In this document: positions 1-64,000 of the stretch, piece after piece
How positions within the stretch are numbered: position 1 is the stretch's first letter
Layout: the number at the start of each line of letters is the position of its first letter
Assembly (NCBI RefSeq): GCF_000143685.1
Contig: NC_014328.1
Coordinates: forward strand, 1,798,001 to 1,862,000
Direction: 5' to 3'
Length of the DNA: 64,000 nucleotides
Source of the DNA: Clostridium ljungdahlii DSM 13528
GTDB lineage: Bacteria > Bacillota > Clostridia > Clostridiales > Clostridiaceae
Made by a program: the position numbers and the translations under genes
The notes under the pieces: model-generated
The model's database searches: none
What the model was told of the DNA's origin: nothing
The model's input: only the letters and a program-made list of their open reading frames with translations

Positions 1-1037
1 AGGGAAAATACAAATATAGTCACATAGCTGTATTTTATAGAACAAACCTGGAATCAAGAAGTATAATAGATGCTTTTTTAAAATACAATATAAAGTTTAA
101 ACTTTTGGACGGTCAGTATAATTTTTATGAACATTTTATATGCAAGGATTTAATAGCATATCTTAAATTGGCTGTAAATATGTGCGATAAGAATAGTTTT
201 ATGAGAATAATAAATAAGCCTTTTAGGTATATTGGAAAAGTAAATATAAAAAAAGTTATAGATAATAGAATAAGGGAAAATTGCTTTGATATTTTAAGGC
301 AAGTAGGTGATTTACCTATTTTTCAGCTTAAAAACATAACTGTGCTTGAAAAAAATATTAGAAAATTAAATAGAATGAAGAAGCAGGATAGAATAAATTA
401 TATATTGGATAAATTAGATTATATGGATTATTTAAAAAATTACTGCATGAAATTAAATAGGGATATGGATGAACTTCAAGATATTATAGGAGAGTTTAGG
501 GAAGCTTGCGGAGAATTCGATAGTATAGAATCATTTTTGGATAATGTTGGAAAAGTGGAGCAGACTTTAGAGAAAGGTAAGAAAGAAGGTAATACAGTTA
601 CTTTAAGTACTATTCACGGCGTGAAAGGTATGGAGTTTGAGAATGTGTTTATAATAAACTGCAGCGAAGGGTTAATTCCCCATGCAAATAGCATACAAAA
701 TAATCTGGAAGAAGAAAGGCGGCTTTTTTATGTAGGGGTTACAAGAGCCATAGATAATTTGACTTTATGTTATTCAAGTACTATTAGGAAAAAGGCAGTA
801 AATGTATCCAGGTTTATAGAAGAATGTGACTTGTTAAATTCGGGAGAGCTTATGAAAAATTGCGATTTAGAAATAGGGGATTATGTAGTTCACAAAGTAT
901 TTGGAAGTGGAAAAATAATAGATAAGAGAGATAATTGCTTAAAAGTATTATTTTCAGGTAATAGAGAGATAGGATTTGATTTATCGGTTCTTTATAATGG
1001 ACAGCTGATGAAGGATGCTGCCAGAAAATGTTTGTAA
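1..1037 (+). CDS. UvrD/PcrA-like DNA helicase, C-terminal part (5' end outside window)
   Basis: This is the C-terminal part of an SF1A 3'-5' DNA helicase used in repair or replication. The frame is open from base 3, so the gene starts before the window and the TTG at 105 is internal. Early residues (VFYRTN, then SRSIIDAFL) match the UvrD 2B/2A region. STIHGVKGMEFENVF is motif V, and EEERRLFYVGVTRA is motif VI. The last 55 residues (GDYVVHKVFGSGKI) look like the Tudor-like C-terminal domain of PcrA/UvrD. Bases from 614 onward are duplicated at 41859, so the present C-terminus was probably supplied by the prophage. The protein looks intact. The exact paralogue cannot be decided without the N-terminus. 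Confidence 0.88.
   Translation, partial: GKYKYSHIAVFYRTNLESRSIIDAFLKYNIKFKLLDGQYNFYEHFICKDLIAYLKLAVNMCDKNSFMRIINKPFRYIGKVNIKKVIDNRIRENCFDILRQVGDLPIFQLKNITVLEKNIRKLNRMKKQDRINYILDKLDYMDYLKNYCMKLNRDMDELQDIIGEFREACGEFDSIESFLDNVGKVEQTLEKGKKEGNTVTLSTIHGVKGMEFENVFIINCSEGLIPHANSIQNNLEEERRLFYVGVTRAIDNLTLCYSSTIRKKAVNVSRFIEECDLLNSGELMKNCDLEIGDYVVHKVFGSGKIIDKRDNCLKVLFSGNREIGFDLSVLYNGQLMKDAARKCL
614..1021 (+). repeat. Left copy of prophage-flanking direct repeat (attL region)
   Basis: These 408 bases are identical to 41859-42266. Identity begins at TCACGGCGTGAAAGG, inside helicase motif V. Past the repeat the two copies still resemble each other over about 60 bp, with scattered changes around and after the stop codon. 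The left flank is helicase coding sequence; the right flank is phage DNA leading to the integrase. Confidence 0.92.
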
Positions 1038-1154
1038 TAAGAGGTAAATGTATCCTAATTCATAAGTGAGTTTCCATTAATTTTTAAAATTAATAAAATT
1101 TAATTACTCCATACATCTAAATATTAAAATTTGTGTATAAGGGATGGAGTAAAA

Positions 1155-2114
1155 ATGGGTGTTAAAAAACTGATAAACGTGGTTAAAAAGCAGGATAGAA
1201 GCATTAGAGAAATTTATGAAAAATATTTAAAACATTGTATTTCTATAGGCCAGGCACATGGAACTATAGAGTCAAAAAAGCAATTCTTTAGGTATTCACT
1301 TCCTAAAATAGTAAATGTAGATGATAGTATAACTACTTTTACAAAACATAAATTAGAAGAACATATAATATCTATGAGAAAAGCGGGTTATGCAGGTAAT
1401 TATTATCAAACCTTTGTTATTAAATCAAAAGCATTTTTAACGTATTGCTTTAATCATCATTATCTTAAAAAATTTGAAGTTAAAATTCCAACAATAACTC
1501 AAAAGAAAAAGGATATTTATACAGAAGAAGAATTAATTAAATTACTGAAGAAACCAAATCTGAAAACCTGCCTTGTGGGAGAGTATAAATCATGGGTAAC
1601 TATAAATTTTTTATTAGCTACTGGAGCAAGAAGTGAAACTTTATTAAATGTGTTAGTTAAGGATGTGAATTTTCAAGAAAAAAGTATCTTATTTAGACAC
1701 ATGAAAGCACATAAGCAAATAACAGTACCCCTAAGTCCTACACTAGAATATGTATTAAGAGAATATGTAGAATTATTGGATTTAGAACCAGACAATTTAT
1801 TATTTCCTAAATTAGATAAAAAGAAAATGAAGTATGACACACTTCACGAAACTATTAATGGCTTCTGTAAGCGTAGGAATGTAGCTATGAAAGGCATAAA
1901 CACATTCCGTAATACTTTTGCTACATTGTTTATTAAAAATGGAAATAATAATATATATTTACTTCAAAAATTATTAGGACATGCTGATATTAGAATGACT
2001 GAGAGATATATTAACTTATTACCCCTTGAGATGAAAGAAGATATTAATAAATATAATCCTTTAGATGTGTTGAGTCATAAAAGGTTGACATTGAATAAAG
2101 GAGGTAATAGGTAA
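1155..2114 (+). CDS. Tyrosine recombinase (phage integrase)
   Basis: This is the site-specific recombinase expected to insert and excise the prophage. Residues about 10-110 form the SAM-like core-binding domain and the rest is the catalytic domain. Visible catalytic residues are R159 (ATGARSET), R252 (TFRNTFATLF), H276 (LLGHADIRMT) and Y285. The first His of the usual HxxR box is Asn (N249). ATG 1155 is preferred over the upstream in-frame TTG at 1131 because GGATGGAG lies just before it. The gene sits about 120 bp inside the left attachment repeat and overlaps the next gene by one base (TAATG). Confidence 0.93.
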   Translation: MGVKKLINVVKKQDRSIREIYEKYLKHCISIGQAHGTIESKKQFFRYSLPKIVNVDDSITTFTKHKLEEHIISMRKAGYAGNYYQTFVIKSKAFLTYCFNHHYLKKFEVKIPTITQKKKDIYTEEELIKLLKKPNLKTCLVGEYKSWVTINFLLATGARSETLLNVLVKDVNFQEKSILFRHMKAHKQITVPLSPTLEYVLREYVELLDLEPDNLLFPKLDKKKMKYDTLHETINGFCKRRNVAMKGINTFRNTFATLFIKNGNNNIYLLQKLLGHADIRMTERYINLLPLEMKEDINKYNPLDVLSHKRLTLNKGGNR

Positions 2115-2548
2115 TGCAAGGTTATACAATTATATCTAATAATATTATTACCTCTAACATTTCAAATAATGCATATAGAGTGTATTCTGCTCTTTTATCC
2201 ATGGCTTATGGGGAAAAGGACTACTGTTACCCATCAGAGTGTTATTTGGCTAATATGCTCCATAAAAGCATACGCACAATACAGAGAGGACTTTATGAAT
2301 TAAAAGAACAAGGTTTGATTGTTATAAAAAGACGTGGTTCTATTTCAAATCTATATAAAATAATAGGAAAGAAGATAACTAAGAAAGTAGAAGAGGTAGC
2401 TAAAAAAGTTAAAAATACTAAAAAGAGCTTTTATAGCAGCAAGAAAAAATCTGCATTTAATAGCTTTCCACAACGTAAATATGATTTTAAAGAATTAGAA
2501 CAACAACTATTGTCTGGAAATTATGATTCAGAAAAATTAATAGAATAA
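2114..2548 (+). CDS. Helix-turn-helix protein coupled to the integrase
   Basis: This 144-residue protein has an N-terminal winged-helix-like domain of the type seen in replication initiators and phage HTH proteins. NNAYRVYSALLSMA is followed by SECYLANMLHKSIRTIQRGL and a basic wing (LIVIKRRGSISNLYKI). The C-terminal half is Lys-rich and probably flexible. Its start overlaps the integrase stop (TAATG), so the two are translationally coupled. A role in excision or integration control (a recombination directionality factor) fits the position, but no such family is recognised. A replication role is the alternative. Confidence 0.6.
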   Translation: MQGYTIISNNIITSNISNNAYRVYSALLSMAYGEKDYCYPSECYLANMLHKSIRTIQRGLYELKEQGLIVIKRRGSISNLYKIIGKKITKKVEEVAKKVKNTKKSFYSSKKKSAFNSFPQRKYDFKELEQQLLSGNYDSEKLIE

Positions 2549-2554
2549 AAGTAA

Positions 2555-2594
2555 AAGTCCCTTAAATATCTTGGCAGGATATTAAAAAGGACTT
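2555..2594 (+). terminator. Hairpin after the integrase operon
   Basis: AAGTCC and AATATC pair with GATATT and GGACTT around a TTGGCAG loop. There is no strong T-run, so this is a probable but not certain terminator. Confidence 0.45.
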
Positions 2595-2940
2595 ATACTA
2601 AAAAGACGAAAATCAAATATTTATCATGTTACTTATATTATATACCCAAAAATTAAAAATATCAAAATTTTGGTTTATTAAAATTGCCCTTTTTTATATG
2701 GTTATTTTTGTAAAGTAATTTTCAGAGAGATTATTTTCCAAAAATAACCTATTTTTTCTTATACAATTCTAATTTATATATAATTATTTATACTACTCAG
2801 TTCAATATGCCAAATATCAAATTTCTAATATGTAATTAATAACAAATCTTAAATGACATGAATTATCTAAAAATAAATACAATAAAAGAATTAAAAACTA
2901 ATAATATATTGAACCAATTAGAACTATAAAAAATAAATAT
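2595..2940. other. AT-rich gap with no gene seen
   Basis: The stretch between the integrase operon and the leftward nuclease gene is very AT-rich. I find no credible reading frame, long hairpin or recognised RNA in it. Confidence 0.5.
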
Positions 2941-3594
2941 TTACCAGTACATAGCAAAATGAAAAGTATCATCTTGGTTTCCGAGAAACATACAATTTAC
3001 AACATCTTTGTCATAACCTATTATTTGTATAGGTAATGGTTCATAAGCTTTTTTATACATATAAAATATATCTTTTGTTTTAGAACTATTTGCTTTATGA
3101 TTTAAAAATGGGAAAAGTCTTAATCTTTCATTATTTATATCAGGAAATTGTCCAGCACCTGTGCCTAATTGCATAATTTCACTAAACCTTTCTACTGCAT
3201 TGAACCAACCTAAAACAAAAGCTCTGTGTCCTTTTTTTCCATTTTTTATTTCATCACATAACCAATCATAATTTTTTTGAAAAGCATCTTGCCATATTAA
3301 TTTATTGGAAAAAGACTGTCCTTTAGTTTTTGCTTTAAAATTTCTTAAATATTTAACTTCAATTATAAAATCTCTTGATTTTACAACAATATCACAAGCT
3401 TTACCTTGAAAGTTAAAATGAGCCATATGTTTAAACGGGTATCCTAATCTTATAGCTATATCAGACTCATTAAATTCTTTATCAGCTAAAATTTTTAAAT
3501 CAGCTTTGTTAATAGTATTGTCTTTCCCTTTAAATCTATAATTGAATTCATCAATTATAAATAGGCAATTAGATACTAGATATTTATCTATCAT
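2941..3594 (-). CDS. Putative PD-(D/E)XK-type nuclease, prophage accessory gene
   Basis: This 217-residue protein carries a plausible PD-(D/E)XK core: ACDIVVKSRDFIIEVKYLR gives D68, then E79 and K81, spaced as in restriction-like endonucleases. No methyltransferase lies nearby. The ATG at 3594 is chosen over an upstream GTG because GAGGTG precedes it at good spacing. It is transcribed leftward, opposite to most phage genes, between the integrase operon and the lysogeny switch, a usual site for lysogen-expressed accessory genes. Defence against other phages is an inference from position only. The family assignment rests on one motif. Confidence 0.5.
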   Translation of the reverse strand: MIDKYLVSNCLFIIDEFNYRFKGKDNTINKADLKILADKEFNESDIAIRLGYPFKHMAHFNFQGKACDIVVKSRDFIIEVKYLRNFKAKTKGQSFSNKLIWQDAFQKNYDWLCDEIKNGKKGHRAFVLGWFNAVERFSEIMQLGTGAGQFPDINNERLRLFPFLNHKANSSKTKDIFYMYKKAYEPLPIQIIGYDKDVVNCMFLGNQDDTFHFAMYW

Positions 3595-3720
3595 AAAATC
3601 CACCTCTATATTTATTATGTACTGAAATTACTTAAATATAAGTACAAATAGTCGATTAATAAAATTGATATTTTAATATAAATAATAAATAAAATTATTT
3701 AGTATTAATTAGTATTAAAT

Positions 3721-3749
3721 AGAGGAATTTACCTTAATTTGTAGAATGC
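3721..3749 (+). promoter_or_regulatory. Sigma-H-type promoter for the HExxH peptidase gene
   Basis: AGAGGAATT, an 11-base spacer, then GTAGAATGC. This matches the sigma-H consensus RNAGGAWWW-N11/12-RNNGAATWW at 16 of 18 positions; the last two -10 bases differ. It lies 28 bp before the start codon of the gene at 3777. Confidence 0.65.
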
Positions 3750-3776
3750 TTACAAAAGAAGGGAGAGTGATAGGTA

Positions 3777-4529
3777 ATGAAACTTAGTAGTTTAGATGAT
3801 ATAAACGAATATTATAAAAGTCAAAATATACAGTCTTATTGGCTAGAAGAATCATTAAGATTTGATATTGTAAAAGAAATAACTTTAATATTTAATGATT
3901 TGCATAATTTATATCCAGATGTTGTAATCAAAGAAATTGGAGATTGTTATTCTTATGATAAAATTAGTAATAAAGTTTGTATAAACAATCTTAAAAACAC
4001 TCTTGCCAGTGATAAATTATCAGATGTGTATGGTAATGATGAAAATGCTAAAATAGAAACTAAAAAATTTCTATTAAATGAACTCAATAAATATAATAAT
4101 ATTAAAATAACGAAAGAGTTTGATCAAAATGGAAATAGGTATTACGATTTAGGATATTGTGCTATATATTATGCAAAAGAACAAAAGATAATTTTTAATC
4201 AAGCATCGTTAGGCGATTGGAAAGAGAATACTATACACGAATTTGGACATGCTATAGCATATCAATATGATTTAAACAAAAATGAGAATATGCAAGATAT
4301 ATATATAAATCTTAAAAATTATGAAGTGACTTCAAATGTATCTATATATGCTAATAAAAATATATATGAATTTATAGCAGAAGTATTTACTCAATATTAC
4401 TATTATAATAAAGATAATGATATAATAAGAAAAGTTATGAATATACTTAAAGAGAGAGTTAGAACTTCTAAAGCCATGGGATATTATTTAGTAGAACTTT
4501 ATCGAAAAATAAAAAGGCAACAGGATTGA
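3777..4529 (+). CDS. Putative zinc metallopeptidase (HExxH) near the lysogeny switch
   Basis: This 250-residue protein has a zincin signature, TIHEFGHAIAYQYD (H154, E155, H158), and about 40 residues later EFIAEVFTQYY supplies candidate third-ligand acids (E198/E202). No signal peptide or membrane segment is seen, so it is probably cytoplasmic. ImmA/IrrE-type phage peptidases cleave repressors and often sit beside an XRE gene. Here an XRE repressor faces it on the other strand across a shared terminator, so repressor cleavage is possible but not shown. Its promoter is sigma-H-like. The N-terminal 100 residues match no family I recognise. Confidence 0.6.
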   Translation: MKLSSLDDINEYYKSQNIQSYWLEESLRFDIVKEITLIFNDLHNLYPDVVIKEIGDCYSYDKISNKVCINNLKNTLASDKLSDVYGNDENAKIETKKFLLNELNKYNNIKITKEFDQNGNRYYDLGYCAIYYAKEQKIIFNQASLGDWKENTIHEFGHAIAYQYDLNKNENMQDIYINLKNYEVTSNVSIYANKNIYEFIAEVFTQYYYYNKDNDIIRKVMNILKERVRTSKAMGYYLVELYRKIKRQQD

Positions 4530-4547
4530 TTTAATCCTTTGCCTTTT
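4511..4547. terminator. Bidirectional terminator between convergent genes
   Basis: AAAAGGCAA-c-AGGATT pairs with AATCCTTTGCCTTTT, with T/A runs on both sides. It overlaps the 3' ends of the peptidase gene and the leftward repressor gene and serves both. Confidence 0.85.
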
Positions 4548-4767
4548 CTTCATTATCAACTATATTTATTATATCAGTAAATTTGATATTCTTATCTAAT
4601 TGTTTGAAAGCTTTATAAATAGCTTCTAATTGATCTAACTCTATTCTTTTAACTTTCTCATAATAGAAATTGCTTATACTAGCAGGTCTTATGCCTGTTT
4701 CCTGTGCTAACCATGCTTGATTCTTTTTATATTTTCCTAACAGATCACTTATGTATATTTTAATCAT
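4531..4767 (-). CDS. XRE-family repressor of the lysogeny switch
   Basis: A 78-residue Cro/CI-like helix-turn-helix protein: NQAWLAQETGIRPASISNFY is the HTH, followed by a short helical tail. The start is the second ATG (4767), because GGAGGTAAG lies just before it; the ATG at 4785 would overlap that ribosome site. It is divergent from the rightward early genes, with repeated AAGTAATAAA sites and two opposing promoters between them. This is the classical position of the prophage repressor. It lacks any C-terminal cleavage or oligomerisation domain. Confidence 0.75.
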   Translation of the reverse strand: MIKIYISDLLGKYKKNQAWLAQETGIRPASISNFYYEKVKRIELDQLEAIYKAFKQLDKNIKFTDIINIVDNEEKAKD

Positions 4768-4829
4768 AGTATACTTACCTCCCATAAAGTACTAATAATA
4801 ACTATTTTATAAGTTATATAATACTATAT

Positions 4830-4926
4830 ATTATACCATATATAAGTAATAAATCAATAGATTTCGTAAATAAGTTACGCTTAAAGTAATAAAATTCTTG
4901 ACTTATTACGGTAGGAGTAATATAAT
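4830..4926. promoter_or_regulatory. Divergent lysogeny-switch promoters with AAGTAATAAA operators
   Basis: Rightward: TTGACT (4898-4903), 17 bases, TATAAT (4921-4926). Leftward: TTGATT on the minus strand (4852-4857), 16 bases, TATAAT (4830-4835). AAGTAATAAA occurs at 4844 and 4884, and GTAATAA (4886-4892) is inverted as TTATTAC (4903-4909), overlapping the rightward -35. The repressor encoded at 4531-4767 is the obvious candidate ligand. Confidence 0.7.
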
Positions 4927-5053
4927 TAAATTAAAGGTAAGAAAATTATATAAATAAAAAAGTACCTAACCTGAAGGTGAGATACTAAGTCGCAATTAGA
5001 TTATATCACATTTGGGTATAGGAAATCAATTGAAGGAGGTACACAAAAACCAA

Positions 5054-5155
5054 ATGAGTATATATGTTTTATTAGAATATATGCAACAATGTAAAATAAA
5101 GCATAAACAAGCTACAGTAAATGGATTATATAGTTTCAAAGAATTATGGAGATAA
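5054..5155 (+). CDS. Small early protein, 33 residues
   Basis: The frame starts MSIYVLLEYM and ends FKELWR. GAAGGAGGT precedes the ATG, at a rather long spacing of 13 bases. It is the first frame behind the rightward early promoter. HKQATVNGLYSFKELW could be a short HTH-like helix pair, but I do not recognise it. It may be a leader peptide rather than a stable protein. Confidence 0.4.
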   Translation: MSIYVLLEYMQQCKIKHKQATVNGLYSFKELWR

Positions 5156-5192
5156 AAAAATACAATATTATATTAGGAGAGGAGAAAATAAT

Positions 5193-5372
5193 ATGAGTAA
5201 CATTCTTGAAGTTAAAAGAGAGCAGCTGAAGGACAAGTTAGGTGAAATTGTACCTTGGAACTATAAGCCATTACCAGGTGAACATGTATTTACAGCTTTT
5301 ATAATGGGAAATATACCTATAAGAGTATGTAGTAATACGCTAACCTATGAAGAATTTTGTAAAATCTGTTAA
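5193..5372 (+). CDS. Hypothetical early phage protein, 59 residues
   Basis: The ATG at 5193 is chosen because AGGAGAGGAG precedes it; the frame is also open upstream to 5121. The protein contains GEIVPWNYKPLPGEH and ends TYEEFCKIC with two cysteines. I do not recognise the family. It belongs to the early operon with 5054 and 5401. Confidence 0.55.
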   Translation: MSNILEVKREQLKDKLGEIVPWNYKPLPGEHVFTAFIMGNIPIRVCSNTLTYEEFCKIC

Positions 5373-5400
5373 TTAAATTATAAGGGGAGGAATTATTTAA

Positions 5401-5790
5401 ATGAATGTAGTGATGAATAAAGTTAGAGAGTATGCTGAAAATGAAAAAAATGAATTTAAGGATATAAAGGTATATGAGGCAACACAGAAAGTACAAGCAG
5501 AGATTAATAGAAAAGAATTAAAAAAACAACTGAAAAAATTTGAAGGTAAAGATGTAATGATTGATCTAATTGGAGAGGTTTCAATTCCATTATTTATGGA
5601 TGGATTAGAGATAGGAGAATTTAAGGATATAAAAGGTAACTATAGAATGGAATTATCATCTATAGATGAAAAACCTTATACTTTTATAGATGTAGAGGAC
5701 GTTTACTGTATATATGAAAACCCGTTACTTGGTGGAGTAAGCATATTTTTTAGAAGTGGAACTGAAATGGATATAACTGTAAATAAATAA
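5401..5790 (+). CDS. Hypothetical early phage protein, 129 residues
   Basis: A good site (GGGGAGG) lies 12 bases before the ATG. The first 60 residues are charged and probably helical (NRKELKKQLKKFEGKD). The rest alternates beta-type segments (VMIDLIGEVSIPLFMDGLEI; VEDVYCIYENPLLGGVSIFF). No family is recognised. It is the last gene of the early operon, before the long-hairpin RNA. Confidence 0.6.
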   Translation: MNVVMNKVREYAENEKNEFKDIKVYEATQKVQAEINRKELKKQLKKFEGKDVMIDLIGEVSIPLFMDGLEIGEFKDIKGNYRMELSSIDEKPYTFIDVEDVYCIYENPLLGGVSIFFRSGTEMDITVNK

Positions 5791-5873
5791 ACCTAACAAT
5801 ATGACAAAATAATAGTTATTAAGCTAAAGTAGTAGCATTTTATGAAAATAAGATAGAAATTAGAAAAAATGTG

Positions 5874-5902
5874 TTGACATGGATATGATTAGGTAATATA
5901 AT
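5874..5902 (+). promoter_or_regulatory. Consensus sigma-A promoter for a non-coding RNA
   Basis: TTGACA, 17 bases, TATAAT: a perfect -35/-10 pair at optimal spacing. No start codon with a ribosome site follows before the long hairpin ending at 6066. Confidence 0.85.
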
Positions 5903-5908
5903 AATAAC

Positions 5909-6066
5909 CGTTAAGTAAATAAAGAAATTATTGCCATGTGGCGTTTTTATAGTCGTAAGTGCTATTACATAGAGAAAAATAGAATAGTTTCGTGATTAGA
6001 ATTAATTTGATGTTAATTCTATTAGTTAAACTATTTATATTATCTCTATATAATAGCACTTTTTTT
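5909..6066 (+). ncRNA. Candidate prophage small RNA ending in a 105-nt nested hairpin
   Basis: The predicted transcript starts about 7 nt after the consensus promoter. It ends in nested stems: AAGTGCTATTA with TAATAGCACTT (5957-5967/6051-6061), ATAGAGA with TCTCTAT, ATAGTTT with AAACTAT, and TAGAATTAA with TTAATTCTA around a 7-nt loop, followed by seven Ts. A short GCCA-TG-TGGC stem with five Ts at 5933-5947 may be an earlier partial stop. It lies between the early operon and the XRE regulator at 6225. An RNA regulator or an attenuating terminator are both possible. Confidence 0.6.
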
Positions 6067-6135
6067 ACTTAAAATTGAATAGAGAGAGGAAAAGATAGGA
6101 AAATAGAATAATTTAATTATTGAAAGCAAAAATTT

Positions 6136-6193
6136 AGTTGACAAAAGTAACTCAACGATGTAATATATAATTACAGGTTGACAAAAGTAACCT
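6136..6193 (+). promoter_or_regulatory. Promoter with tandem GTTGACAAAAGTAAC operators
   Basis: TTGACA (6138-6143), 17 bases, TAATAT (6161-6166). The 15-mer GTTGACAAAAGTAAC appears twice, starting at 6137 and 6177, so the copies are about four helical turns apart. Each is an imperfect dyad (AGTTgAC-AAAA-GTaACT). This suggests cooperative binding, probably autoregulation by the XRE protein encoded 30 bp downstream. Confidence 0.65.
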
Positions 6194-6224
6194 ATAATTA
6201 TAAGAGAAATGATGTGAGTATATT

Positions 6225-6899
6225 ATGATAGGACTTTACTTCATTAGAAAATTATATAATATGTCTATGGATGAATTAGCACATAATCTAAATATAACAA
6301 AGCAAACAGTATCTAAATGGGAAAAACGAAAGATCCCTATATCAGATAAAAGATTAAATCAACTTTCAAAAATATTTAATATTCCACAAAAATATTTTCA
6401 AAAGGAACTGGATGAAATAGATAGAATGGAAATTCAAAATATAAAATTGAATAGTGAACTTAAAAATTATGAATATCAATATGAGGACACAATTACAGAT
6501 CCAGACACAGGAGAAGAAATAACTGTAACACAAACTAGTATAGATGAAGGTGCATTATTTGATTTTAGCTTAAATAGTTACAATTTGAATCAAAAAAAAC
6601 TTTTAATAGCCATAAAAGATTCAATGGATAGGCAATTTGAAGAAAATAATGATGAATATAGGGATTATGGATTAGGTAACGCTAATGAAATATTGGAATT
6701 ATATGAAAGGTTTTTAAAATTAGTGAATAATGCAGATATAGATAATAACACTATAAAAAGAGTATTAATGGGTGTACAACTTGCTTATGGAAAAATTTTT
6801 GATTCCGAGAAATTTGTTAGAAAAATTGCTAAAGATATAAAAGAATATAATAAGGAAAGTAAAACATGGAGTGATGAAGAAGGTGGTGAAAGGTTATGA
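6225..6899 (+). CDS. XRE-family transcriptional regulator, 224 residues
   Basis: The N-terminal XRE helix-turn-helix spans residues about 4-55 (MSMDELAHNLNITKQTVSKW). It is followed by a linker containing an acidic DPDTGEEITVTQTS segment and a helical C-terminal region of about 110 residues (NANEILELYERFLKLV). It is distinct from the switch repressor and resembles no specific phage repressor I can name. Tandem operator-like repeats in its own promoter suggest autoregulation. It precedes the actin/RHH and polymerase block, so it may time that block. The ribosome site is weak (GATGTGAG). Confidence 0.7.
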   Translation: MIGLYFIRKLYNMSMDELAHNLNITKQTVSKWEKRKIPISDKRLNQLSKIFNIPQKYFQKELDEIDRMEIQNIKLNSELKNYEYQYEDTITDPDTGEEITVTQTSIDEGALFDFSLNSYNLNQKKLLIAIKDSMDRQFEENNDEYRDYGLGNANEILELYERFLKLVNNADIDNNTIKRVLMGVQLAYGKIFDSEKFVRKIAKDIKEYNKESKTWSDEEGGERL

Positions 6900-7102
6900 A
6901 GATAAAAACGAAAAGGCATGGAAAAATACCATACCCTCAATAAAAATATGTAATTATTAATGTAGATGTTAAGTTGGCAGACCTAACTTCTACTATATAA
7001 AAGTTTTAAATCTATTTATATTATACACAATTGATTAAATTTAAACCACAAAATTTTAAAAAATATTAAGGAAATTTAAGGAGGAAGAGAAGGAGAAAGA
7101 GT

Positions 7103-7399
7103 ATGAAAAATACATTAATACTTAAAATTAGAGATTCTGAAAGAAAAGAATGGAATGAGGAACACAACCTCGAAGAATGGGAAGAAATGGATTTCGATAA
7201 TGCAGTAACTAAAATAGTATATGACTTAGTGGATTGTGATAATGAATATTGGGATTCTTATACTGCATGGTATGATGCAATAAATACAGTTAATTATTCT
7301 TTGAATAAAAAAATAACAAATGATACATTAGAAAAAATTAAAGATACTTTATACCAAAAAGAAAGTATCTTATTAGATGCTATATATATCAATGATTAA
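7103..7399 (+). CDS. Hypothetical acidic phage protein, 98 residues
   Basis: GGAGGAAGAGAAGGAG precedes the ATG. The protein is strongly acidic and aromatic-rich (EWNEEHNLEEWEEMDF; DNEYWDSYTAWYDAIN) with no membrane segment. Small acidic phage proteins are sometimes DNA mimics, but nothing here proves that. It is followed 24 bp later by another small gene in the same operon. Confidence 0.6.
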   Translation: MKNTLILKIRDSERKEWNEEHNLEEWEEMDFDNAVTKIVYDLVDCDNEYWDSYTAWYDAINTVNYSLNKKITNDTLEKIKDTLYQKESILLDAIYIND

Positions 7400-7423
7400 T
7401 ATAAAAAATAGGAGATTTTTATT

Positions 7424-7759
7424 ATGGAAAGTTTAAAAAATTTTGATACAGAGAAAGAAGAAATAAAAATATATAGACAGTATAGTGGATTAAATGATGA
7501 ACCTTATTATTTTACTTTTGATAAAAATAAAATAAATCATGTTAACTTATTTCCTTATGAAATGCCACTTACAAAAGAAAATATAGTTTTAACTATTCTT
7601 GATACCCAAGTAATTTCAGATGATGAAGGAAATATTTTTGGAGATATTATTTTCGAAAATAAAACTCAAGGTATGAAATTAAAAAAAACTGAGCTAATAC
7701 AAATACTTGAAAAATGCTATAACTTATATAAAAAAGTAAAGGGAAAATGTGACAAATAA
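7424..7759 (+). CDS. Hypothetical phage protein, 111 residues
   Basis: AGGAGATTTT precedes the ATG. The protein is acidic at the N-terminus, with beta-type segments (IVLTILDTQVISDDEGNIF) and a Lys-rich C-terminal helix. No family is recognised. It sits directly upstream of the actin-like gene. Confidence 0.6.
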   Translation: MESLKNFDTEKEEIKIYRQYSGLNDEPYYFTFDKNKINHVNLFPYEMPLTKENIVLTILDTQVISDDEGNIFGDIIFENKTQGMKLKKTELIQILEKCYNLYKKVKGKCDK

Positions 7760-7780
7760 AAAAGAAAATGTTATTCAAGA

Positions 7781-7820
7781 TGCAGTAGGGATTGTAAGGT
7801 AACTTCAGTTCCTTACTGCA
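7781..7820 (+). promoter_or_regulatory. Hairpin in the leader of the actin-like gene
   Basis: TGCAGTAGGGA pairs with TTCCTTACTGCA. No T-run follows. In ParMRC systems the centromere/operator lies just upstream of parM, but clear iterons are not visible here. Confidence 0.45.
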
Positions 7821-7862
7821 ATAAAATTAAAAATTATTAGAGAGTATAGAGGAGGATTTTAT

Positions 7863-9152
7863 ATGGGGCGAAATAAGAATTTTTATTTTCAGAATCGTTA
7901 TTTCATTTCAGGTGTCAGATTTTCAACGGTTTTAGAAAAAACTGAAAATATGGGAAAAACTGCAATAAGTATAACTAAAGAATATGGAATTGATAGCAAT
8001 ATAAGTTGGAGATTTAAAAAGCTTGACAAAGATAAAAATGAAAAAGGGAACTTGCAAATTGATTTGAGTCAAGTAAATATTAATACAACCACAGAACCAG
8101 TATGGATGAATGTAGATGATAAAATTATCCATATAGCAAAACAAATGATAGATGAAGGTTTAAGTGATGAAGAAATATCAAGCAAAATTTATTCAAGATT
8201 AAAGGAAGGTGGAGTAAATATGGAAAATAAAAAAATAATTAAAAATATAAGTGCAGATATTGGAAATAACTATGCAAAGGGAAGTATAGATGATAAGGTT
8301 CTTAGTTTTGTAAATAAAGTAAGAAAAGAAAGACAAGTTAATAAATTAGCAGATAATGATTACATTCAATTAAGTGATGAACAAGGATATTATGTTATAG
8401 CTAATGATGATGATAAGTTTGAAGAAAGCCAATCTAAGAAGGATAAAAATTTCATACCAACTCTTTACTATTTGATTTGCAGAGCTTTATTTTTAGATGA
8501 AATAGATGCAGACGAAGTTGATGTAAATTTATCTATGCTTACACCAATTAACCAAGCTAATGAAACGCAAGAATATATTAACAAAATAAAGGAAAAAGAT
8601 AGCTATATGTGTAGCTATAGAATTAACAATAATGAAAATACTGTAATTATAAATATAAAGAATGTAGAAATGTTTTTGGAAGGGGTTGCAAGTTTACCGT
8701 TAATTGAAAATCATGTTGGGATGCAAAGTATCTGTGACGTGGGCTCAAAAACGATAAATGTCATAAAAGCAAGAAAAAATCGTATTCTTACTGTAGATAC
8801 AATTGATGATTTAGGTACTTTTGAATATTATGACAAGCTTATAAACAAGATTGATAACAGAACGGTAAACATATCTAATATACAGCAATTAATAGAAGAT
8901 GGGATTTGCAGTCATGATAAAAGTTTATTAAAGGAATATCTAAAAAAAGTATTAAGTGAAACAAATAAGGTTGTAAAATTTGATACTTGTGTCAATGTTA
9001 ATTTTACAGGTGGTGCTATGGAATTATTTAAATCACAAGGGCTTAATTTTGAAAAAGGTAATATTAAAGTAATGGAAGATCCAGTATTTACAAACGTAAG
9101 AGGTTCTAAGAAGTTTTTAGATACTAAATATAAAATAGCAGCAGGTGAATAA
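7863..9152 (+). CDS. Actin-like ATPase (ParM/Alp type) with extra N-terminal region
   Basis: Residues about 120-429 show the actin-fold landmarks of ParM-like segregation proteins. Phosphate-1 is ISADIGNNYAKG (D132), phosphate-2 is DVGSKTINVI (D292), the adenosine loop is FTGGAMELF (G383-G384), and FTNVRGSKKF lies at the C-terminus as in ParM. Such proteins form ATP-driven filaments that push or position DNA. The first 119 residues are an unrelated extension (NKNFYFQNRYFISGVRF). ATG 8220 has its own ribosome site (AAGGTGGAG), so a 310-residue protein of normal ParM length may also be made. A ribbon-helix-helix partner starts 3 bp after the stop. The family call is by motif and context. Confidence 0.72.
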   Translation: MGRNKNFYFQNRYFISGVRFSTVLEKTENMGKTAISITKEYGIDSNISWRFKKLDKDKNEKGNLQIDLSQVNINTTTEPVWMNVDDKIIHIAKQMIDEGLSDEEISSKIYSRLKEGGVNMENKKIIKNISADIGNNYAKGSIDDKVLSFVNKVRKERQVNKLADNDYIQLSDEQGYYVIANDDDKFEESQSKKDKNFIPTLYYLICRALFLDEIDADEVDVNLSMLTPINQANETQEYINKIKEKDSYMCSYRINNNENTVIINIKNVEMFLEGVASLPLIENHVGMQSICDVGSKTINVIKARKNRILTVDTIDDLGTFEYYDKLINKIDNRTVNISNIQQLIEDGICSHDKSLLKEYLKKVLSETNKVVKFDTCVNVNFTGGAMELFKSQGLNFEKGNIKVMEDPVFTNVRGSKKFLDTKYKIAAGE

Positions 9153-9154
9153 TA

Positions 9155-9643
9155 ATGGCTGATGATAGAAGAGTTAATATGTATTTTTCTGAAAGGAAAT
9201 TTATTGATGATGCTATATATCAGTATTTTAAAGATATGTCCAATAAGCAGGACGTTATGAAGATGGTTTTATATGAGTATGTTAAAAGTAAAAATGCTGC
9301 ATATCAAAATTTCGTTACGGAAACTACAAAAAAAGTACATGAAAATAGCACTAATACTACACATAAAAGTGTAAATGCAGTTACTAATAATTCACGTAAA
9401 AAACACAAAGACGTTACGAAAAAGACACAAGAATCACACAATAATGTTACTAAAGGTACACCGATTAGTGAAAATATAGTTACCGATAATACACAAAAAG
9501 AAACTAAATCTACTCAAACTGGTGATAAGTTTAATGCTGATGATTTTATAACCGAAGAAAAAGTTGAAAATAAAGATGCAAATGAAAATGAATTTGATTT
9601 AATGGCTATATGGAAATCACAAGATAGTTTTATGAATAAATAG
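9155..9643 (+). CDS. Ribbon-helix-helix protein, likely ParR-type partner of the actin
   Basis: Residues 1-50 read as a ribbon-helix-helix DNA-binding domain (RRVNMYFSERKFIDDAIYQY, then a second helix DVMKMVLYEYV). Residues about 60-130 are a Thr/Asn/Lys-rich low-complexity linker with recurring VT/NT units. The acidic tail ends FDLMAIWKSQDSFM, a plausible hydrophobic peptide for contact with a filament end, as ParR C-termini do. It starts 3 bp after the actin gene, the standard parM-parR arrangement. The centromere it would bind is not identified. Confidence 0.65.
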   Translation: MADDRRVNMYFSERKFIDDAIYQYFKDMSNKQDVMKMVLYEYVKSKNAAYQNFVTETTKKVHENSTNTTHKSVNAVTNNSRKKHKDVTKKTQESHNNVTKGTPISENIVTDNTQKETKSTQTGDKFNADDFITEEKVENKDANENEFDLMAIWKSQDSFMNK

Positions 9644-9649
9644 TGGCTA

Positions 9650-9677
9650 TAGGAGGACAAACTATCTTGTCCTTCCT
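9650..9677 (+). promoter_or_regulatory. Hairpin between parR-like and RNA polymerase genes
   Basis: AGGAGGACAA pairs with TTGTCCTTCCT, one bulge, no T-run. It may modulate read-through or protect mRNA ends ahead of the polymerase gene. Confidence 0.4.
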
Positions 9678-9724
9678 GAATCTTATTATAAAAATGGGTT
9701 AAAAAATTTAAAGGGGGATAATGA

Positions 9725-12700
9725 ATGGCAGAAGATAAAATGTATAAAATTTTAAGATTGAAACTAAAGAATTGTAAGAGAATGGTTAACAAAGAAGGAA
9801 AGCAAATAGGTGTAGAAATCAGAATTAATGAAAACAAGTTAAGAAAATCAATGACTTTGGTAAAAGAACCTGAAACAATTAGAATTATTAAAACTTTAGC
9901 ACCTGATAGAAATAGTGAAGATTTGAATGGATTTACTTATGTTAAAGATCTAATTACTATGTCAGTTAATATTGATAAATATAGAGATATTATAAAATCT
10001 AATTATGGATTGGTTAATATAATATTTACACGAAAGCCAAAGCTAAATTATAAAAAATTTAATAGCAAAATTAGCAGCAAAGACTTTAATCATATAAGCA
10101 ATAAATCTTTAGAAAAATACAAATATAATATAAATATAGAATATAAAAATGAATTATTTAAAAGATTAATGGCTAGTTCGGGCAATGTTAGGAATAAGAA
10201 AGTAGTATTTATAAGAGAAAAATTATTTGATAAGACGAATGAAATTCTATTGTGTGGTCTTCCAGAAGATATGGAACATCCTGCATTTAGTAAATATAAT
10301 TCTTACTATGCTATGGCTTCTACGGATAGTATACCAGTTACAACTCCCAATTTTGTTGTCATAGATGATTATACAAGAAAAATAGAAGAAGTTTTTGATT
10401 ATGTTAAGGAAAAAGAAAAAGTAAGTAAAAAGGATAAGGATAATTATGAAATTGAAGAAGGTACTGAAAAAAGTAAGATTGAAATAACTCCTTTTGATGG
10501 TGCAGGACTGGTTGATGTAAGTTTAGCTGAACAATGGAAGAAAGATATAGGACTTGATTACTTGCCTTCTAGTTGGCAATTTAGAGCCATCCCAGGGATT
10601 AAAGGAGATGTATATACCTTTGACTTAAAGAAGTTTGCAAAGGAATTTAAAAGCGAAATTAAAGATGTATTTGGACAAACATGGGATTTATTCAAAGATA
10701 ACATTAATATGATTCTGACTAAAAGCCAATTTAAATTTTATAAGCAATATAAAGCAAATTTTGGTGAAGAAAAAGCTTTTAAAACATGGGAAGATAATTT
10801 TTACAAGGAATTACATGGATATAAAAGGACATTTAATATATCTAAATATTCAGAAAAAAATTTAAAGCATGAAGCTTTATTGAGTTATCAACCAATTCAA
10901 TCATTAGAATTATCAGATAATGATATTAAAAATTTGTGCAGTAGAACAGTTAAAAAGATTAAAAAAATAAGTACGGATGTAAATGAATTTTTAAAGTATA
11001 GAGGTGTAATTAATTCTCAAGAAAATGAAATAGGGGAACTTATATGTCAGAAAAGGATACCTCCATATTATAAGGCATTAAATGAAAACAAAGATTTATT
11101 TTATGATGATTATATCCAACAAAAAATTAAGGATGATATAAAAGGTTTTAAAAAAAGAACACTTAAAGGATGTATTTTTGTACCAGGTAATTATCAAACT
11201 TTAATACCAGATGTATTTGCACTAGCACAATATGCTTTTGGATTAAAAGTTACAGGTGGATTAAAAGCTAATACAGTATATTCGGAATATTGGGTTGATG
11301 AATATATAAATTTCTTTGCTAAAAAATTAAATAGTAAAAAAGAAAATATGAAATGTGGATATGATTACAATAAGTATTTATCAATGAAAGAAAAACTTAG
11401 AAAATTAAGAGATGGAAAAATTAAAGAATTAAATATGAAGATTGATGTTATAAGGTTTCCTCATGTTAGCAATGAACATTTTCCAGTTACCGTTGTAAAT
11501 CAACCTAATGATTATTATAAATATATGACTGAAGGAATAGTTACTTCTATGTATGATAGTTTAGCTTTACATATTGGGGGAGCTGACTATGATAACGACC
11601 ATGTACTTAGTACAAATGACCAGACTCTTGTAAGATGTTCAGTAGAGCAAAAAACAAATACTATAGTCCCAATATCATTAAAAGATCAAGAAAATGATGA
11701 CAATAAGATGCATAAAATAACTGATATGGATGAAATAATAGATACAGATATTAGGGGCATGAGCAATAATATAGGAAAAGCCGTAAATAAAATAACTAAG
11801 TTATGGAGTGTAGTTCCTAAAGATGATGATGAAAAAATTAAAGTAAGAAGATATATTAAAATTATGAGTGTCGTATGCAGTAAAATAATAGATTTTGCGA
11901 AAACTGGTAAAGCTGCAACTATCCCTTGTGAAATTGAAGAATATTTAAAAGATATTCAAAAGCCATATTTTCAAAGATATATATACAACCATGAAGTTAG
12001 TAGAGAAAAAATAATGAATGAAAATAGAGAGCTGTATGGTGAAGATAAGAAGTTTATATTTTCTGATACCAATTGTGTAATGAATAGATTATGTCACTAT
12101 ATGGAAAAGGAAATAGCTAATATAGATGATGAATTAAAAAAGAATAAAGAAGAACAGCTTGAAGAAAAAGCAGAAGATATTACTTGTTTCTATAGTGAGA
12201 AAAATACAGAGCAATTTAAAGATAAGAAATATGATAATAGCGTGTCATACACAAAATATATAAAACCTTTGCTAAAAGATTTAAAGAAAGAATATGATGA
12301 AATATCTAAGTATAACAGTCAGGAAAATAATAATATATTTTGTAGTAGTGATATAAAACAAGAACATGATGATAGATATAAAATATTTTATACTTATGCA
12401 AAGATGGAACTGATGAATATTTTAGAACATAAAGAATTAAAATTGATTAAAGAAAAGTTACTTGATTTTATTGTATTTGCTTTTTACAGAGATAAAGATT
12501 TTAATAAATTAGATAAGTCTTTATTATGGAATTGTTTTGGTAGTGAACTATCTTGCAGGATAAAAGGAAAATCTCTTATAGTAAAAAAATCTAAATTAAC
12601 TTACGAAGATAGAAGAGAGAAAATATCAAAACTTAAGAAGATCAATAATAAAAAGAATAAAATTTATATTAGTATATTTAAGAATGAAGAAAAAGATAAA

Positions 12701-13075
12701 CAAGTAGAAATTTTTGATAGTGAATTAGATGTTTTCAAAAATATAGGGAATAAAGATGAAAGAAACCTTCTTAAAGCATTATATATTATAAGTAAATTTA
12801 ATAAGGTTTTTAAAGGAAATTTTAAATTTGAAATCGAGAAAAATAAAAAAGATGCAATTACTAAAACACATATGTGTAAGTTAGCAGATATTGATGCTAG
12901 AAAATACCCTAATATATTGAAAAAAGTTATAACAAAACATGAAGACATTGTTACTATAGAACCTAGTAAGGATTATTCAAAAATTATTTGTGAATTTAAA
13001 AAAGATAAGTTCAGTAAAAATGGAAATAGCAAAAAATATACAGACATTAATGAATGCAGAAGTAGATTTAAATAA
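9725..13075 (+). CDS. Single-subunit RNA polymerase, YonO/QDE-1-like (two-barrel)
   Basis: This 1116-residue protein fits the YonO class: one-chain DNA-directed RNA polymerases distantly related to multisubunit RNAP and eukaryotic RNAi polymerases. First barrel: PFDGAGLVDVSLAEQW (D258) leads to SSWQFRAIPGIKGD, the DG-G-V and QxR-GxKG pattern of the family. Second barrel: VTVVNQPNDYYKYMTEGIV leads to the metal-binding loop GGADYDNDHV (D621, D623, D625), a variant of DxDGD with Asn for Gly. The rest is Lys-rich and helical. In SPbeta, YonO transcribes late genes, and here the gene sits just before the capsid region. It starts at an ATG behind AAGGGGG. Assignment is by motif; activity is not shown. 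Confidence 0.82.
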   Translation: MAEDKMYKILRLKLKNCKRMVNKEGKQIGVEIRINENKLRKSMTLVKEPETIRIIKTLAPDRNSEDLNGFTYVKDLITMSVNIDKYRDIIKSNYGLVNIIFTRKPKLNYKKFNSKISSKDFNHISNKSLEKYKYNINIEYKNELFKRLMASSGNVRNKKVVFIREKLFDKTNEILLCGLPEDMEHPAFSKYNSYYAMASTDSIPVTTPNFVVIDDYTRKIEEVFDYVKEKEKVSKKDKDNYEIEEGTEKSKIEITPFDGAGLVDVSLAEQWKKDIGLDYLPSSWQFRAIPGIKGDVYTFDLKKFAKEFKSEIKDVFGQTWDLFKDNINMILTKSQFKFYKQYKANFGEEKAFKTWEDNFYKELHGYKRTFNISKYSEKNLKHEALLSYQPIQSLELSDNDIKNLCSRTVKKIKKISTDVNEFLKYRGVINSQENEIGELICQKRIPPYYKALNENKDLFYDDYIQQKIKDDIKGFKKRTLKGCIFVPGNYQTLIPDVFALAQYAFGLKVTGGLKANTVYSEYWVDEYINFFAKKLNSKKENMKCGYDYNKYLSMKEKLRKLRDGKIKELNMKIDVIRFPHVSNEHFPVTVVNQPNDYYKYMTEGIVTSMYDSLALHIGGADYDNDHVLSTNDQTLVRCSVEQKTNTIVPISLKDQENDDNKMHKITDMDEIIDTDIRGMSNNIGKAVNKITKLWSVVPKDDDEKIKVRRYIKIMSVVCSKIIDFAKTGKAATIPCEIEEYLKDIQKPYFQRYIYNHEVSREKIMNENRELYGEDKKFIFSDTNCVMNRLCHYMEKEIANIDDELKKNKEEQLEEKAEDITCFYSEKNTEQFKDKKYDNSVSYTKYIKPLLKDLKKEYDEISKYNSQENNNIFCSSDIKQEHDDRYKIFYTYAKMELMNILEHKELKLIKEKLLDFIVFAFYRDKDFNKLDKSLLWNCFGSELSCRIKGKSLIVKKSKLTYEDRREKISKLKKINNKKNKIYISIFKNEEKDKQVEIFDSELDVFKNIGNKDERNLLKALYIISKFNKVFKGNFKFEIEKNKKDAITKTHMCKLADIDARKYPNILKKVITKHEDIVTIEPSKDYSKIICEFKKDKFSKNGNSKKYTDINECRSRFK

Positions 13076-13189
13076 GAACCCTAAAATAAATTGATGTGTA
13101 AAAACATATAAAGTCATTTAATAATAATGATTTTATGATACACTTGTAAATTTTACTATAGGAAAAAGATAGGTACACCCTATCTCACC

Positions 13190-13220
13190 GACATTATACA
13201 TTTTATTAATGTATAATGTC
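13190..13220. repeat. Perfect 12-bp inverted repeat after the polymerase gene
   Basis: GACATTATACAT and ATGTATAATGTC flank a 7-nt loop, with no T-run. It is either an operator-like dyad or the stem of a terminator for the polymerase transcript. It lies 43 bp before the promoter of the small-RNA locus. Confidence 0.6.
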
Positions 13221-13262
13221 AAGTGTTTATAAAACAATTTTTAAATTTATTGTGTTATATGA

Positions 13263-13450
13263 TTGACATATTTTATTGGTAACTTTGTTAATTTCAAGGG
13301 GTTCAAGTCCCCCTTCCTCGAAAACAAATGAGAAATTAACTGGGCAACGGGAATTTATACGTTGTAAGTATCATGATAATTAAATGATGATACTTTAATT
13401 TTGATTACAAGAAGTGAGGGTAAGCATTTATTACTTACTCTCCTTTTTTC
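13263..13450 (+). ncRNA. Candidate small RNA with a tRNA-like T-arm
   Basis: A promoter (TTGACA 13263-13268, 17 bases, TGTTAA) precedes about 150 nt without a coding frame. The RNA would begin near 13298 with GGGGTTCAAGTCCCCC, which matches a tRNA T-stem and B-box, then TTCCTCGA like an acceptor end. No matching 5' tRNA half is present. It continues with a GTATCAT/ATGATAC stem and ends at a terminator (GAGGGTAAG/CTTACTCTC, six Ts, 13416-13450). It separates the polymerase gene from the capsid operon. Confidence 0.5.
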
Positions 13451-13550
13451 TTTTTAGCACAAAATAAGCTAAAATTAATTAAATAAAATGCTAGAACGGT
13501 TGATATTACTATATTAATAAATAAAATTAAGCACAAGGGAGAGAGGAAGG

Positions 13551-13748
13551 ATGAATGATGAGATAATTGATATGATAAGACAAAAAATAATTTACTTGAA
13601 AAAAGAAAAAGGTGTTACATATCAGTTTATGGCTGATAAATCTGGAGAAGGGGTAACTAGATTTGATATCGCACATTTAGTTACTGATAATAGGAAAATA
13701 GGTAAAAGCAAATTTAAAAAATTAGCAAAATTTATATTAAATTATTAA
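13551..13748 (+). CDS. Small helix-turn-helix protein, 65 residues
   Basis: GGGAGAGAGGAAGG precedes the ATG. It looks like a minimal XRE-type HTH: TYQFMADKSGEGVTRFDIAH, then a basic helix KIGKSKFKKLAKFI. It is the first gene of the scaffold/capsid transcription unit, so it may regulate it. Family assignment is tentative. Confidence 0.55.
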   Translation: MNDEIIDMIRQKIIYLKKEKGVTYQFMADKSGEGVTRFDIAHLVTDNRKIGKSKFKKLAKFILNY

Positions 13749-13764
13749 AAGGAGAGTGAACATT

Positions 13765-14082
13765 TTGAAGTTAGAAGAAAAAAGAAAAGCAAGAGAAGAA
13801 GAATTAAAAAAGAAGCCGACAGATGAATTATATGATTATATTTTTAAGAAAAAGTATACTGAAAGCCAACTGGATTTATATTTTGACATAATTGAAAATC
13901 AAAAATACTTTATTAATGAACTAAATAATGTTTGTAATGAACAAAATAAGATGATAAGAGATATTTTTGATGCTAAACATTGTCAAGACAATATACTTGA
14001 AGCCGCAGCAAAAGCCGAAAATATTCAATCAAAATTGCAAGAGATTTCAGATGAAATGAATAACAGAGAAGGAGAGGAATAA
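13765..14082 (+). CDS. Hypothetical coiled-coil phage protein, 105 residues
   Basis: TTG 13765 is chosen because AAAGGAG lies 10 bases upstream; the in-frame GTG at 13756 would abut that site. The protein is helical and highly charged throughout (EEKRKAREEELKKKPTDELY), with probable coiled coils at both ends. It lies in the operon leading to the scaffold and capsid genes. Function is unknown. Confidence 0.6.
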   Translation: MKLEEKRKAREEELKKKPTDELYDYIFKKKYTESQLDLYFDIIENQKYFINELNNVCNEQNKMIRDIFDAKHCQDNILEAAAKAENIQSKLQEISDEMNNREGEE

Positions 14083-14084
14083 TT

Positions 14085-14666
14085 TTGAAAATAAGTGATT
14101 TTAACAAGGATAGGGAACTACAATTTTATGTTGATGAATCAGGCAAGGAACAATCCAAAATAGTAGAACCAACAGCACTAGAAGGTAAAATTAAATTTCA
14201 TGCTTTAAATAAGGAGATACTGAATAAAGTAAGTGCTGCAATTAATAGAAAAGCAATTGAATATGATGAGTTGACTTATAAGGTAATTCCCATAATTACA
14301 AATGTAGAAATGGATATATCACTTCAGGATTTTAAAGCATTATTAAGTTTGCCACCAAATAATTTATTTATAAATTTTATTGACCAGATTAATAATGAAT
14401 TTATAAATTTAGTCCAGAGGGTAAATAAATTTAAGCAAGATATAAGTAAGGTAAATGATGAAATTAATAAAAGTATCGAGAGTCTTCCAAAAGAATTAAA
14501 AGATAAGGTTGAGGAAGCAAAACTTACAGATGAAGAAAAATTAGCAAAAATAGAACAATTATATTCTGAAGAAAAGGACACCAAAAAGAAACATGACTTA
14601 TTATTAGAATTAGCTAAATTACAATCAATCCTAGATAGAAAAAAGAATAATGAAGGAGAAATGTAA
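14085..14666 (+). CDS. Hypothetical phage structural-region protein, 193 residues
   Basis: It starts at TTG behind GGAGAGGAA. The N-terminal half is compact (IKFHALNKEILNKVSAAINR; DISLQDFKALLSLPPNNL is close by). The C-terminal half is a long coiled coil rich in Lys, Glu and Ser. No family is recognised. Its place two genes before the scaffold suggests a virion-assembly or minor virion role, which is inference. The next gene starts 2 bp after its stop. Confidence 0.6.
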   Translation: MKISDFNKDRELQFYVDESGKEQSKIVEPTALEGKIKFHALNKEILNKVSAAINRKAIEYDELTYKVIPIITNVEMDISLQDFKALLSLPPNNLFINFIDQINNEFINLVQRVNKFKQDISKVNDEINKSIESLPKELKDKVEEAKLTDEEKLAKIEQLYSEEKDTKKKHDLLLELAKLQSILDRKKNNEGEM

Positions 14667-14667
14667 T

Positions 14668-14892
14668 ATGGCAAAATATAATGGTGTATATAGTTTTGAA
14701 GGAGATAAAGCAATTTTTATTGATAACAATGATAATGAGTTAGAGATTAAAACTAAGCATATAAATGGAGAAGATTTAATTTCTTTGAATGAAGCTGAAA
14801 AATTAGCAAGGTGGGCTATAAAGAATGGCAATTTAAAAGGATACGATTTACTAGAAAAGGTTAATATAGCAAGAATCAGATATTGTAAATAA
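14668..14892 (+). CDS. Hypothetical small phage protein, 74 residues
   Basis: The ATG at 14668 follows GGAGAAAT at normal spacing; an upstream in-frame ATG at 14650 overlaps the previous gene. YSFEGDKAIFIDNNDNELEI is beta-like, then SLNEAEKLARWAIKNGNLKG is helical. No family is recognised. It belongs to the capsid-region operon. Confidence 0.6.
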   Translation: MAKYNGVYSFEGDKAIFIDNNDNELEIKTKHINGEDLISLNEAEKLARWAIKNGNLKGYDLLEKVNIARIRYCK

Positions 14893-14917
14893 TAAAAATT
14901 TAAAATAAATAAGGGCT

Positions 14918-14950
14918 TGATATAAAAACTTGTATAAGGGTTTATATCAA
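14918..14950 (+). promoter_or_regulatory. Perfect 10-bp hairpin before the scaffold gene
   Basis: TTGATATAAA pairs with TTTATATCAA around a 13-nt loop. No T-run follows, so it is more likely an RNA-processing or stability element than a terminator. Confidence 0.45.
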
Positions 14951-14975
14951 AGAACTTGAAAGGATGGATAATAAT

Positions 14976-15542
14976 ATGGATTTTAAAGAATTAGGTTTAT
15001 CAGATGAACAATCTGCAAAAATAACAGAATATGTTACAGGAGAGGTTTCAAAAGCTAAAGAAGGATTTAAGGACTATGTATCTCAAGAAGACTTAAATAA
15101 AAGTATTCAATCTGAAACTGATAAAGTAAGAACTGAGTATAGTAAGAAATTAAAGGATGCTACAGACGAATTGAATAAGTACAAGCCAGTAGAGAAATCT
15201 GATGGTGAAATTGAAATGGAAAAACGTCTTAAAGTGTTGGAAGACAAGGAAAAAGAAGTTGCTCAGAAAGAGAAGGTTATGAATATTTCCAATAAATTAG
15301 AAGAGAGGGGGCTACCAAAACAACTAAGCAAATATTTAGTAGGTGCAGAGGATTTAGAAACTTCTATGGCAGAAATAAAAGAATTATTCAATAATGCTCA
15401 AATTCAAAATGGCTTCAAACCAGATAGCCATAAATCTAAAGAAGATAGTATTACTAAAGAACAGTTCCAAAAGATGGGACTAATGGACAGAATGAATTTA
15501 TTCAAAACAAATCAGGAATTATACGAAAAATTAAGCAAATAA
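14976..15542 (+). CDS. Capsid scaffolding protein
   Basis: A 188-residue, almost wholly helical, charged protein (EKRLKVLEDKEKEVAQKEKV) of the GP20/DUF4355 scaffold type: an N-terminal segment, a central coiled coil, and a C-terminal capsid-binding helix (SITKEQFQKMGLMDRMNLF). It lies directly before the major capsid gene, the usual arrangement. ATG 14976 is preferred because AAAGGATGG lies before it; ATG 14964 has no usable spacing. Scaffolds guide procapsid assembly and are then lost. Confidence 0.8.
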   Translation: MDFKELGLSDEQSAKITEYVTGEVSKAKEGFKDYVSQEDLNKSIQSETDKVRTEYSKKLKDATDELNKYKPVEKSDGEIEMEKRLKVLEDKEKEVAQKEKVMNISNKLEERGLPKQLSKYLVGAEDLETSMAEIKELFNNAQIQNGFKPDSHKSKEDSITKEQFQKMGLMDRMNLFKTNQELYEKLSK

Positions 15543-15578
15543 AAAGTTACTTATCTATAAAAGATAGGTGGCTTTTTT
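15543..15578 (+). terminator. Terminator/attenuator between scaffold and capsid genes
   Basis: AAGTTACTTATCT pairs with AGATAGGTGGCTT, then six Ts. Its position inside the head operon would lower or decouple downstream expression, or mark an RNA-processing point. Confidence 0.7.
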
Positions 15579-15619
15579 ATTATAATCAAAATTTTAAATA
15601 AGAAAGGAAATGATATTTT

Positions 15620-16450
15620 ATGACACTTATAATACCTCAAGTATATAGCCAAATAGTAAGAGAAAAATTTTTAGGTAAAATAAGGGTTGCTTTACTTGCA
15701 ACACCTATAGGTGATTTACCAGAATTTGCACAACAGGGAGATACAATACATTTTCCTAAATGGAAAATAATAGGAGATGCAACAGAAGTTGTTAAAGGTA
15801 CTCAATCTGCAATAGAAACATTAGATCAGGATGATTCTACTGCAAAAATTAAATTCATTGATAAAATTGTTAGATGCTATGACTATGATAGTGTTACCGA
15901 AATTGGTAATCAGTTAGAAGAAGCTTCAAGCCAACAAGCTGTAGTATTTGCGAGGGCATTAGATACAGATTTATGCACAGAAGCTTCAACTACAGATCTT
16001 AAAACTGCTACAGCAAGTGCGACAGCTATAACAGCAGCAGAATTAGATACTGCATTAGCTAATTATGGTGATGATGCTGATGTGGATGATATGGCAGGAA
16101 TTGTTGTAAATAGTAGAATAGATAGTTCTTTCTATTCAATGGATGAATTTGTTGATGTGAATAAAACATTTACACAGACAGGAAATGGTATAGTTAGAAA
16201 TGGTATGATTGGTTATTTTAGGGGAATACCAGTTTTTCATAGTAATCATGGTACTTTTGATTCTACTACAAATGAGTGTAAATCATTCATTATAAAGAAA
16301 GATGCACTTGGTTATAAGGAAAAGAAGGCAATAAACATAGTAGAAGAACGTGAAGAAAAACTTCATTGTTCTGATATTGTGGGTTCGTATATGTACGCAG
16401 TTAAAATGCTTACAGATGGAATAATTATGCTTAAAAAGACCATAGCATAA
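15620..16450 (+). CDS. Major capsid protein (N4-gp56/HK97-fold type)
   Basis: This 276-residue protein has the features of N4-gp56/P22-like coat proteins: an N-terminal arm (IIPQVYSQIVREKFLGKIRV), a beta segment with GDTIHFPKWKIIGDA, a variable alanine/threonine region at residues about 120-150, and the conserved late segment RGIPVFHSNHGTF near residue 205. It ends in strands that close the P domain. The start follows AGAAAGGAAATG. Placement right after the scaffold gene supports the call. Terminase and portal are encoded 16 kb downstream rather than next to it. Confidence 0.85.
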   Translation: MTLIIPQVYSQIVREKFLGKIRVALLATPIGDLPEFAQQGDTIHFPKWKIIGDATEVVKGTQSAIETLDQDDSTAKIKFIDKIVRCYDYDSVTEIGNQLEEASSQQAVVFARALDTDLCTEASTTDLKTATASATAITAAELDTALANYGDDADVDDMAGIVVNSRIDSSFYSMDEFVDVNKTFTQTGNGIVRNGMIGYFRGIPVFHSNHGTFDSTTNECKSFIIKKDALGYKEKKAINIVEEREEKLHCSDIVGSYMYAVKMLTDGIIMLKKTIA

Positions 16451-16470
16451 TTAATTTATACATATTTAAG

Positions 16471-16586
16471 AAGTAAGAATTTATGTTAAATAAGAATAAA
16501 TAACAGGAACAGGGTAAAGTATATTATATATTTTTACCTTATTTTTATTATTTACTCTTATTTAGTGTAGGTTCTTACTTTTTTTA
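16471..16586 (+). terminator. Long nested terminator hairpin after the capsid gene
   Basis: AAGTAAGAA pairs with TTCTTACTT (16471/16572). A 17-bp stem starting TAAATAAGA pairs with 16548-16564 with one mismatch. GGGTAAA pairs with TTTACC in the core, and seven Ts follow. An alternative pairing exists: ATTTATGTTAA (16479-16489) is complementary to TTAACATAAAT at 16595-16605. The shape resembles the hairpin at 5957-6066. Confidence 0.75.
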
Positions 16587-16629
16587 GTGATTTTGTTAAC
16601 ATAAATCAATTAATTAAGGAGCGTTTTGT

Positions 16630-16815
16630 ATGAAAAAAGATTTATTTACAAGAGAAGAAGTACAACAAATTGTAGATGGCTATGTAAATTTAATACAAAA
16701 ACAAGAAGACATGATACAAAAATTATACAAGCAAATAAATCAAGACAACATACAGTTTCAAAAAAATAATCAAATATTATATAGAATAAGTAAAGTAATA
16801 GAAAGTGAGGAATAA
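16630..16815 (+). CDS. Small coiled-coil protein, 61 residues
   Basis: AAGGAGCG precedes the ATG. The whole protein is one predicted coiled coil (QKQEDMIQKLYKQINQDNIQ). It starts the unit after the capsid terminator, 5 bp before an XRE gene. Function is unknown. Confidence 0.55.
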   Translation: MKKDLFTREEVQQIVDGYVNLIQKQEDMIQKLYKQINQDNIQFQKNNQILYRISKVIESEE

Positions 16816-16820
16816 AATAA

Positions 16821-17150
16821 ATGTTATCACCAGAAAGAATGAAATTTTTACGCCAATTACATAATTTGTCACAGAAGGATATTGGAGATTATATGGGAGT
16901 TTCAAAAAATTATATATCTCAGATTGAAAATAGGAAACATACTTTTTCACATGAACAGTATGAAAAATATATAAATGCTATTTATGCGGTATCTACAGCA
17001 AAGAAAAAGCAAAAAGAAGATACTACTGCAATATTAGATGATGTCAAAGAAGTTGAACAAGATAATAAGGATAAAGAGAAGGTTGAAAAGATTGAAGAAA
17101 TTCAGGGACATGAAACAGATAAAAACTCAAGTAAAAAAGCCAATAAGTAA
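16821..17150 (+). CDS. XRE-family DNA-binding protein with charged tail
   Basis: Residues 5-60 form a typical Cro/C1-type HTH (RQLHNLSQKDIGDYMGVSKN, then YISQIENRKHTFSHEQYEKY). The remaining 50 residues are Lys/Glu-rich and probably disordered. It is translated 5 bp after the coiled-coil gene, so the two may form a complex. It is the fourth HTH regulator of the prophage. Confidence 0.7.
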   Translation: MLSPERMKFLRQLHNLSQKDIGDYMGVSKNYISQIENRKHTFSHEQYEKYINAIYAVSTAKKKQKEDTTAILDDVKEVEQDNKDKEKVEKIEEIQGHETDKNSSKKANK

Positions 17151-17304
17151 GGAAGAAAAATTTAATTTGATGATGAAAGAATTTAAGAAAAAAAGTAATG
17201 AAATAATAAAAGACTCTCAGCATAAAAAACATACAAAATCTGAAGAGCATAAATTAAAAATAAAAATTAATACTAACAGAAAACTTAAAAATGCTAAAAA
17301 ATAG
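17110..17304 (+). CDS. Possible overlapping basic ORF, 64 residues
   Basis: This frame (+1 relative to the XRE gene) overlaps its end by 41 bases and runs on for 154. The product is very basic. Its end (KHTKSEEHKLKIKINTNRKL) faintly recalls the NUMOD3 DNA-binding repeat of homing endonucleases. ATG 17110 has only GGGA before it; the frame is also open from 17038. It may be a remnant of a lost endonuclease gene or not be translated. Confidence 0.3.
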   Translation: MKQIKTQVKKPISKEEKFNLMMKEFKKKSNEIIKDSQHKKHTKSEEHKLKIKINTNRKLKNAKK

Positions 17305-17318
17305 AAAGGTGTGAAATA

Positions 17319-17374
17319 ATGGGAAACAACAAACCATAAACTCTAATTCTTCTTATTATGGAGAGAATTAGAGT
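17319..17374 (+). promoter_or_regulatory. Six-codon leader frame followed by a perfect hairpin
   Basis: AAAGGTGTGAAATA precedes ATG (17319) of a six-codon frame, MGNNKP. One base after its stop begins an 11-bp perfect stem, ACTCTAATTCT/AGAATTAGAGT (17340-17374), without a T-run. This could be a translational leader or the scar of a deleted gene that kept its ribosome site. Confidence 0.35.
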
Positions 17375-17492
17375 GTTAAAAACCTATTAATACAATGGGT
17401 ATATTATTGAATAAAAGATTAAAGTAGTGATATAAAATAAGTAAATGTAGTAGAAGAGTTGGAGAATTAAGTTTTAAATTCCCAACAAATAT

Positions 17493-18305
17493 ATGGATAA
17501 AGAATACAAACAAAAATACCCTGAGTGGACACGAGATGGAAAGAAATATTATATGACAATGAGTGATGATTTGGACTCATTTTTTAGTTGTCTTTTACTG
17601 GAAAAAATATTAGGTTATAAAGTTACACACTATTATGATTTTGATGGACTATATCAAGGTGATAATTATATTTATGATGGAACTATACTGGTAGGAGTTG
17701 ATATGGATATAGTTAAACCTGGATATAGAGTATGGGGAAATCATTGTACTTGTAGTAAGAATAATCTTAATGCATCTAATATCAATAATATAGAAAAAAT
17801 AAATCTAAATAACTATACTGCAAAATATGCAGGTTCGACTTTGCTGCAAATAATTAGCTATTATAACTTAGATATTAGTATGTTAAGTGAGGAAGCAATG
17901 ATGATACTTTTGGCAGTAGATACAACTTTTAAAATGTATTCATTTAATAAAAATAATTGCAAATATTATTTAGTGGACATACTAGAGTTACCAGAACTCT
18001 ATGCATTATGTGAAGAACATAGTCAAGAAGAATTTTATGATCTAATAAAAAAATATAACTTACATGAAAAAATATACATAGAAAATGGTGTGTTAGAAAC
18101 TAAGATTGATTTAAAGTCTTTAGAAGAAATATTTAACATGCCTTTTATTTTACCAAAAAATAAGTTTGAATTGGTACATACATATGAAAACATAGGATTA
18201 CATTACGATGGATATAAGAGAATTAAAAAACAACTAGAAGCAGAAGGAAAACAAATCTTTACTAAAGCATGGACACAAAGAACTTATGTAAAAATTAGTT
18301 ATTAA
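17493..18305 (+). CDS. DHH-like phosphoesterase-type protein (tentative)
   Basis: This 270-residue protein shows spaced acidic motifs like DHH-family phosphoesterases: MTMSDDLDSFFSC (motif I), VGVDMDIV (motif II, about residue 70), and WGNHCTC in the place of the DHH box. The histidine pair is therefore not canonical. RecJ-type DHH proteins hydrolyse single-stranded DNA or oligonucleotides, and phage relatives occur. No convincing ribosome site precedes ATG 17493. A terminator follows directly, so it may be a single-gene unit. The match is by motif only. Confidence 0.45.
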   Translation: MDKEYKQKYPEWTRDGKKYYMTMSDDLDSFFSCLLLEKILGYKVTHYYDFDGLYQGDNYIYDGTILVGVDMDIVKPGYRVWGNHCTCSKNNLNASNINNIEKINLNNYTAKYAGSTLLQIISYYNLDISMLSEEAMMILLAVDTTFKMYSFNKNNCKYYLVDILELPELYALCEEHSQEEFYDLIKKYNLHEKIYIENGVLETKIDLKSLEEIFNMPFILPKNKFELVHTYENIGLHYDGYKRIKKQLEAEGKQIFTKAWTQRTYVKISY

Positions 18306-18316
18306 ATTTAGATTAG

Positions 18317-18347
18317 AAGATACACATGAAAATTGTGTATCTTTTTT
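18317..18347 (+). terminator. Rho-independent terminator
   Basis: AAGATACAC pairs with GTGTATCTT, then a T-run. It ends the DHH-like gene 12 bp after its stop. Confidence 0.85.
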
Positions 18348-18377
18348 AATTAAATGAGTATAGTAGGAGGAATTATA

Positions 18378-18569
18378 ATGAAAGAAAGTAAAAAATATAC
18401 AAATATAGACAATAAATATTTAGCAATGGCATTGAGTTTTTTAGGATTGAGATTTTATAAATTTACAGATGATACAGGGAGATTGGTATATAGTTTTGAA
18501 AAAAATGATAAATTTGATTTGGCATTACATAAATTATTGATGTTAAAAAAAGAATTTAAAGCAAATTAG
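18378..18569 (+). CDS. Small phage protein resembling DUF5659
   Basis: GGAGGAATTATA precedes ATG 18378, chosen over an earlier in-frame ATG at 18354. The 63 residues contain KYLAMALSFLGLRFYKF then LVYSFEKNDKFDLALH, the pattern of small DUF5659 phage proteins. It is co-transcribed with the next gene 14 bp away. Function is unknown. Confidence 0.55.
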   Translation: MKESKKYTNIDNKYLAMALSFLGLRFYKFTDDTGRLVYSFEKNDKFDLALHKLLMLKKEFKAN

Positions 18570-18583
18570 AAAGGATAAAAAAT

Positions 18584-19618
18584 ATGAATACAAGCAAATT
18601 AGAATTAAATAAAGAATATAAGAATTATAAAGTATTATGTATAATATTAGAAGAAAAAATTAAAAATGGTAAATCAAAAAAATTACAATTGCAAGATTGG
18701 AGTAGATATTTTAAATATCATAAAATTGGTAATAAATTTATTATTGATGAAATATATGATACTCCAAAAGAAAAAATTGATAATAGAAAAGGGCATAGTG
18801 GTAAAAATAAAAACAGTAGAAATAATTGTATTTATGGTGGTTCTGTAGATATAATATTATCTGATTATTTTAAAAATACAAGTAATGCAATAATATATAA
18901 AACTACAAATCAATTAGCAGTACAAGCAGGATTGATTAATAGAAATTATAGTTCTGCATTTAGTAATAAACATAATTTTTTTAAATATTCTACTAAAGAT
19001 ACAGAATTAAATTCAACAGCAGGTTTTGATTTTTTTAGTTTTTGCAAAGGTTCATTAAAAGATATTATTAGAAAATCTTTACAAAGATTATATTCTTTAA
19101 AATATATTATTTTTGAAGAAACTTATTTACTTTCTTATCAATATGAAGTTAGAAGAGCAACAGAGGAAGAAATTCAAATTATCGAAAATATAGAACAGCA
19201 AGTATTAAAAGATATGCAAATAGATAACAAAAACAAACTACAGTATAATGATAAATTAAGGAAAAGATATTATGATAAAATAAATAATTTAGCAATGGAT
19301 AAAATAGATAATTTAGATGTGCTTTATATTGGATATAAGATAACTATAAATAAAGATAATATACCAGATGAAAAACATGATATTCAACAGTTAAGAGAAG
19401 AATTAAATAAATTATTTAAAGAAAGAACTCTTATGAAAATGCAAAAAAGAAAAGATAAATATGTAGAAGGTAATCCTTATATTGGACAACCTAGTCCATT
19501 TTGGGAAGAGTTTGTGCTAGAAAGATTAAATGAAAATTATATGCAGTATGCTAATTATATATGTAATATGTTATTGGATCTAAAGACGAAAGATATAAGA
19601 GATTACTTAAAATTATAA
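18584..19618 (+). CDS. Hypothetical phage/plasmid protein, 344 residues
   Basis: AGAAAGGAT precedes the ATG. The N-terminal segment (LQDWSRYFKYHKIGNKFIID, then EIYDTPKEKIDNRKG) looks like a small DNA-binding or initiator-type domain. I believe similar N-termini occur in Firmicutes plasmids and phages but cannot name the family. The middle is Asn/Lys-rich, and the C-terminal third is helical with LREELNKLFKERTLM. A role in replication or regulation is possible but unsupported. Its stop codon touches a 17-bp perfect terminator stem. Confidence 0.55.
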   Translation: MNTSKLELNKEYKNYKVLCIILEEKIKNGKSKKLQLQDWSRYFKYHKIGNKFIIDEIYDTPKEKIDNRKGHSGKNKNSRNNCIYGGSVDIILSDYFKNTSNAIIYKTTNQLAVQAGLINRNYSSAFSNKHNFFKYSTKDTELNSTAGFDFFSFCKGSLKDIIRKSLQRLYSLKYIIFEETYLLSYQYEVRRATEEEIQIIENIEQQVLKDMQIDNKNKLQYNDKLRKRYYDKINNLAMDKIDNLDVLYIGYKITINKDNIPDEKHDIQQLREELNKLFKERTLMKMQKRKDKYVEGNPYIGQPSPFWEEFVLERLNENYMQYANYICNMLLDLKTKDIRDYLKL

Positions 19619-19699
19619 AAAAGTTGGCACTTTTTCAAAACCTTATATAAATAAAAATAATATATTATATAGAGTTTTAAAAAAGTGCCAACTTTTGAT
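19619..19699 (+). terminator. Long terminator hairpin (17-bp perfect outer stem)
   Basis: AAAAGTTGGCACTTTTT (19619-19635) pairs perfectly with its complement at 19680-19696, with AAAAC/GTTTT and TATATAA/TTATATA stems inside. T-runs on both strands allow bidirectional use. It starts at the base after the stop codon. Confidence 0.8.
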
Positions 19700-19730
19700 A
19701 TTCTAATAAATCAAAAAATCTAATAAACAC

Positions 19731-19910
19731 TAAATTTGATTGGGTTGCGACTAAGCAAACCCATATCAAATTTATGAGGGACTTGCAAAAGTCCCGAACC
19801 TCTTACATATTAAGTTTATAGTCAAAGACCTTTTTCAATTTATTAATCTTTATTCAAGTTTCCACGCCAAGTAAGGCGTTCCACTTTCATAAAGAGTTAA
19901 TAAATTGAGA
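19731..19910 (+). ncRNA. Structured intergenic RNA candidate
   Basis: Several stems stack without a coding frame. TAAATTTGAT/ATCAAATTTA (19731/19765) encloses TGGGTT/AACCCA. GGGACTT-gcaa-AAGTCCC (19778-19795) sits inside GAGG/CCTC. CAATTTATTAA pairs with TTAATAAATTG (about 19836/19897) around ACGCC-aagtaa-GGCGT. It may be a separate RNA or a processed leader. No known RNA class is recognised. Confidence 0.45.
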
Positions 19911-20009
19911 GTTGGATTTTTAAAAAGGATAAATTTATTAATATCATAAATACCAAAAAGATAATTCAAAAACATTTTAAGTAAAAATTGTATGTAATCA
20001 TATGTTTTA

Positions 20010-20039
20010 GAAGGATTTAGTCGTAAATTTGTAGAATAC
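20010..20039 (+). promoter_or_regulatory. Sigma-H-type promoter for the exported protein gene at 20097
   Basis: GAAGGATTT, 12-base spacer, GTAGAATAC, matching the sigma-H consensus except the last base. From the -10 onward, 32 of 36 bases match the region at 35827, upstream of another membrane protein gene. Confidence 0.75.
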
Positions 20040-20096
20040 TAATAATATATGAATAAATTGTGAATAGACATAAATATATGAGGGGGATTATATTTT

Positions 20097-20618
20097 ATGA
20101 AAAGAACTAATAAAGCTTATATCGTAATAATATTAATTATTATAGGTACAGCATTTGCACCAGTAATTGCTCATAAATTACAATCTAGTAAAGACACTAT
20201 ATCTACATCTCAAGTGGATACTCAAAATGATAATAGTAGTACAAGTACTAATCAAGATAATGATAGTACCTCTCAAATAGGTACACAAACTGATAATAAC
20301 AGTACACAACAAGATAATGATAGTACTTCTAAACCTGACAATAGTGCAACAACTAATAAGTCCACAGATTTTAAAGAAGGTGAAGAAATCACATTATCAG
20401 AGGATGCTTCAGTATGTTCGTCAAAAGATAATGTAGATAAAATGATTAATTATTTACAAAATAAAAATGAGCAAGCGATTGAAAATATGGAGAATAAAGG
20501 AGAAGCAAAGGTTATTCCTAAAGGATCTAATATAACAATAGTTAAATTGGGTATTGTGGTAGAAATAGAGGATTCTAACGGACAAGATTGGTATGCACCT
20601 TATGAAGTTTTTAAATAA
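20097..20618 (+). CDS. Membrane-anchored, Ser/Thr/Asn-rich extracellular protein
   Basis: Residues 7-25 form a signal anchor (AYIVIILIIIGTAFAPVIAH). Residues about 30-90 are a low-complexity Ser/Thr/Asn/Asp/Gln stretch built from imperfect repeats (DNDSTS units), typical of a wall-spanning linker. The C-terminal 80 residues are a small globular domain with ITLSEDASVCSSKDNVDKMI and a final strand DWYAPYEVF, perhaps SH3-like. GAGGGGG precedes the ATG. It is expressed from a sigma-H-type promoter together with the next gene, so it probably alters the lysogen's surface. No family is recognised. Confidence 0.6.
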   Translation: MKRTNKAYIVIILIIIGTAFAPVIAHKLQSSKDTISTSQVDTQNDNSSTSTNQDNDSTSQIGTQTDNNSTQQDNDSTSKPDNSATTNKSTDFKEGEEITLSEDASVCSSKDNVDKMINYLQNKNEQAIENMENKGEAKVIPKGSNITIVKLGIVVEIEDSNGQDWYAPYEVFK

Positions 20619-20649
20619 TATATAGAACCAGAAGGGGGATTTTATTAAT

Positions 20650-21624
20650 ATGGAGAAAATTAATATGCTTTTAAAAAGGCATAAGATTTTAATTTTTGCA
20701 GTAGTTATTATAATTTTTATTGCAGTATTTGGAGGTTATCAATATAAAGTATATGCTGATAATAGAAACTTCGATAATAATATTACACAAGCTGAAAGCT
20801 ATTATAAATCAGATCAATTTATTAAAGCTAAAGGATATTATCAAGCTGCTTTAAAATATAAGGATAGCAATGATATTAAAAAGAAGATAAAATTGTGTGA
20901 TGATATGAAATCTTCATATGATAACTTTAATAATGGAGTGAGTCTTTTTAATAAAAAAGATTATTTAAATGCTTATAATAGTTTCAAAGAAGTAATATCA
21001 GAAGATAAAAAAAGATATGATAAAGCTAAAACTAAAGCTGATGAAAGTGCAACTTTATATATTAATGATCAAATAGTCAAAGCAAAAGATTCAGCAAATA
21101 AAGCAGAATACCAAGATGCAATTAATTGTATGGCTCAAGTTATGGAAATTAACTCAGATAATAAAAAGGTTAATGAATTGGAATCACAAGCCAAACAGTT
21201 AAAAAGTCAATATGAATCACAATTGCAGCAAAAAGATAAACAGGATGCTATAAATAATGCAAGAAGTATAATTCATGTAACAAGTATATATACAAGTGAA
21301 CCTAATACTGCTAGTGGTGTTGATTTACACATAGTTTGGACAAATACCTCAAATAAAGTTGTAAAATATGCAAAATTTGAAGTTGTACCATATAATGCAG
21401 TTGGAGATCCACAAGAATGTACTATAAGACATGAACCAAGTTTTAAAGGGCAAGCTACAGGGCCGATTAATCCAGGTCAAACATGGGGATATGAAAAATT
21501 ATGGGAAAATGCATGGTATAATAGTACAATTGTTAAAGCTCAAATAAATCAAATTGATATAACATATATGGATGGTACAACTGCAACATTAGATAAAGAC
21601 CAAGTTCAATATGTTTTGAATTAA
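20650..21624 (+). CDS. Membrane-anchored TPR protein with DUF5780-like domain
   Basis: A signal anchor at residues 13-32 (ILIFAVVIIIFIAVFGGYQY) is followed by TPR-like helices (residues about 45-190; NNGVSLFNKKDYLNAYNSFK) and a charged helix. The last 120 residues match the DUF5780 pattern (VDLHIVWTNTSNKVVKYAKF; PYNAVGDPQECTIR; TGPINPGQTWGYEKLW). The body would be outside the cell. It lies 31 bp after the previous exported protein and likely shares its sigma-H promoter. Such proteins are common in Clostridium chromosomes, so the gene may have been captured from a host. Confidence 0.72.
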   Translation: MEKINMLLKRHKILIFAVVIIIFIAVFGGYQYKVYADNRNFDNNITQAESYYKSDQFIKAKGYYQAALKYKDSNDIKKKIKLCDDMKSSYDNFNNGVSLFNKKDYLNAYNSFKEVISEDKKRYDKAKTKADESATLYINDQIVKAKDSANKAEYQDAINCMAQVMEINSDNKKVNELESQAKQLKSQYESQLQQKDKQDAINNARSIIHVTSIYTSEPNTASGVDLHIVWTNTSNKVVKYAKFEVVPYNAVGDPQECTIRHEPSFKGQATGPINPGQTWGYEKLWENAWYNSTIVKAQINQIDITYMDGTTATLDKDQVQYVLN

Positions 21625-21758
21625 ATAATATTTGTTATGGAATTTGATGGCATTGTATTTTTAAATCAATGAACATCATCACTATATGTGGTAGAAGTAT
21701 GTACCTAATATACTATATTTTGTGGTATAATAATATATAAGTTTAGAGGAGATGGTGT

Positions 21759-23147
21759 TTGTTGCATTCTATTGCGAATAATAAAGTAGTTATGACTATG
21801 CAAGAGAGAATTTTAATTATGAACAGTAGCATTTGTGATGAAAAAGGGAATTTAAAAAGAGTATTAAAATGTTTTGACAAAAGTATAAGAGAAAAAGATC
21901 TACAAAAGATAAAAGATATAGATTTTGAAGTTTTTCAATTAATTAAAACTAGAGATGCTATAGAGGAAATAGAAAATAATATGTCTACTGAATGGAAACC
22001 TACAAGGTATAACGGAATAATAAAAGAGCCTTGTCAGTTATGTGGAAATCGAAAATCAGAAGAAAAATTCACTATAAGAAACAAGTCGAATCATAATGAG
22101 TTATTAGTTGGGACAAGATGTATTCATAGATTTGATAATTTAGAAGATAAACTAAGTGGCATTCCAGTAGATCAATATGCTAAATATGCTAAAACAAGTC
22201 CTCAAAAATTGAAGAGAATTATATATTTTAATAGTATATGTCCTGATGGAAAATCTATATTCCTAATTTGGAAACATAAATATGAGAAATTTGATATATT
22301 ATTTCCTAAAAATTATGATATTGAGTTTTCAAATATATTAAAACTAAGTAAGCGAATTTATAATTCTTATATAAATGGTAAAATTCCTCAAAAACAAGTA
22401 AATACTTTTAAAAAATGGGTTAATGAATTTAATTATTTCTATAAGAAATGTGAGCAGTTCTATAATACGCATAAAGATGATAAGTATGTTTGTACTAGAA
22501 AAATTGCTGATTTTTTATTAAAAAGTAAATTGAATACAACTTTAGAGTACATACAAAGAACTGGTGAAATAAAGAAGGAAGTTGCTCCGTACGTATATCA
22601 TATTGATTTTATTAAAAGATTTAAAAAAGATATAGAAAAAGTATTTCTACAATATAAAATAATATTAAAAGGGATTAATAATAATTACGTTATATTTTCA
22701 TATGAATATAAACAATTTGCAGCAGTATTTTTAGAGGTGTCATTAAAGAATTTTACTAGACAATTTTATTCTATCTTTTATGGTAATGTACAATATGATG
22801 AATATAATTTGTTTTCAGAATTAAATGTATGTAATGATTATGATAGTGTATATAATTTTATAGGTATATTGAATGGTTTATTAAAGCACAGTCAATATAA
22901 ATTTTATATTAATAATGAATTATATAATAAACAAGTGATGGAATTACAAAACAAGAATACAGAACAATATACTAATATTGAGTTAAATAATTTTTTAAAG
23001 AAACATATGTATGTTTTTTATATGAATGAAAACAGTGCAAGAATAAAAATGTTAAGTTATATTAAGAAAGTAAAAGGTTGGAAAGATCAGATGGATAAAG
23101 ACAAATACGACATTGGCGATATTAGTAGTGAGTGGTCAGTAAATTAA
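21759..23147 (+). CDS. Hypothetical phage protein with zinc-finger-like motif, 462 residues
   Basis: Residues about 90-120 contain PCQLCGNRKSEEKFTIRN then LLVGTRCIHRFDNLEDK, a probable zinc-binding knuckle (C-x2-C ... C-x2-H). The rest is long, Lys/Tyr-rich and largely helical, with no catalytic motif I recognise. It starts at TTG behind GAGGAGATGG. It precedes the tape measure gene, separated by a terminator. DNA or RNA binding is plausible from the finger; virion location is not indicated. Confidence 0.55.
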   Translation: MLHSIANNKVVMTMQERILIMNSSICDEKGNLKRVLKCFDKSIREKDLQKIKDIDFEVFQLIKTRDAIEEIENNMSTEWKPTRYNGIIKEPCQLCGNRKSEEKFTIRNKSNHNELLVGTRCIHRFDNLEDKLSGIPVDQYAKYAKTSPQKLKRIIYFNSICPDGKSIFLIWKHKYEKFDILFPKNYDIEFSNILKLSKRIYNSYINGKIPQKQVNTFKKWVNEFNYFYKKCEQFYNTHKDDKYVCTRKIADFLLKSKLNTTLEYIQRTGEIKKEVAPYVYHIDFIKRFKKDIEKVFLQYKIILKGINNNYVIFSYEYKQFAAVFLEVSLKNFTRQFYSIFYGNVQYDEYNLFSELNVCNDYDSVYNFIGILNGLLKHSQYKFYINNELYNKQVMELQNKNTEQYTNIELNNFLKKHMYVFYMNENSARIKMLSYIKKVKGWKDQMDKDKYDIGDISSEWSVN

Positions 23148-23165
23148 GTTTATAAGAAGTTAGTT

Positions 23166-23198
23166 AAAGAACTTATAGAAATATAGGTTCTTTTTTTT
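23166..23198 (+). terminator. Terminator before the tape measure gene
   Basis: AAAGAAC-t-TATA pairs with TATA-g-GTTCTTT and is followed by a run of Ts. Confidence 0.7.
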
Positions 23199-23229
23199 AT
23201 ACAAAAAATTAGAAAGGAGTAAATAATAT

Positions 23230-26200
23230 ATGGCAGATGGATTAAAAATAGGTTGGAATCAAGAAAATTTAAACCAAATGATTCGACAAATTGAAGAAAT
23301 GAAAAATAAAGTTACAGAGAATAGCGTAAATATTTCTATAAATAAAGATAGTGTACTTAGTCAATTGGATTCTATGATCTCAGGGATTAAGAATATGCAA
23401 GAAAAAGCTTCAACTCCAATAGATATACAAATAAATACAACCAAAAGTCAAGAAGAATTGGCTAATATCAAGGGTAGTTTTGAAGATATAGCAAATGCAT
23501 ATAAGAATTTAGGTAATGCAAGCTTTAGTTCTATTAATTTTGATGGTAATGGTATGTTGAAAGACTTTACTATTCAATTGGAGCAGGTCAATGGACTTAT
23601 AGATAAAGTAAAATATAATGCTAAAGACTTTGTGGATGGACAGAATAATATGACTCCAATATCATTTAAGGTGGATAATATTAAACAAATTAATGATATT
23701 GATAAAGTAATAGATAAGGTAGAAAACTTTAAAAATAAATATAATGATGCTATTAGAGATTTACAAGGCAATGGCAATGTTAAAGAAAGTTCTATAGGTG
23801 AATTCCAAAAGCAATTAGATTCTTTAAATACAACTAATTTTAAGGAAAAAGCTAATGAAATAAAAAATACATATAACGATTTATTAAATCAACAGAAACA
23901 ATATACTACTGAATTAAAACAACAGGAACAATTAAGTAATTTTGTTACTGTTCAGAAAAATAAATTAAATAATACAAGAAGTGGATATAATGGTAAATTA
24001 GATACTGGCAGTACACAGTATCTTGAACTAGAAGTTACATATGGAAAATTAATAGAGGAATTAAATACATATAAAAAGGAAGGAAAAGCACTTACTACAG
24101 AGGAAACCAATGATATTAAAGAGAGAATAAACAATTTTGGCAGAGAAAAGAATTCTATATTAGAAGTTACAAATACTATAAAACAACAAGAAAATGCTGT
24201 AGATGGATTAAAAAATAAATTTGGTAATATTATACCTACTAGCAAAATAAATCAAATAAAAGAAGCATTACAAAGTTTATATAAGTCAAACGATTTAAAA
24301 GGAGATAGCAATGCTATTTCCCAAGAAATAGAAAAATTAAAACAATTAGCAAATGAAGTTCAAAGAGTAAAAGGATTTGGCTCTAATGCAGGTACTTTTA
24401 GTGGTACAGGAATAAATATGGGTTCTAGTTTACAAGACATAGAAGAATTTATTCAAAAGACAGTAAGTGCTAAAGCTAGTATAGATAATATAAAAGAAAG
24501 TATGGATTCTTTAGGAAATAAGGTTAAGACGGTTACTTATAGCGTTAATGAAGGTAATGGTGTAATTAGTAAACATAAAATGACGATAGATGAGGACACA
24601 AGCTCTTTGTATAATATTGCTACTGGACTACAAAATGCAAGTTCAAAAAATAGTTCTTTTAGTTCTAGTATAGGTAATGCGGTTAAGAATCTTGCACTCT
24701 ACGCAACGGGAGCAGGGCTTGCTTATGAAGCAATTAACAAAATCAAAGATGCTATCGACAACGTTAATAGTGTAAATAAATCACAGGCAAATTTGCAGAT
24801 GGTAACTGGAATGAATCAAGATCAAGTTAAAGGACTTACTAAGCAATATACAGATTTAGCAAATCAGCTTCATGTTACCCAAAGTCAAGTGTTATCAAGT
24901 GCTGAGAATTTCCTTAGAGCAGGTCATAGTGTACAAGAATCTATGGGACTAATAAAAGCTACCAATATAGGGGCAGCATTAAGTGGTCAAGACGCAAAGG
25001 ATGTAGCAGATCAATTAATAGCTATTTCTAATGGATTTAGGATGAATACGTCTAATGCAAAAGAATTAAATGATGTAGTTTCAAAACTCACCGTTGCAGA
25101 TAATGAAAGTGCTACCAGTTTTAAGGAAATAGCAACAGCAATGCAGGGATCAAGTAATATGGCACAATCTGTAAAAGTAGATTTTAATCATCTGTTAAGC
25201 TATATAAGTACAGTATCTAGTGTTAGTAGAAGAAATGCAAGTAGTATAGGTCAATCTTTTGTTGCACAATTTGCACGATATCAAAATGTAAAAGGTGGAC
25301 AAAAATTTGATGCTGAAAATCAAGATTTATCAAACGTTGAGAGGGATTTACATAAATATGCTGATATAAATTTAAGGTCTGATTCTAAAACTTTTAAATC
25401 ATATGAAACGGTTATAGATGATCTAACTAAGAAGTGGGGAAAACTCGATGAGGTGTCTAGGGCTGCCATATCAAAAGCCATGGCGGGAACGACACATGCT
25501 GAAGATTTCCAAGTGTTAATGAATAATATGGACAAAGTTAATGGAATGATGAAAGATTTAGGTAATGCTTCAGGTTATGCAGAAAAACAATATGAAAAAG
25601 TATTTGCTAAAAGTACACAAGCAAGAATTAATGATTTTAAAAATAGTTTAACTGGTTTATATCAATCAATGATTTCTAGTGAATCTATAAATAAGGGTTT
25701 AAATGCTTTAACAGGTTTTATAAAAACATTGGATACATTAGCAACTACGAGTAAAGGTTCTGGTGTTGCATTAGCAGGATTAGCAGCAAGTATGGTATTA
25801 ATAATAACTAAAGGAAAAGCTATTACAGGATTATTTACACAAATAGGAATAGTATTAAGTAATTTTATGATTGTAGCTAGTAAAGCAGGAGTAGTAGCTG
25901 GATTAGCAGATACATTCAATATATTGGCAACTTCTATAAAAGGCGTAACAGTAGCATTACTTACTAATCCATTAACATTGACAATTGCAGCTTTAGGAGT
26001 AGCCACAGCAGTAATAATAAAGCATGTAGAACATCAAAAAGAATTAAAAGAACAAACGGATGGTTTAAGAGATTCTTATGTTACGTTAACTCAAGCGATG
26101 AAGGATAATGATAGTGCTAGTATAAGTTCATCTTCTAAAAATTTAAAATCTTCACAGGAACAGTTACAAAATTTAATTAAACAAAGAAATGAATTACAAA

Positions 26201-29200
26201 AACAAATGAATAGTTCTCCTAATATAGGAGATCCAAGGGTAGATGCTCCAATAAAAAATATGAATGCTAGTAAGTTAGATGATGTAAATAAAAAAATAAA
26301 AGAGCAGGAACAAGTATTATCTGATGCAGGAGTAGCTTTTAATAAAACCACTGGAGAGGTAATGGCTTTAACTGTTGCAGAAAGTAGAATAGAAACAAAT
26401 GGTGTGGTAGATAAAATTAAAGATACTACTCAAGCTGAAATAGACCACAAAGATGAAATTATAAAATTAGGAAATGAATATAACAATTTAGCTCAAATAC
26501 AGAAACCTAGCATAGATCAACAACAACAAATGAGTGATTTAGCACAAACTTTAAGTAATAATGTTTCTGGATTAACAACAGTAAAAGATAAAGATGGTAA
26601 TGTAACTATAAAAAATAATGGTTTATTAAATGCAGAAATATCTATATTAGGTGATGAAGGAGTCTCCGTAGATAAATTAAAGCAAATTAAATTAGATGCT
26701 GCGAAATCTAATGAACAAGTGCAAATTGGAGAAACTACTGTTACATACGAACAAGCTAAAGCAAGAGTTCAAATATTAAATGATGAAGCTAATGCTTGGA
26801 CTGGTGTTGCTAATATGTCTGAATTACCAGATTCTACAAGAAAGATGGCTCAGGGTTTTGCTAAAAATAGTAAACAGAAAGCTAATGATATACAAGCTTA
26901 TATAAATAATATTGATAATACTTATAATAAAGCCATGAGTGATACTACTTCATCAACACAAGCATTAACAGATGAAAACAATAATGGATATACTCCTAGC
27001 GAAGACGGAGCAACTTCATCTACTAAGAAAAATACAGAAGCACAGAAAGCACAGAAAGCAATAATAGATAAAGTAAAAGAAGCAACTAAAGAATATGAAA
27101 CAGAATTAAAAAATCTTGACAATATTGAATATAAATTAGAAGATAATTTGAAACATATGGATGAAACATCGGAAAAATATCGTCAAGGATTAAGAGAAGA
27201 AATAGATATATTAAAGCAAAAAGAAGGTTTTTTACAAAAAGGAATAAATTTAAATAATTCTAGTATGGGAGCATTAGGAGGATATGCTAGTGGAGCAGGT
27301 TCTCAATTAGGCGAAGAGGTAGCACAATTAGCAGAACAATATCAAGGCGTACCTTATGTTCGAGGTGGTGCAGATCCTTCAGGTTTTGATTGTTCAGGAT
27401 TAGTTCAATATGTATACTCACAACTTGGTATATCACTTCCTAGAACATCAGAAGAACAATTTACAGTAGGAACACCAGTAGATAAAGATAATTTACAACC
27501 TGGAGATTTAGTATTTTTTGAAGGTAGTTCTCCTGGACATGTCGCAATTTATACTGGAGGCGGAGATATTGTAGCGGCAACACATTCTGGAAGTGACGTA
27601 AAAGTAGAATCTTTAGATGATGTAGCTAATGCAGATGGATATAGTGGTGCTAGACGAATTGTTTCAGGAGGTTCTAGTAGTGAATCTTCTGTACCAAGTG
27701 AAATGACATATAAAGAAATTGTAGATGCAGCAGGTAGCAAATATGGTGTAGATCCTAACCTTATAGCAGCAGTAATAGAACAAGAAAGTTCATGGGAAGC
27801 TGACCAGAAAACTGGTGGTGCTGTAGGATTAATGCAACTTGAACCAGAAACAGCAGAATCTATGGGATTACCAAGAGATCAAAGAACAGATCCGTTAAAG
27901 AATGTAATGGCAGGAACTCAATATCTCGCTGGATTAATTAATAAGTATGGTGAAGAAAAAGGTGTAGCTCTTTATAACACTGGTGAATATGGTGGAGGAA
28001 ATTATGGATATGCTAATTCAGTAGAAAGTAAAAAATCTGCATATGCTAGTGGTAGTAAATCCATTCCAAATAGTAGTGCAGATGTTAGTGGAGATACTGA
28101 TGTACTATCTGAAATGGATGATTTAAATTCTAAAACAGCAGATTATCAAAAACAGTTAATAGATGCTCAAAGTAAAGTTTTTGATACATATACAAGAATT
28201 TATAATTCTCAATTAGATGAATTTAAATTACAGATAGATAATTATACTAAATTACAGGAATATAATAAGAATCAATACGATTTATTAAGGGAAACTGATT
28301 TTACTTCTGCTGATAAATATGCAAAAGCTGAATGGCAGGATGAAAATGATATTTATGGTGTGTTAACAAAAAAAGAAACATTTATTAAAGACCAACAGAA
28401 ACAAAATGTTTATGACGAAGCTACTCTTGCTAAAATGAAACAAGATTTATTAGATACTCAAGAACAAGAAGTAGAAACCATTAATAAATTACATGATGAA
28501 TTCACAGAATGGCAGGATAATGCTCTTACTGATGCTACTAAACACTATAAAGATCAATTAACTGAAATTCAAGCACAATTAGATTTAATAGATACTAAAG
28601 ATAAAAATAATTATCAAGATGAGCTAGAATTGAATAAACAAGAATTAGAACAGCAAGAAGAAATTAAAGCAAGAACTGAAGAAAGATTACAAGCAATAAA
28701 AGAATTAATTGATGCTGAAAAAAATGATACTACAAAACAAGTATTGATTGATGAATATAATAAAATAAATAATGAATTATTAGCTACTTCAAAAGAAATA
28801 GCTTCTATAAATAATAGCATTGATGAATTAAATCTTGAAAATAAATTAAAATCATATGTAGATGATATAAAATCTGTTAATGATGAACTTGATGTATTAA
28901 ATGATAAAACTGATTCTTCAAAAGCAAATGGAGAAACTATTGAAGATTTTGATAAAAAAATAGGTTATTATAATCAGATTAATGATGATTTACAGAAACA
29001 GATTGATCTTTATACACAACAAATTAAATTATGGCAAGATTTACGTAGTGAATTTGAAAAAGGTTCTGAATTATGGACGGAATATAATGATAAAGTTAAT
29101 GATGCCCAAGGAAAATTAACAGAGTTAGAAAAAAATAAAATTGATAATGCTAAGAAAACGGAAGAATTAACTGAAAATCAAGTTCTTGATATAGCTGAAA

Positions 29201-31566
29201 ATGCTATATATGGTGGTAAGACTCAACAAGAATTTGAAGATAATGCTAAAGCTAGAGAAAATGCCATTGATGAACAACTTAAATTAATGGATAAACAAGA
29301 ACAGAATCTTCAAGAACAAGAAACTAGGAATAAAAATTTACTTGATTTAGAAGAAGCTAGAGTTAAATTACAGGAAGACCAATCTAATAAAAATGTACAG
29401 GAACTTACTAAGGATAAAAATGGTAACTGGCAATTTACATATGTAGCTAATCAGGATACTGTTGATCAAGATGAAAAAGATATGCGTGATAAAATGCAAT
29501 CTAATAATGATTGGGAAAGACAAAATAAACAAAAACATGACCAAGATGCGTTGAATGATGAAAAAGAACAACTAGAAGAAGAAGTATCAATGCGACAAGA
29601 AGCTATGGAACGTATAAAAACTAATATTGAAAATAATTTTAATGACCAAAGAAATCTATTCACTACAGGTCAAACAGATATTGCTACAATCGTAGAAAAT
29701 AGTTTATCACAAATATCTAATTTATACAGTAGTACATTCCCTGAAATCACAAATATTATAACAGAAAATGTTGAAGCACAAATAGCCGAAATGAATAAAT
29801 TGAATCCTAATTTTGCTAATGTCCAAAATGCTATTACAGGAATTACTAATCCTCAAACACCAGCAGTTACACAACATGTAGTGTATGGAAGTGGAATTGA
29901 CATCGATAATGCAAAGCAAATGTTTGGTACTGATGGAATTACATATGTGAACATAGACAAAGATCATATGACAGATGAACAACGTAAAAAAATTAAATTA
30001 GGAGATAATGATTTACTTCTTGGTGGTGCAGGTGTTACTTATGGAATTACAGAAAATCAAAATGGCGGTTCTGGAACTAGATTATGGGGACAAGATAGAT
30101 ATGCTACAAATGAAAAGATGGCAAATTGGTCAGAAGAAAATCAAGAAACTAAGCATTTTGTATTTGCGGCAGGAGAAGATCTAATAAATGCAAAGGCAAT
30201 TTACGGTGATGCCTATACATATATACCTACAGATAGATGGACAGAAAAAGAATGGTCTGAATTACATACAAAAGCAGGAGATAAAGTAATAGGTTCACAA
30301 GATCGTACACCTGGATTAGTACTAAATGGTGCTACTCGTATATATGGACAAGATAGAAATGATACAGCAAATAAAATTGAAAATAATGCTTTAGATAAAG
30401 GTATTATTGATAAAAGAAATGTTTATGCTGGTGGAAAAGATTATGAAAGTGCTAAACAACTACTTGATAGTACATATTATAATCTTATAGATATATCTTC
30501 TAAGGATTTTGATGCTTCTAAAGTGAATTTAACTGGTGATGATTGGGTATTAGGAGGAGAAGCAGTAACTAGTTCACTTAACAATCAAATATCTCAGTCA
30601 AGAGCAAGAAGAATTTATGGACAGACCGCAGATGATACTAAAAAGGCATTAGAAAAAGCTAGAGATGATGATTTGGCAAATGTTCAAAAATATAATCAAA
30701 ATGTCACTAAAAATATAAAACAAAGCACTCAGAAACAAACAGTGTTAATACAGGATGCTCAAACTAAGGAAAGTTATTCAATTGAAGTTGGAGCAAATAC
30801 TAATTTAGATACAGTTATTGCAAGCATGGGTAATATTTATGATGTAACTAACGATGGCATGGGTAGAGTGGTTGTAACTGTAAATGACCATGTACAAGAG
30901 GCAATAGAATCATTTAATAAATTATTGGAGGCAGAGGCAGCAGCAGGAATTCAAGTTAGTTCATATACTCCAACAAAAATTGGGGATGTTGATACAAGAC
31001 CAGTTGAGTATGCCACAGGTGCAGATGCTAAGATTTTGGAAGTCCAATATGGTGAAACTATTAGAATTTTACCTGGTACTGGATTTAGCCGAAGACCTGG
31101 CTCAACGAGATATGATACTAATAGATTATATCAAGAAGATTTAGCAAGAAAAGGATATCTACCTATTCATGATGCAGGTGATTTATATAAATATGCAGAT
31201 GGAGGAAAGATTGATTATACTGGACTTGCAATAGTAGATGGAACTCCAAGTAAACCAGAAATGGTATTAAATTCAGATGATACATCTAAATATTTAGAAG
31301 CTTCAAAATTAATAAGAGATGTTGATTTAGATAAATCACTTAATGCATATCAATATATTCCAGATTTAATGCCGAATTTAATGAAATCTATACCTATGAA
31401 TAATTTAATAAAGAATAATTGTAATCAGCAACCTACACAAGTATCTAATACTTTTAAATTTGATAAAGTAGAGTTGCCGAATGTTACAGACGTTGAAAGT
31501 TTTGTAAAAGAATTAGGTAATTTTGGAGTAAGGCAATTTACTAGTAGTTATGTAAATGGTTATTAA
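23230..31566 (+). CDS. Giant tape measure protein with NlpC/P60, transglycosylase and CWB2-like regions
   Basis: At 2778 residues this is the longest gene here. Residues 1-500 are coiled coil. About 510-860 match the TP901-type tape measure core (NQDQVKGLTKQYTDLANQL). Hydrophobic segments lie near 840-930. About 1370-1470 is an NlpC/P60 peptidase (GFDCSGLVQYVYSQLG, C1388; GHVAIYTG, H1437). About 1500-1600 is a transglycosylase (VIEQESSW, E1519; AVGLMQLEPETA). About 2217-2475 carries three CWB2-like repeats (TRLWGQDRYATN, TRIYGQDRNDTANK, RRIYGQTADDTK). The C-terminus has the usual ADGG...GLAIVDG...PEMVLN box. It sets tail length and probably opens peptidoglycan during entry. The CWB2-like part is unusual. 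Confidence 0.9.
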   Translation: MADGLKIGWNQENLNQMIRQIEEMKNKVTENSVNISINKDSVLSQLDSMISGIKNMQEKASTPIDIQINTTKSQEELANIKGSFEDIANAYKNLGNASFSSINFDGNGMLKDFTIQLEQVNGLIDKVKYNAKDFVDGQNNMTPISFKVDNIKQINDIDKVIDKVENFKNKYNDAIRDLQGNGNVKESSIGEFQKQLDSLNTTNFKEKANEIKNTYNDLLNQQKQYTTELKQQEQLSNFVTVQKNKLNNTRSGYNGKLDTGSTQYLELEVTYGKLIEELNTYKKEGKALTTEETNDIKERINNFGREKNSILEVTNTIKQQENAVDGLKNKFGNIIPTSKINQIKEALQSLYKSNDLKGDSNAISQEIEKLKQLANEVQRVKGFGSNAGTFSGTGINMGSSLQDIEEFIQKTVSAKASIDNIKESMDSLGNKVKTVTYSVNEGNGVISKHKMTIDEDTSSLYNIATGLQNASSKNSSFSSSIGNAVKNLALYATGAGLAYEAINKIKDAIDNVNSVNKSQANLQMVTGMNQDQVKGLTKQYTDLANQLHVTQSQVLSSAENFLRAGHSVQESMGLIKATNIGAALSGQDAKDVADQLIAISNGFRMNTSNAKELNDVVSKLTVADNESATSFKEIATAMQGSSNMAQSVKVDFNHLLSYISTVSSVSRRNASSIGQSFVAQFARYQNVKGGQKFDAENQDLSNVERDLHKYADINLRSDSKTFKSYETVIDDLTKKWGKLDEVSRAAISKAMAGTTHAEDFQVLMNNMDKVNGMMKDLGNASGYAEKQYEKVFAKSTQARINDFKNSLTGLYQSMISSESINKGLNALTGFIKTLDTLATTSKGSGVALAGLAASMVLIITKGKAITGLFTQIGIVLSNFMIVASKAGVVAGLADTFNILATSIKGVTVALLTNPLTLTIAALGVATAVIIKHVEHQKELKEQTDGLRDSYVTLTQAMKDNDSASISSSSKNLKSSQEQLQNLIKQRNELQKQMNSSPNIGDPRVDAPIKNMNASKLDDVNKKIKEQEQVLSDAGVAFNKTTGEVMALTVAESRIETNGVVDKIKDTTQAEIDHKDEIIKLGNEYNNLAQIQKPSIDQQQQMSDLAQTLSNNVSGLTTVKDKDGNVTIKNNGLLNAEISILGDEGVSVDKLKQIKLDAAKSNEQVQIGETTVTYEQAKARVQILNDEANAWTGVANMSELPDSTRKMAQGFAKNSKQKANDIQAYINNIDNTYNKAMSDTTSSTQALTDENNNGYTPSEDGATSSTKKNTEAQKAQKAIIDKVKEATKEYETELKNLDNIEYKLEDNLKHMDETSEKYRQGLREEIDILKQKEGFLQKGINLNNSSMGALGGYASGAGSQLGEEVAQLAEQYQGVPYVRGGADPSGFDCSGLVQYVYSQLGISLPRTSEEQFTVGTPVDKDNLQPGDLVFFEGSSPGHVAIYTGGGDIVAATHSGSDVKVESLDDVANADGYSGARRIVSGGSSSESSVPSEMTYKEIVDAAGSKYGVDPNLIAAVIEQESSWEADQKTGGAVGLMQLEPETAESMGLPRDQRTDPLKNVMAGTQYLAGLINKYGEEKGVALYNTGEYGGGNYGYANSVESKKSAYASGSKSIPNSSADVSGDTDVLSEMDDLNSKTADYQKQLIDAQSKVFDTYTRIYNSQLDEFKLQIDNYTKLQEYNKNQYDLLRETDFTSADKYAKAEWQDENDIYGVLTKKETFIKDQQKQNVYDEATLAKMKQDLLDTQEQEVETINKLHDEFTEWQDNALTDATKHYKDQLTEIQAQLDLIDTKDKNNYQDELELNKQELEQQEEIKARTEERLQAIKELIDAEKNDTTKQVLIDEYNKINNELLATSKEIASINNSIDELNLENKLKSYVDDIKSVNDELDVLNDKTDSSKANGETIEDFDKKIGYYNQINDDLQKQIDLYTQQIKLWQDLRSEFEKGSELWTEYNDKVNDAQGKLTELEKNKIDNAKKTEELTENQVLDIAENAIYGGKTQQEFEDNAKARENAIDEQLKLMDKQEQNLQEQETRNKNLLDLEEARVKLQEDQSNKNVQELTKDKNGNWQFTYVANQDTVDQDEKDMRDKMQSNNDWERQNKQKHDQDALNDEKEQLEEEVSMRQEAMERIKTNIENNFNDQRNLFTTGQTDIATIVENSLSQISNLYSSTFPEITNIITENVEAQIAEMNKLNPNFANVQNAITGITNPQTPAVTQHVVYGSGIDIDNAKQMFGTDGITYVNIDKDHMTDEQRKKIKLGDNDLLLGGAGVTYGITENQNGGSGTRLWGQDRYATNEKMANWSEENQETKHFVFAAGEDLINAKAIYGDAYTYIPTDRWTEKEWSELHTKAGDKVIGSQDRTPGLVLNGATRIYGQDRNDTANKIENNALDKGIIDKRNVYAGGKDYESAKQLLDSTYYNLIDISSKDFDASKVNLTGDDWVLGGEAVTSSLNNQISQSRARRIYGQTADDTKKALEKARDDDLANVQKYNQNVTKNIKQSTQKQTVLIQDAQTKESYSIEVGANTNLDTVIASMGNIYDVTNDGMGRVVVTVNDHVQEAIESFNKLLEAEAAAGIQVSSYTPTKIGDVDTRPVEYATGADAKILEVQYGETIRILPGTGFSRRPGSTRYDTNRLYQEDLARKGYLPIHDAGDLYKYADGGKIDYTGLAIVDGTPSKPEMVLNSDDTSKYLEASKLIRDVDLDKSLNAYQYIPDLMPNLMKSIPMNNLIKNNCNQQPTQVSNTFKFDKVELPNVTDVESFVKELGNFGVRQFTSSYVNGY

Positions 31567-31568
31567 TC

Positions 31569-31604
31569 AATAAGGAGAGTTGAAATATACTCTCCTTATT
31601 ATTA
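31569..31604 (+). terminator. Terminator after the tape measure gene
   Basis: AATAAGGAGAGT pairs perfectly with ACTCTCCTTATT (31589-31600); the following sequence is only moderately T-rich. Confidence 0.7.
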
Positions 31605-31637
31605 TTTGGATTTTTAAGAAAGGAGTAATTAATACAT

Positions 31638-32039
31638 ATGAAAAAGACTGTAAATAATGATATAAAAAAAATAATAAAATCTAATGTAAATAAAATATGT
31701 TATTTTGTTAAATGGTATGTGGACTCAGATAGAAGTGAAAAAAGTTATAATGATGAGATAAAAGGTATGACACAAGTTGAATATGATACTGCTATGAATG
31801 ATTGGCTTGAGAGAGAAGATGTACAGGAAGCAATTAAAGCATATTTAAATCAAGTTAAAAATTTGAAAATGTTTGATATATATAATGCAATGTATAATAA
31901 GGCAGTAAAAAAGGGCGATGTAAATTCTGCTAAATGGTGTGAACAATTTTTTAAATCTGATTTCTTTAAAAATGGGGAAGATGAGGTTAATGAATATCTT
32001 AGTGGAATTAATATACCTGGATTGCAGGGTGATAACTAA
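31638..32039 (+). CDS. Terminase small subunit (probable)
   Basis: This 133-residue helical protein precedes and overlaps the large terminase gene by one base (TAATG). Its C-terminal part (AMYNKAVKKGDVNSAKWCEQ, then FFKSDFF) resembles the helix found in many Firmicute TerS proteins. TerS binds the packaging site and loads the motor. GAAAGGAGTAA lies before the ATG. The assignment rests mainly on position and this segment. Confidence 0.7.
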   Translation: MKKTVNNDIKKIIKSNVNKICYFVKWYVDSDRSEKSYNDEIKGMTQVEYDTAMNDWLEREDVQEAIKAYLNQVKNLKMFDIYNAMYNKAVKKGDVNSAKWCEQFFKSDFFKNGEDEVNEYLSGINIPGLQGDN

Positions 32040-33604
32040 TGTCATTAAGTATAGAAAATGCTAAGAAATTAAAATATTTGTGGCAGGATGGACACGAAAT
32101 TAAATGGATAGGAGCATTTATTAAAATAGTTAATAAAGATACAAAATTAGTACCTTTTATATTTACACCAGAGCAAAAAGAATTTGTTGAAGGATTAAAT
32201 AAATTTAATATTGTACTTAAAAGTAGGCAATTAGGACTATCTGTATGTACAGTTGCTTTATCTATAAGACAATGTATTGTATATCCTAATAGTTGTTGCT
32301 TATTGGTTAGTCATGACCAGAAGAGTTGCAATACTATTTTTGATAAATTAAAGCAGCAGTTTAATTCACTACCTGATTGGCTCAGACCTCGAACAATTGC
32401 TAACAATAGACAGGAAATTAAAATGACAAATGGTAGTAAGATTACTTGTGTATGTGCAGGTAATAAAGATGTAGCAAGAGGTGATACATTGCATTTAGTA
32501 CATTTATCAGAATTTGCATTTTGGAAAATGTCTAAGAAACAATTAAATAGTATTACTCAAGCACTTGCACCCGATGGAAAATTAATAATTGAGTCCACCG
32601 CAAATGGTTTAAACTATTTCCATGATCTATATTTCCAAGCAAAAAACAATGAAAATTCTTATAAATCATTCTTCTTTAATTGGATTGATGGTAGTACATT
32701 ATTCAAAAAAGATTATGTAAATAGTGTCGAAATATATAAAGCAAAACATAATAATAAAATACTTACTAAAGAAGAATTAGATGATGAAGAATTGGAATTA
32801 ACTAGATTAGGTGCTAGTATGGAACAATTAATGTGGAGAAGATTAAAAGTTGCTAGTAGTGGATTAGATGCTTTTCATCAGGAATATCCTTCTACAGATA
32901 TAGAAGCATTCATAAACACAGGAGCAAACATATTCAACAATAAAAGAATTACAGATGTGCAAAGAAGTATTCCAAAGAATAATTACATAAAGAAAGATAA
33001 TTTGATTGACTTGCCAGTATTATTGAAAAAATATTATGGTAAGTCATTTTTTATTTATAAGACAAAAAAAGTAGGAGAACGTTATTTTATTGGAGTAGAT
33101 ATGTCTGAAGGTGTTGGACAAGATTTTAGCGTATGTGAAGTATTCTCCCAAGATGGCGAACAGGTAGCAGAGTTTTATAATAATAAGATTAAACCTTATC
33201 AAATGGCAGAAATAATTGATACATTAGGTCATTACTATAATAAAGCAATATTAAATGTTGAAAGAGCCAGTGGTGGTAATAGTGTTATTGAAAGATTGAG
33301 ATATACTTTCAAATATCAAAGAATATACAAACAAAAATTATTTGATGAAAATAATAAGATGATAACCAGATTGGGATTTGATACAAACGCTAAAAGTAAG
33401 GGAATTATTATAAATGATTTTGTTGAAAATTTTGATACTGGAGCAATACAAATTAATTCAGTAAGATTACTTCAAGAAATGCAGGTTTTTGAAATAAGTG
33501 ATAGTGGTTCTATGGGTGCAGTTAGTGGCCAGCATGATGATAGTGTAATGGCTACAGCACTTGCATTATATATCATAAAGCATGGAATAAATTATAAATG
33601 GTAG
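32039..33604 (+). CDS. terL: Terminase large subunit
   Basis: The DNA-packaging motor and nuclease, 521 residues. A Walker A-type segment (VLKSRQLGLS, residue about 58) and Walker B (LHLVHLSEFAFW, about 150) form the ATPase. IIESTANG is the coupling motif. The RNase H-like nuclease begins FIGVDMSEGVGQDFSV (about 350) and ends SGQHDDSVMATALA, with the acidic residues expected. Length is normal. It is coupled to TerS and followed 15 bp later by the portal gene. Confidence 0.93.
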   Translation: MSLSIENAKKLKYLWQDGHEIKWIGAFIKIVNKDTKLVPFIFTPEQKEFVEGLNKFNIVLKSRQLGLSVCTVALSIRQCIVYPNSCCLLVSHDQKSCNTIFDKLKQQFNSLPDWLRPRTIANNRQEIKMTNGSKITCVCAGNKDVARGDTLHLVHLSEFAFWKMSKKQLNSITQALAPDGKLIIESTANGLNYFHDLYFQAKNNENSYKSFFFNWIDGSTLFKKDYVNSVEIYKAKHNNKILTKEELDDEELELTRLGASMEQLMWRRLKVASSGLDAFHQEYPSTDIEAFINTGANIFNNKRITDVQRSIPKNNYIKKDNLIDLPVLLKKYYGKSFFIYKTKKVGERYFIGVDMSEGVGQDFSVCEVFSQDGEQVAEFYNNKIKPYQMAEIIDTLGHYYNKAILNVERASGGNSVIERLRYTFKYQRIYKQKLFDENNKMITRLGFDTNAKSKGIIINDFVENFDTGAIQINSVRLLQEMQVFEISDSGSMGAVSGQHDDSVMATALALYIIKHGINYKW

Positions 33605-33618
33605 AAAGGATTGATTAA

Positions 33619-34965
33619 ATGGATATAAATGAATATATTAATAAAGTATATAGTGGTGATCCTGAATGGTTTGTTCAAGAAGTGAATCAAGGATTTCATT
33701 TAAATAGAATTAGTAGAGTAATAAGCAATAAAGAATATCTTCATGGAGTACATAGAATACTACAGAAAAAGGATATGCAGTATAAAGGCAAGGAATATAA
33801 GACAAAGAAATTAATTATACAGGAAGCAAAAACAATATTAAACTTTCATAGTACATATTTATTAGGAAAACCACTAAGTTTGACTGGATCAGAAAATAAA
33901 GTAAGTGAATATCAAAACATATATAGGAAAGGTAATTATAATCAAATAGATTATAATATTATAGATAATATAGGCAAGTATGGAGATGCTTACGAATACG
34001 TGTATCTTGATGGTAATAAGAATATAGTATCTAAGATTATTGATAGTGCTGACGGTTATCCAGTAATTACTGAGACAAATAACTATGTTGCTTTTATAGA
34101 GAACTGGACTGTAAATGCTATTGATTACTATAATATATATTATCCAGATAGAGTTGATTCATATACTAATGAAAATGAAGGCATTAATCTAATATCAAGT
34201 AGTCCTAATCTATCTGGACTACCTATACATTATCATAATAAAAATGATTGGAATATTAACTATGGAGAATCTCTATTATATGATATATTGCCTATTCTTG
34301 ATGAAATAGAGGACTTATTATCTAAGTTAGGTGATAGTATATATACATTGTCATTAAGTCCTATACCAGTAATTACAGGACAACAAATAGAAGGTACAAT
34401 TGATAAGGACGCAGTAGGTTATTCTATTTCACTTGAAAATGGTAGTGACATGAAATATGTAAATGCTACTATGGATTATAATACCATTAAAATGTATTTA
34501 GATAAGTTAGAGCAGAAACTCAATTTTGTAGCACATATGCCAAGCATTGCAACTGGTGGTAATGGTAATATATCTAATGTATCGGAAGTTAGTTTACAGA
34601 TACTATATCAATTGGCTGACGTATATGCAATGGTGAATGAACAATGTATAAGGGCAGGATTAATCCAAAGGTTTGATATGATAGATAAGTTACTATCATT
34701 AAAAGGAGTAACATTCAGTGATGATGAATATATTGATGTAGAATTTAATTATAGTAGACCTGTTAATGCTAGTGACTTACTAGATCAATTAAATAAGCAA
34801 TATGATATGGGTGCTATATCAAAGAAAACTATTATTGAGAAATCTCCTATAACAACTGACGTTACGCAAGAATTAGACAGATTGAAAGAAGAAGGGGAAA
34901 GTGATAATATAAATAGTAAGGATATTGTTAATGAGGACACTACTAACAAGGATATTTCTATGTAG
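33619..34965 (+). CDS. Portal protein (SPP1 gp6-like)
   Basis: This 448-residue protein has the order and motifs of SPP1-type portals: HSTYLLGKPLSLTGSE near residue 80, IGKYGDAYEYVYLDGNKNIV, the stem/clip region with LLYDILPILDEIEDLLSKL (about 220), and the C-terminal VEFNYSRPVNASDLLDQL. Portals form the dodecameric DNA channel of the head. AGAAAGGATTG precedes the ATG. The C-terminal 30 residues are polar and probably disordered. Confidence 0.92.
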   Translation: MDINEYINKVYSGDPEWFVQEVNQGFHLNRISRVISNKEYLHGVHRILQKKDMQYKGKEYKTKKLIIQEAKTILNFHSTYLLGKPLSLTGSENKVSEYQNIYRKGNYNQIDYNIIDNIGKYGDAYEYVYLDGNKNIVSKIIDSADGYPVITETNNYVAFIENWTVNAIDYYNIYYPDRVDSYTNENEGINLISSSPNLSGLPIHYHNKNDWNINYGESLLYDILPILDEIEDLLSKLGDSIYTLSLSPIPVITGQQIEGTIDKDAVGYSISLENGSDMKYVNATMDYNTIKMYLDKLEQKLNFVAHMPSIATGGNGNISNVSEVSLQILYQLADVYAMVNEQCIRAGLIQRFDMIDKLLSLKGVTFSDDEYIDVEFNYSRPVNASDLLDQLNKQYDMGAISKKTIIEKSPITTDVTQELDRLKEEGESDNINSKDIVNEDTTNKDISM

Positions 34966-35030
34966 AATATTACTACTAAGTGTGCAGTAATTCCTTATGA
35001 TATAAGTAAAGGTATTGTAATTTAGTAATG

Positions 35031-35087
35031 GTATAAAAGTGGTTAACATAATATGAAATTAAACTGACTAGTCAGTCAACTTTTTTA
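35031..35087 (+). terminator. Terminator after the portal gene
   Basis: AAAAGTGGTTAAC pairs loosely with GTCAACTTTTTT. Within it lies the perfect 14-bp palindrome ACTGACTAGTCAGT, and six Ts follow. Confidence 0.65.
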
Positions 35088-35770
35088 TGCACTCGCTGTT
35101 ATGGCAAGATTACAATTTTTGAAGTGAAAAATCTATCAAAAAAATTTTAAAATTTAAAAATTTCAGACAATATATAGAAATCAAGTGAGTAAATTTCATT
35201 ATATATTAATTAACAATAATTATTAGTTATACAATACTGAATACATATGCAATAATAATGCAATTATATGCAATAACAAATATTAACATAAAATGTATAT
35301 ATGCACTGATATACATAGTTTCCTGTATAAATATACTGAATAAATGTAAATGATAATACATAATTTACGAAACAAAAAAGCGAAGTTAGCGTTATAATAG
35401 TAATATCAACGGTTAGAAGGTATTTTAAGATACTTCGCTAACTACTACTAAATATCTATTTAGCGAAGTTGATGTATCAATTGAATTATATTATCATTTA
35501 GAAAATGTATAAAATTTCATAGAATATTGTATAAAATATTTTGATAGAAGAGCATAGAGATATGCTTTTTATTGTTTTTTGAAGGAAAATTGCATTGAAA
35601 ATCACCCAATGACTCTAAATTTAAAAAAATCGTTGCAGTTAGTACAATTTTTACCCACAGAAAAATTTGACTTTTATAAGTGTAGATTATAAATATAAAA
35701 TACCTTCAAACGGGTTAATGGGGTACGTTTGAGAGTATTTTATATTCTAAATATTATTACCTATTATAGA
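35088..35770 (+). other. Structured, gene-free stretch with competing stems and repeats
   Basis: No credible gene lies here. Repeats of ATGCAATAA/ATGCAATTA occur at 35247-35275. AGTTAGCG (35384-35391) and TTAGCGAAGT (35460-35469) can each pair with the same middle strand ACTTCGCTAACT (35432-35443), giving mutually exclusive hairpins. AGCATA-gaga-TATGCT plus T-rich sequence (35551-35576) looks like a terminator. ATACCTTCAAACG pairs with CGTTTGAGAGTAT (35699-35740), another terminator-like hairpin. One or two small RNAs are likely. Confidence 0.45.
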
Positions 35771-35774
35771 TATT

Positions 35775-35836
35775 TGGGGAAATAAATTAATATAATAGAA
35801 TATTTTAGCAGGAATTTATTATATTCTGTAGAATAT
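35775..35836 (+). promoter_or_regulatory. Tandem sigma-H-type promoters for the zinc-ribbon membrane protein
   Basis: The nearer site is perfect: GCAGGAATT (35808-35816), 11 bases, GTAGAATAT (35828-35836). A weaker one lies just upstream: TGGGGAAAT (35775-35783), 11 bases, ATAGAATAT (35795-35803). Downstream sequence shares 32 of 36 bases with the 20031 promoter region. Confidence 0.78.
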
Positions 35837-35908
35837 TGATATTATGTGAATAAATTGTGAATGACTACATTATTTAAGAAGTATTATAGAACATAAGGGG
35901 ATGCTATT

Positions 35909-36535
35909 ATGATTTGTCCAAAATGTGGAGAAAAAAATAGAAAAAGTGATTTATTTTGTAGTAAATGTGGTGCTAGTTTAGAAGAAGTAAATAATGGTGA
36001 AATTAAACCTAAAAGATTTAAAAAGAGAAAGATATTTTTTATAATCATTGCTATATTTATTATAGCAGGAGTTTGCTATGGTAAATACTTAAATACCCAA
36101 GAACAACATGATGATTATGTACGAACATTTAATGAAACTTATTTGAGTATTAAAGTTGAAGGTGATTTAGTTGAAAGTATGTGTTCACAAATTTCTAGTA
36201 CATGGCATGGTGCTATTTTTAATTCTGAAACAGATTTTAATACGGCAATTAGTAATCTAAACACAGGGTGGCAGAATGATGGATCTTTAGATGAAAGAAA
36301 AAAAGCTAAAGAGGATATAGACAAAAATATGTCAAAATTAAAAAATCCTACAAAAGGTTATGAAGAAAGTTATAAGACATTAAGTAGTTTATATGATGAT
36401 TATAATAGCTTATATCAGGAAGCAACTAATCCTACTGGAACATTGATGTCATATAATACTGAAACATCAAATAAGGAAAATGATTTTAATAGCTTAGTAG
36501 ATAAATTAAAAACAGTTGTGCCTAATAACAACTAG
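35909..36535 (+). CDS. Zinc-ribbon membrane protein, prophage accessory gene
   Basis: An N-terminal zinc ribbon (ICPKCGEKN ... LFCSKCGASL) is followed by a basic stretch, one membrane helix at residues about 44-62 (IFFIIIAIFIIAGVCYG), and a roughly 145-residue helical domain on the outer side. This zinc_ribbon-TM-extracellular layout is common in Firmicutes. The helical domain is not recognised. GGGGATGCT lies before the ATG. It has sigma-H-type promoters and lies between portal and head-completion genes, so it looks like an inserted lysogen gene. Confidence 0.65.
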   Translation: MICPKCGEKNRKSDLFCSKCGASLEEVNNGEIKPKRFKKRKIFFIIIAIFIIAGVCYGKYLNTQEQHDDYVRTFNETYLSIKVEGDLVESMCSQISSTWHGAIFNSETDFNTAISNLNTGWQNDGSLDERKKAKEDIDKNMSKLKNPTKGYEESYKTLSSLYDDYNSLYQEATNPTGTLMSYNTETSNKENDFNSLVDKLKTVVPNNN

Positions 36536-36610
36536 CTGGTGTAGGAAATGAATTAAATGATTTTTAAATAAAGCATATTAAATTTACATATTATTTTGGG
36601 AGGTAATTAT

Positions 36611-37216
36611 ATGAATTTAGAAAAATTAAAAAAGCAGGCAGATGTAGAATATGACAAAAAGAAAAAAGTTATTGAGTTGAAAAATACTATAAGAGAATTG
36701 TCTAATGATTTTGAAAATGAATTAAATGATTACAAATCAAGAGTTAAAGACAAAATGAATATACTAAAGGAAAATATAAAGCAGGATTTTATAAGGTATT
36801 TTCAGAAGGAAGGATTTACTATAAAGCAAAATAATCATATCGAGTATTCAAATACTTATGCAGAGTATAAAGGTTTAAAAATAGAATTAGAAATAAATGA
36901 AGAGTCTTTTCAGATTAATTGTAAGGAAGAAGAAATTTATGATTGCTATGAGCTAGAGCAAATAGAAGATCAACTTGATGGCAAAAAATTGGAATCTTGG
37001 GGTTTATATCAAAAATACAAAGAAAGTCCTAAAGATATTTACTCAATAGAAAAGTTAGAAGAACTTGTAAAATTTTTGAAATATGAAAATAGGAGCTATC
37101 AATATATGAAAGGCAATGTAGATGAAATTAAGTTTCGATATAAATATCATAATGAAAATAAGTATGCTAATTCTATGCATGAAATATTGGAGAGTACGTT
37201 TAATAATGATAAATAA
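36611..37216 (+). CDS. Hypothetical phage protein, 201 residues
   Basis: GGGAGGTAATT precedes ATG 36611; an upstream in-frame TTG would overlap that site. The first 70 residues are coiled coil (NTIRELSNDFENELNDYKSR). The middle is a mixed domain (YAEYKGLKIELEINEESFQI), and the end is helical. No family is recognised. A terminator follows. Confidence 0.6.
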   Translation: MNLEKLKKQADVEYDKKKKVIELKNTIRELSNDFENELNDYKSRVKDKMNILKENIKQDFIRYFQKEGFTIKQNNHIEYSNTYAEYKGLKIELEINEESFQINCKEEEIYDCYELEQIEDQLDGKKLESWGLYQKYKESPKDIYSIEKLEELVKFLKYENRSYQYMKGNVDEIKFRYKYHNENKYANSMHEILESTFNNDK

Positions 37217-37225
37217 ATATAAATT

Positions 37226-37260
37226 CAAGGTATTTCCTCTAATGGAAGTACCTTTTTTAT
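37226..37260 (+). terminator. Rho-independent terminator
   Basis: AAGGTATTTCC pairs with GGAAGTACCTT around TCTAAT, then Ts. Confidence 0.82.
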
Positions 37261-37302
37261 ACTCAAAAATAAATTTAAAAAGATAGAAAGGATTTGATAT
37301 AA

Positions 37303-37602
37303 ATGGGAACTGTAAAATATAGTGAAATAAAATCTTCAAATGGAGTAATTAAATTTAATGCTTCAGATTCAACAAAAATACAAGAATTTGATTGTGACAA
37401 CTATGAATATTTAAGAGTATATATGGCTATGGGTGGAATTAAAGTATATATAAATAATTCTTCAGATTTTATATTAGTCGGTGGAGACAATGGATTAGAA
37501 GAATTAATATTAAAAGACTTTGCTATAAATCATGTTAAATTTGAATTAGCAGATATACCAGGAACTGCAACAGGCAGTTTACAGTATTATTTATGTAAAT
37601 AG
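37303..37602 (+). CDS. Small beta-rich protein, possible virion decoration protein
   Basis: This 99-residue protein is made almost wholly of beta-type segments (YEYLRVYMAMGGIKVYINNS; GSLQYYLCK at the end) with no signal peptide. AGAAAGGATTTG precedes the ATG. It sits in the head-completion region and has the size of capsid decoration or head-fibre proteins, but no family is recognised. Its stop codon overlaps the next sigma-H-type promoter. Confidence 0.55.
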   Translation: MGTVKYSEIKSSNGVIKFNASDSTKIQEFDCDNYEYLRVYMAMGGIKVYINNSSDFILVGGDNGLEELILKDFAINHVKFELADIPGTATGSLQYYLCK

Positions 37603-37630
37603 AAGGATATTGAGCTATTTTGTAGAATAT
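37602..37630 (+). promoter_or_regulatory. Sigma-H-type promoter for the gene at 37658
   Basis: GAAGGATAT, 11-base spacer, GTAGAATAT: a full match to RNAGGAWWW-N11-RNNGAATWW. It lies 27 bp before the start codon and overlaps the previous stop codon. Confidence 0.75.
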
Positions 37631-37657
37631 TACATTAATATTAGGAGGTGTATTGAT

Positions 37658-38332
37658 ATGGATATCAATGAATTAAAAAATATTAAGAATGATGGATTAA
37701 ATAAAGAAAATATAATTAAGCAAATTAAGGAATATTGCAAAGAATTCTATGGCGAACCTTTAGTTGAGGTATCTGGTGGTGGTATTAATAATAATTCACA
37801 AATTAAGAAATATTATATGCAACGCACTACATATATAAATAAAATAAAACTTGATTTTAAAAAATTTTTTGAACATAATATTCCTAATTTTAAAATACAA
37901 AATAAAGATAACGAAATAGTTGCTAGGGTAAACAATAAAAATAATATAAATATAATATTTCAGGGTATAGAATTAATTTTTTTAGAATTTAATATTGACA
38001 ATAATGATAAAAAATTTAATGAAAGTTATACGATAGAAATAAGAAGTGATTTTAAAAAACCATCACAATCATTCAAAGCAGATAAAACCAAAAATTATTG
38101 GGGAAGAACAATAAGATGTACAGGATTTACTTTAGATAAATTGGATAATCAAACTACAAGTGCTTTAAATAGTGCATTAAATGAAATTAAGGAAGTTGTT
38201 GAATATAATGATAAAATAAAGAATAACATTAAATTTCTTATGGATGTTTATAAAGAAAAAAGTTATGATAATCTCCTTTTTTCAAGTCAATCAATAGAAC
38301 AGGTAATTCAGCAAATAATTAAAGAAATTTAA
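37658..38332 (+). CDS. Hypothetical protein under sigma-H-type control, 224 residues
   Basis: TAGGAGGTG precedes ATG 37658; the longer frame from 37610 would start inside the promoter. The protein begins with a helical region (KENIIKQIKEYCKEFYGEPL). Its core is beta-rich (INIIFQGIELIFLEFNIDNN; SYTIEIRSDFKKPSQSF) and it ends helical. No membrane segment or known family is seen. Its own promoter and terminator mark it as an independent accessory unit inserted among head genes. Confidence 0.6.
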   Translation: MDINELKNIKNDGLNKENIIKQIKEYCKEFYGEPLVEVSGGGINNNSQIKKYYMQRTTYINKIKLDFKKFFEHNIPNFKIQNKDNEIVARVNNKNNINIIFQGIELIFLEFNIDNNDKKFNESYTIEIRSDFKKPSQSFKADKTKNYWGRTIRCTGFTLDKLDNQTTSALNSALNEIKEVVEYNDKIKNNIKFLMDVYKEKSYDNLLFSSQSIEQVIQQIIKEI

Positions 38333-38363
38333 GATGTTTCTACTTTTGAAACGTCTTTTTTTT
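38331..38363 (+). terminator. Rho-independent terminator
   Basis: AAGATGTTTC pairs with GAAACGTCTT around TACTTTT, then eight Ts. Confidence 0.87.
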
Positions 38364-38394
38364 ATGCCCAAAATAAAGAAAGGAAGTAATATGA

Positions 38395-38748
38395 ATGAAT
38401 GTTTTAGAAAGATTAAAAGTTGAACTCAGTCATAAAGATTATTTTACGGATGATGAATATACTATGTACTTAACAGAAAATAGTTTAAATGCTACAGATA
38501 TATATGATAAAGCCACTATGCAGCGTAATCTATTACTTACGGTAATTGATATATTGGGAGCATTGTCAAATGATGTTGACATGATGCGTAAAGTTGAAGA
38601 TACTACTGCAAATATGAGTATATCTGAATGTGCAAAGTATCTTGAACAAAGAATTGAAAGAATCAAAGATAAAATAGCAACTTTACCTGATCCAGATGAT
38701 ACAGGTGAAGACTCTAATGTTTTTATGCTATTTACATCAGATAGGTAG
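38395..38748 (+). CDS. Probable head-tail connector/adaptor protein
   Basis: This 117-residue helical protein has the size and layout of gp6/gp15-like adaptors: an N-terminal helix (NVLERLKVELSHKDYFTDDE), a segment listing positions with TENSLNATDIYDKA, and a central helix ILGALSNDVDMM. It is followed 8 bp later by a gene of head-closure type. AAGGAAG precedes the ATG. Adaptors sit below the portal. The assignment is by size, helical pattern and order. Confidence 0.55.
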   Translation: MNVLERLKVELSHKDYFTDDEYTMYLTENSLNATDIYDKATMQRNLLLTVIDILGALSNDVDMMRKVEDTTANMSISECAKYLEQRIERIKDKIATLPDPDDTGEDSNVFMLFTSDR

Positions 38749-38756
38749 GTGATTAA

Positions 38757-40163
38757 ATGGATACAGCATTAAACTTTTATAATTATTGTATAAAAAGAAG
38801 TGGTTCAGAACTTAATAATTATAAAAAAACTATCTTTTTTAAAGGATTAATAAAGGAGATAGATGATAAATTACAGTCCATAGATAGTAAATATCTTTTT
38901 ACTATGGAAGATTTACCTCAAGGAACAGAAATATCATGTGGTAATATAAATTATTTGGTTATGACACGTAATGAAAAAGTAAATGGAGTTTATTATAAAT
39001 ATACGATACAGAAAGAACCTTATTTTATTAATTTTATATCAGGTGGTGTACTTCAAAGAATACCCAGTATTATTGAAACTAAAACTATAGATGTACAGAC
39101 AGGTCAAAGTATTATATTACCTATTGGTAAGGTTATTGTTACTATAAGTAGGAATAATACAACTGATAAGATAGCAATGAATGACAGATTTATAACTATG
39201 GGAAGTGCATGGAAAACTTCTGGACTTGATAAATCATTAGACGGAATAATCAAAGTAAACGCAAATATGGATGAAACAGCATCAATTGATGATTTAGTAA
39301 ATGAAATACCTAATAATGCTCAAAAACCTTCTTATTCATTTATAATAAGTCCTAATCCTATTTCTATAAAAAAGGGACAAACACAACAATTAACTGTAGT
39401 TTTAAATCAGAATGGTATAAAGGTAAAAAATCCTACATTAATATATACAAGTTCTGATACTTCGATAATTACAGTAGATTCAAATGGATTGGTTACTGGA
39501 ATCAATGAAGGATCTTGTAACATAGATATAACTTATCATGGTGATTATGATACATCAAGTACAAGTATTAATATAGAAGTGGCAGCAGTAGCAGAGCATA
39601 ATTATGTAATAAGTGTAAGTCCTGATAATATATTATTGGATATTGGAAAGATTCAACAAATTATATCAAGTGTTACTGACAAGGGAACAGCAATAAGTTC
39701 ACCAACTCTTACATATTCAAGTGATAATACAGCAGTTGCAACGGTAAATAATACAGGACTTGTTACTGGTATAAGCGTTGGAACTGCTAATATTACAGTT
39801 TCTTATGTAGGAGAAGATGGAAATACATATTCTAAAACAATACCTATAGTTATTAATGCAGTAGTGGCAAAAACTATAGCAATTACAAGTACAGCAACAA
39901 ACCCTAATAAGATAAAAGTAAATAATACTCAAAATTATACTATTACTGAAACAAGTAATGAAAATATCGTAAATGATACATTTACCCTTACTGAAAGTGG
40001 TTGTGATCCTAGTTATTATAGTTTGACTGTAATAGATAATAATAACTTTAGTATTACTAATTTAAAGGGTGATGGAACTGAATATTTAACTATAACTGTT
40101 ACAAGTGCAACTAATGCTACAGTAAGTGGAAGTATTAAAATTAGATTAGCAGGTAGATGGTAA
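38757..40163 (+). CDS. Structural protein with C-terminal bacterial Ig-like (BIG2) domains
   Basis: Residues 1-175 form a compact beta domain (TMEDLPQGTEISCGNINYLV; YKYTIQKEPYFINFI) of head-closure/stopper type. Two BIG2 Ig-like domains follow at about 190-280 and 285-370, each with the DSNGLVTGINEGSCNIDITY-type motif, and a third Ig-like fold ends the protein. Ig-like additions on virions are thought to bind carbohydrate weakly. AGGTAGGTG precedes the ATG. It lies 8 bp after the adaptor gene. Confidence 0.7.
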   Translation: MDTALNFYNYCIKRSGSELNNYKKTIFFKGLIKEIDDKLQSIDSKYLFTMEDLPQGTEISCGNINYLVMTRNEKVNGVYYKYTIQKEPYFINFISGGVLQRIPSIIETKTIDVQTGQSIILPIGKVIVTISRNNTTDKIAMNDRFITMGSAWKTSGLDKSLDGIIKVNANMDETASIDDLVNEIPNNAQKPSYSFIISPNPISIKKGQTQQLTVVLNQNGIKVKNPTLIYTSSDTSIITVDSNGLVTGINEGSCNIDITYHGDYDTSSTSINIEVAAVAEHNYVISVSPDNILLDIGKIQQIISSVTDKGTAISSPTLTYSSDNTAVATVNNTGLVTGISVGTANITVSYVGEDGNTYSKTIPIVINAVVAKTIAITSTATNPNKIKVNNTQNYTITETSNENIVNDTFTLTESGCDPSYYSLTVIDNNNFSITNLKGDGTEYLTITVTSATNATVSGSIKIRLAGRW

Positions 40164-40281
40164 ACTACTTTTTCGTAATTTCCCGAAAAATACATTTTGA
40201 GATGTTTATTGATATTGGTATAAATTTTATATAAAATAGAAATAAATATAAATTTCAATGTAGAATGGAGTGTTATGAATT

Positions 40282-40704
40282 GTGTTTTCAGAAAATGATT
40301 TTATTGAATTATGTAATATAATTTCAGATTCTCAGGAAGTTAGGTTGTATCAACCAAAAGTTACTGGAAATGATGTTAGAATTTCACAAGCAGATAGAAC
40401 TAATAATATCTTAGAAGCAGAAGGTACTGTGGATATTGTATTTAGGTTTCATAATGAGGAATTGATAATTTCTAATTTATTTTTAAAGCATAAGGGAAGA
40501 GGAACAGGTTCGTTAATTATAGAATGGTTTGTTAGTTTCTGTAAAAATAACAATATTAAAAAGATATTTATTAGAATTGTAAAGAAAGATAATATAATAA
40601 TGGACAAACTATGTAAAAAATTTGGGTTCAGAAGAGTTGATAATGATAAAGATTTTAATGATTATATTCTTGAATTAAGTAAAGGAAATGCTTTTAATAG
40701 ATAA
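40282..40704 (+). CDS. GNAT-family acetyltransferase
   Basis: This 140-residue protein has the GNAT core: FLKHKGRGTGSLIIEWFVSF is motif A with the acetyl-CoA R/Q-x-x-G-x-G/A loop, then KKIFIRIVKKDN and a final KKFGFRRVD. The substrate is unknown. It starts at GTG behind TGGAG. A weak sigma-H-like -10 (GTAGAATGG) lies upstream without a good -35. It overlaps the next gene by 17 bases, so the two are coupled. Position next to the right attachment repeat suggests a lysogen-expressed accessory pair. Confidence 0.72.
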   Translation: MFSENDFIELCNIISDSQEVRLYQPKVTGNDVRISQADRTNNILEAEGTVDIVFRFHNEELIISNLFLKHKGRGTGSLIIEWFVSFCKNNNIKKIFIRIVKKDNIIMDKLCKKFGFRRVDNDKDFNDYILELSKGNAFNR

Positions 40705-41569
40705 AATATTGGTACTTAAAGATGTGGACTCAATATATAAATCTTTATCAGATATACTGTGTACAAATGAAACTACAATAAAATGGTTTATAGCAAGAAA
40801 AAGTATATTTTATAGGCAGCTTGAAGATGTTTCATTAGATGATTTTTTTGAAAAAATTTTTGATGAACAGATTAAAAAAGATGATCTATATGCTAGAATA
40901 AAATTTGATTGGGTAACGGTATCTCATTTTTCATCCCGTTTAGATGATAAAAATATAGAAAAGAAACCATTATATAATTTATTTGATGCTTTAATTAATG
41001 ATACTGATTTAAGTTTTTATATGAAGGAAAATGGCTTTCAGTTTAAAAAAGAAAAAAACAGTATTATAACCTTTTATAAAGGTGAAAAAGTTAGCTGGGA
41101 AGATTTTTATGAAGAAGAATTAGTAGGGTATGATGCTTGTCTTATAAAATCTAGATTAATAAGAGAAGAAAAAAATAAGAATGATAAATGTATTAATGGT
41201 TTTTTATTTGGCGAGGATTTATATAGAAATAACTATGTAAAAACCATATTAGCAGGATGTCCAGAAATAATTAAAAATATTTGTAATGTATTAGGCAGAA
41301 AAGATATGATTAAATATATACAAGATAATTCTAAAAATTATGTTATTACCTTTAAACAGAAGGTTTCTAATATAATTTTTGATTATAGTAATGAGTTAAA
41401 TTATGAAAGTAAGGTCTATAGAATATATAAATATGTCATTTTATATCTATGTTTAAAATTTTGTAATAGATGGGATGAAGGTAATAATCCAATAATTAGA
41501 TTAAAGGATTATATAAATGTTTCCGTTGACAATATAGTTGAACTTAAAAAAATTGATGTTAAGTGGTAG
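40688..41569 (+). CDS. Hypothetical protein coupled to the acetyltransferase, 293 residues
   Basis: AAAGGAA precedes ATG 40688 inside the end of the acetyltransferase gene. The protein is charged, mixed alpha/beta and cytoplasmic: residues 60-110 KFDWVTVSHFSSRLDD, the centre VGYDACLIKSRLIREE then INGFLFGEDLY, and a helical end. I do not recognise it. Overlap with a GNAT gene at the prophage edge fits a two-gene accessory or toxin-antitoxin module, but no catalytic motif supports that. Confidence 0.5.
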   Translation: MLLIDKILVLKDVDSIYKSLSDILCTNETTIKWFIARKSIFYRQLEDVSLDDFFEKIFDEQIKKDDLYARIKFDWVTVSHFSSRLDDKNIEKKPLYNLFDALINDTDLSFYMKENGFQFKKEKNSIITFYKGEKVSWEDFYEEELVGYDACLIKSRLIREEKNKNDKCINGFLFGEDLYRNNYVKTILAGCPEIIKNICNVLGRKDMIKYIQDNSKNYVITFKQKVSNIIFDYSNELNYESKVYRIYKYVILYLCLKFCNRWDEGNNPIIRLKDYINVSVDNIVELKKIDVKW

Positions 41570-41576
41570 TTTATAG

Positions 41577-41625
41577 AATTGAACTGTTGTACTAATTTTC
41601 TTAGTGTAACAGTTCAATTTTAATT
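41577..41625 (+). terminator. Terminator at the right end of the prophage
   Basis: AATTGAACTGTT pairs perfectly with AACAGTTCAATT (41608-41619), with ACTAA/TTAGT inside, followed by T-rich sequence. It isolates prophage transcription from the host side. Confidence 0.8.
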
Positions 41626-41811
41626 TTATAGCTATTTATATACATCATTAATAGTGTACTTTTTAATATTGACCAGATATATTTACATTTAAAATATTAT
41701 GTAAATTAAATTTGTTGTAAACAAAAAAATTTTTAATATAGTATTGAATATTACAATATTAGGATATATACTTAAGTACATAGATGTATGGAATTAATTT
41801 GAATAATAAGG

Positions 41812-42282
41812 TTGGAACCACTTAAAACAGTAAGCTCATATCAAAGTTTACTAAACCCTCACGGCGTGAAAGGTATGGAGTTTGAGAATGTGTTTATAAT
41901 AAACTGCAGCGAAGGGTTAATTCCCCATGCAAATAGCATACAAAATAATCTGGAAGAAGAAAGGCGGCTTTTTTATGTAGGGGTTACAAGAGCCATAGAT
42001 AATTTGACTTTATGTTATTCAAGTACTATTAGGAAAAAGGCAGTAAATGTATCCAGGTTTATAGAAGAATGTGACTTGTTAAATTCGGGAGAGCTTATGA
42101 AAAATTGCGATTTAGAAATAGGGGATTATGTAGTTCACAAAGTATTTGGAAGTGGAAAAATAATAGATAAGAGAGATAATTGCTTAAAAGTATTATTTTC
42201 AGGTAATAGAGAGATAGGATTTGATTTATCGGTTCTTTATAATGGACAGCTGATGAAGGATGCTGCTAGAAAATGTTTGTGA
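41812..42282 (+). pseudogene. Displaced 3' fragment of the helicase gene
   Basis: From 41859 the sequence is the helicase 3' end (motif V onward), identical to 614-1021. The 16 codons before it are phage sequence, not helicase. TTG 41812 has no clear ribosome site, so translation of a 156-residue C-terminal fragment is doubtful. It lacks the ATPase motifs and cannot act as a helicase. It is most simply the original host 3' end, replaced by the phage-borne copy at integration. Confidence 0.88.
41859..42266 (+). repeat. Right copy of prophage-flanking direct repeat (attR region)
   Basis: 408 bases identical to 614-1021. The first differences are in the Ala codon at 42267 (T for C), then around the stop codon and beyond. 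Confidence 0.92.
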
Positions 42283-42624
42283 TTAAAGGTAAATGTATAC
42301 CGATTTACAAGTGAGGTTCCATTAACTTGATGTATAACCAGTAATAAATACTGGATGAAATAATTTAAATATTATATATTTGTTATGTAAGAAATATACA
42401 TCAGATATATGCTGTTTTAATAACAGCAACCCATTTAATCAAATGAGGTCAGTATGAAAATACTGACCTCATTTCACTTCTAAAATAAAAAAATAAATTC
42501 AAGTTATTATAAATCAACAGGTTAGTTGGGTAATCCAATTACCCTTGATGAATTGGTGTGAAAAATATGATATAATTAACCAAATAAAATAAGAATATTT
42601 ATAATAATAAAGAGGTGTTTTATT
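42283..42624. other. Intergenic host sequence with a terminator-like hairpin
   Basis: AAATGAGGTCAGTAT pairs with ATACTGACCTCATTT at 42441-42474, a bidirectional terminator-like stem for the helicase locus. A small GCTGTT/AACAGC stem lies at 42411. No gene is seen. Confidence 0.6.
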
Positions 42625-42975
42625 ATGTTATTTACCAGTTATTTAATTGGATTAGTTGTATTGGCTGTTGGAGTTGGACTTAAAATTTGCCCACCAGAGA
42701 ATATAAGTAATGTTTATGGATATAGAACGCCATTTGCTATGCTGAATAAAGATGTATGGGATGAAGCAAATTATTTTTGTAGTAATATGTTAATATATGT
42801 TGGTATTATATGCTTAATAATATCAGCACTGTGTAATATAATTTACAAAAACAATATTGATATTGCAAGCAAGATTTCAACAATAATATCTGTAACAATA
42901 ATTGTATGCTCCGTTCCTAGCACAGAAATTCATTTAAGAAAAACATTTGACAAATATGGAAATAAAAGAATGTAA
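42625..42975 (+). CDS. SdpI/YhfL-family membrane protein
   Basis: This 116-residue protein has three membrane helices and the SdpI-family signature NVYGYRTPFAMLNKDVWDEA between helices 1 and 2. SdpI itself gives immunity to the SdpC toxin in Bacillus; most short family members have no known role. AAAGAGGTG precedes the ATG. A terminator follows. Confidence 0.85.
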   Translation: MLFTSYLIGLVVLAVGVGLKICPPENISNVYGYRTPFAMLNKDVWDEANYFCSNMLIYVGIICLIISALCNIIYKNNIDIASKISTIISVTIIVCSVPSTEIHLRKTFDKYGNKRM

Positions 42976-43029
42976 TTTTGGCTATGATTATATTTAAGAT
43001 AGTTAAAAAAGCGAATAATTTATTAGAAT

Positions 43030-43068
43030 ACCACATAATTCAAAATAATTGAATTATGTGGTGTTTTT
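43030..43068 (+). terminator. Rho-independent terminator
   Basis: ACCACATAATTCAA pairs perfectly with TTGAATTATGTGGT (14 bp), then five Ts. Confidence 0.9.
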
Positions 43069-43204
43069 AAATTGATTACTTAATAGTTTTCTATATGTTT
43101 AATATAATTATAGATCTATTTAATTATCCTTAATTTTAAGATGTTATTAGTTGTGGTATAATTAGTCAACAAACAATAGTTACGTTCTAGAGGAGGATGT
43201 GATT

Positions 43205-43369
43205 TTGAATATAAAATCATGGAAATTATGGTTATTTTCAAGTATTTGTTTTTTATTTGTAGGAATAATGAATTTGATTGATAAAAAATATTCCATAGGA
43301 ATTATCTTTGAACTTTTAGGAGTGTCTTATATTTTTTTAAGCATGAGTCATTATAAAGAAGATAAATAA
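43205..43369 (+). CDS. Small membrane protein, 54 residues
   Basis: TTG 43205 lies behind GAGGAGGATG, a strong ribosome site. The product has two hydrophobic segments (LWLFSSICFLFVGIMNLI; SIGIIFELLGVSYIFLS) joined by DKKY. It is followed 30 bp later by a DUF3784 gene and is probably co-transcribed. It resembles small two-helix membrane proteins; function is unknown. Confidence 0.65.
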   Translation: MNIKSWKLWLFSSICFLFVGIMNLIDKKYSIGIIFELLGVSYIFLSMSHYKEDK

Positions 43370-43399
43370 TAGTAAATTTTGGTGAAGGAGTGAAAGATT

Positions 43400-43720
43400 A
43401 TGGGTGGTACGATTATATTATTATTGGTACTTATGTTGTTTATTATCTTGGGAGTGGTTTTTTCTTTAGGTAAAGGTGCTTTCTTAATATCAGGTTACAA
43501 TATGTTGAGTAAAGAAGAGAAAGCAGAATATGATGAAAAGGCATTATGTAAGTTTATGGGAAAATCAATGTTTGCAATTGCTTTTAGTGTTTTTTTATGG
43601 GAACTTAGTAGTTTAATTAAACAGCATATTTTATTTGTCATTGGATTAATCTTATTGTTGGGAACAGTTATATTTATCCTAGTTTACTCAAATACGAAAA
43701 ATAGATTTAAGAAATGCTGA
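43400..43720 (+). CDS. DUF3784-family membrane protein
   Basis: This 106-residue protein has the family pattern: membrane helix 1, then GKGAFLISGYNMLSKEEKAE, then two more helices and a basic end. Function is unknown; the family is common in Firmicutes. GGTGAAGGAG precedes the ATG. It shares a transcription unit with the small gene at 43205. Confidence 0.8.
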   Translation: MGGTIILLLVLMLFIILGVVFSLGKGAFLISGYNMLSKEEKAEYDEKALCKFMGKSMFAIAFSVFLWELSSLIKQHILFVIGLILLLGTVIFILVYSNTKNRFKKC

Positions 43721-43771
43721 CACACAAATAGTAAAATATATGTTTTAAATATTGGGTTGGAGGTCTATTTT

Positions 43772-44437
43772 ATGGTTAAAGTAAAAAAGTTAACCATACT
43801 AAATTTTTTAGGATTTGTAATCACATCCATATTAGTGATGTGCAATTATACAAAAAAATTTGATAATGCATTCGCAAATTTTATGAAAATATATAAAAAT
43901 CATTTATTGAAAAAATCAGCAAATATACTAGCGGTTATTGCATCTCCTAAAAAAATTTTACTTATTTCACTTATATTAATAAGTTTCATATCTATTATAT
44001 TATTAATTTTTAATAAATGGAATAAAATAAATAATATTTCAGATAATTTAAAATTGCTACTATTTACGATCTTAATAGCCTATTTCTCAAATGATGTTCT
44101 AAAAAATTTATTTAAAAGAGCAAGGCCTTCAGTAAAAGTTATTTCAAAAGTGGACAAATATTCATTTCCAAGTGATCATTCTATGATGGCCTTTGCATTT
44201 TTTATTACTATAGCTTACATACTTTGCCAGTATATTCAGTCAAAATCAATTAAATTTATTATATGTTTTTTATCTATTTTTATGACAATCTTAATTGGCT
44301 TAAGTCGTGTATATTTGGGAAAACATTTCATGACTGATATAATTGGAGGATATTTTTTAAGTGGATTTATTCTGTGCTTTCTTATATGGATTATTTGTAG
44401 CATTTCAAAATATTCAATAAATGAACAAAAAATATAA
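43772..44437 (+). CDS. PAP2-family membrane phosphatase
   Basis: This 221-residue protein has about six membrane helices. The three PAP2 motifs are present: KNLFKRARPS, FPSDHSMM, and GLSRVYLGKHFMTDIIGG with catalytic His and Asp. Such enzymes dephosphorylate undecaprenyl pyrophosphate or phosphatidic-type lipids at the outer membrane face. ATG 43772 is chosen because GGAGG lies before it; TTG 43757 would overlap that site. Confidence 0.9.
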   Translation: MVKVKKLTILNFLGFVITSILVMCNYTKKFDNAFANFMKIYKNHLLKKSANILAVIASPKKILLISLILISFISIILLIFNKWNKINNISDNLKLLLFTILIAYFSNDVLKNLFKRARPSVKVISKVDKYSFPSDHSMMAFAFFITIAYILCQYIQSKSIKFIICFLSIFMTILIGLSRVYLGKHFMTDIIGGYFLSGFILCFLIWIICSISKYSINEQKI

Positions 44438-44438
44438 T

Positions 44439-44469
44439 GTTCTATGATATTTTGATCTTATCATAGAAC
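44439..44469. terminator. Inverted repeat between convergent genes
   Basis: GTTCTATGATA pairs perfectly with TATCATAGAAC, 11 bp, loop of 9, without a strong T-run. It probably serves the PAP2 gene and the leftward gene. Confidence 0.55.
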
Positions 44470-44515
44470 GCCGTGTTTTATATGCTTTTTTATGGAATCA
44501 CATCAAACGGATTAT

Positions 44516-45007
44516 TTACACAAGAGTATCTAAAGTATTATTTGAAGATTGTGATAAAGAATTAATAGTATTATAAATATTGCCTGGGTTTGAGGAAAAG
44601 ATACTTGAACAAGCATCCTGATAAGTTCCATTTTCTATTGCATTGTATTGGTATAGAACATCCTCATCCATATTGTCTGTTGTAGTATTGTTACTTTGAA
44701 GAAGAGATACAATATTTGATTCAGAAGGAGATAAACCATCACTAGGGGGAGTAATATTTGTAGGTATAGATAAATCACCTGATGAACTATAAGTTAATGG
44801 TGTACCATAAGTTGGTTCGACTTGTTTATAAATATCTTGAAGTTCATTGCTAGTAGTATTTCCAAAATAGTTGGATGCAGTATAATTTCCTTGTACAGTT
44901 GAGTCAATGTTATTTACTAATGGAACAGAAGAACTTGTTGAGGTAAAATCTAGGGTATTATATAGGGAATTCATATAATAAGTATTCATAACACTATTTA
45001 CATCCAT
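44516..45007 (-). CDS. Ser/Thr/Asn-rich hypothetical protein, 163 residues
   Basis: GGAGAT precedes the ATG on the minus strand. The protein is acidic and very rich in Ser, Thr, Asn and Tyr (STSSSVPLVNNIDSTVQGNY), with no signal peptide or membrane helix. The composition recalls flexible surface or spore-associated proteins, but no family is recognised. Confidence 0.6.
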   Translation of the reverse strand: MDVNSVMNTYYMNSLYNTLDFTSTSSSVPLVNNIDSTVQGNYTASNYFGNTTSNELQDIYKQVEPTYGTPLTYSSSGDLSIPTNITPPSDGLSPSESNIVSLLQSNNTTTDNMDEDVLYQYNAIENGTYQDACSSIFSSNPGNIYNTINSLSQSSNNTLDTLV

Positions 45008-45561
45008 TAGAATTCATCTCCATAAACAAAGTTTTTGGCATCAGATGGAGTTTTGACTCCACCTGATGCTTATTAACAGGCTTCTTAGTGTCTTTAGCAC
45101 TTAGAAGGCGTTATCCTTTAGGGAAAATCGTTATCCAGGGACGTAACTGCTCTTTACTCCCACTTGGAGAAGTGGAAGTATTAGAACAGGTAGTCATCGG
45201 ATAAAATTATTTAAACAATTATCGTGTTAATATATAAAATCTTTAGTATAAATTATCAAAAATTTAAAAAGTCATATGTACTTATCTAGTAGAGTTATTT
45301 ATTATAAATTCGATTACATTTAACTAAAGTGAAAAATGTTAAATTAAAATATTGTAATCATATTTTAAATTACTATAATTAAAAGTAGGGGTGAATTGAA
45401 AAATGAACTTTTTGCTTGTATTTTAAGAATTTAATTTTAAATATCCCGTTTTTTAATTCAAAAGTATTTTTGATGTAAAGATGAAAAAATAAGCGTTAAG
45501 AATAATACTCATAAAAGGATTAAATGGACAAGACCCAATGTTTAATAAGGAGATGTGTATT
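45008..45561. other. Gene-free region with hairpin and dispersed repeat
   Basis: A stem GCATCAG/CTGATGC (45038/45063) with GGAGT/ACTCC inside lies in the leader of the leftward gene. A repeat-like block ending CAGGTAGTCATCGGATAAA (about 45188-45206) recurs in shortened form near 50588, 54241 and 56470. Base 45207 onward is AT-rich with no gene seen. Confidence 0.5.
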
Positions 45562-45825
45562 ATGGAAGTTAATCGAAGAACATTAATAAAGGATATTGTT
45601 AATATGGGTCCTAGGGCAATAGAAATATTAAAGAATTTTGGTATGGGCTGCATTGAATGTCCATCATCTCAAAATGAGAGTATAGAAGATGCTGCAGCAG
45701 TTCATGGAGTCGATGTAGAGACTTTAATTCAAAGTTTGAACAAAATTCCATTAAGAGAGAAAATAAAATGGAAAATAGAAAAGAAGATTGAGGATGTTAT
45801 GAAGGCACGATACAATATTAAATAA
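45562..45825 (+). CDS. DUF1858-domain protein
   Basis: This 87-residue protein matches the DUF1858 redox-disulfide domain: DIVNMGPRAIEILKNFGMGC then IECPSSQNESIEDAAAVHGV, with the CxxC-like pair and the ETL-type segment. These domains are often linked to hybrid-cluster proteins; here it stands alone with a C-terminal basic helix. AAGGAGATG places the start at ATG 45562 rather than 45538. Confidence 0.82.
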   Translation: MEVNRRTLIKDIVNMGPRAIEILKNFGMGCIECPSSQNESIEDAAAVHGVDVETLIQSLNKIPLREKIKWKIEKKIEDVMKARYNIK

Positions 45826-45899
45826 GGTAATTTTGAAGATTAGTTATTTTAGATTTTTGATATCTTCTATAAGCTAAAACTAACACTTTAGGCCAATAT

Positions 45900-45957
45900 C
45901 ATAAACTTAAGGAAACGTGATCAACATTTTTGTTTATCACGTTTCCTTAAGTTTATG
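45900..45957. repeat. Perfect 22-bp inverted repeat
   Basis: The arm at 45900-45921 (starting CATAAACTTAAGG) is exactly complementary to 45936-45957, with a 14-nt loop that can extend the stem by AAC/GTT. No T-run follows. It may be a strong terminator or the trace of a small mobile element. Confidence 0.75.
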
Positions 45958-46146
45958 TATGGATTAAAATAAGAGAAAGGATGTATGATACGATTACATC
46001 CATTGATTTATACTATAGTAATTTTTTATAGGTTAGTAAAATATATACTTTTTATGTAAAGATTGTTGAATTTTTCACGATAATAATATTATTATGCTTT
46101 TGATTGTGGGGAGGATTTTGATAGCGTTGATAGTAAAGGCTCTGAT

Positions 46147-46353
46147 ATGAGTAGTTATTATTGTATGATTCTTGATATGATGAAAAGACAAGGAATTGAT
46201 ACATCTTCTTTTTCTTTAGGAAGTTCTTCTTTTGTTGATGCAGTAAAAGAATTTGAGAAGAAAGTAGATATAGAAAAACCTGGTGTATTTCCATCGAATT
46301 TTTCAGATTTTTGTGATGCATATAAACAGAAACTTATACAGTGCGGATTATAA
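46147..46353 (+). CDS. Hypothetical protein, 68 residues, possibly a gene remnant
   Basis: The frame is open upstream to 46090 and ATG 46147 lacks a ribosome site, so this may be the 3' end of a decayed gene. The visible part is helical (SFVDAVKEFEKKVDIEKPGV, SDFCDAYKQKLIQCGL). No family is recognised. It is followed by another broken small frame. Confidence 0.4.
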   Translation: MSSYYCMILDMMKRQGIDTSSFSLGSSSFVDAVKEFEKKVDIEKPGVFPSNFSDFCDAYKQKLIQCGL

Positions 46354-46387
46354 TTTAATATTAAATAACATAGGGAGGTTATTTATA

Positions 46388-46554
46388 TTGTTAAATATAA
46401 ATAATTTAAATAATAATTATGATTATATCAATAAAGCGATTACTGACAAAGATACTAATTATATGAATGAAGTACAAGCAATAAAAGTGATGGATTATCT
46501 ATAGATTATGATGAAGATGAAAGACTTGAAAAAATAATAGAAAGCTTAAAATAA
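46388..46554 (+). pseudogene. Small frameshifted gene
   Basis: AGGGAGG precedes TTG 46388, a good ribosome site. The frame (LNINNLNNNYDYINKAI) stops at 46504, but the neighbouring frame continues LSIDYDEDERLEKIIESLK to 46554, consistent with one indel near 46490. The product would be a small acidic helical protein of unknown role. Confidence 0.4.
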
Positions 46555-46587
46555 TTTAGAATACTAATAGTGATTGTTAGAGAAATA

Positions 46588-46627
46588 AAGTCGCTGCTAA
46601 AAAATTTATATGAATAGCGACTTTTTT
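46588..46627 (+). terminator. Rho-independent terminator
   Basis: AAGTCGCT pairs with AGCGACTT around a 20-nt loop, then six Ts. Confidence 0.8.
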
Positions 46628-46797
46628 CTGCTTTTGCTGAATAAATTGTAATGGTAAGAATTGATGAAATTGAGATAGATAGGATTGCGGAACTAACCCA
46701 GCTAATGTCTAGCACATAAGATTAAGTTATTTTATGGTACAATTGTAATATACTTTTACATTTATTATATAAAAGTATTAATAATGGAGGGAGTAAA

Positions 46798-48177
46798 ATG
46801 TTTAAAAACAAATTAATATTTGTATTGTGTGCTATAGGTATATCTTTTTTTATGTCATCTAAAGTAATGGCTGCAGATTATGCTTCATATGTTCAGCGTA
46901 TCTGTGGAGATGATAGATATGCTACTGCTATCGAAGTTTCTAAAAATGGTTGGGCTAATGGTTCAGAATATGCTGTATTAGCTAACGGGCAAAACTTTCC
47001 AGATGCTCTCAGTGCAGCTCCCCTTGCTAAAAAATATAATGCACCTATTCTACTAAATCCAGACTCAGATTTAGATAGTAGAGTTGAAAATGAGTTACAA
47101 AGATTAGGGGTAAAACAAGTATTTATTATTGGAGGTCCATCAGTAATATCTGATACCATTAAAAATAAACTTGAAAGACTTAATATTAAAACTACACGAC
47201 TTTGGGGACAAAATAGATATGAAACGTCAATTAAAATTGCAGAACAATTAAATTTTAATGGACAAGTTGTAGTAGTAAATGGTGAAAATTTTGCTGATGC
47301 TTTATCTATAGCACCTATTGCGGCTGAAAAATCTATGCCAGTTATACTTACGCTGCCAAATACTTTGCCTGAGTCTGTAGCTAATTATATAAAGAATAAC
47401 AAAATAACAAAAACATATGTTATAGGAGAAAAGGATGTAGTAAGCGGCAGTATTGCAAATAGTTTTCCTAACAGCGAGAGAATATGGAATAGCAATAAAT
47501 TTTATAATGGCAGTAGCAGATATGATACTAATATTGCAGTATTAAATAAGTTTAGAAATGATCTAAACCTTAGTAATATTTACTTAGCAAGTGGTGAAAA
47601 TTTTCCTGATGCTTTGGCAGGTTCAGCTTTGGCTGCTAAAAATTCTTCTGCTATTGCATTGGTAAATGGTTCTTTGGAAGCACTTACTATTTATAATGGT
47701 GATATTTTAGATATTGAGAATTACGATAATATTGTACCTACTCTTGACTTTTTATGCTTAAGTAAGTCTTTTAGTGTATTAGGTGGTACTGGTTCTATAA
47801 ATGATACTATTATAGGCAGCCTTGAAATTAGTCGATTTGAAAAGGATAATAACACTACTGGTTACGCAGATAATGTAACTAGTGTTGTTGTAGATGGAGA
47901 TTGGTTATATTACTATAAAACATATAGCATGAGTGTTGGAGATGAATGGGACACAAAAGAATCATTTTTATGCAAAATAAAAAAGGACTTGACCGGGTAT
48001 ACTGTCTTAGTAGATACAACAAAATATAAGCAAGGTTGTCTTCCTGTTGGTATACAATATAATATAACTAAAATAGAAAATGGTTGGATATATTATGGCA
48101 ATGAAAGCGTATCCTTTAAGGTAAGAATTGATGGTACCGAAAACACTTGTTTAAGTGGTAACCCTGATTATAGTTAA
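46798..48177 (+). CDS. Secreted cell-wall protein with CWB2 repeats
   Basis: This 459-residue protein has a signal peptide (residues 1-26, cut after SSKVMAA). Three CWB2 (PF04122-type) repeats span about 30-325: CGDDRYATAIEVS, ANGQNFPDALSAAPLA and IIGGPSVISDTI in repeat 1, TRLWGQNRYETSIKIA in repeat 2, and a third with SGENFPDALAGSALA. CWB2 triads anchor proteins to the anionic wall polymer of Clostridia. The C-terminal 100 residues resemble DUF5050 (VVVDGDWLYYYKTY; ENGWIYYGNES). GGAGGGAG precedes the ATG. It is a likely source or partner for the CWB2-like part of the phage tape measure. Confidence 0.9.
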   Translation: MFKNKLIFVLCAIGISFFMSSKVMAADYASYVQRICGDDRYATAIEVSKNGWANGSEYAVLANGQNFPDALSAAPLAKKYNAPILLNPDSDLDSRVENELQRLGVKQVFIIGGPSVISDTIKNKLERLNIKTTRLWGQNRYETSIKIAEQLNFNGQVVVVNGENFADALSIAPIAAEKSMPVILTLPNTLPESVANYIKNNKITKTYVIGEKDVVSGSIANSFPNSERIWNSNKFYNGSSRYDTNIAVLNKFRNDLNLSNIYLASGENFPDALAGSALAAKNSSAIALVNGSLEALTIYNGDILDIENYDNIVPTLDFLCLSKSFSVLGGTGSINDTIIGSLEISRFEKDNNTTGYADNVTSVVVDGDWLYYYKTYSMSVGDEWDTKESFLCKIKKDLTGYTVLVDTTKYKQGCLPVGIQYNITKIENGWIYYGNESVSFKVRIDGTENTCLSGNPDYS

Positions 48178-48357
48178 TAATTTTTACAATACTTAAAGGT
48201 TTTTGAATAACTCTCTTGTCATTTTTTATGCTTTAAACTTTTCTGTTTAATTTATCAAATTCACGTTAAATTATGTAATTACTTGAAAATTTTTATATGA
48301 ATTTTAGCTAATAAATGGTATACTAATAGTAAAGTATTTTTATTGAAGAGAATGGAA
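48178..48357. other. Intergenic region, no gene seen
   Basis: AT-rich sequence between the CWB2 gene and the desulfoferrodoxin remnant; no clear hairpin terminator is visible. Confidence 0.5.
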
Positions 48358-48459
48358 ATGGCACAATTAAATCAAATCTATAAGTGTAATTTATGTAAAA
48401 ATATGTATAAAAAGTATGATGTAATATTCGTGGATTATGAAAAGCAAATTAACATGTAA
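48358..48459 (+). pseudogene. Desulfoferrodoxin N-terminal remnant
   Basis: The 33 residues begin MAQLNQIYKCNLCKNMYKK. The start is that of desulforedoxin/desulfoferrodoxin (YKCxxCGN), but the second cysteine pair (CCGxPM) and the rest of the protein are missing. Desulfoferrodoxin reduces superoxide and often neighbours rubrerythrin, whose gene follows 120 bp later. This is probably the decayed stub of such a gene. Confidence 0.55.
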
Positions 48460-48582
48460 TTGTATTCCCAAAACAAAAATAAATTAAATAAAGTATAATA
48501 ATTGGACTTGCTTATATGTAGAGTCCCTAAGAAAATAAATTTAATCAATTAAATCAAAATATTTAAATTAGAGGTGTGTAAA

Positions 48583-49116
48583 ATGGAATTAAAGGGAAGC
48601 AAAACAGAAAAAAATTTGTTATCTGCATTTGCAGGTGAATCTCAAGCAAGAAACAAGTATACATATTTTTCTTCAGCTGCTAAAAAAGAGGGATATGAAC
48701 AGATTGGTGAAATATTTCAACTTACAGCTGATAATGAAAAAGAGCATGCAAAAATTTGGTTTAAACTTTTAAATGGTATAGGTAATACTTCAGAAAATCT
48801 GAAATCTGCAGCTGGTGGAGAGAATTATGAATGGACTGAAATGTATAAAAAATTTGCAGAAGAAGCTAAGCAAGAGGGCTTTGATGATATCTCTAGATTA
48901 TTTAGTATGGTAGCAGAAATTGAGAAACATCATGAAGAAAGATATAATGAACTTTTAAAGAATATAGAAGAAAACAAGGTTTTTAGTAAAAATGCAAAAA
49001 AGGTTTGGATATGTCGTAACTGTGGATATGTTTACATTGGCGAAAATGCACCTGAAAAATGTCCTGTATGCTCACATCCTAAATCGTATTTTGAACTAGA
49101 AAGCAAAAATTGGTAG
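48583..49116 (+). CDS. rbr: Rubrerythrin
   Basis: This 177-residue peroxide reductase has the diiron four-helix domain ([40 protein letters not shown]) and a C-terminal rubredoxin-like iron site ([20 protein letters not shown]). It protects anaerobes from peroxide using NAD(P)H-derived electrons. AGAGGTGTGTAAA places the start at ATG 48583 rather than the GTG at 48574. A terminator follows. Confidence 0.95.
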
Positions 49117-49130
49117 TAGTATAGTATTAA

Positions 49131-49170
49131 AAAACATCGTATTATTCAACTGAATTTTACGGTGTTTTTA
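49131..49170. terminator. Terminator between convergent rubrerythrin and rodA genes
   Basis: AAACATCGT pairs with ACGGTGTTT around an 18-nt loop, then T-rich sequence; the A-run on the left allows use by the leftward gene too. Confidence 0.75.
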
Positions 49171-49185
49171 TATTTGTAAAACGAT

Positions 49186-50295
49186 TTAAATATTAAAATA
49201 TTTTCTCATACTTATATTTAAAACTAGGGCTAATGAGATAAAATTAGCTAAACTAGAACTTCCTCCATAACTTACAAAGGGAAGAGTTATTCCTGCAATA
49301 GGCATAATTCCAATAGTCATACTGATATTTTGAAATACAGAGAAAATGAGGGAAGCTGCTATACCTATACATATAAATCTTCCTAGAGAATCTTTTGAAT
49401 CTTTTGCTGACTTTATGATTCTATATATTAATATGCCGTATGCTGCTAAAAGTATTGTAGATCCAATGAGTCCCCATTCCTCTCCAATGACAGAGAATAT
49501 AAAATCTGTGTGTACTTCGGGAATGTATCCACCAGATACTTGAGCACCTTTTAAAAATCCTGCTCCATGTAATCCTCCAGAACCTACTGCTATTAAGGAT
49601 TGTGTAAGCTGGAAACTAACATCCTGTTGGTATGCTCCAGGGTTGATAAAAGAGGTTATTCTCTGCTTTTGATATTCTTTTAGAATTCCGCTAAACCAAA
49701 TAATAAGGCATAAGGGTATTGAAGAAGCAATTCCTATTATTATAGACTTTAAGTTTAGACCAGCAATGAAAAAGATACAAAAAACTATAAATAAGTATAT
49801 TAGTGCCATACCTAAGTTAGGTTGTATTATTATTAAGAAAATTGGTATAAAAGCGTAAAAACACAGTATTAAAAAATTTTTTAAGTTATTTATATTGCAA
49901 TCCATTTCTTCTAATTTTTTAGCAATAATTAATATTAATCCTATTTTTACAAATTCAGCCGGTTCTAGTGCTCTATTTCCGATCCTTATCCATGAAGAAG
50001 CACCTTTTATTGCTTTACTGGTTACATCATTAAATAATAGGACTCCCACACCACTCCAGTATATTAAATTGGCATATTGAACTATAATTCTATAATCAAT
50101 AAGCAAAATTAGGAAGATTATTATTGTACTTAATATAACCCATAATAACTGTAGTTTGGCATAATAATAATTAGACTGATTATGTGTAGCACTATAAATG
50201 TTCATTATGCCAAAAAAGGATATTGCGATTGCAACTAGCAGCGTAGTTACATCTAAATTTCTATATATTTTTTTATTTATTAAAAGCTTGTACAT
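49186..50295 (-). CDS. rodA: RodA-type SEDS peptidoglycan polymerase
   Basis: This 369-residue protein has about ten membrane helices and SEDS-family motifs: GNRALEPAEFVKIGLILIIA, QPNLGMALIYL, EVHTDFIFSVIGEEWGLIGS and GIMPIAGITLPFVSYGGSSS. SEDS proteins polymerise lipid II with a partner class B PBP in wall elongation (RodA), division (FtsW) or sporulation. No PBP or mreBCD gene is adjacent, so RodA is preferred by sequence pattern but a paralogue is possible. The ribosome site is weak (GGGTGAT). Confidence 0.87.
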   Translation of the reverse strand: MYKLLINKKIYRNLDVTTLLVAIAISFFGIMNIYSATHNQSNYYYAKLQLLWVILSTIIIFLILLIDYRIIVQYANLIYWSGVGVLLFNDVTSKAIKGASSWIRIGNRALEPAEFVKIGLILIIAKKLEEMDCNINNLKNFLILCFYAFIPIFLIIIQPNLGMALIYLFIVFCIFFIAGLNLKSIIIGIASSIPLCLIIWFSGILKEYQKQRITSFINPGAYQQDVSFQLTQSLIAVGSGGLHGAGFLKGAQVSGGYIPEVHTDFIFSVIGEEWGLIGSTILLAAYGILIYRIIKSAKDSKDSLGRFICIGIAASLIFSVFQNISMTIGIMPIAGITLPFVSYGGSSSLANFISLALVLNISMRKYFNI

Positions 50296-50679
50296 TTTAT
50301 CACCCGTAAAGTATTACATAAATTTTCAACAAAAACAATATTATTCTAACATATAATTGTTAAAATAAGATGTAATAATCATTATATTTTAATGAAGGAA
50401 AAGCTTTGAACATTTAGTAAAATAGGGATATGCATTTTGATATTTCCATTGGCTTTTATTATGGACACATTTTTTAGCCGCTATCTGTGTTTATGGAGAG
50501 ATAGTTATCAGTGGATCTTATTTAGTGGAAAAAGCAGATATACCAAATCTTTGATTTGGTGATAGTTGCTTTCGCTGTGTGCGTAGTAGGTATCCATCAG
50601 ATAAAAACATAATGTGCTTTAGTAGATAATTGGCGTTATAATTAGTGCATAAGTTGTACTATGAATAGGAGAGATTATT
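50296..50679. other. Intergenic region with dispersed repeat and hairpin
   Basis: ACCAAATC-ttt-GATTTGGT (50544-50562) is a perfect stem. Repeat-like text (GGTATCCATCAGATAAA near 50588, and ATAGTTATCAGTGGATC near 50502) recalls the family at 45188, 54241 and 56470. No gene is seen. Confidence 0.5.
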
Positions 50680-51423
50680 ATGAGTACAAATATTGAGGCA
50701 ATTTTATTTGATTCTGGTCGTGTGTTAAATTATCCTCGATCTGGCAATTGGTTTATCACACCTAATTTTTTCAAATATGTTGATAAAAACGTATTTAACA
50801 GCATTTCAAAGGATAGAAAGAAACTCTCGTTTAAAAAAGCATATGATTATATAAATTCGTGCAAGTTAATTAAAACGCAAGAAGAAGAATATAGGCATTT
50901 TGTTGAATATTATAATATATTTTTTAAAGGATTTCCTGAATTAAGTTTAAGCACGGATAATGTGGAAAATGTTGCTAAAGATTTAGTATACAACCCCAAA
51001 AAGTATGTATTCTTTGAGGAAGTAGCAGGTGTAATTAGTATGCTGAGAAAAAAATATAAATTAGGAGTAGTATCTGATGCATGGCCATCTTTAAATAGTG
51101 TATTTGAAGCAGTAAAATTGCGAAAGTATTTTTCTACATTTATTATTTCGTCAGTGCTAGGAGTTACTAAACCTGATAGTATTATGTATCAAACTGCGTT
51201 GGATGAATTAGGTGTGCTGCCTCAAAATGCAATATTTGTTGATGATAATTTAAAAAACTGTATTGGTGCAAATAAACTTGGTATTTATTCAGTTTTGTTA
51301 TGTAGGAATAAGCATAAGTATATTTTAAATAAGTTATTAAGTATAGGAAAAAAATACGATGTCGTAAATAACCTTCAGCAACTAGACACACTAAAAGATA
51401 TGAAAAAAAATGGTTATTTATAG
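50680..51423 (+). CDS. HAD-superfamily hydrolase
   Basis: This 247-residue protein has HAD motifs: motif I ILFDSGRVLNY (nucleophile Asp; Gly replaces the usual second Asp), motif II VVSDAWPS, a KPD segment (TKPDSIMYQTALDELG) and motif IV IFVDDNLKNCIGA. The helical cap lies at residues 25-110. Many relatives are small-molecule phosphatases; the altered second acid makes activity uncertain, and the substrate is unknown. AGGAGAGAT precedes the ATG. Confidence 0.85.
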   Translation: MSTNIEAILFDSGRVLNYPRSGNWFITPNFFKYVDKNVFNSISKDRKKLSFKKAYDYINSCKLIKTQEEEYRHFVEYYNIFFKGFPELSLSTDNVENVAKDLVYNPKKYVFFEEVAGVISMLRKKYKLGVVSDAWPSLNSVFEAVKLRKYFSTFIISSVLGVTKPDSIMYQTALDELGVLPQNAIFVDDNLKNCIGANKLGIYSVLLCRNKHKYILNKLLSIGKKYDVVNNLQQLDTLKDMKKNGYL

Positions 51424-51442
51424 GCTGTAAAGGATAAATTTT

Positions 51443-51598
51443 ATGCATGAATTTTTAATAAATCAATTTGGTAAGAATTTAGGTAATAAGATTTATAGTA
51501 TGCAACAGAAAAAAATACAAACAATAATTGGTTTAGCTATAGGAAAAAGTAACAATCAGTTAAAAACTCTTGAAAAGACAACTATTTTAATAAATTGA
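51443..51598 (+). CDS. Possible small protein, 51 residues
   Basis: AAAGGATAAATT precedes ATG 51443, 19 bp after the HAD gene. The basic product (MHEFLINQFGKNLGNKIYSM; KIQTIIGLAIGKSNNQLKTL) has one amphipathic helix. No family is recognised, and it could be a chance frame. Confidence 0.35.
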   Translation: MHEFLINQFGKNLGNKIYSMQQKKIQTIIGLAIGKSNNQLKTLEKTTILIN

Positions 51599-51690
51599 TT
51601 TTAAAAATATGATATAATTACTATTGAATAATTTAGAATTGCAAAATTTTATGAATTAACGGAGATTAATATGGTGGATGTAACTAGGGT

Positions 51691-52383
51691 TTAATTTTTA
51701 TCTATAAATAAAGTCCCATCACTTTGAATTTCAGCATAGAAAACATCCTCTATAGAGGCAATATTTTGTTGTTTAAGTTGTTTCTTTAACCAGTTTTTAT
51801 TTAAATTCAGTTCTTCTAAGTTATGGTTTATTATTTTACCATCAACAATTATCTCAGAAGGAATATATTTACTAGTAGAATAAGGAATTTTCATATCTGA
51901 TTTTGTTACTTGTTGTTGTGATTGTTTTTTCATTACGCTTAAGTTTCCATCTGGCTCCAATATTGCGTATTCAACTTCTGTAATAGAGAATATATTTTGT
52001 TTTCTAAGCAGCATTGATAAATCATCCATATTAAGACGACTTGAGGATAGAGATTGTTTCATGATTTCTCCTCTTTTTATTAGAATAGTTGGCTGGCCGT
52101 CAATGATACTTCTTATATTTCCTGACTTTAGGTTTATATATCCAGTTAAGGCAGTTAGTATACACCACCAAGTTAGACCAATAAGATCGTTTATGAATGG
52201 TTTATTGCCTATACTAATGATATTTGCGGCAATAGAACCTATTGTAATACCAGTAATATAGTTAAAAAACGTTAAATGACTCATTTGTTTATTTCCTAGT
52301 ATTCTTGCTAGGGTTAATAGCACTATGAACGTTACTGTTGTTTTAAGTAGTAATTGAAATACATTTATAATTCCAAGAGTCAT
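51691..52383 (-). CDS. DUF421/YetF-family membrane protein
   Basis: This 230-residue protein matches the YetF/DUF421 family: N-terminal membrane helices with LARILGNKQMSHLTFFNYIT, then ITIGSIAA, and a cytoplasmic domain with DDLSMLLRKQNIFSITEVEY. Function is unresolved; relatives occur with spore-formation genes. AAGGAGGT lies 7 bases before ATG 52383, so the 36 in-frame codons upstream are not used. Confidence 0.87.
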   Translation of the reverse strand: MTLGIINVFQLLLKTTVTFIVLLTLARILGNKQMSHLTFFNYITGITIGSIAANIISIGNKPFINDLIGLTWWCILTALTGYINLKSGNIRSIIDGQPTILIKRGEIMKQSLSSSRLNMDDLSMLLRKQNIFSITEVEYAILEPDGNLSVMKKQSQQQVTKSDMKIPYSTSKYIPSEIIVDGKIINHNLEELNLNKNWLKKQLKQQNIASIEDVFYAEIQSDGTLFIDKN

Positions 52384-52637
52384 CGGCGGTACCTCCTTAA
52401 CACTAACTCTATATAAAAGTAGAGAGCTTATATAATCAATGAAAAATATAATATCAATTTTATATTTTCCCAATATATCTGGCTTATTCATATTAGAGAA
52501 AGGAAAATAGTGTATAAAAGGATAAGTTATATATTAAAAATAGATATTGATTACATTTCTGAAAAATAAGACGATAATTAATTATGGTGATAGTTTTTTT
52601 GATACTAATCGAATTATAAAATGTGAAGGAGTTTAAT

Positions 52638-52985
52638 ATGAATGATGATTATATATTGAGAATAATAGAATCTATAGGGGAGTTTGCTGGAAAAGTATTG
52701 TTCAATAAACAGAGTAAGGAATTTAAAAATATAGACGTACAATCAATGACTATACAAGATGTGTTACCAATATTACTAAAAAAACTTATTTTTCAAGGTA
52801 AATATAATGAAGCAGAAAATTTGCTATTTGAAGAACTGAAAAAGAATCCTTCAGATGATTTAATTAAAATAGGAAAAGATTTTTATAATATGTTACTTTT
52901 AAAAAGTGATGAAGATCTTACCAAAGCAAATTTTTCGAGAGAGGAAATATTTCAAGGATTAAATGATATGAAAAAATTTACTTGA
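52638..52985 (+). CDS. DUF6483-like hypothetical protein, 115 residues
   Basis: GAAGGAG precedes ATG 52638; a GTG at 52623 overlaps that site. The helical protein (YILRIIESIGEFAGKVLFNK; KLIFQGKYNEAENLLFEELK) has a TPR-like second half. It resembles DUF6483 proteins of Clostridia. Function is unknown. Confidence 0.65.
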   Translation: MNDDYILRIIESIGEFAGKVLFNKQSKEFKNIDVQSMTIQDVLPILLKKLIFQGKYNEAENLLFEELKKNPSDDLIKIGKDFYNMLLLKSDEDLTKANFSREEIFQGLNDMKKFT

Positions 52986-53033
52986 GAGCTTATTCAGGTG
53001 ACTAACAATTCGCATCTTGAGTAAGCTCTTTGT
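52983..53033. terminator. Terminator between convergent genes
   Basis: GAGAGCTTATTCA pairs with TGAGTAAGCTCTT around a long loop; T-rich sequence follows. Confidence 0.65.
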
Positions 53034-53098
53034 AATATATTATAGATACGTTAAATAAATGTGTTAAACATTGATTTACAATTTACATTTAGAAGTAC

Positions 53099-54073
53099 TT
53101 ATAGATTATGATGATATGAAAACCTGCTGCCGTGCAGTTCTTTCCAGACTTCATCACATTGCGAAAGGATTTCATTAGAGAGCGGCCCCTTTTCTAAATA
53201 TGCTAAATTTTGTTTCAAGTGCTCCAGGCGGCTTACTCCAATAATTACACTGTTCACGTAGCTATAAGAAATACACCAGCGCAATGCAAGTTCAAGCAGC
53301 TTCATGCCATGGCTTTGTGCAATCTGAGTTAGCTTTTCCATTGCTTGAAAACTGTCATCATTCCAATATCTTTGATAATATCCACCTAAATCGGAAAAAC
53401 GTGAATTTTCAACAGGATGATCTTTGCTGTGCTTGCCCGAAAGTAATCCGCCTGCTATTGGATTATATATAACCAGGCCTACCTTGTTTTGCTTAATACA
53501 AGGTACTAGCTCGGACTCTATGCCCCTTGTAATTGAGTTATAAACGTTTTCTGTTACACTTGGCGTTATCAAGTTACGCTTGTCGCAAGTCCATAAGGCA
53601 TCCATTAGTTGCCATGCAGCAAAGTTGCTGATTCCAATATAACGAACCTTCCCTGATTTAACAAGAGAAGTCATTGCTTCCATTGTTTCTTCAAATGGCG
53701 TTAGAGGATCAGGTGCATGCATATAATAAATATCTAGGTAGTCTGTATTTAATCGTTTTAAGCTATTTTCCACAGACGAAATAATATGTTTTCTGCTGAG
53801 ACCTTTGTCGTTTGGCCCTGAACCCGATGGTCCTCCAACCTTACTTGCTAGAATTACATTTTCCCTGCAGCCTTTAATACCTTTACCTGTAATTATTTCA
53901 CTTTGTCCACCATTATAAATGTCTGCAGTGTCTATAAAGTTGATTCCATTATCCAATGCATACTTAATAACTTTAATGCTATCCTGCTCGTTTAACTGCC
54001 CACTAAATGTCATTGTTCCAAGACAAACTCTTGATACATTTAAACCTGTCCCTGCTAAATTTGTATATTCCAT
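53099..54073 (-). CDS. Aldo/keto reductase
   Basis: This 324-residue NADPH-dependent oxidoreductase has the AKR barrel. DTADIYNGGQSE holds the catalytic Asp/Tyr, ASKVGG the Lys and YYMHAPDPLTP the His. VRYIGISNF is a family signature, and VIIGVSRLEHLKQNL lies near the cofactor end. The substrate is unknown; YajO/YghZ-type reductases are close in pattern. AGGAGG places the start at ATG 54073. Confidence 0.93.
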   Translation of the reverse strand: MEYTNLAGTGLNVSRVCLGTMTFSGQLNEQDSIKVIKYALDNGINFIDTADIYNGGQSEIITGKGIKGCRENVILASKVGGPSGSGPNDKGLSRKHIISSVENSLKRLNTDYLDIYYMHAPDPLTPFEETMEAMTSLVKSGKVRYIGISNFAAWQLMDALWTCDKRNLITPSVTENVYNSITRGIESELVPCIKQNKVGLVIYNPIAGGLLSGKHSKDHPVENSRFSDLGGYYQRYWNDDSFQAMEKLTQIAQSHGMKLLELALRWCISYSYVNSVIIGVSRLEHLKQNLAYLEKGPLSNEILSQCDEVWKELHGSRFSYHHNL

Positions 54074-54588
54074 ATACAAAACCTCCTAGTATATGTTTAA
54101 TTTCATATTTTAATCTTCTTCATGAGGAAGATATTAGCAATATAATGATTAGAAATCTAACAATTAGGTTTCTGACATTAATAGTATACTTTGCTAAATT
54201 TAATGTCAACTCAAATTATTATTTAACGTCTTATTAAAATGGTAGTCATTGGATAAAGATAGTTTCCATAGGCTTCATATTTATCCAACGACAAGCACTA
54301 GACGGAATGATTTATATGGTATACATTTATATTATAGAAGTATATATTAAAGTACCATATTATTTTTTAATGGCGATAAACCCATTTAATTATTTGAAGT
54401 TAGTATTCCCCAATATTGACTTCTTTTTTTATTAGAAAAGTTGGTTAATATACATCTCGGTGCCATATTAGAAAACAAAAGGTCAATTTTCACTATATAG
54501 TGAATTAATTGGCCTTTTATTTTTTATCAAGTGGTAGTCGCTTTCATTGTGTGGTGGGAGTGTTATAGATGGTATACAGCTAATAAAA
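54074..54588. other. Intergenic region with dispersed repeat and terminator
   Basis: GGTAGTCATTGGATAAAG (54241) belongs to the dispersed repeat family. AAAAGGTCAATT pairs with AATTGGCCTTTT at about 54478-54520 with CACTATATAGTG inside, a bidirectional terminator for the leftward peptidase gene. No gene is seen. Confidence 0.6.
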
Positions 54589-55554
54589 TTATTGTCTATA
54601 TTGTCTTGGGTGAATGCGGCTGCTATTATCTCTTAAAATAGATCTTGGAAAATTATCCAACCTTTGTCTAGAAGTTAAGCTTAAATTTGTTGTTGTTGTA
54701 AATGACCCGCCATCTGTTCCAATTGTAGAAGGATAAATTACAACATTTTCATTACTTGATTCCATTGCAACAGGATTAACCTTGTTACTTGAAGCATTCA
54801 ATAAATCACCGTTTACCATAGCTGACTGGTATTTTACCGTACCCATATCTGCTAAAGGATATAGCTGATTGTTATCATTAGAAGGATCCTCACTGATCCA
54901 TTCTGCTGATGTTCCAATTCCTTGTTCATAGGAAGAATCTAGCGTTGTGGATATAGTTTTAGTTTGTGTCCGGCCGTTAGGTTCAGTTACAGCAAATGTC
55001 AAATTCCATGTTGAATTGGATGATTTAGATATACTAACATTAATAGTTGAATTAATTGGAACACTAATTATGTTCTGAGAAACATCAGGCAGCTTTTCCC
55101 AAAAAATTTCTGCCACAGCTTGTCCGTTTTCTACTTCTTCTAAGGTTCCCATTTGGAGAAGATCTGAAGAACTTGCTCCACCTAAACCAATCCACTGTGC
55201 AGCTACTGCATTTTGCTTATTTGTTGGAATATTAGGGATTGTCCAACTACCAGAAATACTAGTATAGCTGCTACTTTTAGAAGTAGGTGTATCTATGTAT
55301 CCTGCCCAATTACTAGACTTTTCAGTATTAGCAGGAAGATTTATTGTAGATACACTATTTTTCAGCTGCTGAATTGGTAGTTGCTGCTGAGTTGGCAGAG
55401 AATGGACTAAATTCCGTCTGGAAAAATAATTAGATAGAACATATTTATTATTGGTGGCATTTTGAGGGCCATTTCCAATTATAGTGGAGCCGGTTCCGAA
55501 TCCAACTAATAGTGTTAATAATATAAGTGGAATTTTTTTAAATATAGTTTTCAC
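54589..55554 (-). CDS. G1-family (glutamic) endopeptidase, secreted
   Basis: This 321-residue protein has a signal peptide (IPLILLTLLVGFGTGSTI) and a propeptide-like linker. A domain follows that matches the G1/eqolisin family: SSNWAGYIDTP, AAQWIGLGGASSSDLLQMGT (candidate catalytic Gln), VAEIFWEKLP, and TSAEWISEDPS (candidate catalytic Glu). These acid-acting peptidases are best known from fungi, with bacterial members in a few Firmicutes. GTG 55554 is chosen because AAGGAGG lies 8 bases upstream. The last 25 residues are basic and differ in style, perhaps after a frameshift. Confidence 0.78.
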   Translation of the reverse strand: MKTIFKKIPLILLTLLVGFGTGSTIIGNGPQNATNNKYVLSNYFSRRNLVHSLPTQQQLPIQQLKNSVSTINLPANTEKSSNWAGYIDTPTSKSSSYTSISGSWTIPNIPTNKQNAVAAQWIGLGGASSSDLLQMGTLEEVENGQAVAEIFWEKLPDVSQNIISVPINSTINVSISKSSNSTWNLTFAVTEPNGRTQTKTISTTLDSSYEQGIGTSAEWISEDPSNDNNQLYPLADMGTVKYQSAMVNGDLLNASSNKVNPVAMESSNENVVIYPSTIGTDGGSFTTTTNLSLTSRQRLDNFPRSILRDNSSRIHPRQYRQ

Positions 55555-55939
55555 TTTTCTTTCCTCCTTCCATAACATCTTAAAGATACATTTATGTTTT
55601 TTGATATTATAGAAATTTATTCTATAATATACTAATTTCTCATTTGTATGTGATGGGTATGTGATGAAATAATTACAATAGTATTAATAAAATATAAATT
55701 TACTGTAAACTAAAAAATATAACTAGCATACTGACTGGCTATTTCTTTGAAAATGCCTTATATAGAACTAATTAGGACAAACAAATCGTATAAGTTGGCA
55801 TTTTTCATAATATCCTTAAAATATAAAAGCTAATTAGTGATTAACTTTAAAAGTGATGTCAATAATATAGACAAGTATAAACTTTTATAAAAGTTCACGA
55901 AATAAGAAGTAGAGAGTCTGAATTGGAGGTAGTGATGGT
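55555..55939. other. AT-rich gap, nothing recognised
   Basis: No gene, repeat or convincing hairpin was found between the peptidase gene and the next rightward gene. Confidence 0.5.
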
Positions 55940-56404
55940 ATGGGATACAATATTATAGATATAATTAATAAGTCAATAAATATTGCAGTTAGAAGAAAAG
56001 CTGAATATGAGGACATAGGAAAAAGGTGCAATAAACAATCTATAAAAATAATGTCAGTTGTTTTAGTGAAACAATTAGATAAAAGTATTCAATATTACGA
56101 GAAGCTAAAAAAAGTAATAAGTGGTATGGAATTTGAAGAAATTGATTTTGTAATATATGATAAAATGTCTTTTTTAATAGATGAGTTTAACAGGAAAGTA
56201 TATAAACCTGAGATAAATAATGTTAGAGACTATTTGAAGTCTTTTCTTGACTTAGAGAAAGATGTGTATTCTTTACTTGTTGATGTACAAGGTAGATTTG
56301 TGAAAAATACAAGTGATGTAAGTACAAAAACATATACAATATTGTCCCATATTATTAATAATGAGGCTAGCCATATTTCAACTCTTGAAAAAATGCTAAA
56401 ATAA
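55940..56404 (+). CDS. Helical hypothetical protein, 154 residues
   Basis: GGAGGTAGTG precedes the ATG. The protein is a likely four-helix bundle (NIAVRRKAEYEDIGKRC; KSFLDLEKDVYSLLVDV; ILSHIINNEASHISTLEKML). The E-x-x-H element near the end recalls ferritin-like proteins, but a full metal-ligand set is not visible. It follows a peptidase gene and precedes a convergent binding-protein gene. Function is unknown. Confidence 0.55.
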   Translation: MGYNIIDIINKSINIAVRRKAEYEDIGKRCNKQSIKIMSVVLVKQLDKSIQYYEKLKKVISGMEFEEIDFVIYDKMSFLIDEFNRKVYKPEINNVRDYLKSFLDLEKDVYSLLVDVQGRFVKNTSDVSTKTYTILSHIINNEASHISTLEKMLK

Positions 56405-56469
56405 AATTTATATATAAAATATATTTCCTTATCTTATGGATGCCTATGGTAATACTCACTTCCACTAAG

Positions 56470-56532
56470 CAGGTAGTTATCGGATAAACATAATGCATCA
56501 GGTGTTGTTTAGAAAACTTCACCCAATGCATT
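56470..56532. terminator. Dispersed repeat and hairpin between convergent genes
   Basis: CAGGTAGTTATCGGATAAA (56470) is a copy of the dispersed repeat. AATGCAT-ca-GGTG pairs with CACC-ca-ATGCATT (56492-56532) as a bidirectional terminator-like stem. Confidence 0.6.
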
Positions 56533-56543
56533 TTAAAATATAT

Positions 56544-57629
56544 TTATTTAATAGGAGGATCATCATTGATGATTCTATTTGCCTCTTCCTCCGAAAGGTC
56601 ATAATTTAAAAACGTTTTATAAAAATTTCTAGTTTCTTTAACTATATCTATGTTAGAAAATTTATCAGGGTGTATGATTTTTGCTGCCCATTGTATTTGT
56701 AATGCTTCTTCTGCACTGTACCTATCCCAGTAAAAAGCTCCATCTGGATTAAAGTATACTTTTGAATTCTTAACAGCATTTACTTTTTGCCAGGAAGGAT
56801 CATTTAATAAATTGTTTATATTTTTTTTGCCATTGCTTACTTTCATTAATGTATTGCTGCTTAATATTACAATATCCGGATTCCATTTTAATATTTGTTC
56901 CATGGATACTTGTTTATTATTTCCTTTTACTTCTGAAGCTGCATTTACTCCACCAGCTGCTTCTATCCAGGAATTAATTATTGTATTGTTTCCATCTACA
57001 GTTATTGGTGAAAGTGAAGTTACATGGAGAACTTTAGGCCTTTGTTCCTTAGGTATTTTAGACGTTATACTAGTTATAGTGTTGAGTTTTCCATCTAAAT
57101 AGGATACATATTCATCTGCCTTTTTCTTTGAGCCTTGTCCTAAAATATCACCTGTAAGTTTAACACATTTTTTTAAACTATTAAAATCAGTAAAATTTAA
57201 TTCTACAGTTGGAATTCCTGAATCTGATATTTTATTTACGCTTTTATCATTTAGTGGTGTAAATACAATGTCAGGTTTTGCTTTTATAAGTTCTTCTGTA
57301 TTCACACCGTCTGAAGTAAATGCTGTCACTGCATTTTTCATTTGAGGATTTACTTTGTAGAGCCAGGGCCTTCCTTTTTCTGTGAGAATAGTGGCAACAA
57401 TTTTATTTCCTTGGCCTAAAATACACAGAACCTCATTATGAGCTTGCCAGGAATCTCCTATCTTTTTAATATTTAAAGGCACGTCCACTTTTCGTCCAGC
57501 AGTATCGGTAATCGTTTTCGTCTGCGTGCTTTTTTCACTTGTTTTTTTTGATGTATCACCATTATTACATCCAGTTATTAAAAAAATAATTGCAAAAACA
57601 GTGATGAGTATAAATTTTAGTTTTTTCAT
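56544..57629 (-). CDS. TroA-type ABC substrate-binding lipoprotein (first of three)
   Basis: This 361-residue protein has a lipoprotein signal (IIFLITGCNNG) and the two-lobed helical-backbone binding fold: TITDTAGRKVDVPLNIKKIG, EELIKAKPDIVFTPL, EQILKWNPDIVILSS, KVYFNPDGAFYWDRY. This cluster of binding proteins brings Fe-siderophores, cobalamin, or molybdate/tungstate to FecCD-type permeases. It is divergent from the MoeA operon, with a palindrome between them, so a shared metal-oxyanion response is likely. Confidence 0.85.
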   Translation of the reverse strand: MKKLKFILITVFAIIFLITGCNNGDTSKKTSEKSTQTKTITDTAGRKVDVPLNIKKIGDSWQAHNEVLCILGQGNKIVATILTEKGRPWLYKVNPQMKNAVTAFTSDGVNTEELIKAKPDIVFTPLNDKSVNKISDSGIPTVELNFTDFNSLKKCVKLTGDILGQGSKKKADEYVSYLDGKLNTITSITSKIPKEQRPKVLHVTSLSPITVDGNNTIINSWIEAAGGVNAASEVKGNNKQVSMEQILKWNPDIVILSSNTLMKVSNGKKNINNLLNDPSWQKVNAVKNSKVYFNPDGAFYWDRYSAEEALQIQWAAKIIHPDKFSNIDIVKETRNFYKTFLNYDLSEEEANRIINDDPPIK

Positions 57630-57873
57630 GATTTAACACATCCTTTTAGGTTTATTTAACTATAGCTAAATGCTATAAAAATCCATCATAATATGTATTT
57701 ATTGACATAATATAGTTGATTTTGGGGTAAAATATGAACTTAATGGTACAATAATCTGCTACATTTATTATAATATAATAATTTATATTACACAATTGAT
57801 TTTAAACCTAAACAGTATAAAAAGTGACATAATATGCTTAAAACAAAATATAAAATATACTTTATATTATATT

Positions 57874-57901
57874 TTGTTATGTTTTATTGAAAACATAACA
57901 A
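57874..57901. promoter_or_regulatory. 12-bp palindrome, candidate metal-oxyanion operator
   Basis: TTGTTATGTTTT-attg-AAAACATAACAA is a perfect dyad midway between the divergent binding-protein gene and moeA. Its GTTATgT/AcATAAC half-sites recall ModE-type sites (GTTATAT/ATATAAC). GACATAATAT also occurs twice nearby (about 57704 and 57824). Confidence 0.5.
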
Positions 57902-57969
57902 GGATAGAATATAATATAAATATCTTAAAATTGTAATAAATGTTATTACGTAATTGGTAAAATAGAAAT

Positions 57970-58035
57970 TCACCACAGGGAGTGTAGCATTAAGTTAAGA
58001 CAGAGCCGAGTGCTTGGGCTATAGAATGTCTGGGT
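57970..58035 (+). promoter_or_regulatory. Structured leader of the moeA operon
   Basis: AGACA-g-AGCC pairs with GGCT...TGTCT (57998-58031), with a GAGTGCTTG loop. A GC-rich island stands out from the AT-rich surroundings. A cofactor-responsive riboswitch is possible, but I could not match it to the Moco consensus. Confidence 0.35.
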
Positions 58036-58092
58036 ACTTTTGTTTATAAAATACTTACATAAATTATGATAGTAATGGGGGAATGGCAAGTA

Positions 58093-59325
58093 ATGAAAAG
58101 AGAAAATGAGGAACACATATCGCTGCCTAGAAATGAGGCTCTAAAGAGAATAATGGAAAGATGTGATTTAAAATCACGAATAGAAACAATACCTCTAATT
58201 CATGGACTAGGAAGAGTGTGCGCTTACGACATTGTATCTATGAATACGCTTCCTAATAGTCTTACTAGTAGGTTAGACGGTATAGCTGTATATTACCATG
58301 ATTTTGAGAATGGAACACCTGATACTTCTAGTTGGAAAAGAGGAGTACAATATGACTTTGCAAATACTGGAATTGCTATTAAAAAGGATTATGATACCGT
58401 TATCAAAATAGAAGAAGTTGAAGTAGACAAATTAGATAACATAAAAATACTAAAGGCACCTTCAGCAAAAGGAGAACTCACTCAGCCTGTAGGACAAAAA
58501 ATGAAAAAAGGTGATGTACTTGTAAAGTCCCATACGTTACTTACACCATCTCATCTTGAAATACTTGCTATGGGGGGAATTGATAAGATTGACGTGCTGC
58601 AAAAACCTGTAGTAGCTATTATACCTACAGGTAATGAATTGGTTCCTGTAGGAACACCCTTACCCTTGGGAAAAAATGTTGAGTCTAATAGTATAATGAT
58701 GAGAACAAAAGTTGTTCTTTGGGGAGGACAGCCGCTAGTTTATGATATCGTTCCAGATGATCCTAAAAAAATTATAAATACACTTCTTGATGCTTTAAAA
58801 AAGGCGGATATTGTAATAATCAATGGAGGATCATCAAAAGGTACTGAAGACTATAATATAAAAATGTTAGGAGAAGTAGGAGAAGTACTAGCTCATGAAG
58901 TAGAACATGGACCAGGTAAACATACGTCATTTACCGTGGCTTATGGAAAGCCTGTAATTGGAATCGTAGGCCCACCAATTGGAGCTGAATATACGGTAGA
59001 TTGGTATATTATGCCTCTTATCAATAAATATCTTTTTCAACCAACCATAAAGCCGCAAAGGTTACAAGTAGTTCTTACAAAGCCAATTGTATCAAAGCGC
59101 CCATTCGATTTTTATGTACGTATTATTGTAAAATATGAGGATGGTCAGTATAAAGGTACGCCAGTAATTGGTCGTGACAGGCCTGTTATTGAAGGCTTGA
59201 TTTATGCAAATGCTCATTTATGCATACCAGGAAGTGTTGATGGATATGAAGCAGGAGCTAAGGTTGAAGTTGAACTGCGCTGTCCTATCGAGCTTATAAC
59301 AAGAAATGGAGGGGAAACAGAGTGA
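58093..59325 (+). CDS. moeA: Molybdopterin molybdenumtransferase MoeA
   Basis: This 410-residue enzyme inserts molybdate (or tungstate) into adenylylated molybdopterin. MoeA hallmarks are present: LDGIAVYYHDF (the usual DGYA is DGIA), VIKIEEVEVD, GDVLVKSHTLLTPSHLEILAMGG split over residues about 150-170, IPTGNELVP, ESNSIMM, INGGSSKGTEDY, and domain IV RPVIEGLIYAN. The DGYA-to-DGIA change and a C-terminus fitted to this operon suggest a specialised paralogue. GGGGGA sets the start at ATG 58093. It overlaps the next gene by four bases. Confidence 0.88.
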   Translation: MKRENEEHISLPRNEALKRIMERCDLKSRIETIPLIHGLGRVCAYDIVSMNTLPNSLTSRLDGIAVYYHDFENGTPDTSSWKRGVQYDFANTGIAIKKDYDTVIKIEEVEVDKLDNIKILKAPSAKGELTQPVGQKMKKGDVLVKSHTLLTPSHLEILAMGGIDKIDVLQKPVVAIIPTGNELVPVGTPLPLGKNVESNSIMMRTKVVLWGGQPLVYDIVPDDPKKIINTLLDALKKADIVIINGGSSKGTEDYNIKMLGEVGEVLAHEVEHGPGKHTSFTVAYGKPVIGIVGPPIGAEYTVDWYIMPLINKYLFQPTIKPQRLQVVLTKPIVSKRPFDFYVRIIVKYEDGQYKGTPVIGRDRPVIEGLIYANAHLCIPGSVDGYEAGAKVEVELRCPIELITRNGGETE

Positions 59326-60413
59326 AATGTAAAGCGCTTAGTAAAAAAAGTATAACAGCTATTATTGCTATGGTATTTGTTGCTTCTACATTTATTGGAT
59401 GTGATGGTAAAAGCAGTAGTGAATCGACTAAAAAAAATACAATTAAAATAGTTGACATGACTCATAGAAATGTTAAGGTACCTGCCGATATTAAGAGTGT
59501 TTTATCAATCAGTCCTCCAGCTACAATGCTAACATATATGCTTGCGCCAGACAAACTTATGGGATGGAATTTGAAAATGACAGGTAAGTACATACCTGAT
59601 AAATACAAGAAATTACCTGTTGTGGGAGGATGGTATGGTACAACCAAAGGTAATTATGAAAAATATATGTCGCTGAAACCTGATTTGATAATTGATGAAG
59701 GACATAATGCTGTCCAAGCTGATGCAGTAAAAAAGGACACAGAAGAAGACCAGAAGAACCTGGGAAATATCCCGGTTGTAGGTGTAACAGATACTGTTAC
59801 TCTGGCAAATTTTCCGAATTATATAAGATTTGTGGGTAAGATGCTCAATGAGAGCCAGCAGGCCGAAAAACTAGTGGCCTTCTATAATAAAGTAATAAAT
59901 CAAGCTAAAAGCGTAGCAGCTACTATTCCAGATAATCAAAAAGTAAAGGTATATTATGCAGAAGGCTCAAATGGTCTTCAGACTGCCCCGGCTAAATCTA
60001 TACACACACAGCCTATAGATATTTGTGGTGGAATCAATGTAGCACAGGTAGCATTAGATAAAATGGGTATGGTTGATGTATCTCCAGAACAGGTACTAAA
60101 CTGGAACCCAGATGTGATTATAGCTACTGATGCTAATTTTTATAAAGGAATTTATTCCAATCCTGTATGGAAAGGGATTAAAGCTGTTAAAAATCATAAG
60201 GTATATCTTGTGCCAAGCGATCCTTTTAATTGGTACGACAGGTCTCCTAGTGTAAACATAATCCTTGGGGTGCCATGGACTGCTAAAATACTGTATCCAG
60301 ATAAATTTCAGAATATGGATTTAAATAGCCTTATCAAGGAATTTTATACTGATTTTTATCATTATAATCTTACAGACAGTGATGTTAATAAATTATTAAA
60401 CACCAAACAATAA
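59322..60413 (+). CDS. TroA-type ABC substrate-binding lipoprotein (second)
   Basis: GTG 59322 overlaps the moeA stop, so translation is coupled. The 363-residue protein has a lipobox (ASTFIGCDG) and the binding-protein core IKIVDMTHRNVKVPADIKSV, MSLKPDLIIDEG, PEQVLNWNPDVIIATD and PSDPFNWYDRSPS. Coupling to moeA and a FecCD-type permease suggests molybdate or tungstate as substrate, as for MolA of Haemophilus; iron-siderophore is the alternative. Confidence 0.85.
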   Translation: MKCKALSKKSITAIIAMVFVASTFIGCDGKSSSESTKKNTIKIVDMTHRNVKVPADIKSVLSISPPATMLTYMLAPDKLMGWNLKMTGKYIPDKYKKLPVVGGWYGTTKGNYEKYMSLKPDLIIDEGHNAVQADAVKKDTEEDQKNLGNIPVVGVTDTVTLANFPNYIRFVGKMLNESQQAEKLVAFYNKVINQAKSVAATIPDNQKVKVYYAEGSNGLQTAPAKSIHTQPIDICGGINVAQVALDKMGMVDVSPEQVLNWNPDVIIATDANFYKGIYSNPVWKGIKAVKNHKVYLVPSDPFNWYDRSPSVNIILGVPWTAKILYPDKFQNMDLNSLIKEFYTDFYHYNLTDSDVNKLLNTKQ

Positions 60414-60464
60414 AAGACAACTTTTGTAAGGTGATTAATTAGAGTTTAAAAGGAGGACAAGTAT

Positions 60465-61526
60465 ATGCTAGAAGAAATGAAACTGGCTAATTCGTCTGAA
60501 AAATCTATGTCAAAATCAAAAACAACTTATATTATGATACTTATTGCCTTGTTACCAATACTTTCTTTTTTCATTTCCTTAGCTTTAGGTAGATATCCTA
60601 TATCAGTATCACAATTTTTTAATGTTATATTATCAAATGTTTCAGGGATGGATAATTCAAAATATGCAACTATTAGCACAGTTTTATTTAATGTCAGGAT
60701 TCCTAGAATTTTGTCTGCATTACTAGTTGGGGCAGGTTTAGCTATAGCTGGTTCTGCATATCAGGGCTTATTTAAAAATCCAATGGTATCTCCAGATATA
60801 CTTGGAGCTTCTTCTGGTGCGGGATTTGGTGCAGCGTTTGGAATACTTTTATCATTTAACAGCTTTGGTGTGCAGATTTCAGCATTTCTATTTGGACTTG
60901 CAGCAGTTAGTATAACCTATTTAATAAGTTTAATCATAGGAAGAGGTAATAATGCTACATTAGTACTTGTGCTTACAGGTATGGTTGTTTCGGCTTTATT
61001 CTCTTCTTTTATTTCTATAACAAAATATGTGGCTGATCCCTATGACAAACTCCCGGCTATAACCTTCTATTTGATGGGAGGATTATCTTCTGTCACTATG
61101 AAAGATATCAAAATATTATCGTTACCATTTATAATAGGAATTGTACCGCTAATTTTATTGAGGTGGAAACTTAATGTACTTTCTTTTGGTGATGAGGAAT
61201 CAAAGTCTTTAGGCGTAGATACTTCAAAGTTAAGAATAGTTATAATACTTTGTTCAACTTTAATTACTGCTGGAGCCGTATCAATCAGTGGTATTATTGG
61301 CTGGATAGGGCTTGTAATACCTCATATAGCAAGAATGTTTGTGGGACCTAATTTTAAAGTTTTATTGCCTGCTTCCTTATTGATTGGAGGTACATTCCTT
61401 TTGTTAGTTGATGACATAGCTAGATGTGCTTTTTCTGTGGAGATTCCATTAGGAATTCTCACGTCATTAATTGGAGCACCATTTTTTATTTATCTTTTGA
61501 TTAAAGGAAGAAGAGGATGGATATGA
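60465..61526 (+). CDS. FecCD/BtuC-type ABC permease
   Basis: This 353-residue protein has about ten membrane helices and FecCD landmarks: FNVRIPRILSALLVGAGLAI, GSAYQGLFKNPMVSPDILGA, and the ATPase-coupling region GIIGWIGLVIPHIARMFVGP. It forms the homodimeric channel. AGGAGGACAAG precedes the ATG. It overlaps the NTPase gene through ATGA. Confidence 0.93.
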   Translation: MLEEMKLANSSEKSMSKSKTTYIMILIALLPILSFFISLALGRYPISVSQFFNVILSNVSGMDNSKYATISTVLFNVRIPRILSALLVGAGLAIAGSAYQGLFKNPMVSPDILGASSGAGFGAAFGILLSFNSFGVQISAFLFGLAAVSITYLISLIIGRGNNATLVLVLTGMVVSALFSSFISITKYVADPYDKLPAITFYLMGGLSSVTMKDIKILSLPFIIGIVPLILLRWKLNVLSFGDEESKSLGVDTSKLRIVIILCSTLITAGAVSISGIIGWIGLVIPHIARMFVGPNFKVLLPASLLIGGTFLLLVDDIARCAFSVEIPLGILTSLIGAPFFIYLLIKGRRGWI

Positions 61527-62056
61527 AAAAAATTTTTTTTACTGGTGAGAAGGGGATTGGTAAATCTAAATTATTAGAAAAAGTTATTAAAAATATAGAT
61601 TGCTCTATAGGCGGATTTATTCAAGAAAAAGAGTTTACAGAAGGAGTGAAAATTTTTAAAGTTATTTCACTTTATAACTCGGATGATAATTATATTATTG
61701 GAAGATATGATATAAAAAAAGAAAAAATGTATATAGATATGGATATATTCAATGTTATAGCTAATGATGTACTTTTAAAAAGCCTATATAACAGAGATTT
61801 AGTAGTACTTGATGAATTAGGATTTATGGAGGAAAATGTATCATTATTCAAAGATACCATTTTTAAAATACTTAATAGTGATAAGCCTGTTATAGGAGTG
61901 TTAAGAGAATGTGATGGGGATTTCGTACAGAAAATAGCAAAGAGAGAAGATGTACAGGTAATTAGAATTGATGAAAATAATAGAAATTTTATGGAAGGTA
62001 AAATTCTTCGAACTTTACAAGAAAATAATGTAAGGTTGAAGAAAAATATAAGTTAA
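61523..62056 (+). CDS. Small P-loop NTPase (THEP1/NTPase_1-like)
   Basis: This 177-residue protein has Walker A FTGEKGIGKSKLLEKVI and Walker B LVVLDELGFME, with the compact THEP1-type layout. ATG 61523 overlaps the permease stop (ATGA). Nucleoside-triphosphatases of this type are occasionally found with molybdenum-cofactor genes; the role here is unknown, perhaps nucleotide handling for cofactor maturation. Confidence 0.75.
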   Translation: MKKIFFTGEKGIGKSKLLEKVIKNIDCSIGGFIQEKEFTEGVKIFKVISLYNSDDNYIIGRYDIKKEKMYIDMDIFNVIANDVLLKSLYNRDLVVLDELGFMEENVSLFKDTIFKILNSDKPVIGVLRECDGDFVQKIAKREDVQVIRIDENNRNFMEGKILRTLQENNVRLKKNIS

Positions 62057-62079
62057 AAAAATCAATGGGGGAAGAAAAA

Positions 62080-63120
62080 ATGAAAAAAATATCTAAAATT
62101 TTAATTCTATTATTAATAGTGTGTATCTTTGGAGCTTGTGGAAAAAGCACGACTTCTACAAGTACAACTACTGCAGATAGCAATAAAAAAATTACTGTTA
62201 CTGATGGATTAGGAAGAAAAATAGAGTTATCCAAGCCAGCTAAAAAGGTGCTAACTAATTATGCTGTAGCAACACAGATATTGTGTGCCTTAGGGGAACA
62301 AAATAATATTTTAGGTATAGATGGAAAGGTTATGAAAAATCCATTAGGTTCTTCACCAAAAGCAGGTGCAAGTAAATCGTCTGCTACTAAAGATGCTAAT
62401 GAGTTAAATGTGGAACAAGTAGCAGCTGCTAAACCAGATCTTGTTATTATACAAAAAAAGAACAAACAGGTTGTACCAAGCCTTGAAAAAGCTAATATTA
62501 AAGTTTTTGTTGTGAATGCAGAGGGTCTTGATGAATTAAAAGCTACTGTGAAAAATTTAGGAATAGTTACTGGTAAAGAAAAAAAGGCAGATGAATTTAT
62601 AGATTATTATACAAAAAAGTTAGATTCTATTAATAATAAACTTAAAGGTATAGATCAAAAAAATAAGCCTAAAGTATATATGGCAGGAGGAAGTATGTAT
62701 TTAACTCCAGGAAAGAATATGTTTCAAAACTCATTTATTGAATTAGGCGGTGGAATAAATGTGGCAGGTCCTTTAAGTAAAAGTGCTAAGTGGAGTGAAA
62801 TATCTGCAGAGCAGTTAATTAGCTGGAACCCTGATATAATAATTCTTACACAATATTCTGCAGTAAAACCTCAGGATGTACTTAATAATGATGGTTTAAA
62901 AGATGTAAATGCTGTGAAAAATAAAAAAGTTTATTTGATACCTTCAAAAATGAGTTCATGGGATATGCCTTGCCCGCAGACGATTTTAGGAATAATGTGG
63001 TTAAATACAAAAACAAATCCTGAAGTATTTAAAGATACAAACATAACAAAAGAAGTAGATGATTTTTATCAAAAATTTTATGGAACTACTTATACAAAGC
63101 TTGGTGGTACTTTAGATTAA
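62080..63120 (+). CDS. TroA-type ABC substrate-binding lipoprotein (third)
   Basis: GGGGAAG places the start at ATG 62080. The 346-residue protein has a lipobox (CIFGACGK), a Ser/Thr linker and the binding-protein core ITVTDGLGRKIELSKPAKKV, VEQVAAAKPDLVIIQ, AEQLISWNPDIIILTQ and VYLIPSKMSSWDMPCPQ. It differs strongly from the other two binding proteins at this locus, so they may see different ligands or affinities. Confidence 0.86.
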   Translation: MKKISKILILLLIVCIFGACGKSTTSTSTTTADSNKKITVTDGLGRKIELSKPAKKVLTNYAVATQILCALGEQNNILGIDGKVMKNPLGSSPKAGASKSSATKDANELNVEQVAAAKPDLVIIQKKNKQVVPSLEKANIKVFVVNAEGLDELKATVKNLGIVTGKEKKADEFIDYYTKKLDSINNKLKGIDQKNKPKVYMAGGSMYLTPGKNMFQNSFIELGGGINVAGPLSKSAKWSEISAEQLISWNPDIIILTQYSAVKPQDVLNNDGLKDVNAVKNKKVYLIPSKMSSWDMPCPQTILGIMWLNTKTNPEVFKDTNITKEVDDFYQKFYGTTYTKLGGTLD

Positions 63121-63171
63121 AATAGAAACGTCCTAAATGTCATAATCTGATAAAAGGAGGAGAGGGCGGAT

Positions 63172-63954
63172 ATGAAGTTAGAAATAAAAAATGTTAGTTG
63201 TGGTTATAGTACAAAAGTGGTTGTAAAAGATATATCCATGAGTGTGAGTTCAGGAGAAATATTGTGCCTATTGGGACCAAACGGTGTAGGTAAAACTACT
63301 TTTTTTAAGACTATATTGGGTTTTTTAAAGCTTAAAGGTGGAGAAATACTCTTGGATGGAGAAAATATACATAACTGGTCTAGAAAACAGCTGGCTAAAA
63401 ATATTGGGTATGTACCACAGGCTCATACACCTCCTTTTCCCTACAAAGTTTTTGATGTAGTATTGATGGGCAGAACTGCCCATCTTTCAATGTTTTCTTC
63501 TCCTACAAAAGAGGACAAAGATATTGCTGAGGAGGCTATAGATATCTTAAATATATCCTATTTAAAAGACAAGATATATACGGAAATAAGCGGTGGGGAA
63601 AGACAAATGGTCTTAATTGCCAGGGCACTTGCACAATCTCCTAAAATGCTTATAATGGATGAACCAACTTCTAATTTGGACTTCGGAAATCAAATTAGAG
63701 TATTGAATCAAATAAAAAAGCTTTCTAAAAGAGGACTAGCAGTTGTTATGACGTCACATTATCCTAATCATGCATTTATATGCTCTACGAAAGTAGCGTT
63801 TATGCAAAGAAACAATGTATTTACAGTAGGTAATGTAGATGAAGTTGTTACAGAAGATATGCTTAAAGAAGCATATGGTATTGATGTAAAGATTATTAGC
63901 GTACCTAATTCAAATGGAGAAGAGATTAAAGCTTGTGTACCCGTGATCAATTAA
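63172..63954 (+). CDS. ABC transporter ATPase (FecE/BtuD type)
   Basis: This 260-residue ATPase has Walker A LLGPNGVGKTT, Q-loop IGYVPQAH, signature ISGGERQMVLIARALAQ, Walker B MLIMDEPTSNLDFG and the H-switch MTSHYP. AAAGGAGGAGAG precedes the ATG. It completes the importer with the permease at 60465. Confidence 0.94.
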   Translation: MKLEIKNVSCGYSTKVVVKDISMSVSSGEILCLLGPNGVGKTTFFKTILGFLKLKGGEILLDGENIHNWSRKQLAKNIGYVPQAHTPPFPYKVFDVVLMGRTAHLSMFSSPTKEDKDIAEEAIDILNISYLKDKIYTEISGGERQMVLIARALAQSPKMLIMDEPTSNLDFGNQIRVLNQIKKLSKRGLAVVMTSHYPNHAFICSTKVAFMQRNNVFTVGNVDEVVTEDMLKEAYGIDVKIISVPNSNGEEIKACVPVIN

Positions 63955-64000
63955 GACGTATGATAGAATAATTAAATGAAAGTTAACAAGATATAAGTAA

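Follow-up and report, generated by a model that had tools for sequence, protein, structure and literature searches.

A YonO-family RNA polymerase gene in a seemingly exchangeable position ahead of the late genes of a Clostridium ljungdahlii prophage

Does a prophage of Clostridium ljungdahlii DSM 13528 encode its own two-barrel RNA polymerase, and would such an enzyme serve the virus-particle genes that follow it? We addressed these questions in a stretch of 64,000 nucleotides (positions 1,798,001 to 1,862,000 of NC_014328.1, hereafter the window). The gene and the parts of it that bear on the first question are, in window coordinates:

9725..13075, + strand, YonO-family two-barrel RNA polymerase of 1,116 amino acids, ATG start (tblastn, alignment, Foldseek, dN/dS, tree)
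10496..10606, + strand, first-barrel motifs DGAG, QFR and GIKG (residues 258-294), with D258, G259, R287, K293 and G294 invariant
11183..11623, + strand, second double-psi barrel (residues 487-633)
11585..11599, + strand, metal loop DYDND with D621, D623 and D625 (motif alignment)

When phage records were searched by tblastn, the polymerase matched 34 of them, including Enterocloster and Thomasclavelia phages, YonO of SPBc2 (SPbeta) at E 1e-26 and Psychrobacillus phage Perkons at E 3e-35, and because of the latter two values sequence homology lies far above chance. A preliminary description of the sequence had claimed a single-subunit, two-barrel enzyme resembling YonO and QDE-1 on the strength of DG-G-V, QxR-GxKG and DxDxD segments. 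All three segments are present: DGAGLV occupies residues 258-263, QFR and GIKG lie around R287 and K293-G294, and the aspartate triad falls exactly at D621/D623/D625. Across a 47-row alignment these three aspartates are invariant, as are D258, G259, R287, K293, G294 and K337. Both barrels are encoded on one chain, the single 1,116-residue reading frame having no internal stops. The resemblance claimed was seen by tblastn for YonO and by Foldseek for QDE-1: all 21 PDB matches at E<=1e-3 were either QDE-1 or RDR2, a structure match by which the window polymerase shares the fold of the RNA-interference RNA-dependent polymerases (QDE-1/RDR). The second double-psi barrel, which bears the triad, is present; the first is represented by its invariant motif residues and covered by the whole-chain alignment to QDE-1, the barrel not being isolated in the structure search. 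P23-45 gp96 is a distant structural match, and the crAss-like gp66 structure (6VR4) was not among the structural matches, an absence only. Thus, a YonO-family RNA polymerase of the two-barrel kind is confirmed for the open reading frame 9725-13075.

General family libraries say little of this gene. PHROGs assigns it to phrog_8308, annotated 'unknown function' (E 1.8e-89), Pfam returned no family at E up to 10, and a PDB sequence search gave chance matches only (best E 1.4). There is one copy in its own genome (4,630,065 bases, one contig), a 91% identical copy in Clostridium ragsdalei P11 and an identical copy in a viral contig of 41,133 bases, while matches to the family profile were found in 4 of the 13 genomes searched in the genus and in 23 of 391 in the class, the own genome counted. 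In a 39-row tree the branch of the window polymerase joins the SPbeta clade with support of 94/92, just under the starred level. Its nearest relative apart from the C. ragsdalei sister is the polymerase of genome G547, with 38% identity over 1,088 columns.

The gene was also described as prophage-encoded and as lying directly before the capsid region, and both statements hold. The prophage measures about 41.2 kb, is bounded by a 422-bp direct repeat with one mismatch and carries integrase, capsid, terminase, portal and tape measure genes; the polymerase gene adjoins the capsid operon, directly 5' of it. The features of the element are:

614..1035, + strand, left copy of the 422-bp direct repeat, left prophage end, formed by the 3' end of a host gene of helicase type (two exact stretches, 408 and 13 bp, with one mismatch between)
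1131..2114, + strand, integrase (phrog_1, E 5.6e-33)
6225..6899, + strand, helix-turn-helix (HTH) regulator, repressor-like (family matches)
7863..9152, + strand, actin-like protein (ALP) of plasmid-partition type (ALP_N, E 8.2e-7, residues 131-275, above the Pfam cut-off)
9155..9643, + strand, small protein directly 3' of ALP, putatively ParR-like by position, also found in G518, G547 and, weakly, G003 (E 7e-5)
13551..13748, + strand, 65-residue protein at the start of the late region, HTH-like by weak matches to PHROGs (best E 0.009)
14964..15542, + strand, scaffold protein (phrog_172, E 1.4e-12; DUF4355, E 4.6e-7)
15620..16450, + strand, major capsid protein (phrog_544, E 4.7e-25)
23230..31566, + strand, tail tape measure protein of 2,778 residues (phrog_4211, E 2.4e-43)
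32039..33604, + strand, terminase large subunit (phrog_2, E 4.3e-37)
33619..34965, + strand, portal protein (SPP1_portal, E 1.2e-59)
38757..40163, + strand, Ig-domain structural protein (family matches)
41859..42280, + strand, right copy of the 422-bp repeat, right prophage end (repeat match to 614-1035)

The PHROGs scan covered 38 window proteins, 37 of them inside the bounds, with 2114-2548 and some small reading frames left out. Among these 38, no holin, endolysin, DNA polymerase or primase family was found at E 0.01, which is weak evidence since family libraries miss much; the small protein at 9155..9643 matched no PHROG or Pfam family above a cut-off. Helicase matches fell on the duplicated host gene end (E 5.9e-21) and, weakly, on the ALP reading frame (E 3.7e-4, residues 41-125), and the Ig-domain protein gave a single-strand-binding match at E 0.009. 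Transglycosylase matches lie in the tape measure, and a tRNA scan of the window was negative.

The C. ragsdalei element occupies the same site, with the same gene end duplicated around it, and keeps the polymerase and ALP; it has no counterpart of the window capsid, terminase or portal, and 10 of its 32 unmatched reading frames, when scanned, included no clear capsid, terminase or portal. One FtsK-type frame there matches terminase weakly (E 1.8e-5), well short of its FtsK match (E 1.1e-54). Between the two elements dN/dS is 0.175 for the polymerase (0.132 for its core, residues 136-955), 0.122 for the actin-like gene and 0.199 for the tape measure, suggesting that the polymerase is in use now, or was until lately.

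Is the polymerase a fixed companion of these late genes? Searching 206 genomes of the family with the window capsid protein gave 21 matches, and the interval 5' of the capsid genes was read in 14 of these genomes: the window's own, G003 (first found via its polymerase), 11 chosen by match strength and upstream sequence, of which two (G518 and G544) have a polymerase, and G547, added after a polymerase was seen there. G453 was without upstream sequence, and the weak matches G449, G476, G484, G493, G573 and G577 were left out; the viral locus L161 brings the set to 15 elements. A YonO-type polymerase precedes homologous capsid genes in six of the 15 (the window, G003, L161, G518, G544 and G547), which is not an unbiased rate of carriage because G003 and G547 entered through their polymerases and 11 elements were chosen. 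The other nine have no YonO-type polymerase at this position: whole-genome searches found none anywhere in G539, G440, G433, G482 and G563, and the matches in G520, G030, G477 and G561 are away from the slot, on other contigs or, for G520, additionally some 50 kb before the integrase. Where present, the enzyme can differ greatly, the same-place polymerase of the G003 prophage being 22% identical to that of the window with capsid and scaffold at 66% and 55%. Further afield, an HU- or histone-like gene comes next after the polymerase in Perkons and PMBT24, with terminase after it, and in SPBc2 yonO is followed by yonN and yonK. The comparison of related prophages suggests that the polymerase occupies a slot just before the virus-particle genes, one in which a distant relative may stand in its place or no polymerase at all.

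The six slot polymerases fall on four separate, well-supported branches of the 39-row tree (window and G547; G518 in the SPbeta clade; G003 and L161; G544 with G001 and G025), with G003, G025 and G001 flagged as long branches whose placement is unsure. The slot label takes 5 changes on this tree, one of them arising only from the C. ragsdalei sister being left unlabelled; the mean after shuffling is 5.7 and 136 of 500 shuffles are as low, and the scatter of slot polymerases resembles that of shuffled labels. Between the window and L161 the regulator is 92.6% identical, ALP 41.6%, the polymerase 22%, the HTH-like protein that opens the late region 95.4%, scaffold 78% and capsid 77%. Against G518 the identities are 75% for ALP and 25% for the polymerase, and against G547 they are 73% for ALP and about 39% for scaffold and capsid, with no alignable DNA 3' of the polymerase. 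The flanks thus do not follow the polymerase, and the pattern looks like in-situ swapping of an RNA polymerase, of the kind published for phage DNA polymerases (PMC11348598). An alternative is that late modules moved among elements carrying unlike polymerases, but the close similarity of window and L161 genes on both sides speaks rather for replacement of the polymerase together with its surroundings.

Where, then, would transcription of the late genes begin? Two non-coding intervals separate the polymerase from them:

13076..13247, + strand, gap 3' of the polymerase and candidate location of a start site, with the CATTATAC...GTATAATG dyad (alignments)
13248..13550, + strand, non-coding late leader with a T-arm-like hairpin (13298) and a terminator-like hairpin with T-run (about 13414-13455) (folding, alignments)

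The gap aligns with C. ragsdalei up to 13228 (73% identity over 152 columns) and gives no alignment with L161, nor with G547 despite the same polymerase branch. Its dyad occurs in two of 14 elements, the window and G003, and was rejected on this count as a general polymerase signature. The leader behaves differently. It is found by nhmmer in four of 14 elements (the window, L161, G539 and, at E 5.5e-5, G477), is 86.4% identical to that of L161 (260 of 301 aligned bases), above the L161 scaffold and capsid genes at the DNA level (78.8% and 75.0%), and is 71.5% identical (206 of 288, 32 gaps) to that of the polymerase-free G539. Bases 13248-13500 fold better than shuffled sequences (-60 versus -43.5 kcal/mol, z -3.41). 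By eye, the T-arm-like stem differs in sequence and keeps its pairing in the window, L161, G539 and G477, and a hairpin with T-run resembling an intrinsic terminator is seen in the window, L161 and G539. Rfam gave no match in the window at the gathering threshold and, relaxed, six sub-threshold matches in 13000-13600, the best by E-value being a tmRNA T-arm over 15 bases (E 0.05; 10.3 bits, where the cut-off is 47). A -35/-10 consensus scan 5' of the late genes was dropped as uninformative, having matches in 14 of 14 elements.

An exchange border would lie near 13228-13248, because the gap is common to C. ragsdalei and not to L161 or G547 and the leader is common to L161. Bases 13076-13247 may therefore travel with the polymerase, and a start site special to the enzyme may best be sought there. 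The leader, to judge from these alignments, is not visibly tailored to the window enzyme, because it is 86% identical next to a polymerase 22% alike and 71.5% identical where there is none.

YonO itself is described as a strictly DNA-dependent polymerase that is inactive once its triad is changed; it is needed for late genes, 37 SPbeta genes being silent without it, the late transcript starts at yonK, and SPbeta too is mentioned to have a non-coding RNA in front of its late operon (PMC5467207). Homology and position make the same role the most likely one for the window enzyme, and we consider it probable, with real room for doubt, that the gene encodes an active, single-chain, two-barrel, DNA-dependent YonO-family polymerase that transcribes the late operon of a temperate phage some 41 kb long. 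The enzyme would most likely be made after induction of the phage, its triad 621/623/625 would provide metal-dependent catalysis by analogy with YonO, and it would transcribe the structural (late) operon from a start site at 13076-13550. Its gene would be an optional, exchangeable cassette, 3' of ALP and the small partner and 5' of the late genes, and polymerase-free prophages would transcribe the homologous genes otherwise, presumably with the host polymerase. Several observations weigh against this reading: the nine elements with homologous late genes and no polymerase at the slot weaken its necessity, the leader is conserved irrespective of the polymerase, the C. ragsdalei polymerase is under selection although the window capsid, terminase and portal counterparts are absent, and G547, on the same branch, lacks alignable DNA 3' of its polymerase. 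The private late-transcription system proposed in the preliminary description is thus only plausible, because of the polymerase-free elements and the leader kept with a polymerase so little alike. A bolder version, which we put forward tentatively and think rather doubtful, is that the slot is a cassette behind the partition pair, replaced by four deep YonO-type lineages and lost or never gained elsewhere, and that control of late transcription would be shared through the leader instead of resting on polymerase-specific promoters. The presence of the leader, by nhmmer, in only four of 14 elements makes this version less probable.

Somewhat less probable again, the late genes might not be the main target of the polymerase, which would instead work for the plasmid-like part of the element: the partition pair, replication or priming, and early genes. 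The actin-like gene is found in five of six elements with the polymerase and in none of nine without (Fisher p 0.002, rows not independent), counts that rest on an ALP profile built from four of the five positives plus G025, on the fetched 15-20 kb in most elements, and on scoring weak matches in G030 and G563 (E 0.005-0.006) as absent. ALP also occurs in G025, outside the capsid group of the window. ALP and polymerase are both kept at low dN/dS in C. ragsdalei, where no capsid, terminase or portal was recognised. However, in the elements read the polymerase precedes the late region, G544 has a polymerase with no ALP detected, and YonO, which has been characterised, serves late genes (PMC5467207).

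The metal loop raises a separate question. Its Asn is real, and is also found in the C. ragsdalei sister. In an alignment of 113 rows (120 before seven contained in others were removed), nine are gapped at the motif and the triad is kept in all 104 that are readable; between the second and third Asp, Gly stands in 90, Tyr in 4, Ser in 3, Asn in 2 (the window and its sister), Met in 2, Phe in 2 and Thr in 1. These 104 rows include the window and its sister, and some of them were gathered by a scan in which the second pattern requires G or N at this place, with the best 80 of 82 viral loci included and L111 (broken frame, 237 residues) left out, so that Gly is probably over-represented. Calling Gly near-universal was therefore an overstatement: 14 of 104 rows, on several branches, are without it. 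For the same reason Asn was no longer taken as the mark of a special enzyme, and a single non-Gly clade was rejected too, since at least four changes are forced on well-supported branches. The next relative, G547, has DFDGD, which probably places the origin of the Asn on the branch leading to the window and C. ragsdalei.

That the Asn signals decay, the gene being a degenerate or inactive relic, is quite unlikely: the residue is rare and G547 has Gly, but the triad is intact, the frame is open, the polymerase and above all its core have low dN/dS against the C. ragsdalei copy, 12 further rows have other non-Gly residues, and G003 has Ser. Marginally less likely still is an RNA-dependent RNA polymerase, as relatives are labelled in the records of Perkons, PMBT24, TR-TP1 and TR-TP2. 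The fold is closest to QDE-1 and RDR2, but YonO is strictly DNA-dependent (PMC5467207), and the fold does not decide the template because QDE-1 itself is in the PDB with DNA templates. Least likely of all is a virion polymerase injected with the DNA to act on early genes, as for gp96 of P23-45, to which the structural match and the tape measure gene kept with the polymerase in C. ragsdalei would lend themselves, whereas the polymerase is not fused to the tape measure and its position and relatives would fit an enzyme made in the cell.

How does the locus compare with what is already known? YonO-like enzymes are on record in Clostridium phage c-st and Bacillus phage 0305phi8-36 (PMC7824862), and the c-st enzyme, known here by description, is YonO-like with both barrels in one subunit; therefore this kind has already been recorded in Clostridium. 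The window polymerase thus belongs to a known kind, and its prophage setting is the interesting part. Among the matches listed for open-licence papers, no title concerned this gene or swapping of YonO-type enzymes, and the term 'RNA polymerase' is absent from the main text of the paper on C. autoethanogenum and C. ljungdahlii prophages (PMC4022347). How YonO-type polymerases find their start sites is called an open question by the YonO authors (PMC5467207). The elements compared here combine a single kind of late module with polymerases of four different branches or with no polymerase, which makes it testable whether such enzymes need a promoter of their own or a shared leader or factor. Where the leader can be traced, it is kept alongside unlike polymerases (window, L161) and in the absence of one (G539, G477).

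With YonO (PMC5467207) the window polymerase shares homology, a single chain, the DxDxD motif, a prophage gene and a position ahead of the late transcript start, but the two are 26% identical over 55% of the query and measure 1,116 and 839 residues. Their loops read DYDND and DNDGD, by eye the window enzyme has a C-terminal extension where YonO has a CxxC-CxxC tail, and the phages measure about 41 kb and 134 kb. The G547 polymerase, of 1,121 residues, shares bacterial family and locus, lying 3' of its ALP, and differs in its loop, in its scaffold and capsid and in the DNA behind it. QDE-1 and RDR2 are eukaryotic, 14-18% identical to the window polymerase and act in RNA interference. Finally, in the swapping described for tailed phages (PMC11348598) a polymerase is likewise replaced between conserved neighbours; the enzymes concerned there are DNA polymerases, and the window case would extend such exchange to a transcription enzyme.

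The window prophage is flanked by a duplicated host-gene end of 422 bp, and directly beside its YonO-type polymerase gene lies an actin-like partition pair.

614-1035 and 41859-42280, duplicated host-gene end
7863-9643 (+), actin-like partition pair adjoining the polymerase gene

The actin-like gene was found in 5 of the 6 polymerase-bearing elements and in none of the 9 polymerase-free ones. On a Bacillus pumilus plasmid (L015), a YonO-type gene has a tubulin-like gene nearby.

The same host gene is occupied in C. ragsdalei by an element (G004:C55, about 80300-128100; loci L128, L018, L129 and L130) in which the integrase (58%), the actin-like protein, the polymerase and the tape measure are kept, but which carries an FtsK-type gene, a helicase and pieces of ParB and methylase genes. 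No capsid, terminase or portal was recognised there, either by comparison with the window genes or in the 10 of the 32 unmatched ORFs that were scanned. C. ragsdalei also gives no match to the window's phrog_36702 gene (PHROG function "unknown"), relatives of which are present in genomes G561 and G563.

18584-19618, phrog_36702 gene, between the capsid and tape measure regions

A structured non-coding leader that precedes the late genes is possibly a new RNA element.

Window 13248-13550, late leader
L161 (polymerase-bearing viral contig) 8779-9081, leader copy
L162 11129-11433, leader copy

The window leader contains a hairpin resembling a tRNA T-arm (at 13298) and a terminator-like hairpin. 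Using nhmmer, the leader was detected in 4 of 14 elements, two with differing polymerases and two polymerase-free.

In some clostridial genomes, the family-profile search returned the polymerase match as two to three consecutive stretches, for which split, decayed or two-subunit forms are candidate readings.

G288:C1:10826-13765 (L030, L043, L047), broken match
G331:C12:814307-816081 (L032, L045), broken match

YonO-type genes also occur as shorter ORFs (L009, L016, L068, L070, L080, L094 and L095), of 595 and 501 aa in Enterocloster phages and 625 aa in SPbeta-like ones, which are perhaps genes interrupted by introns or inteins.
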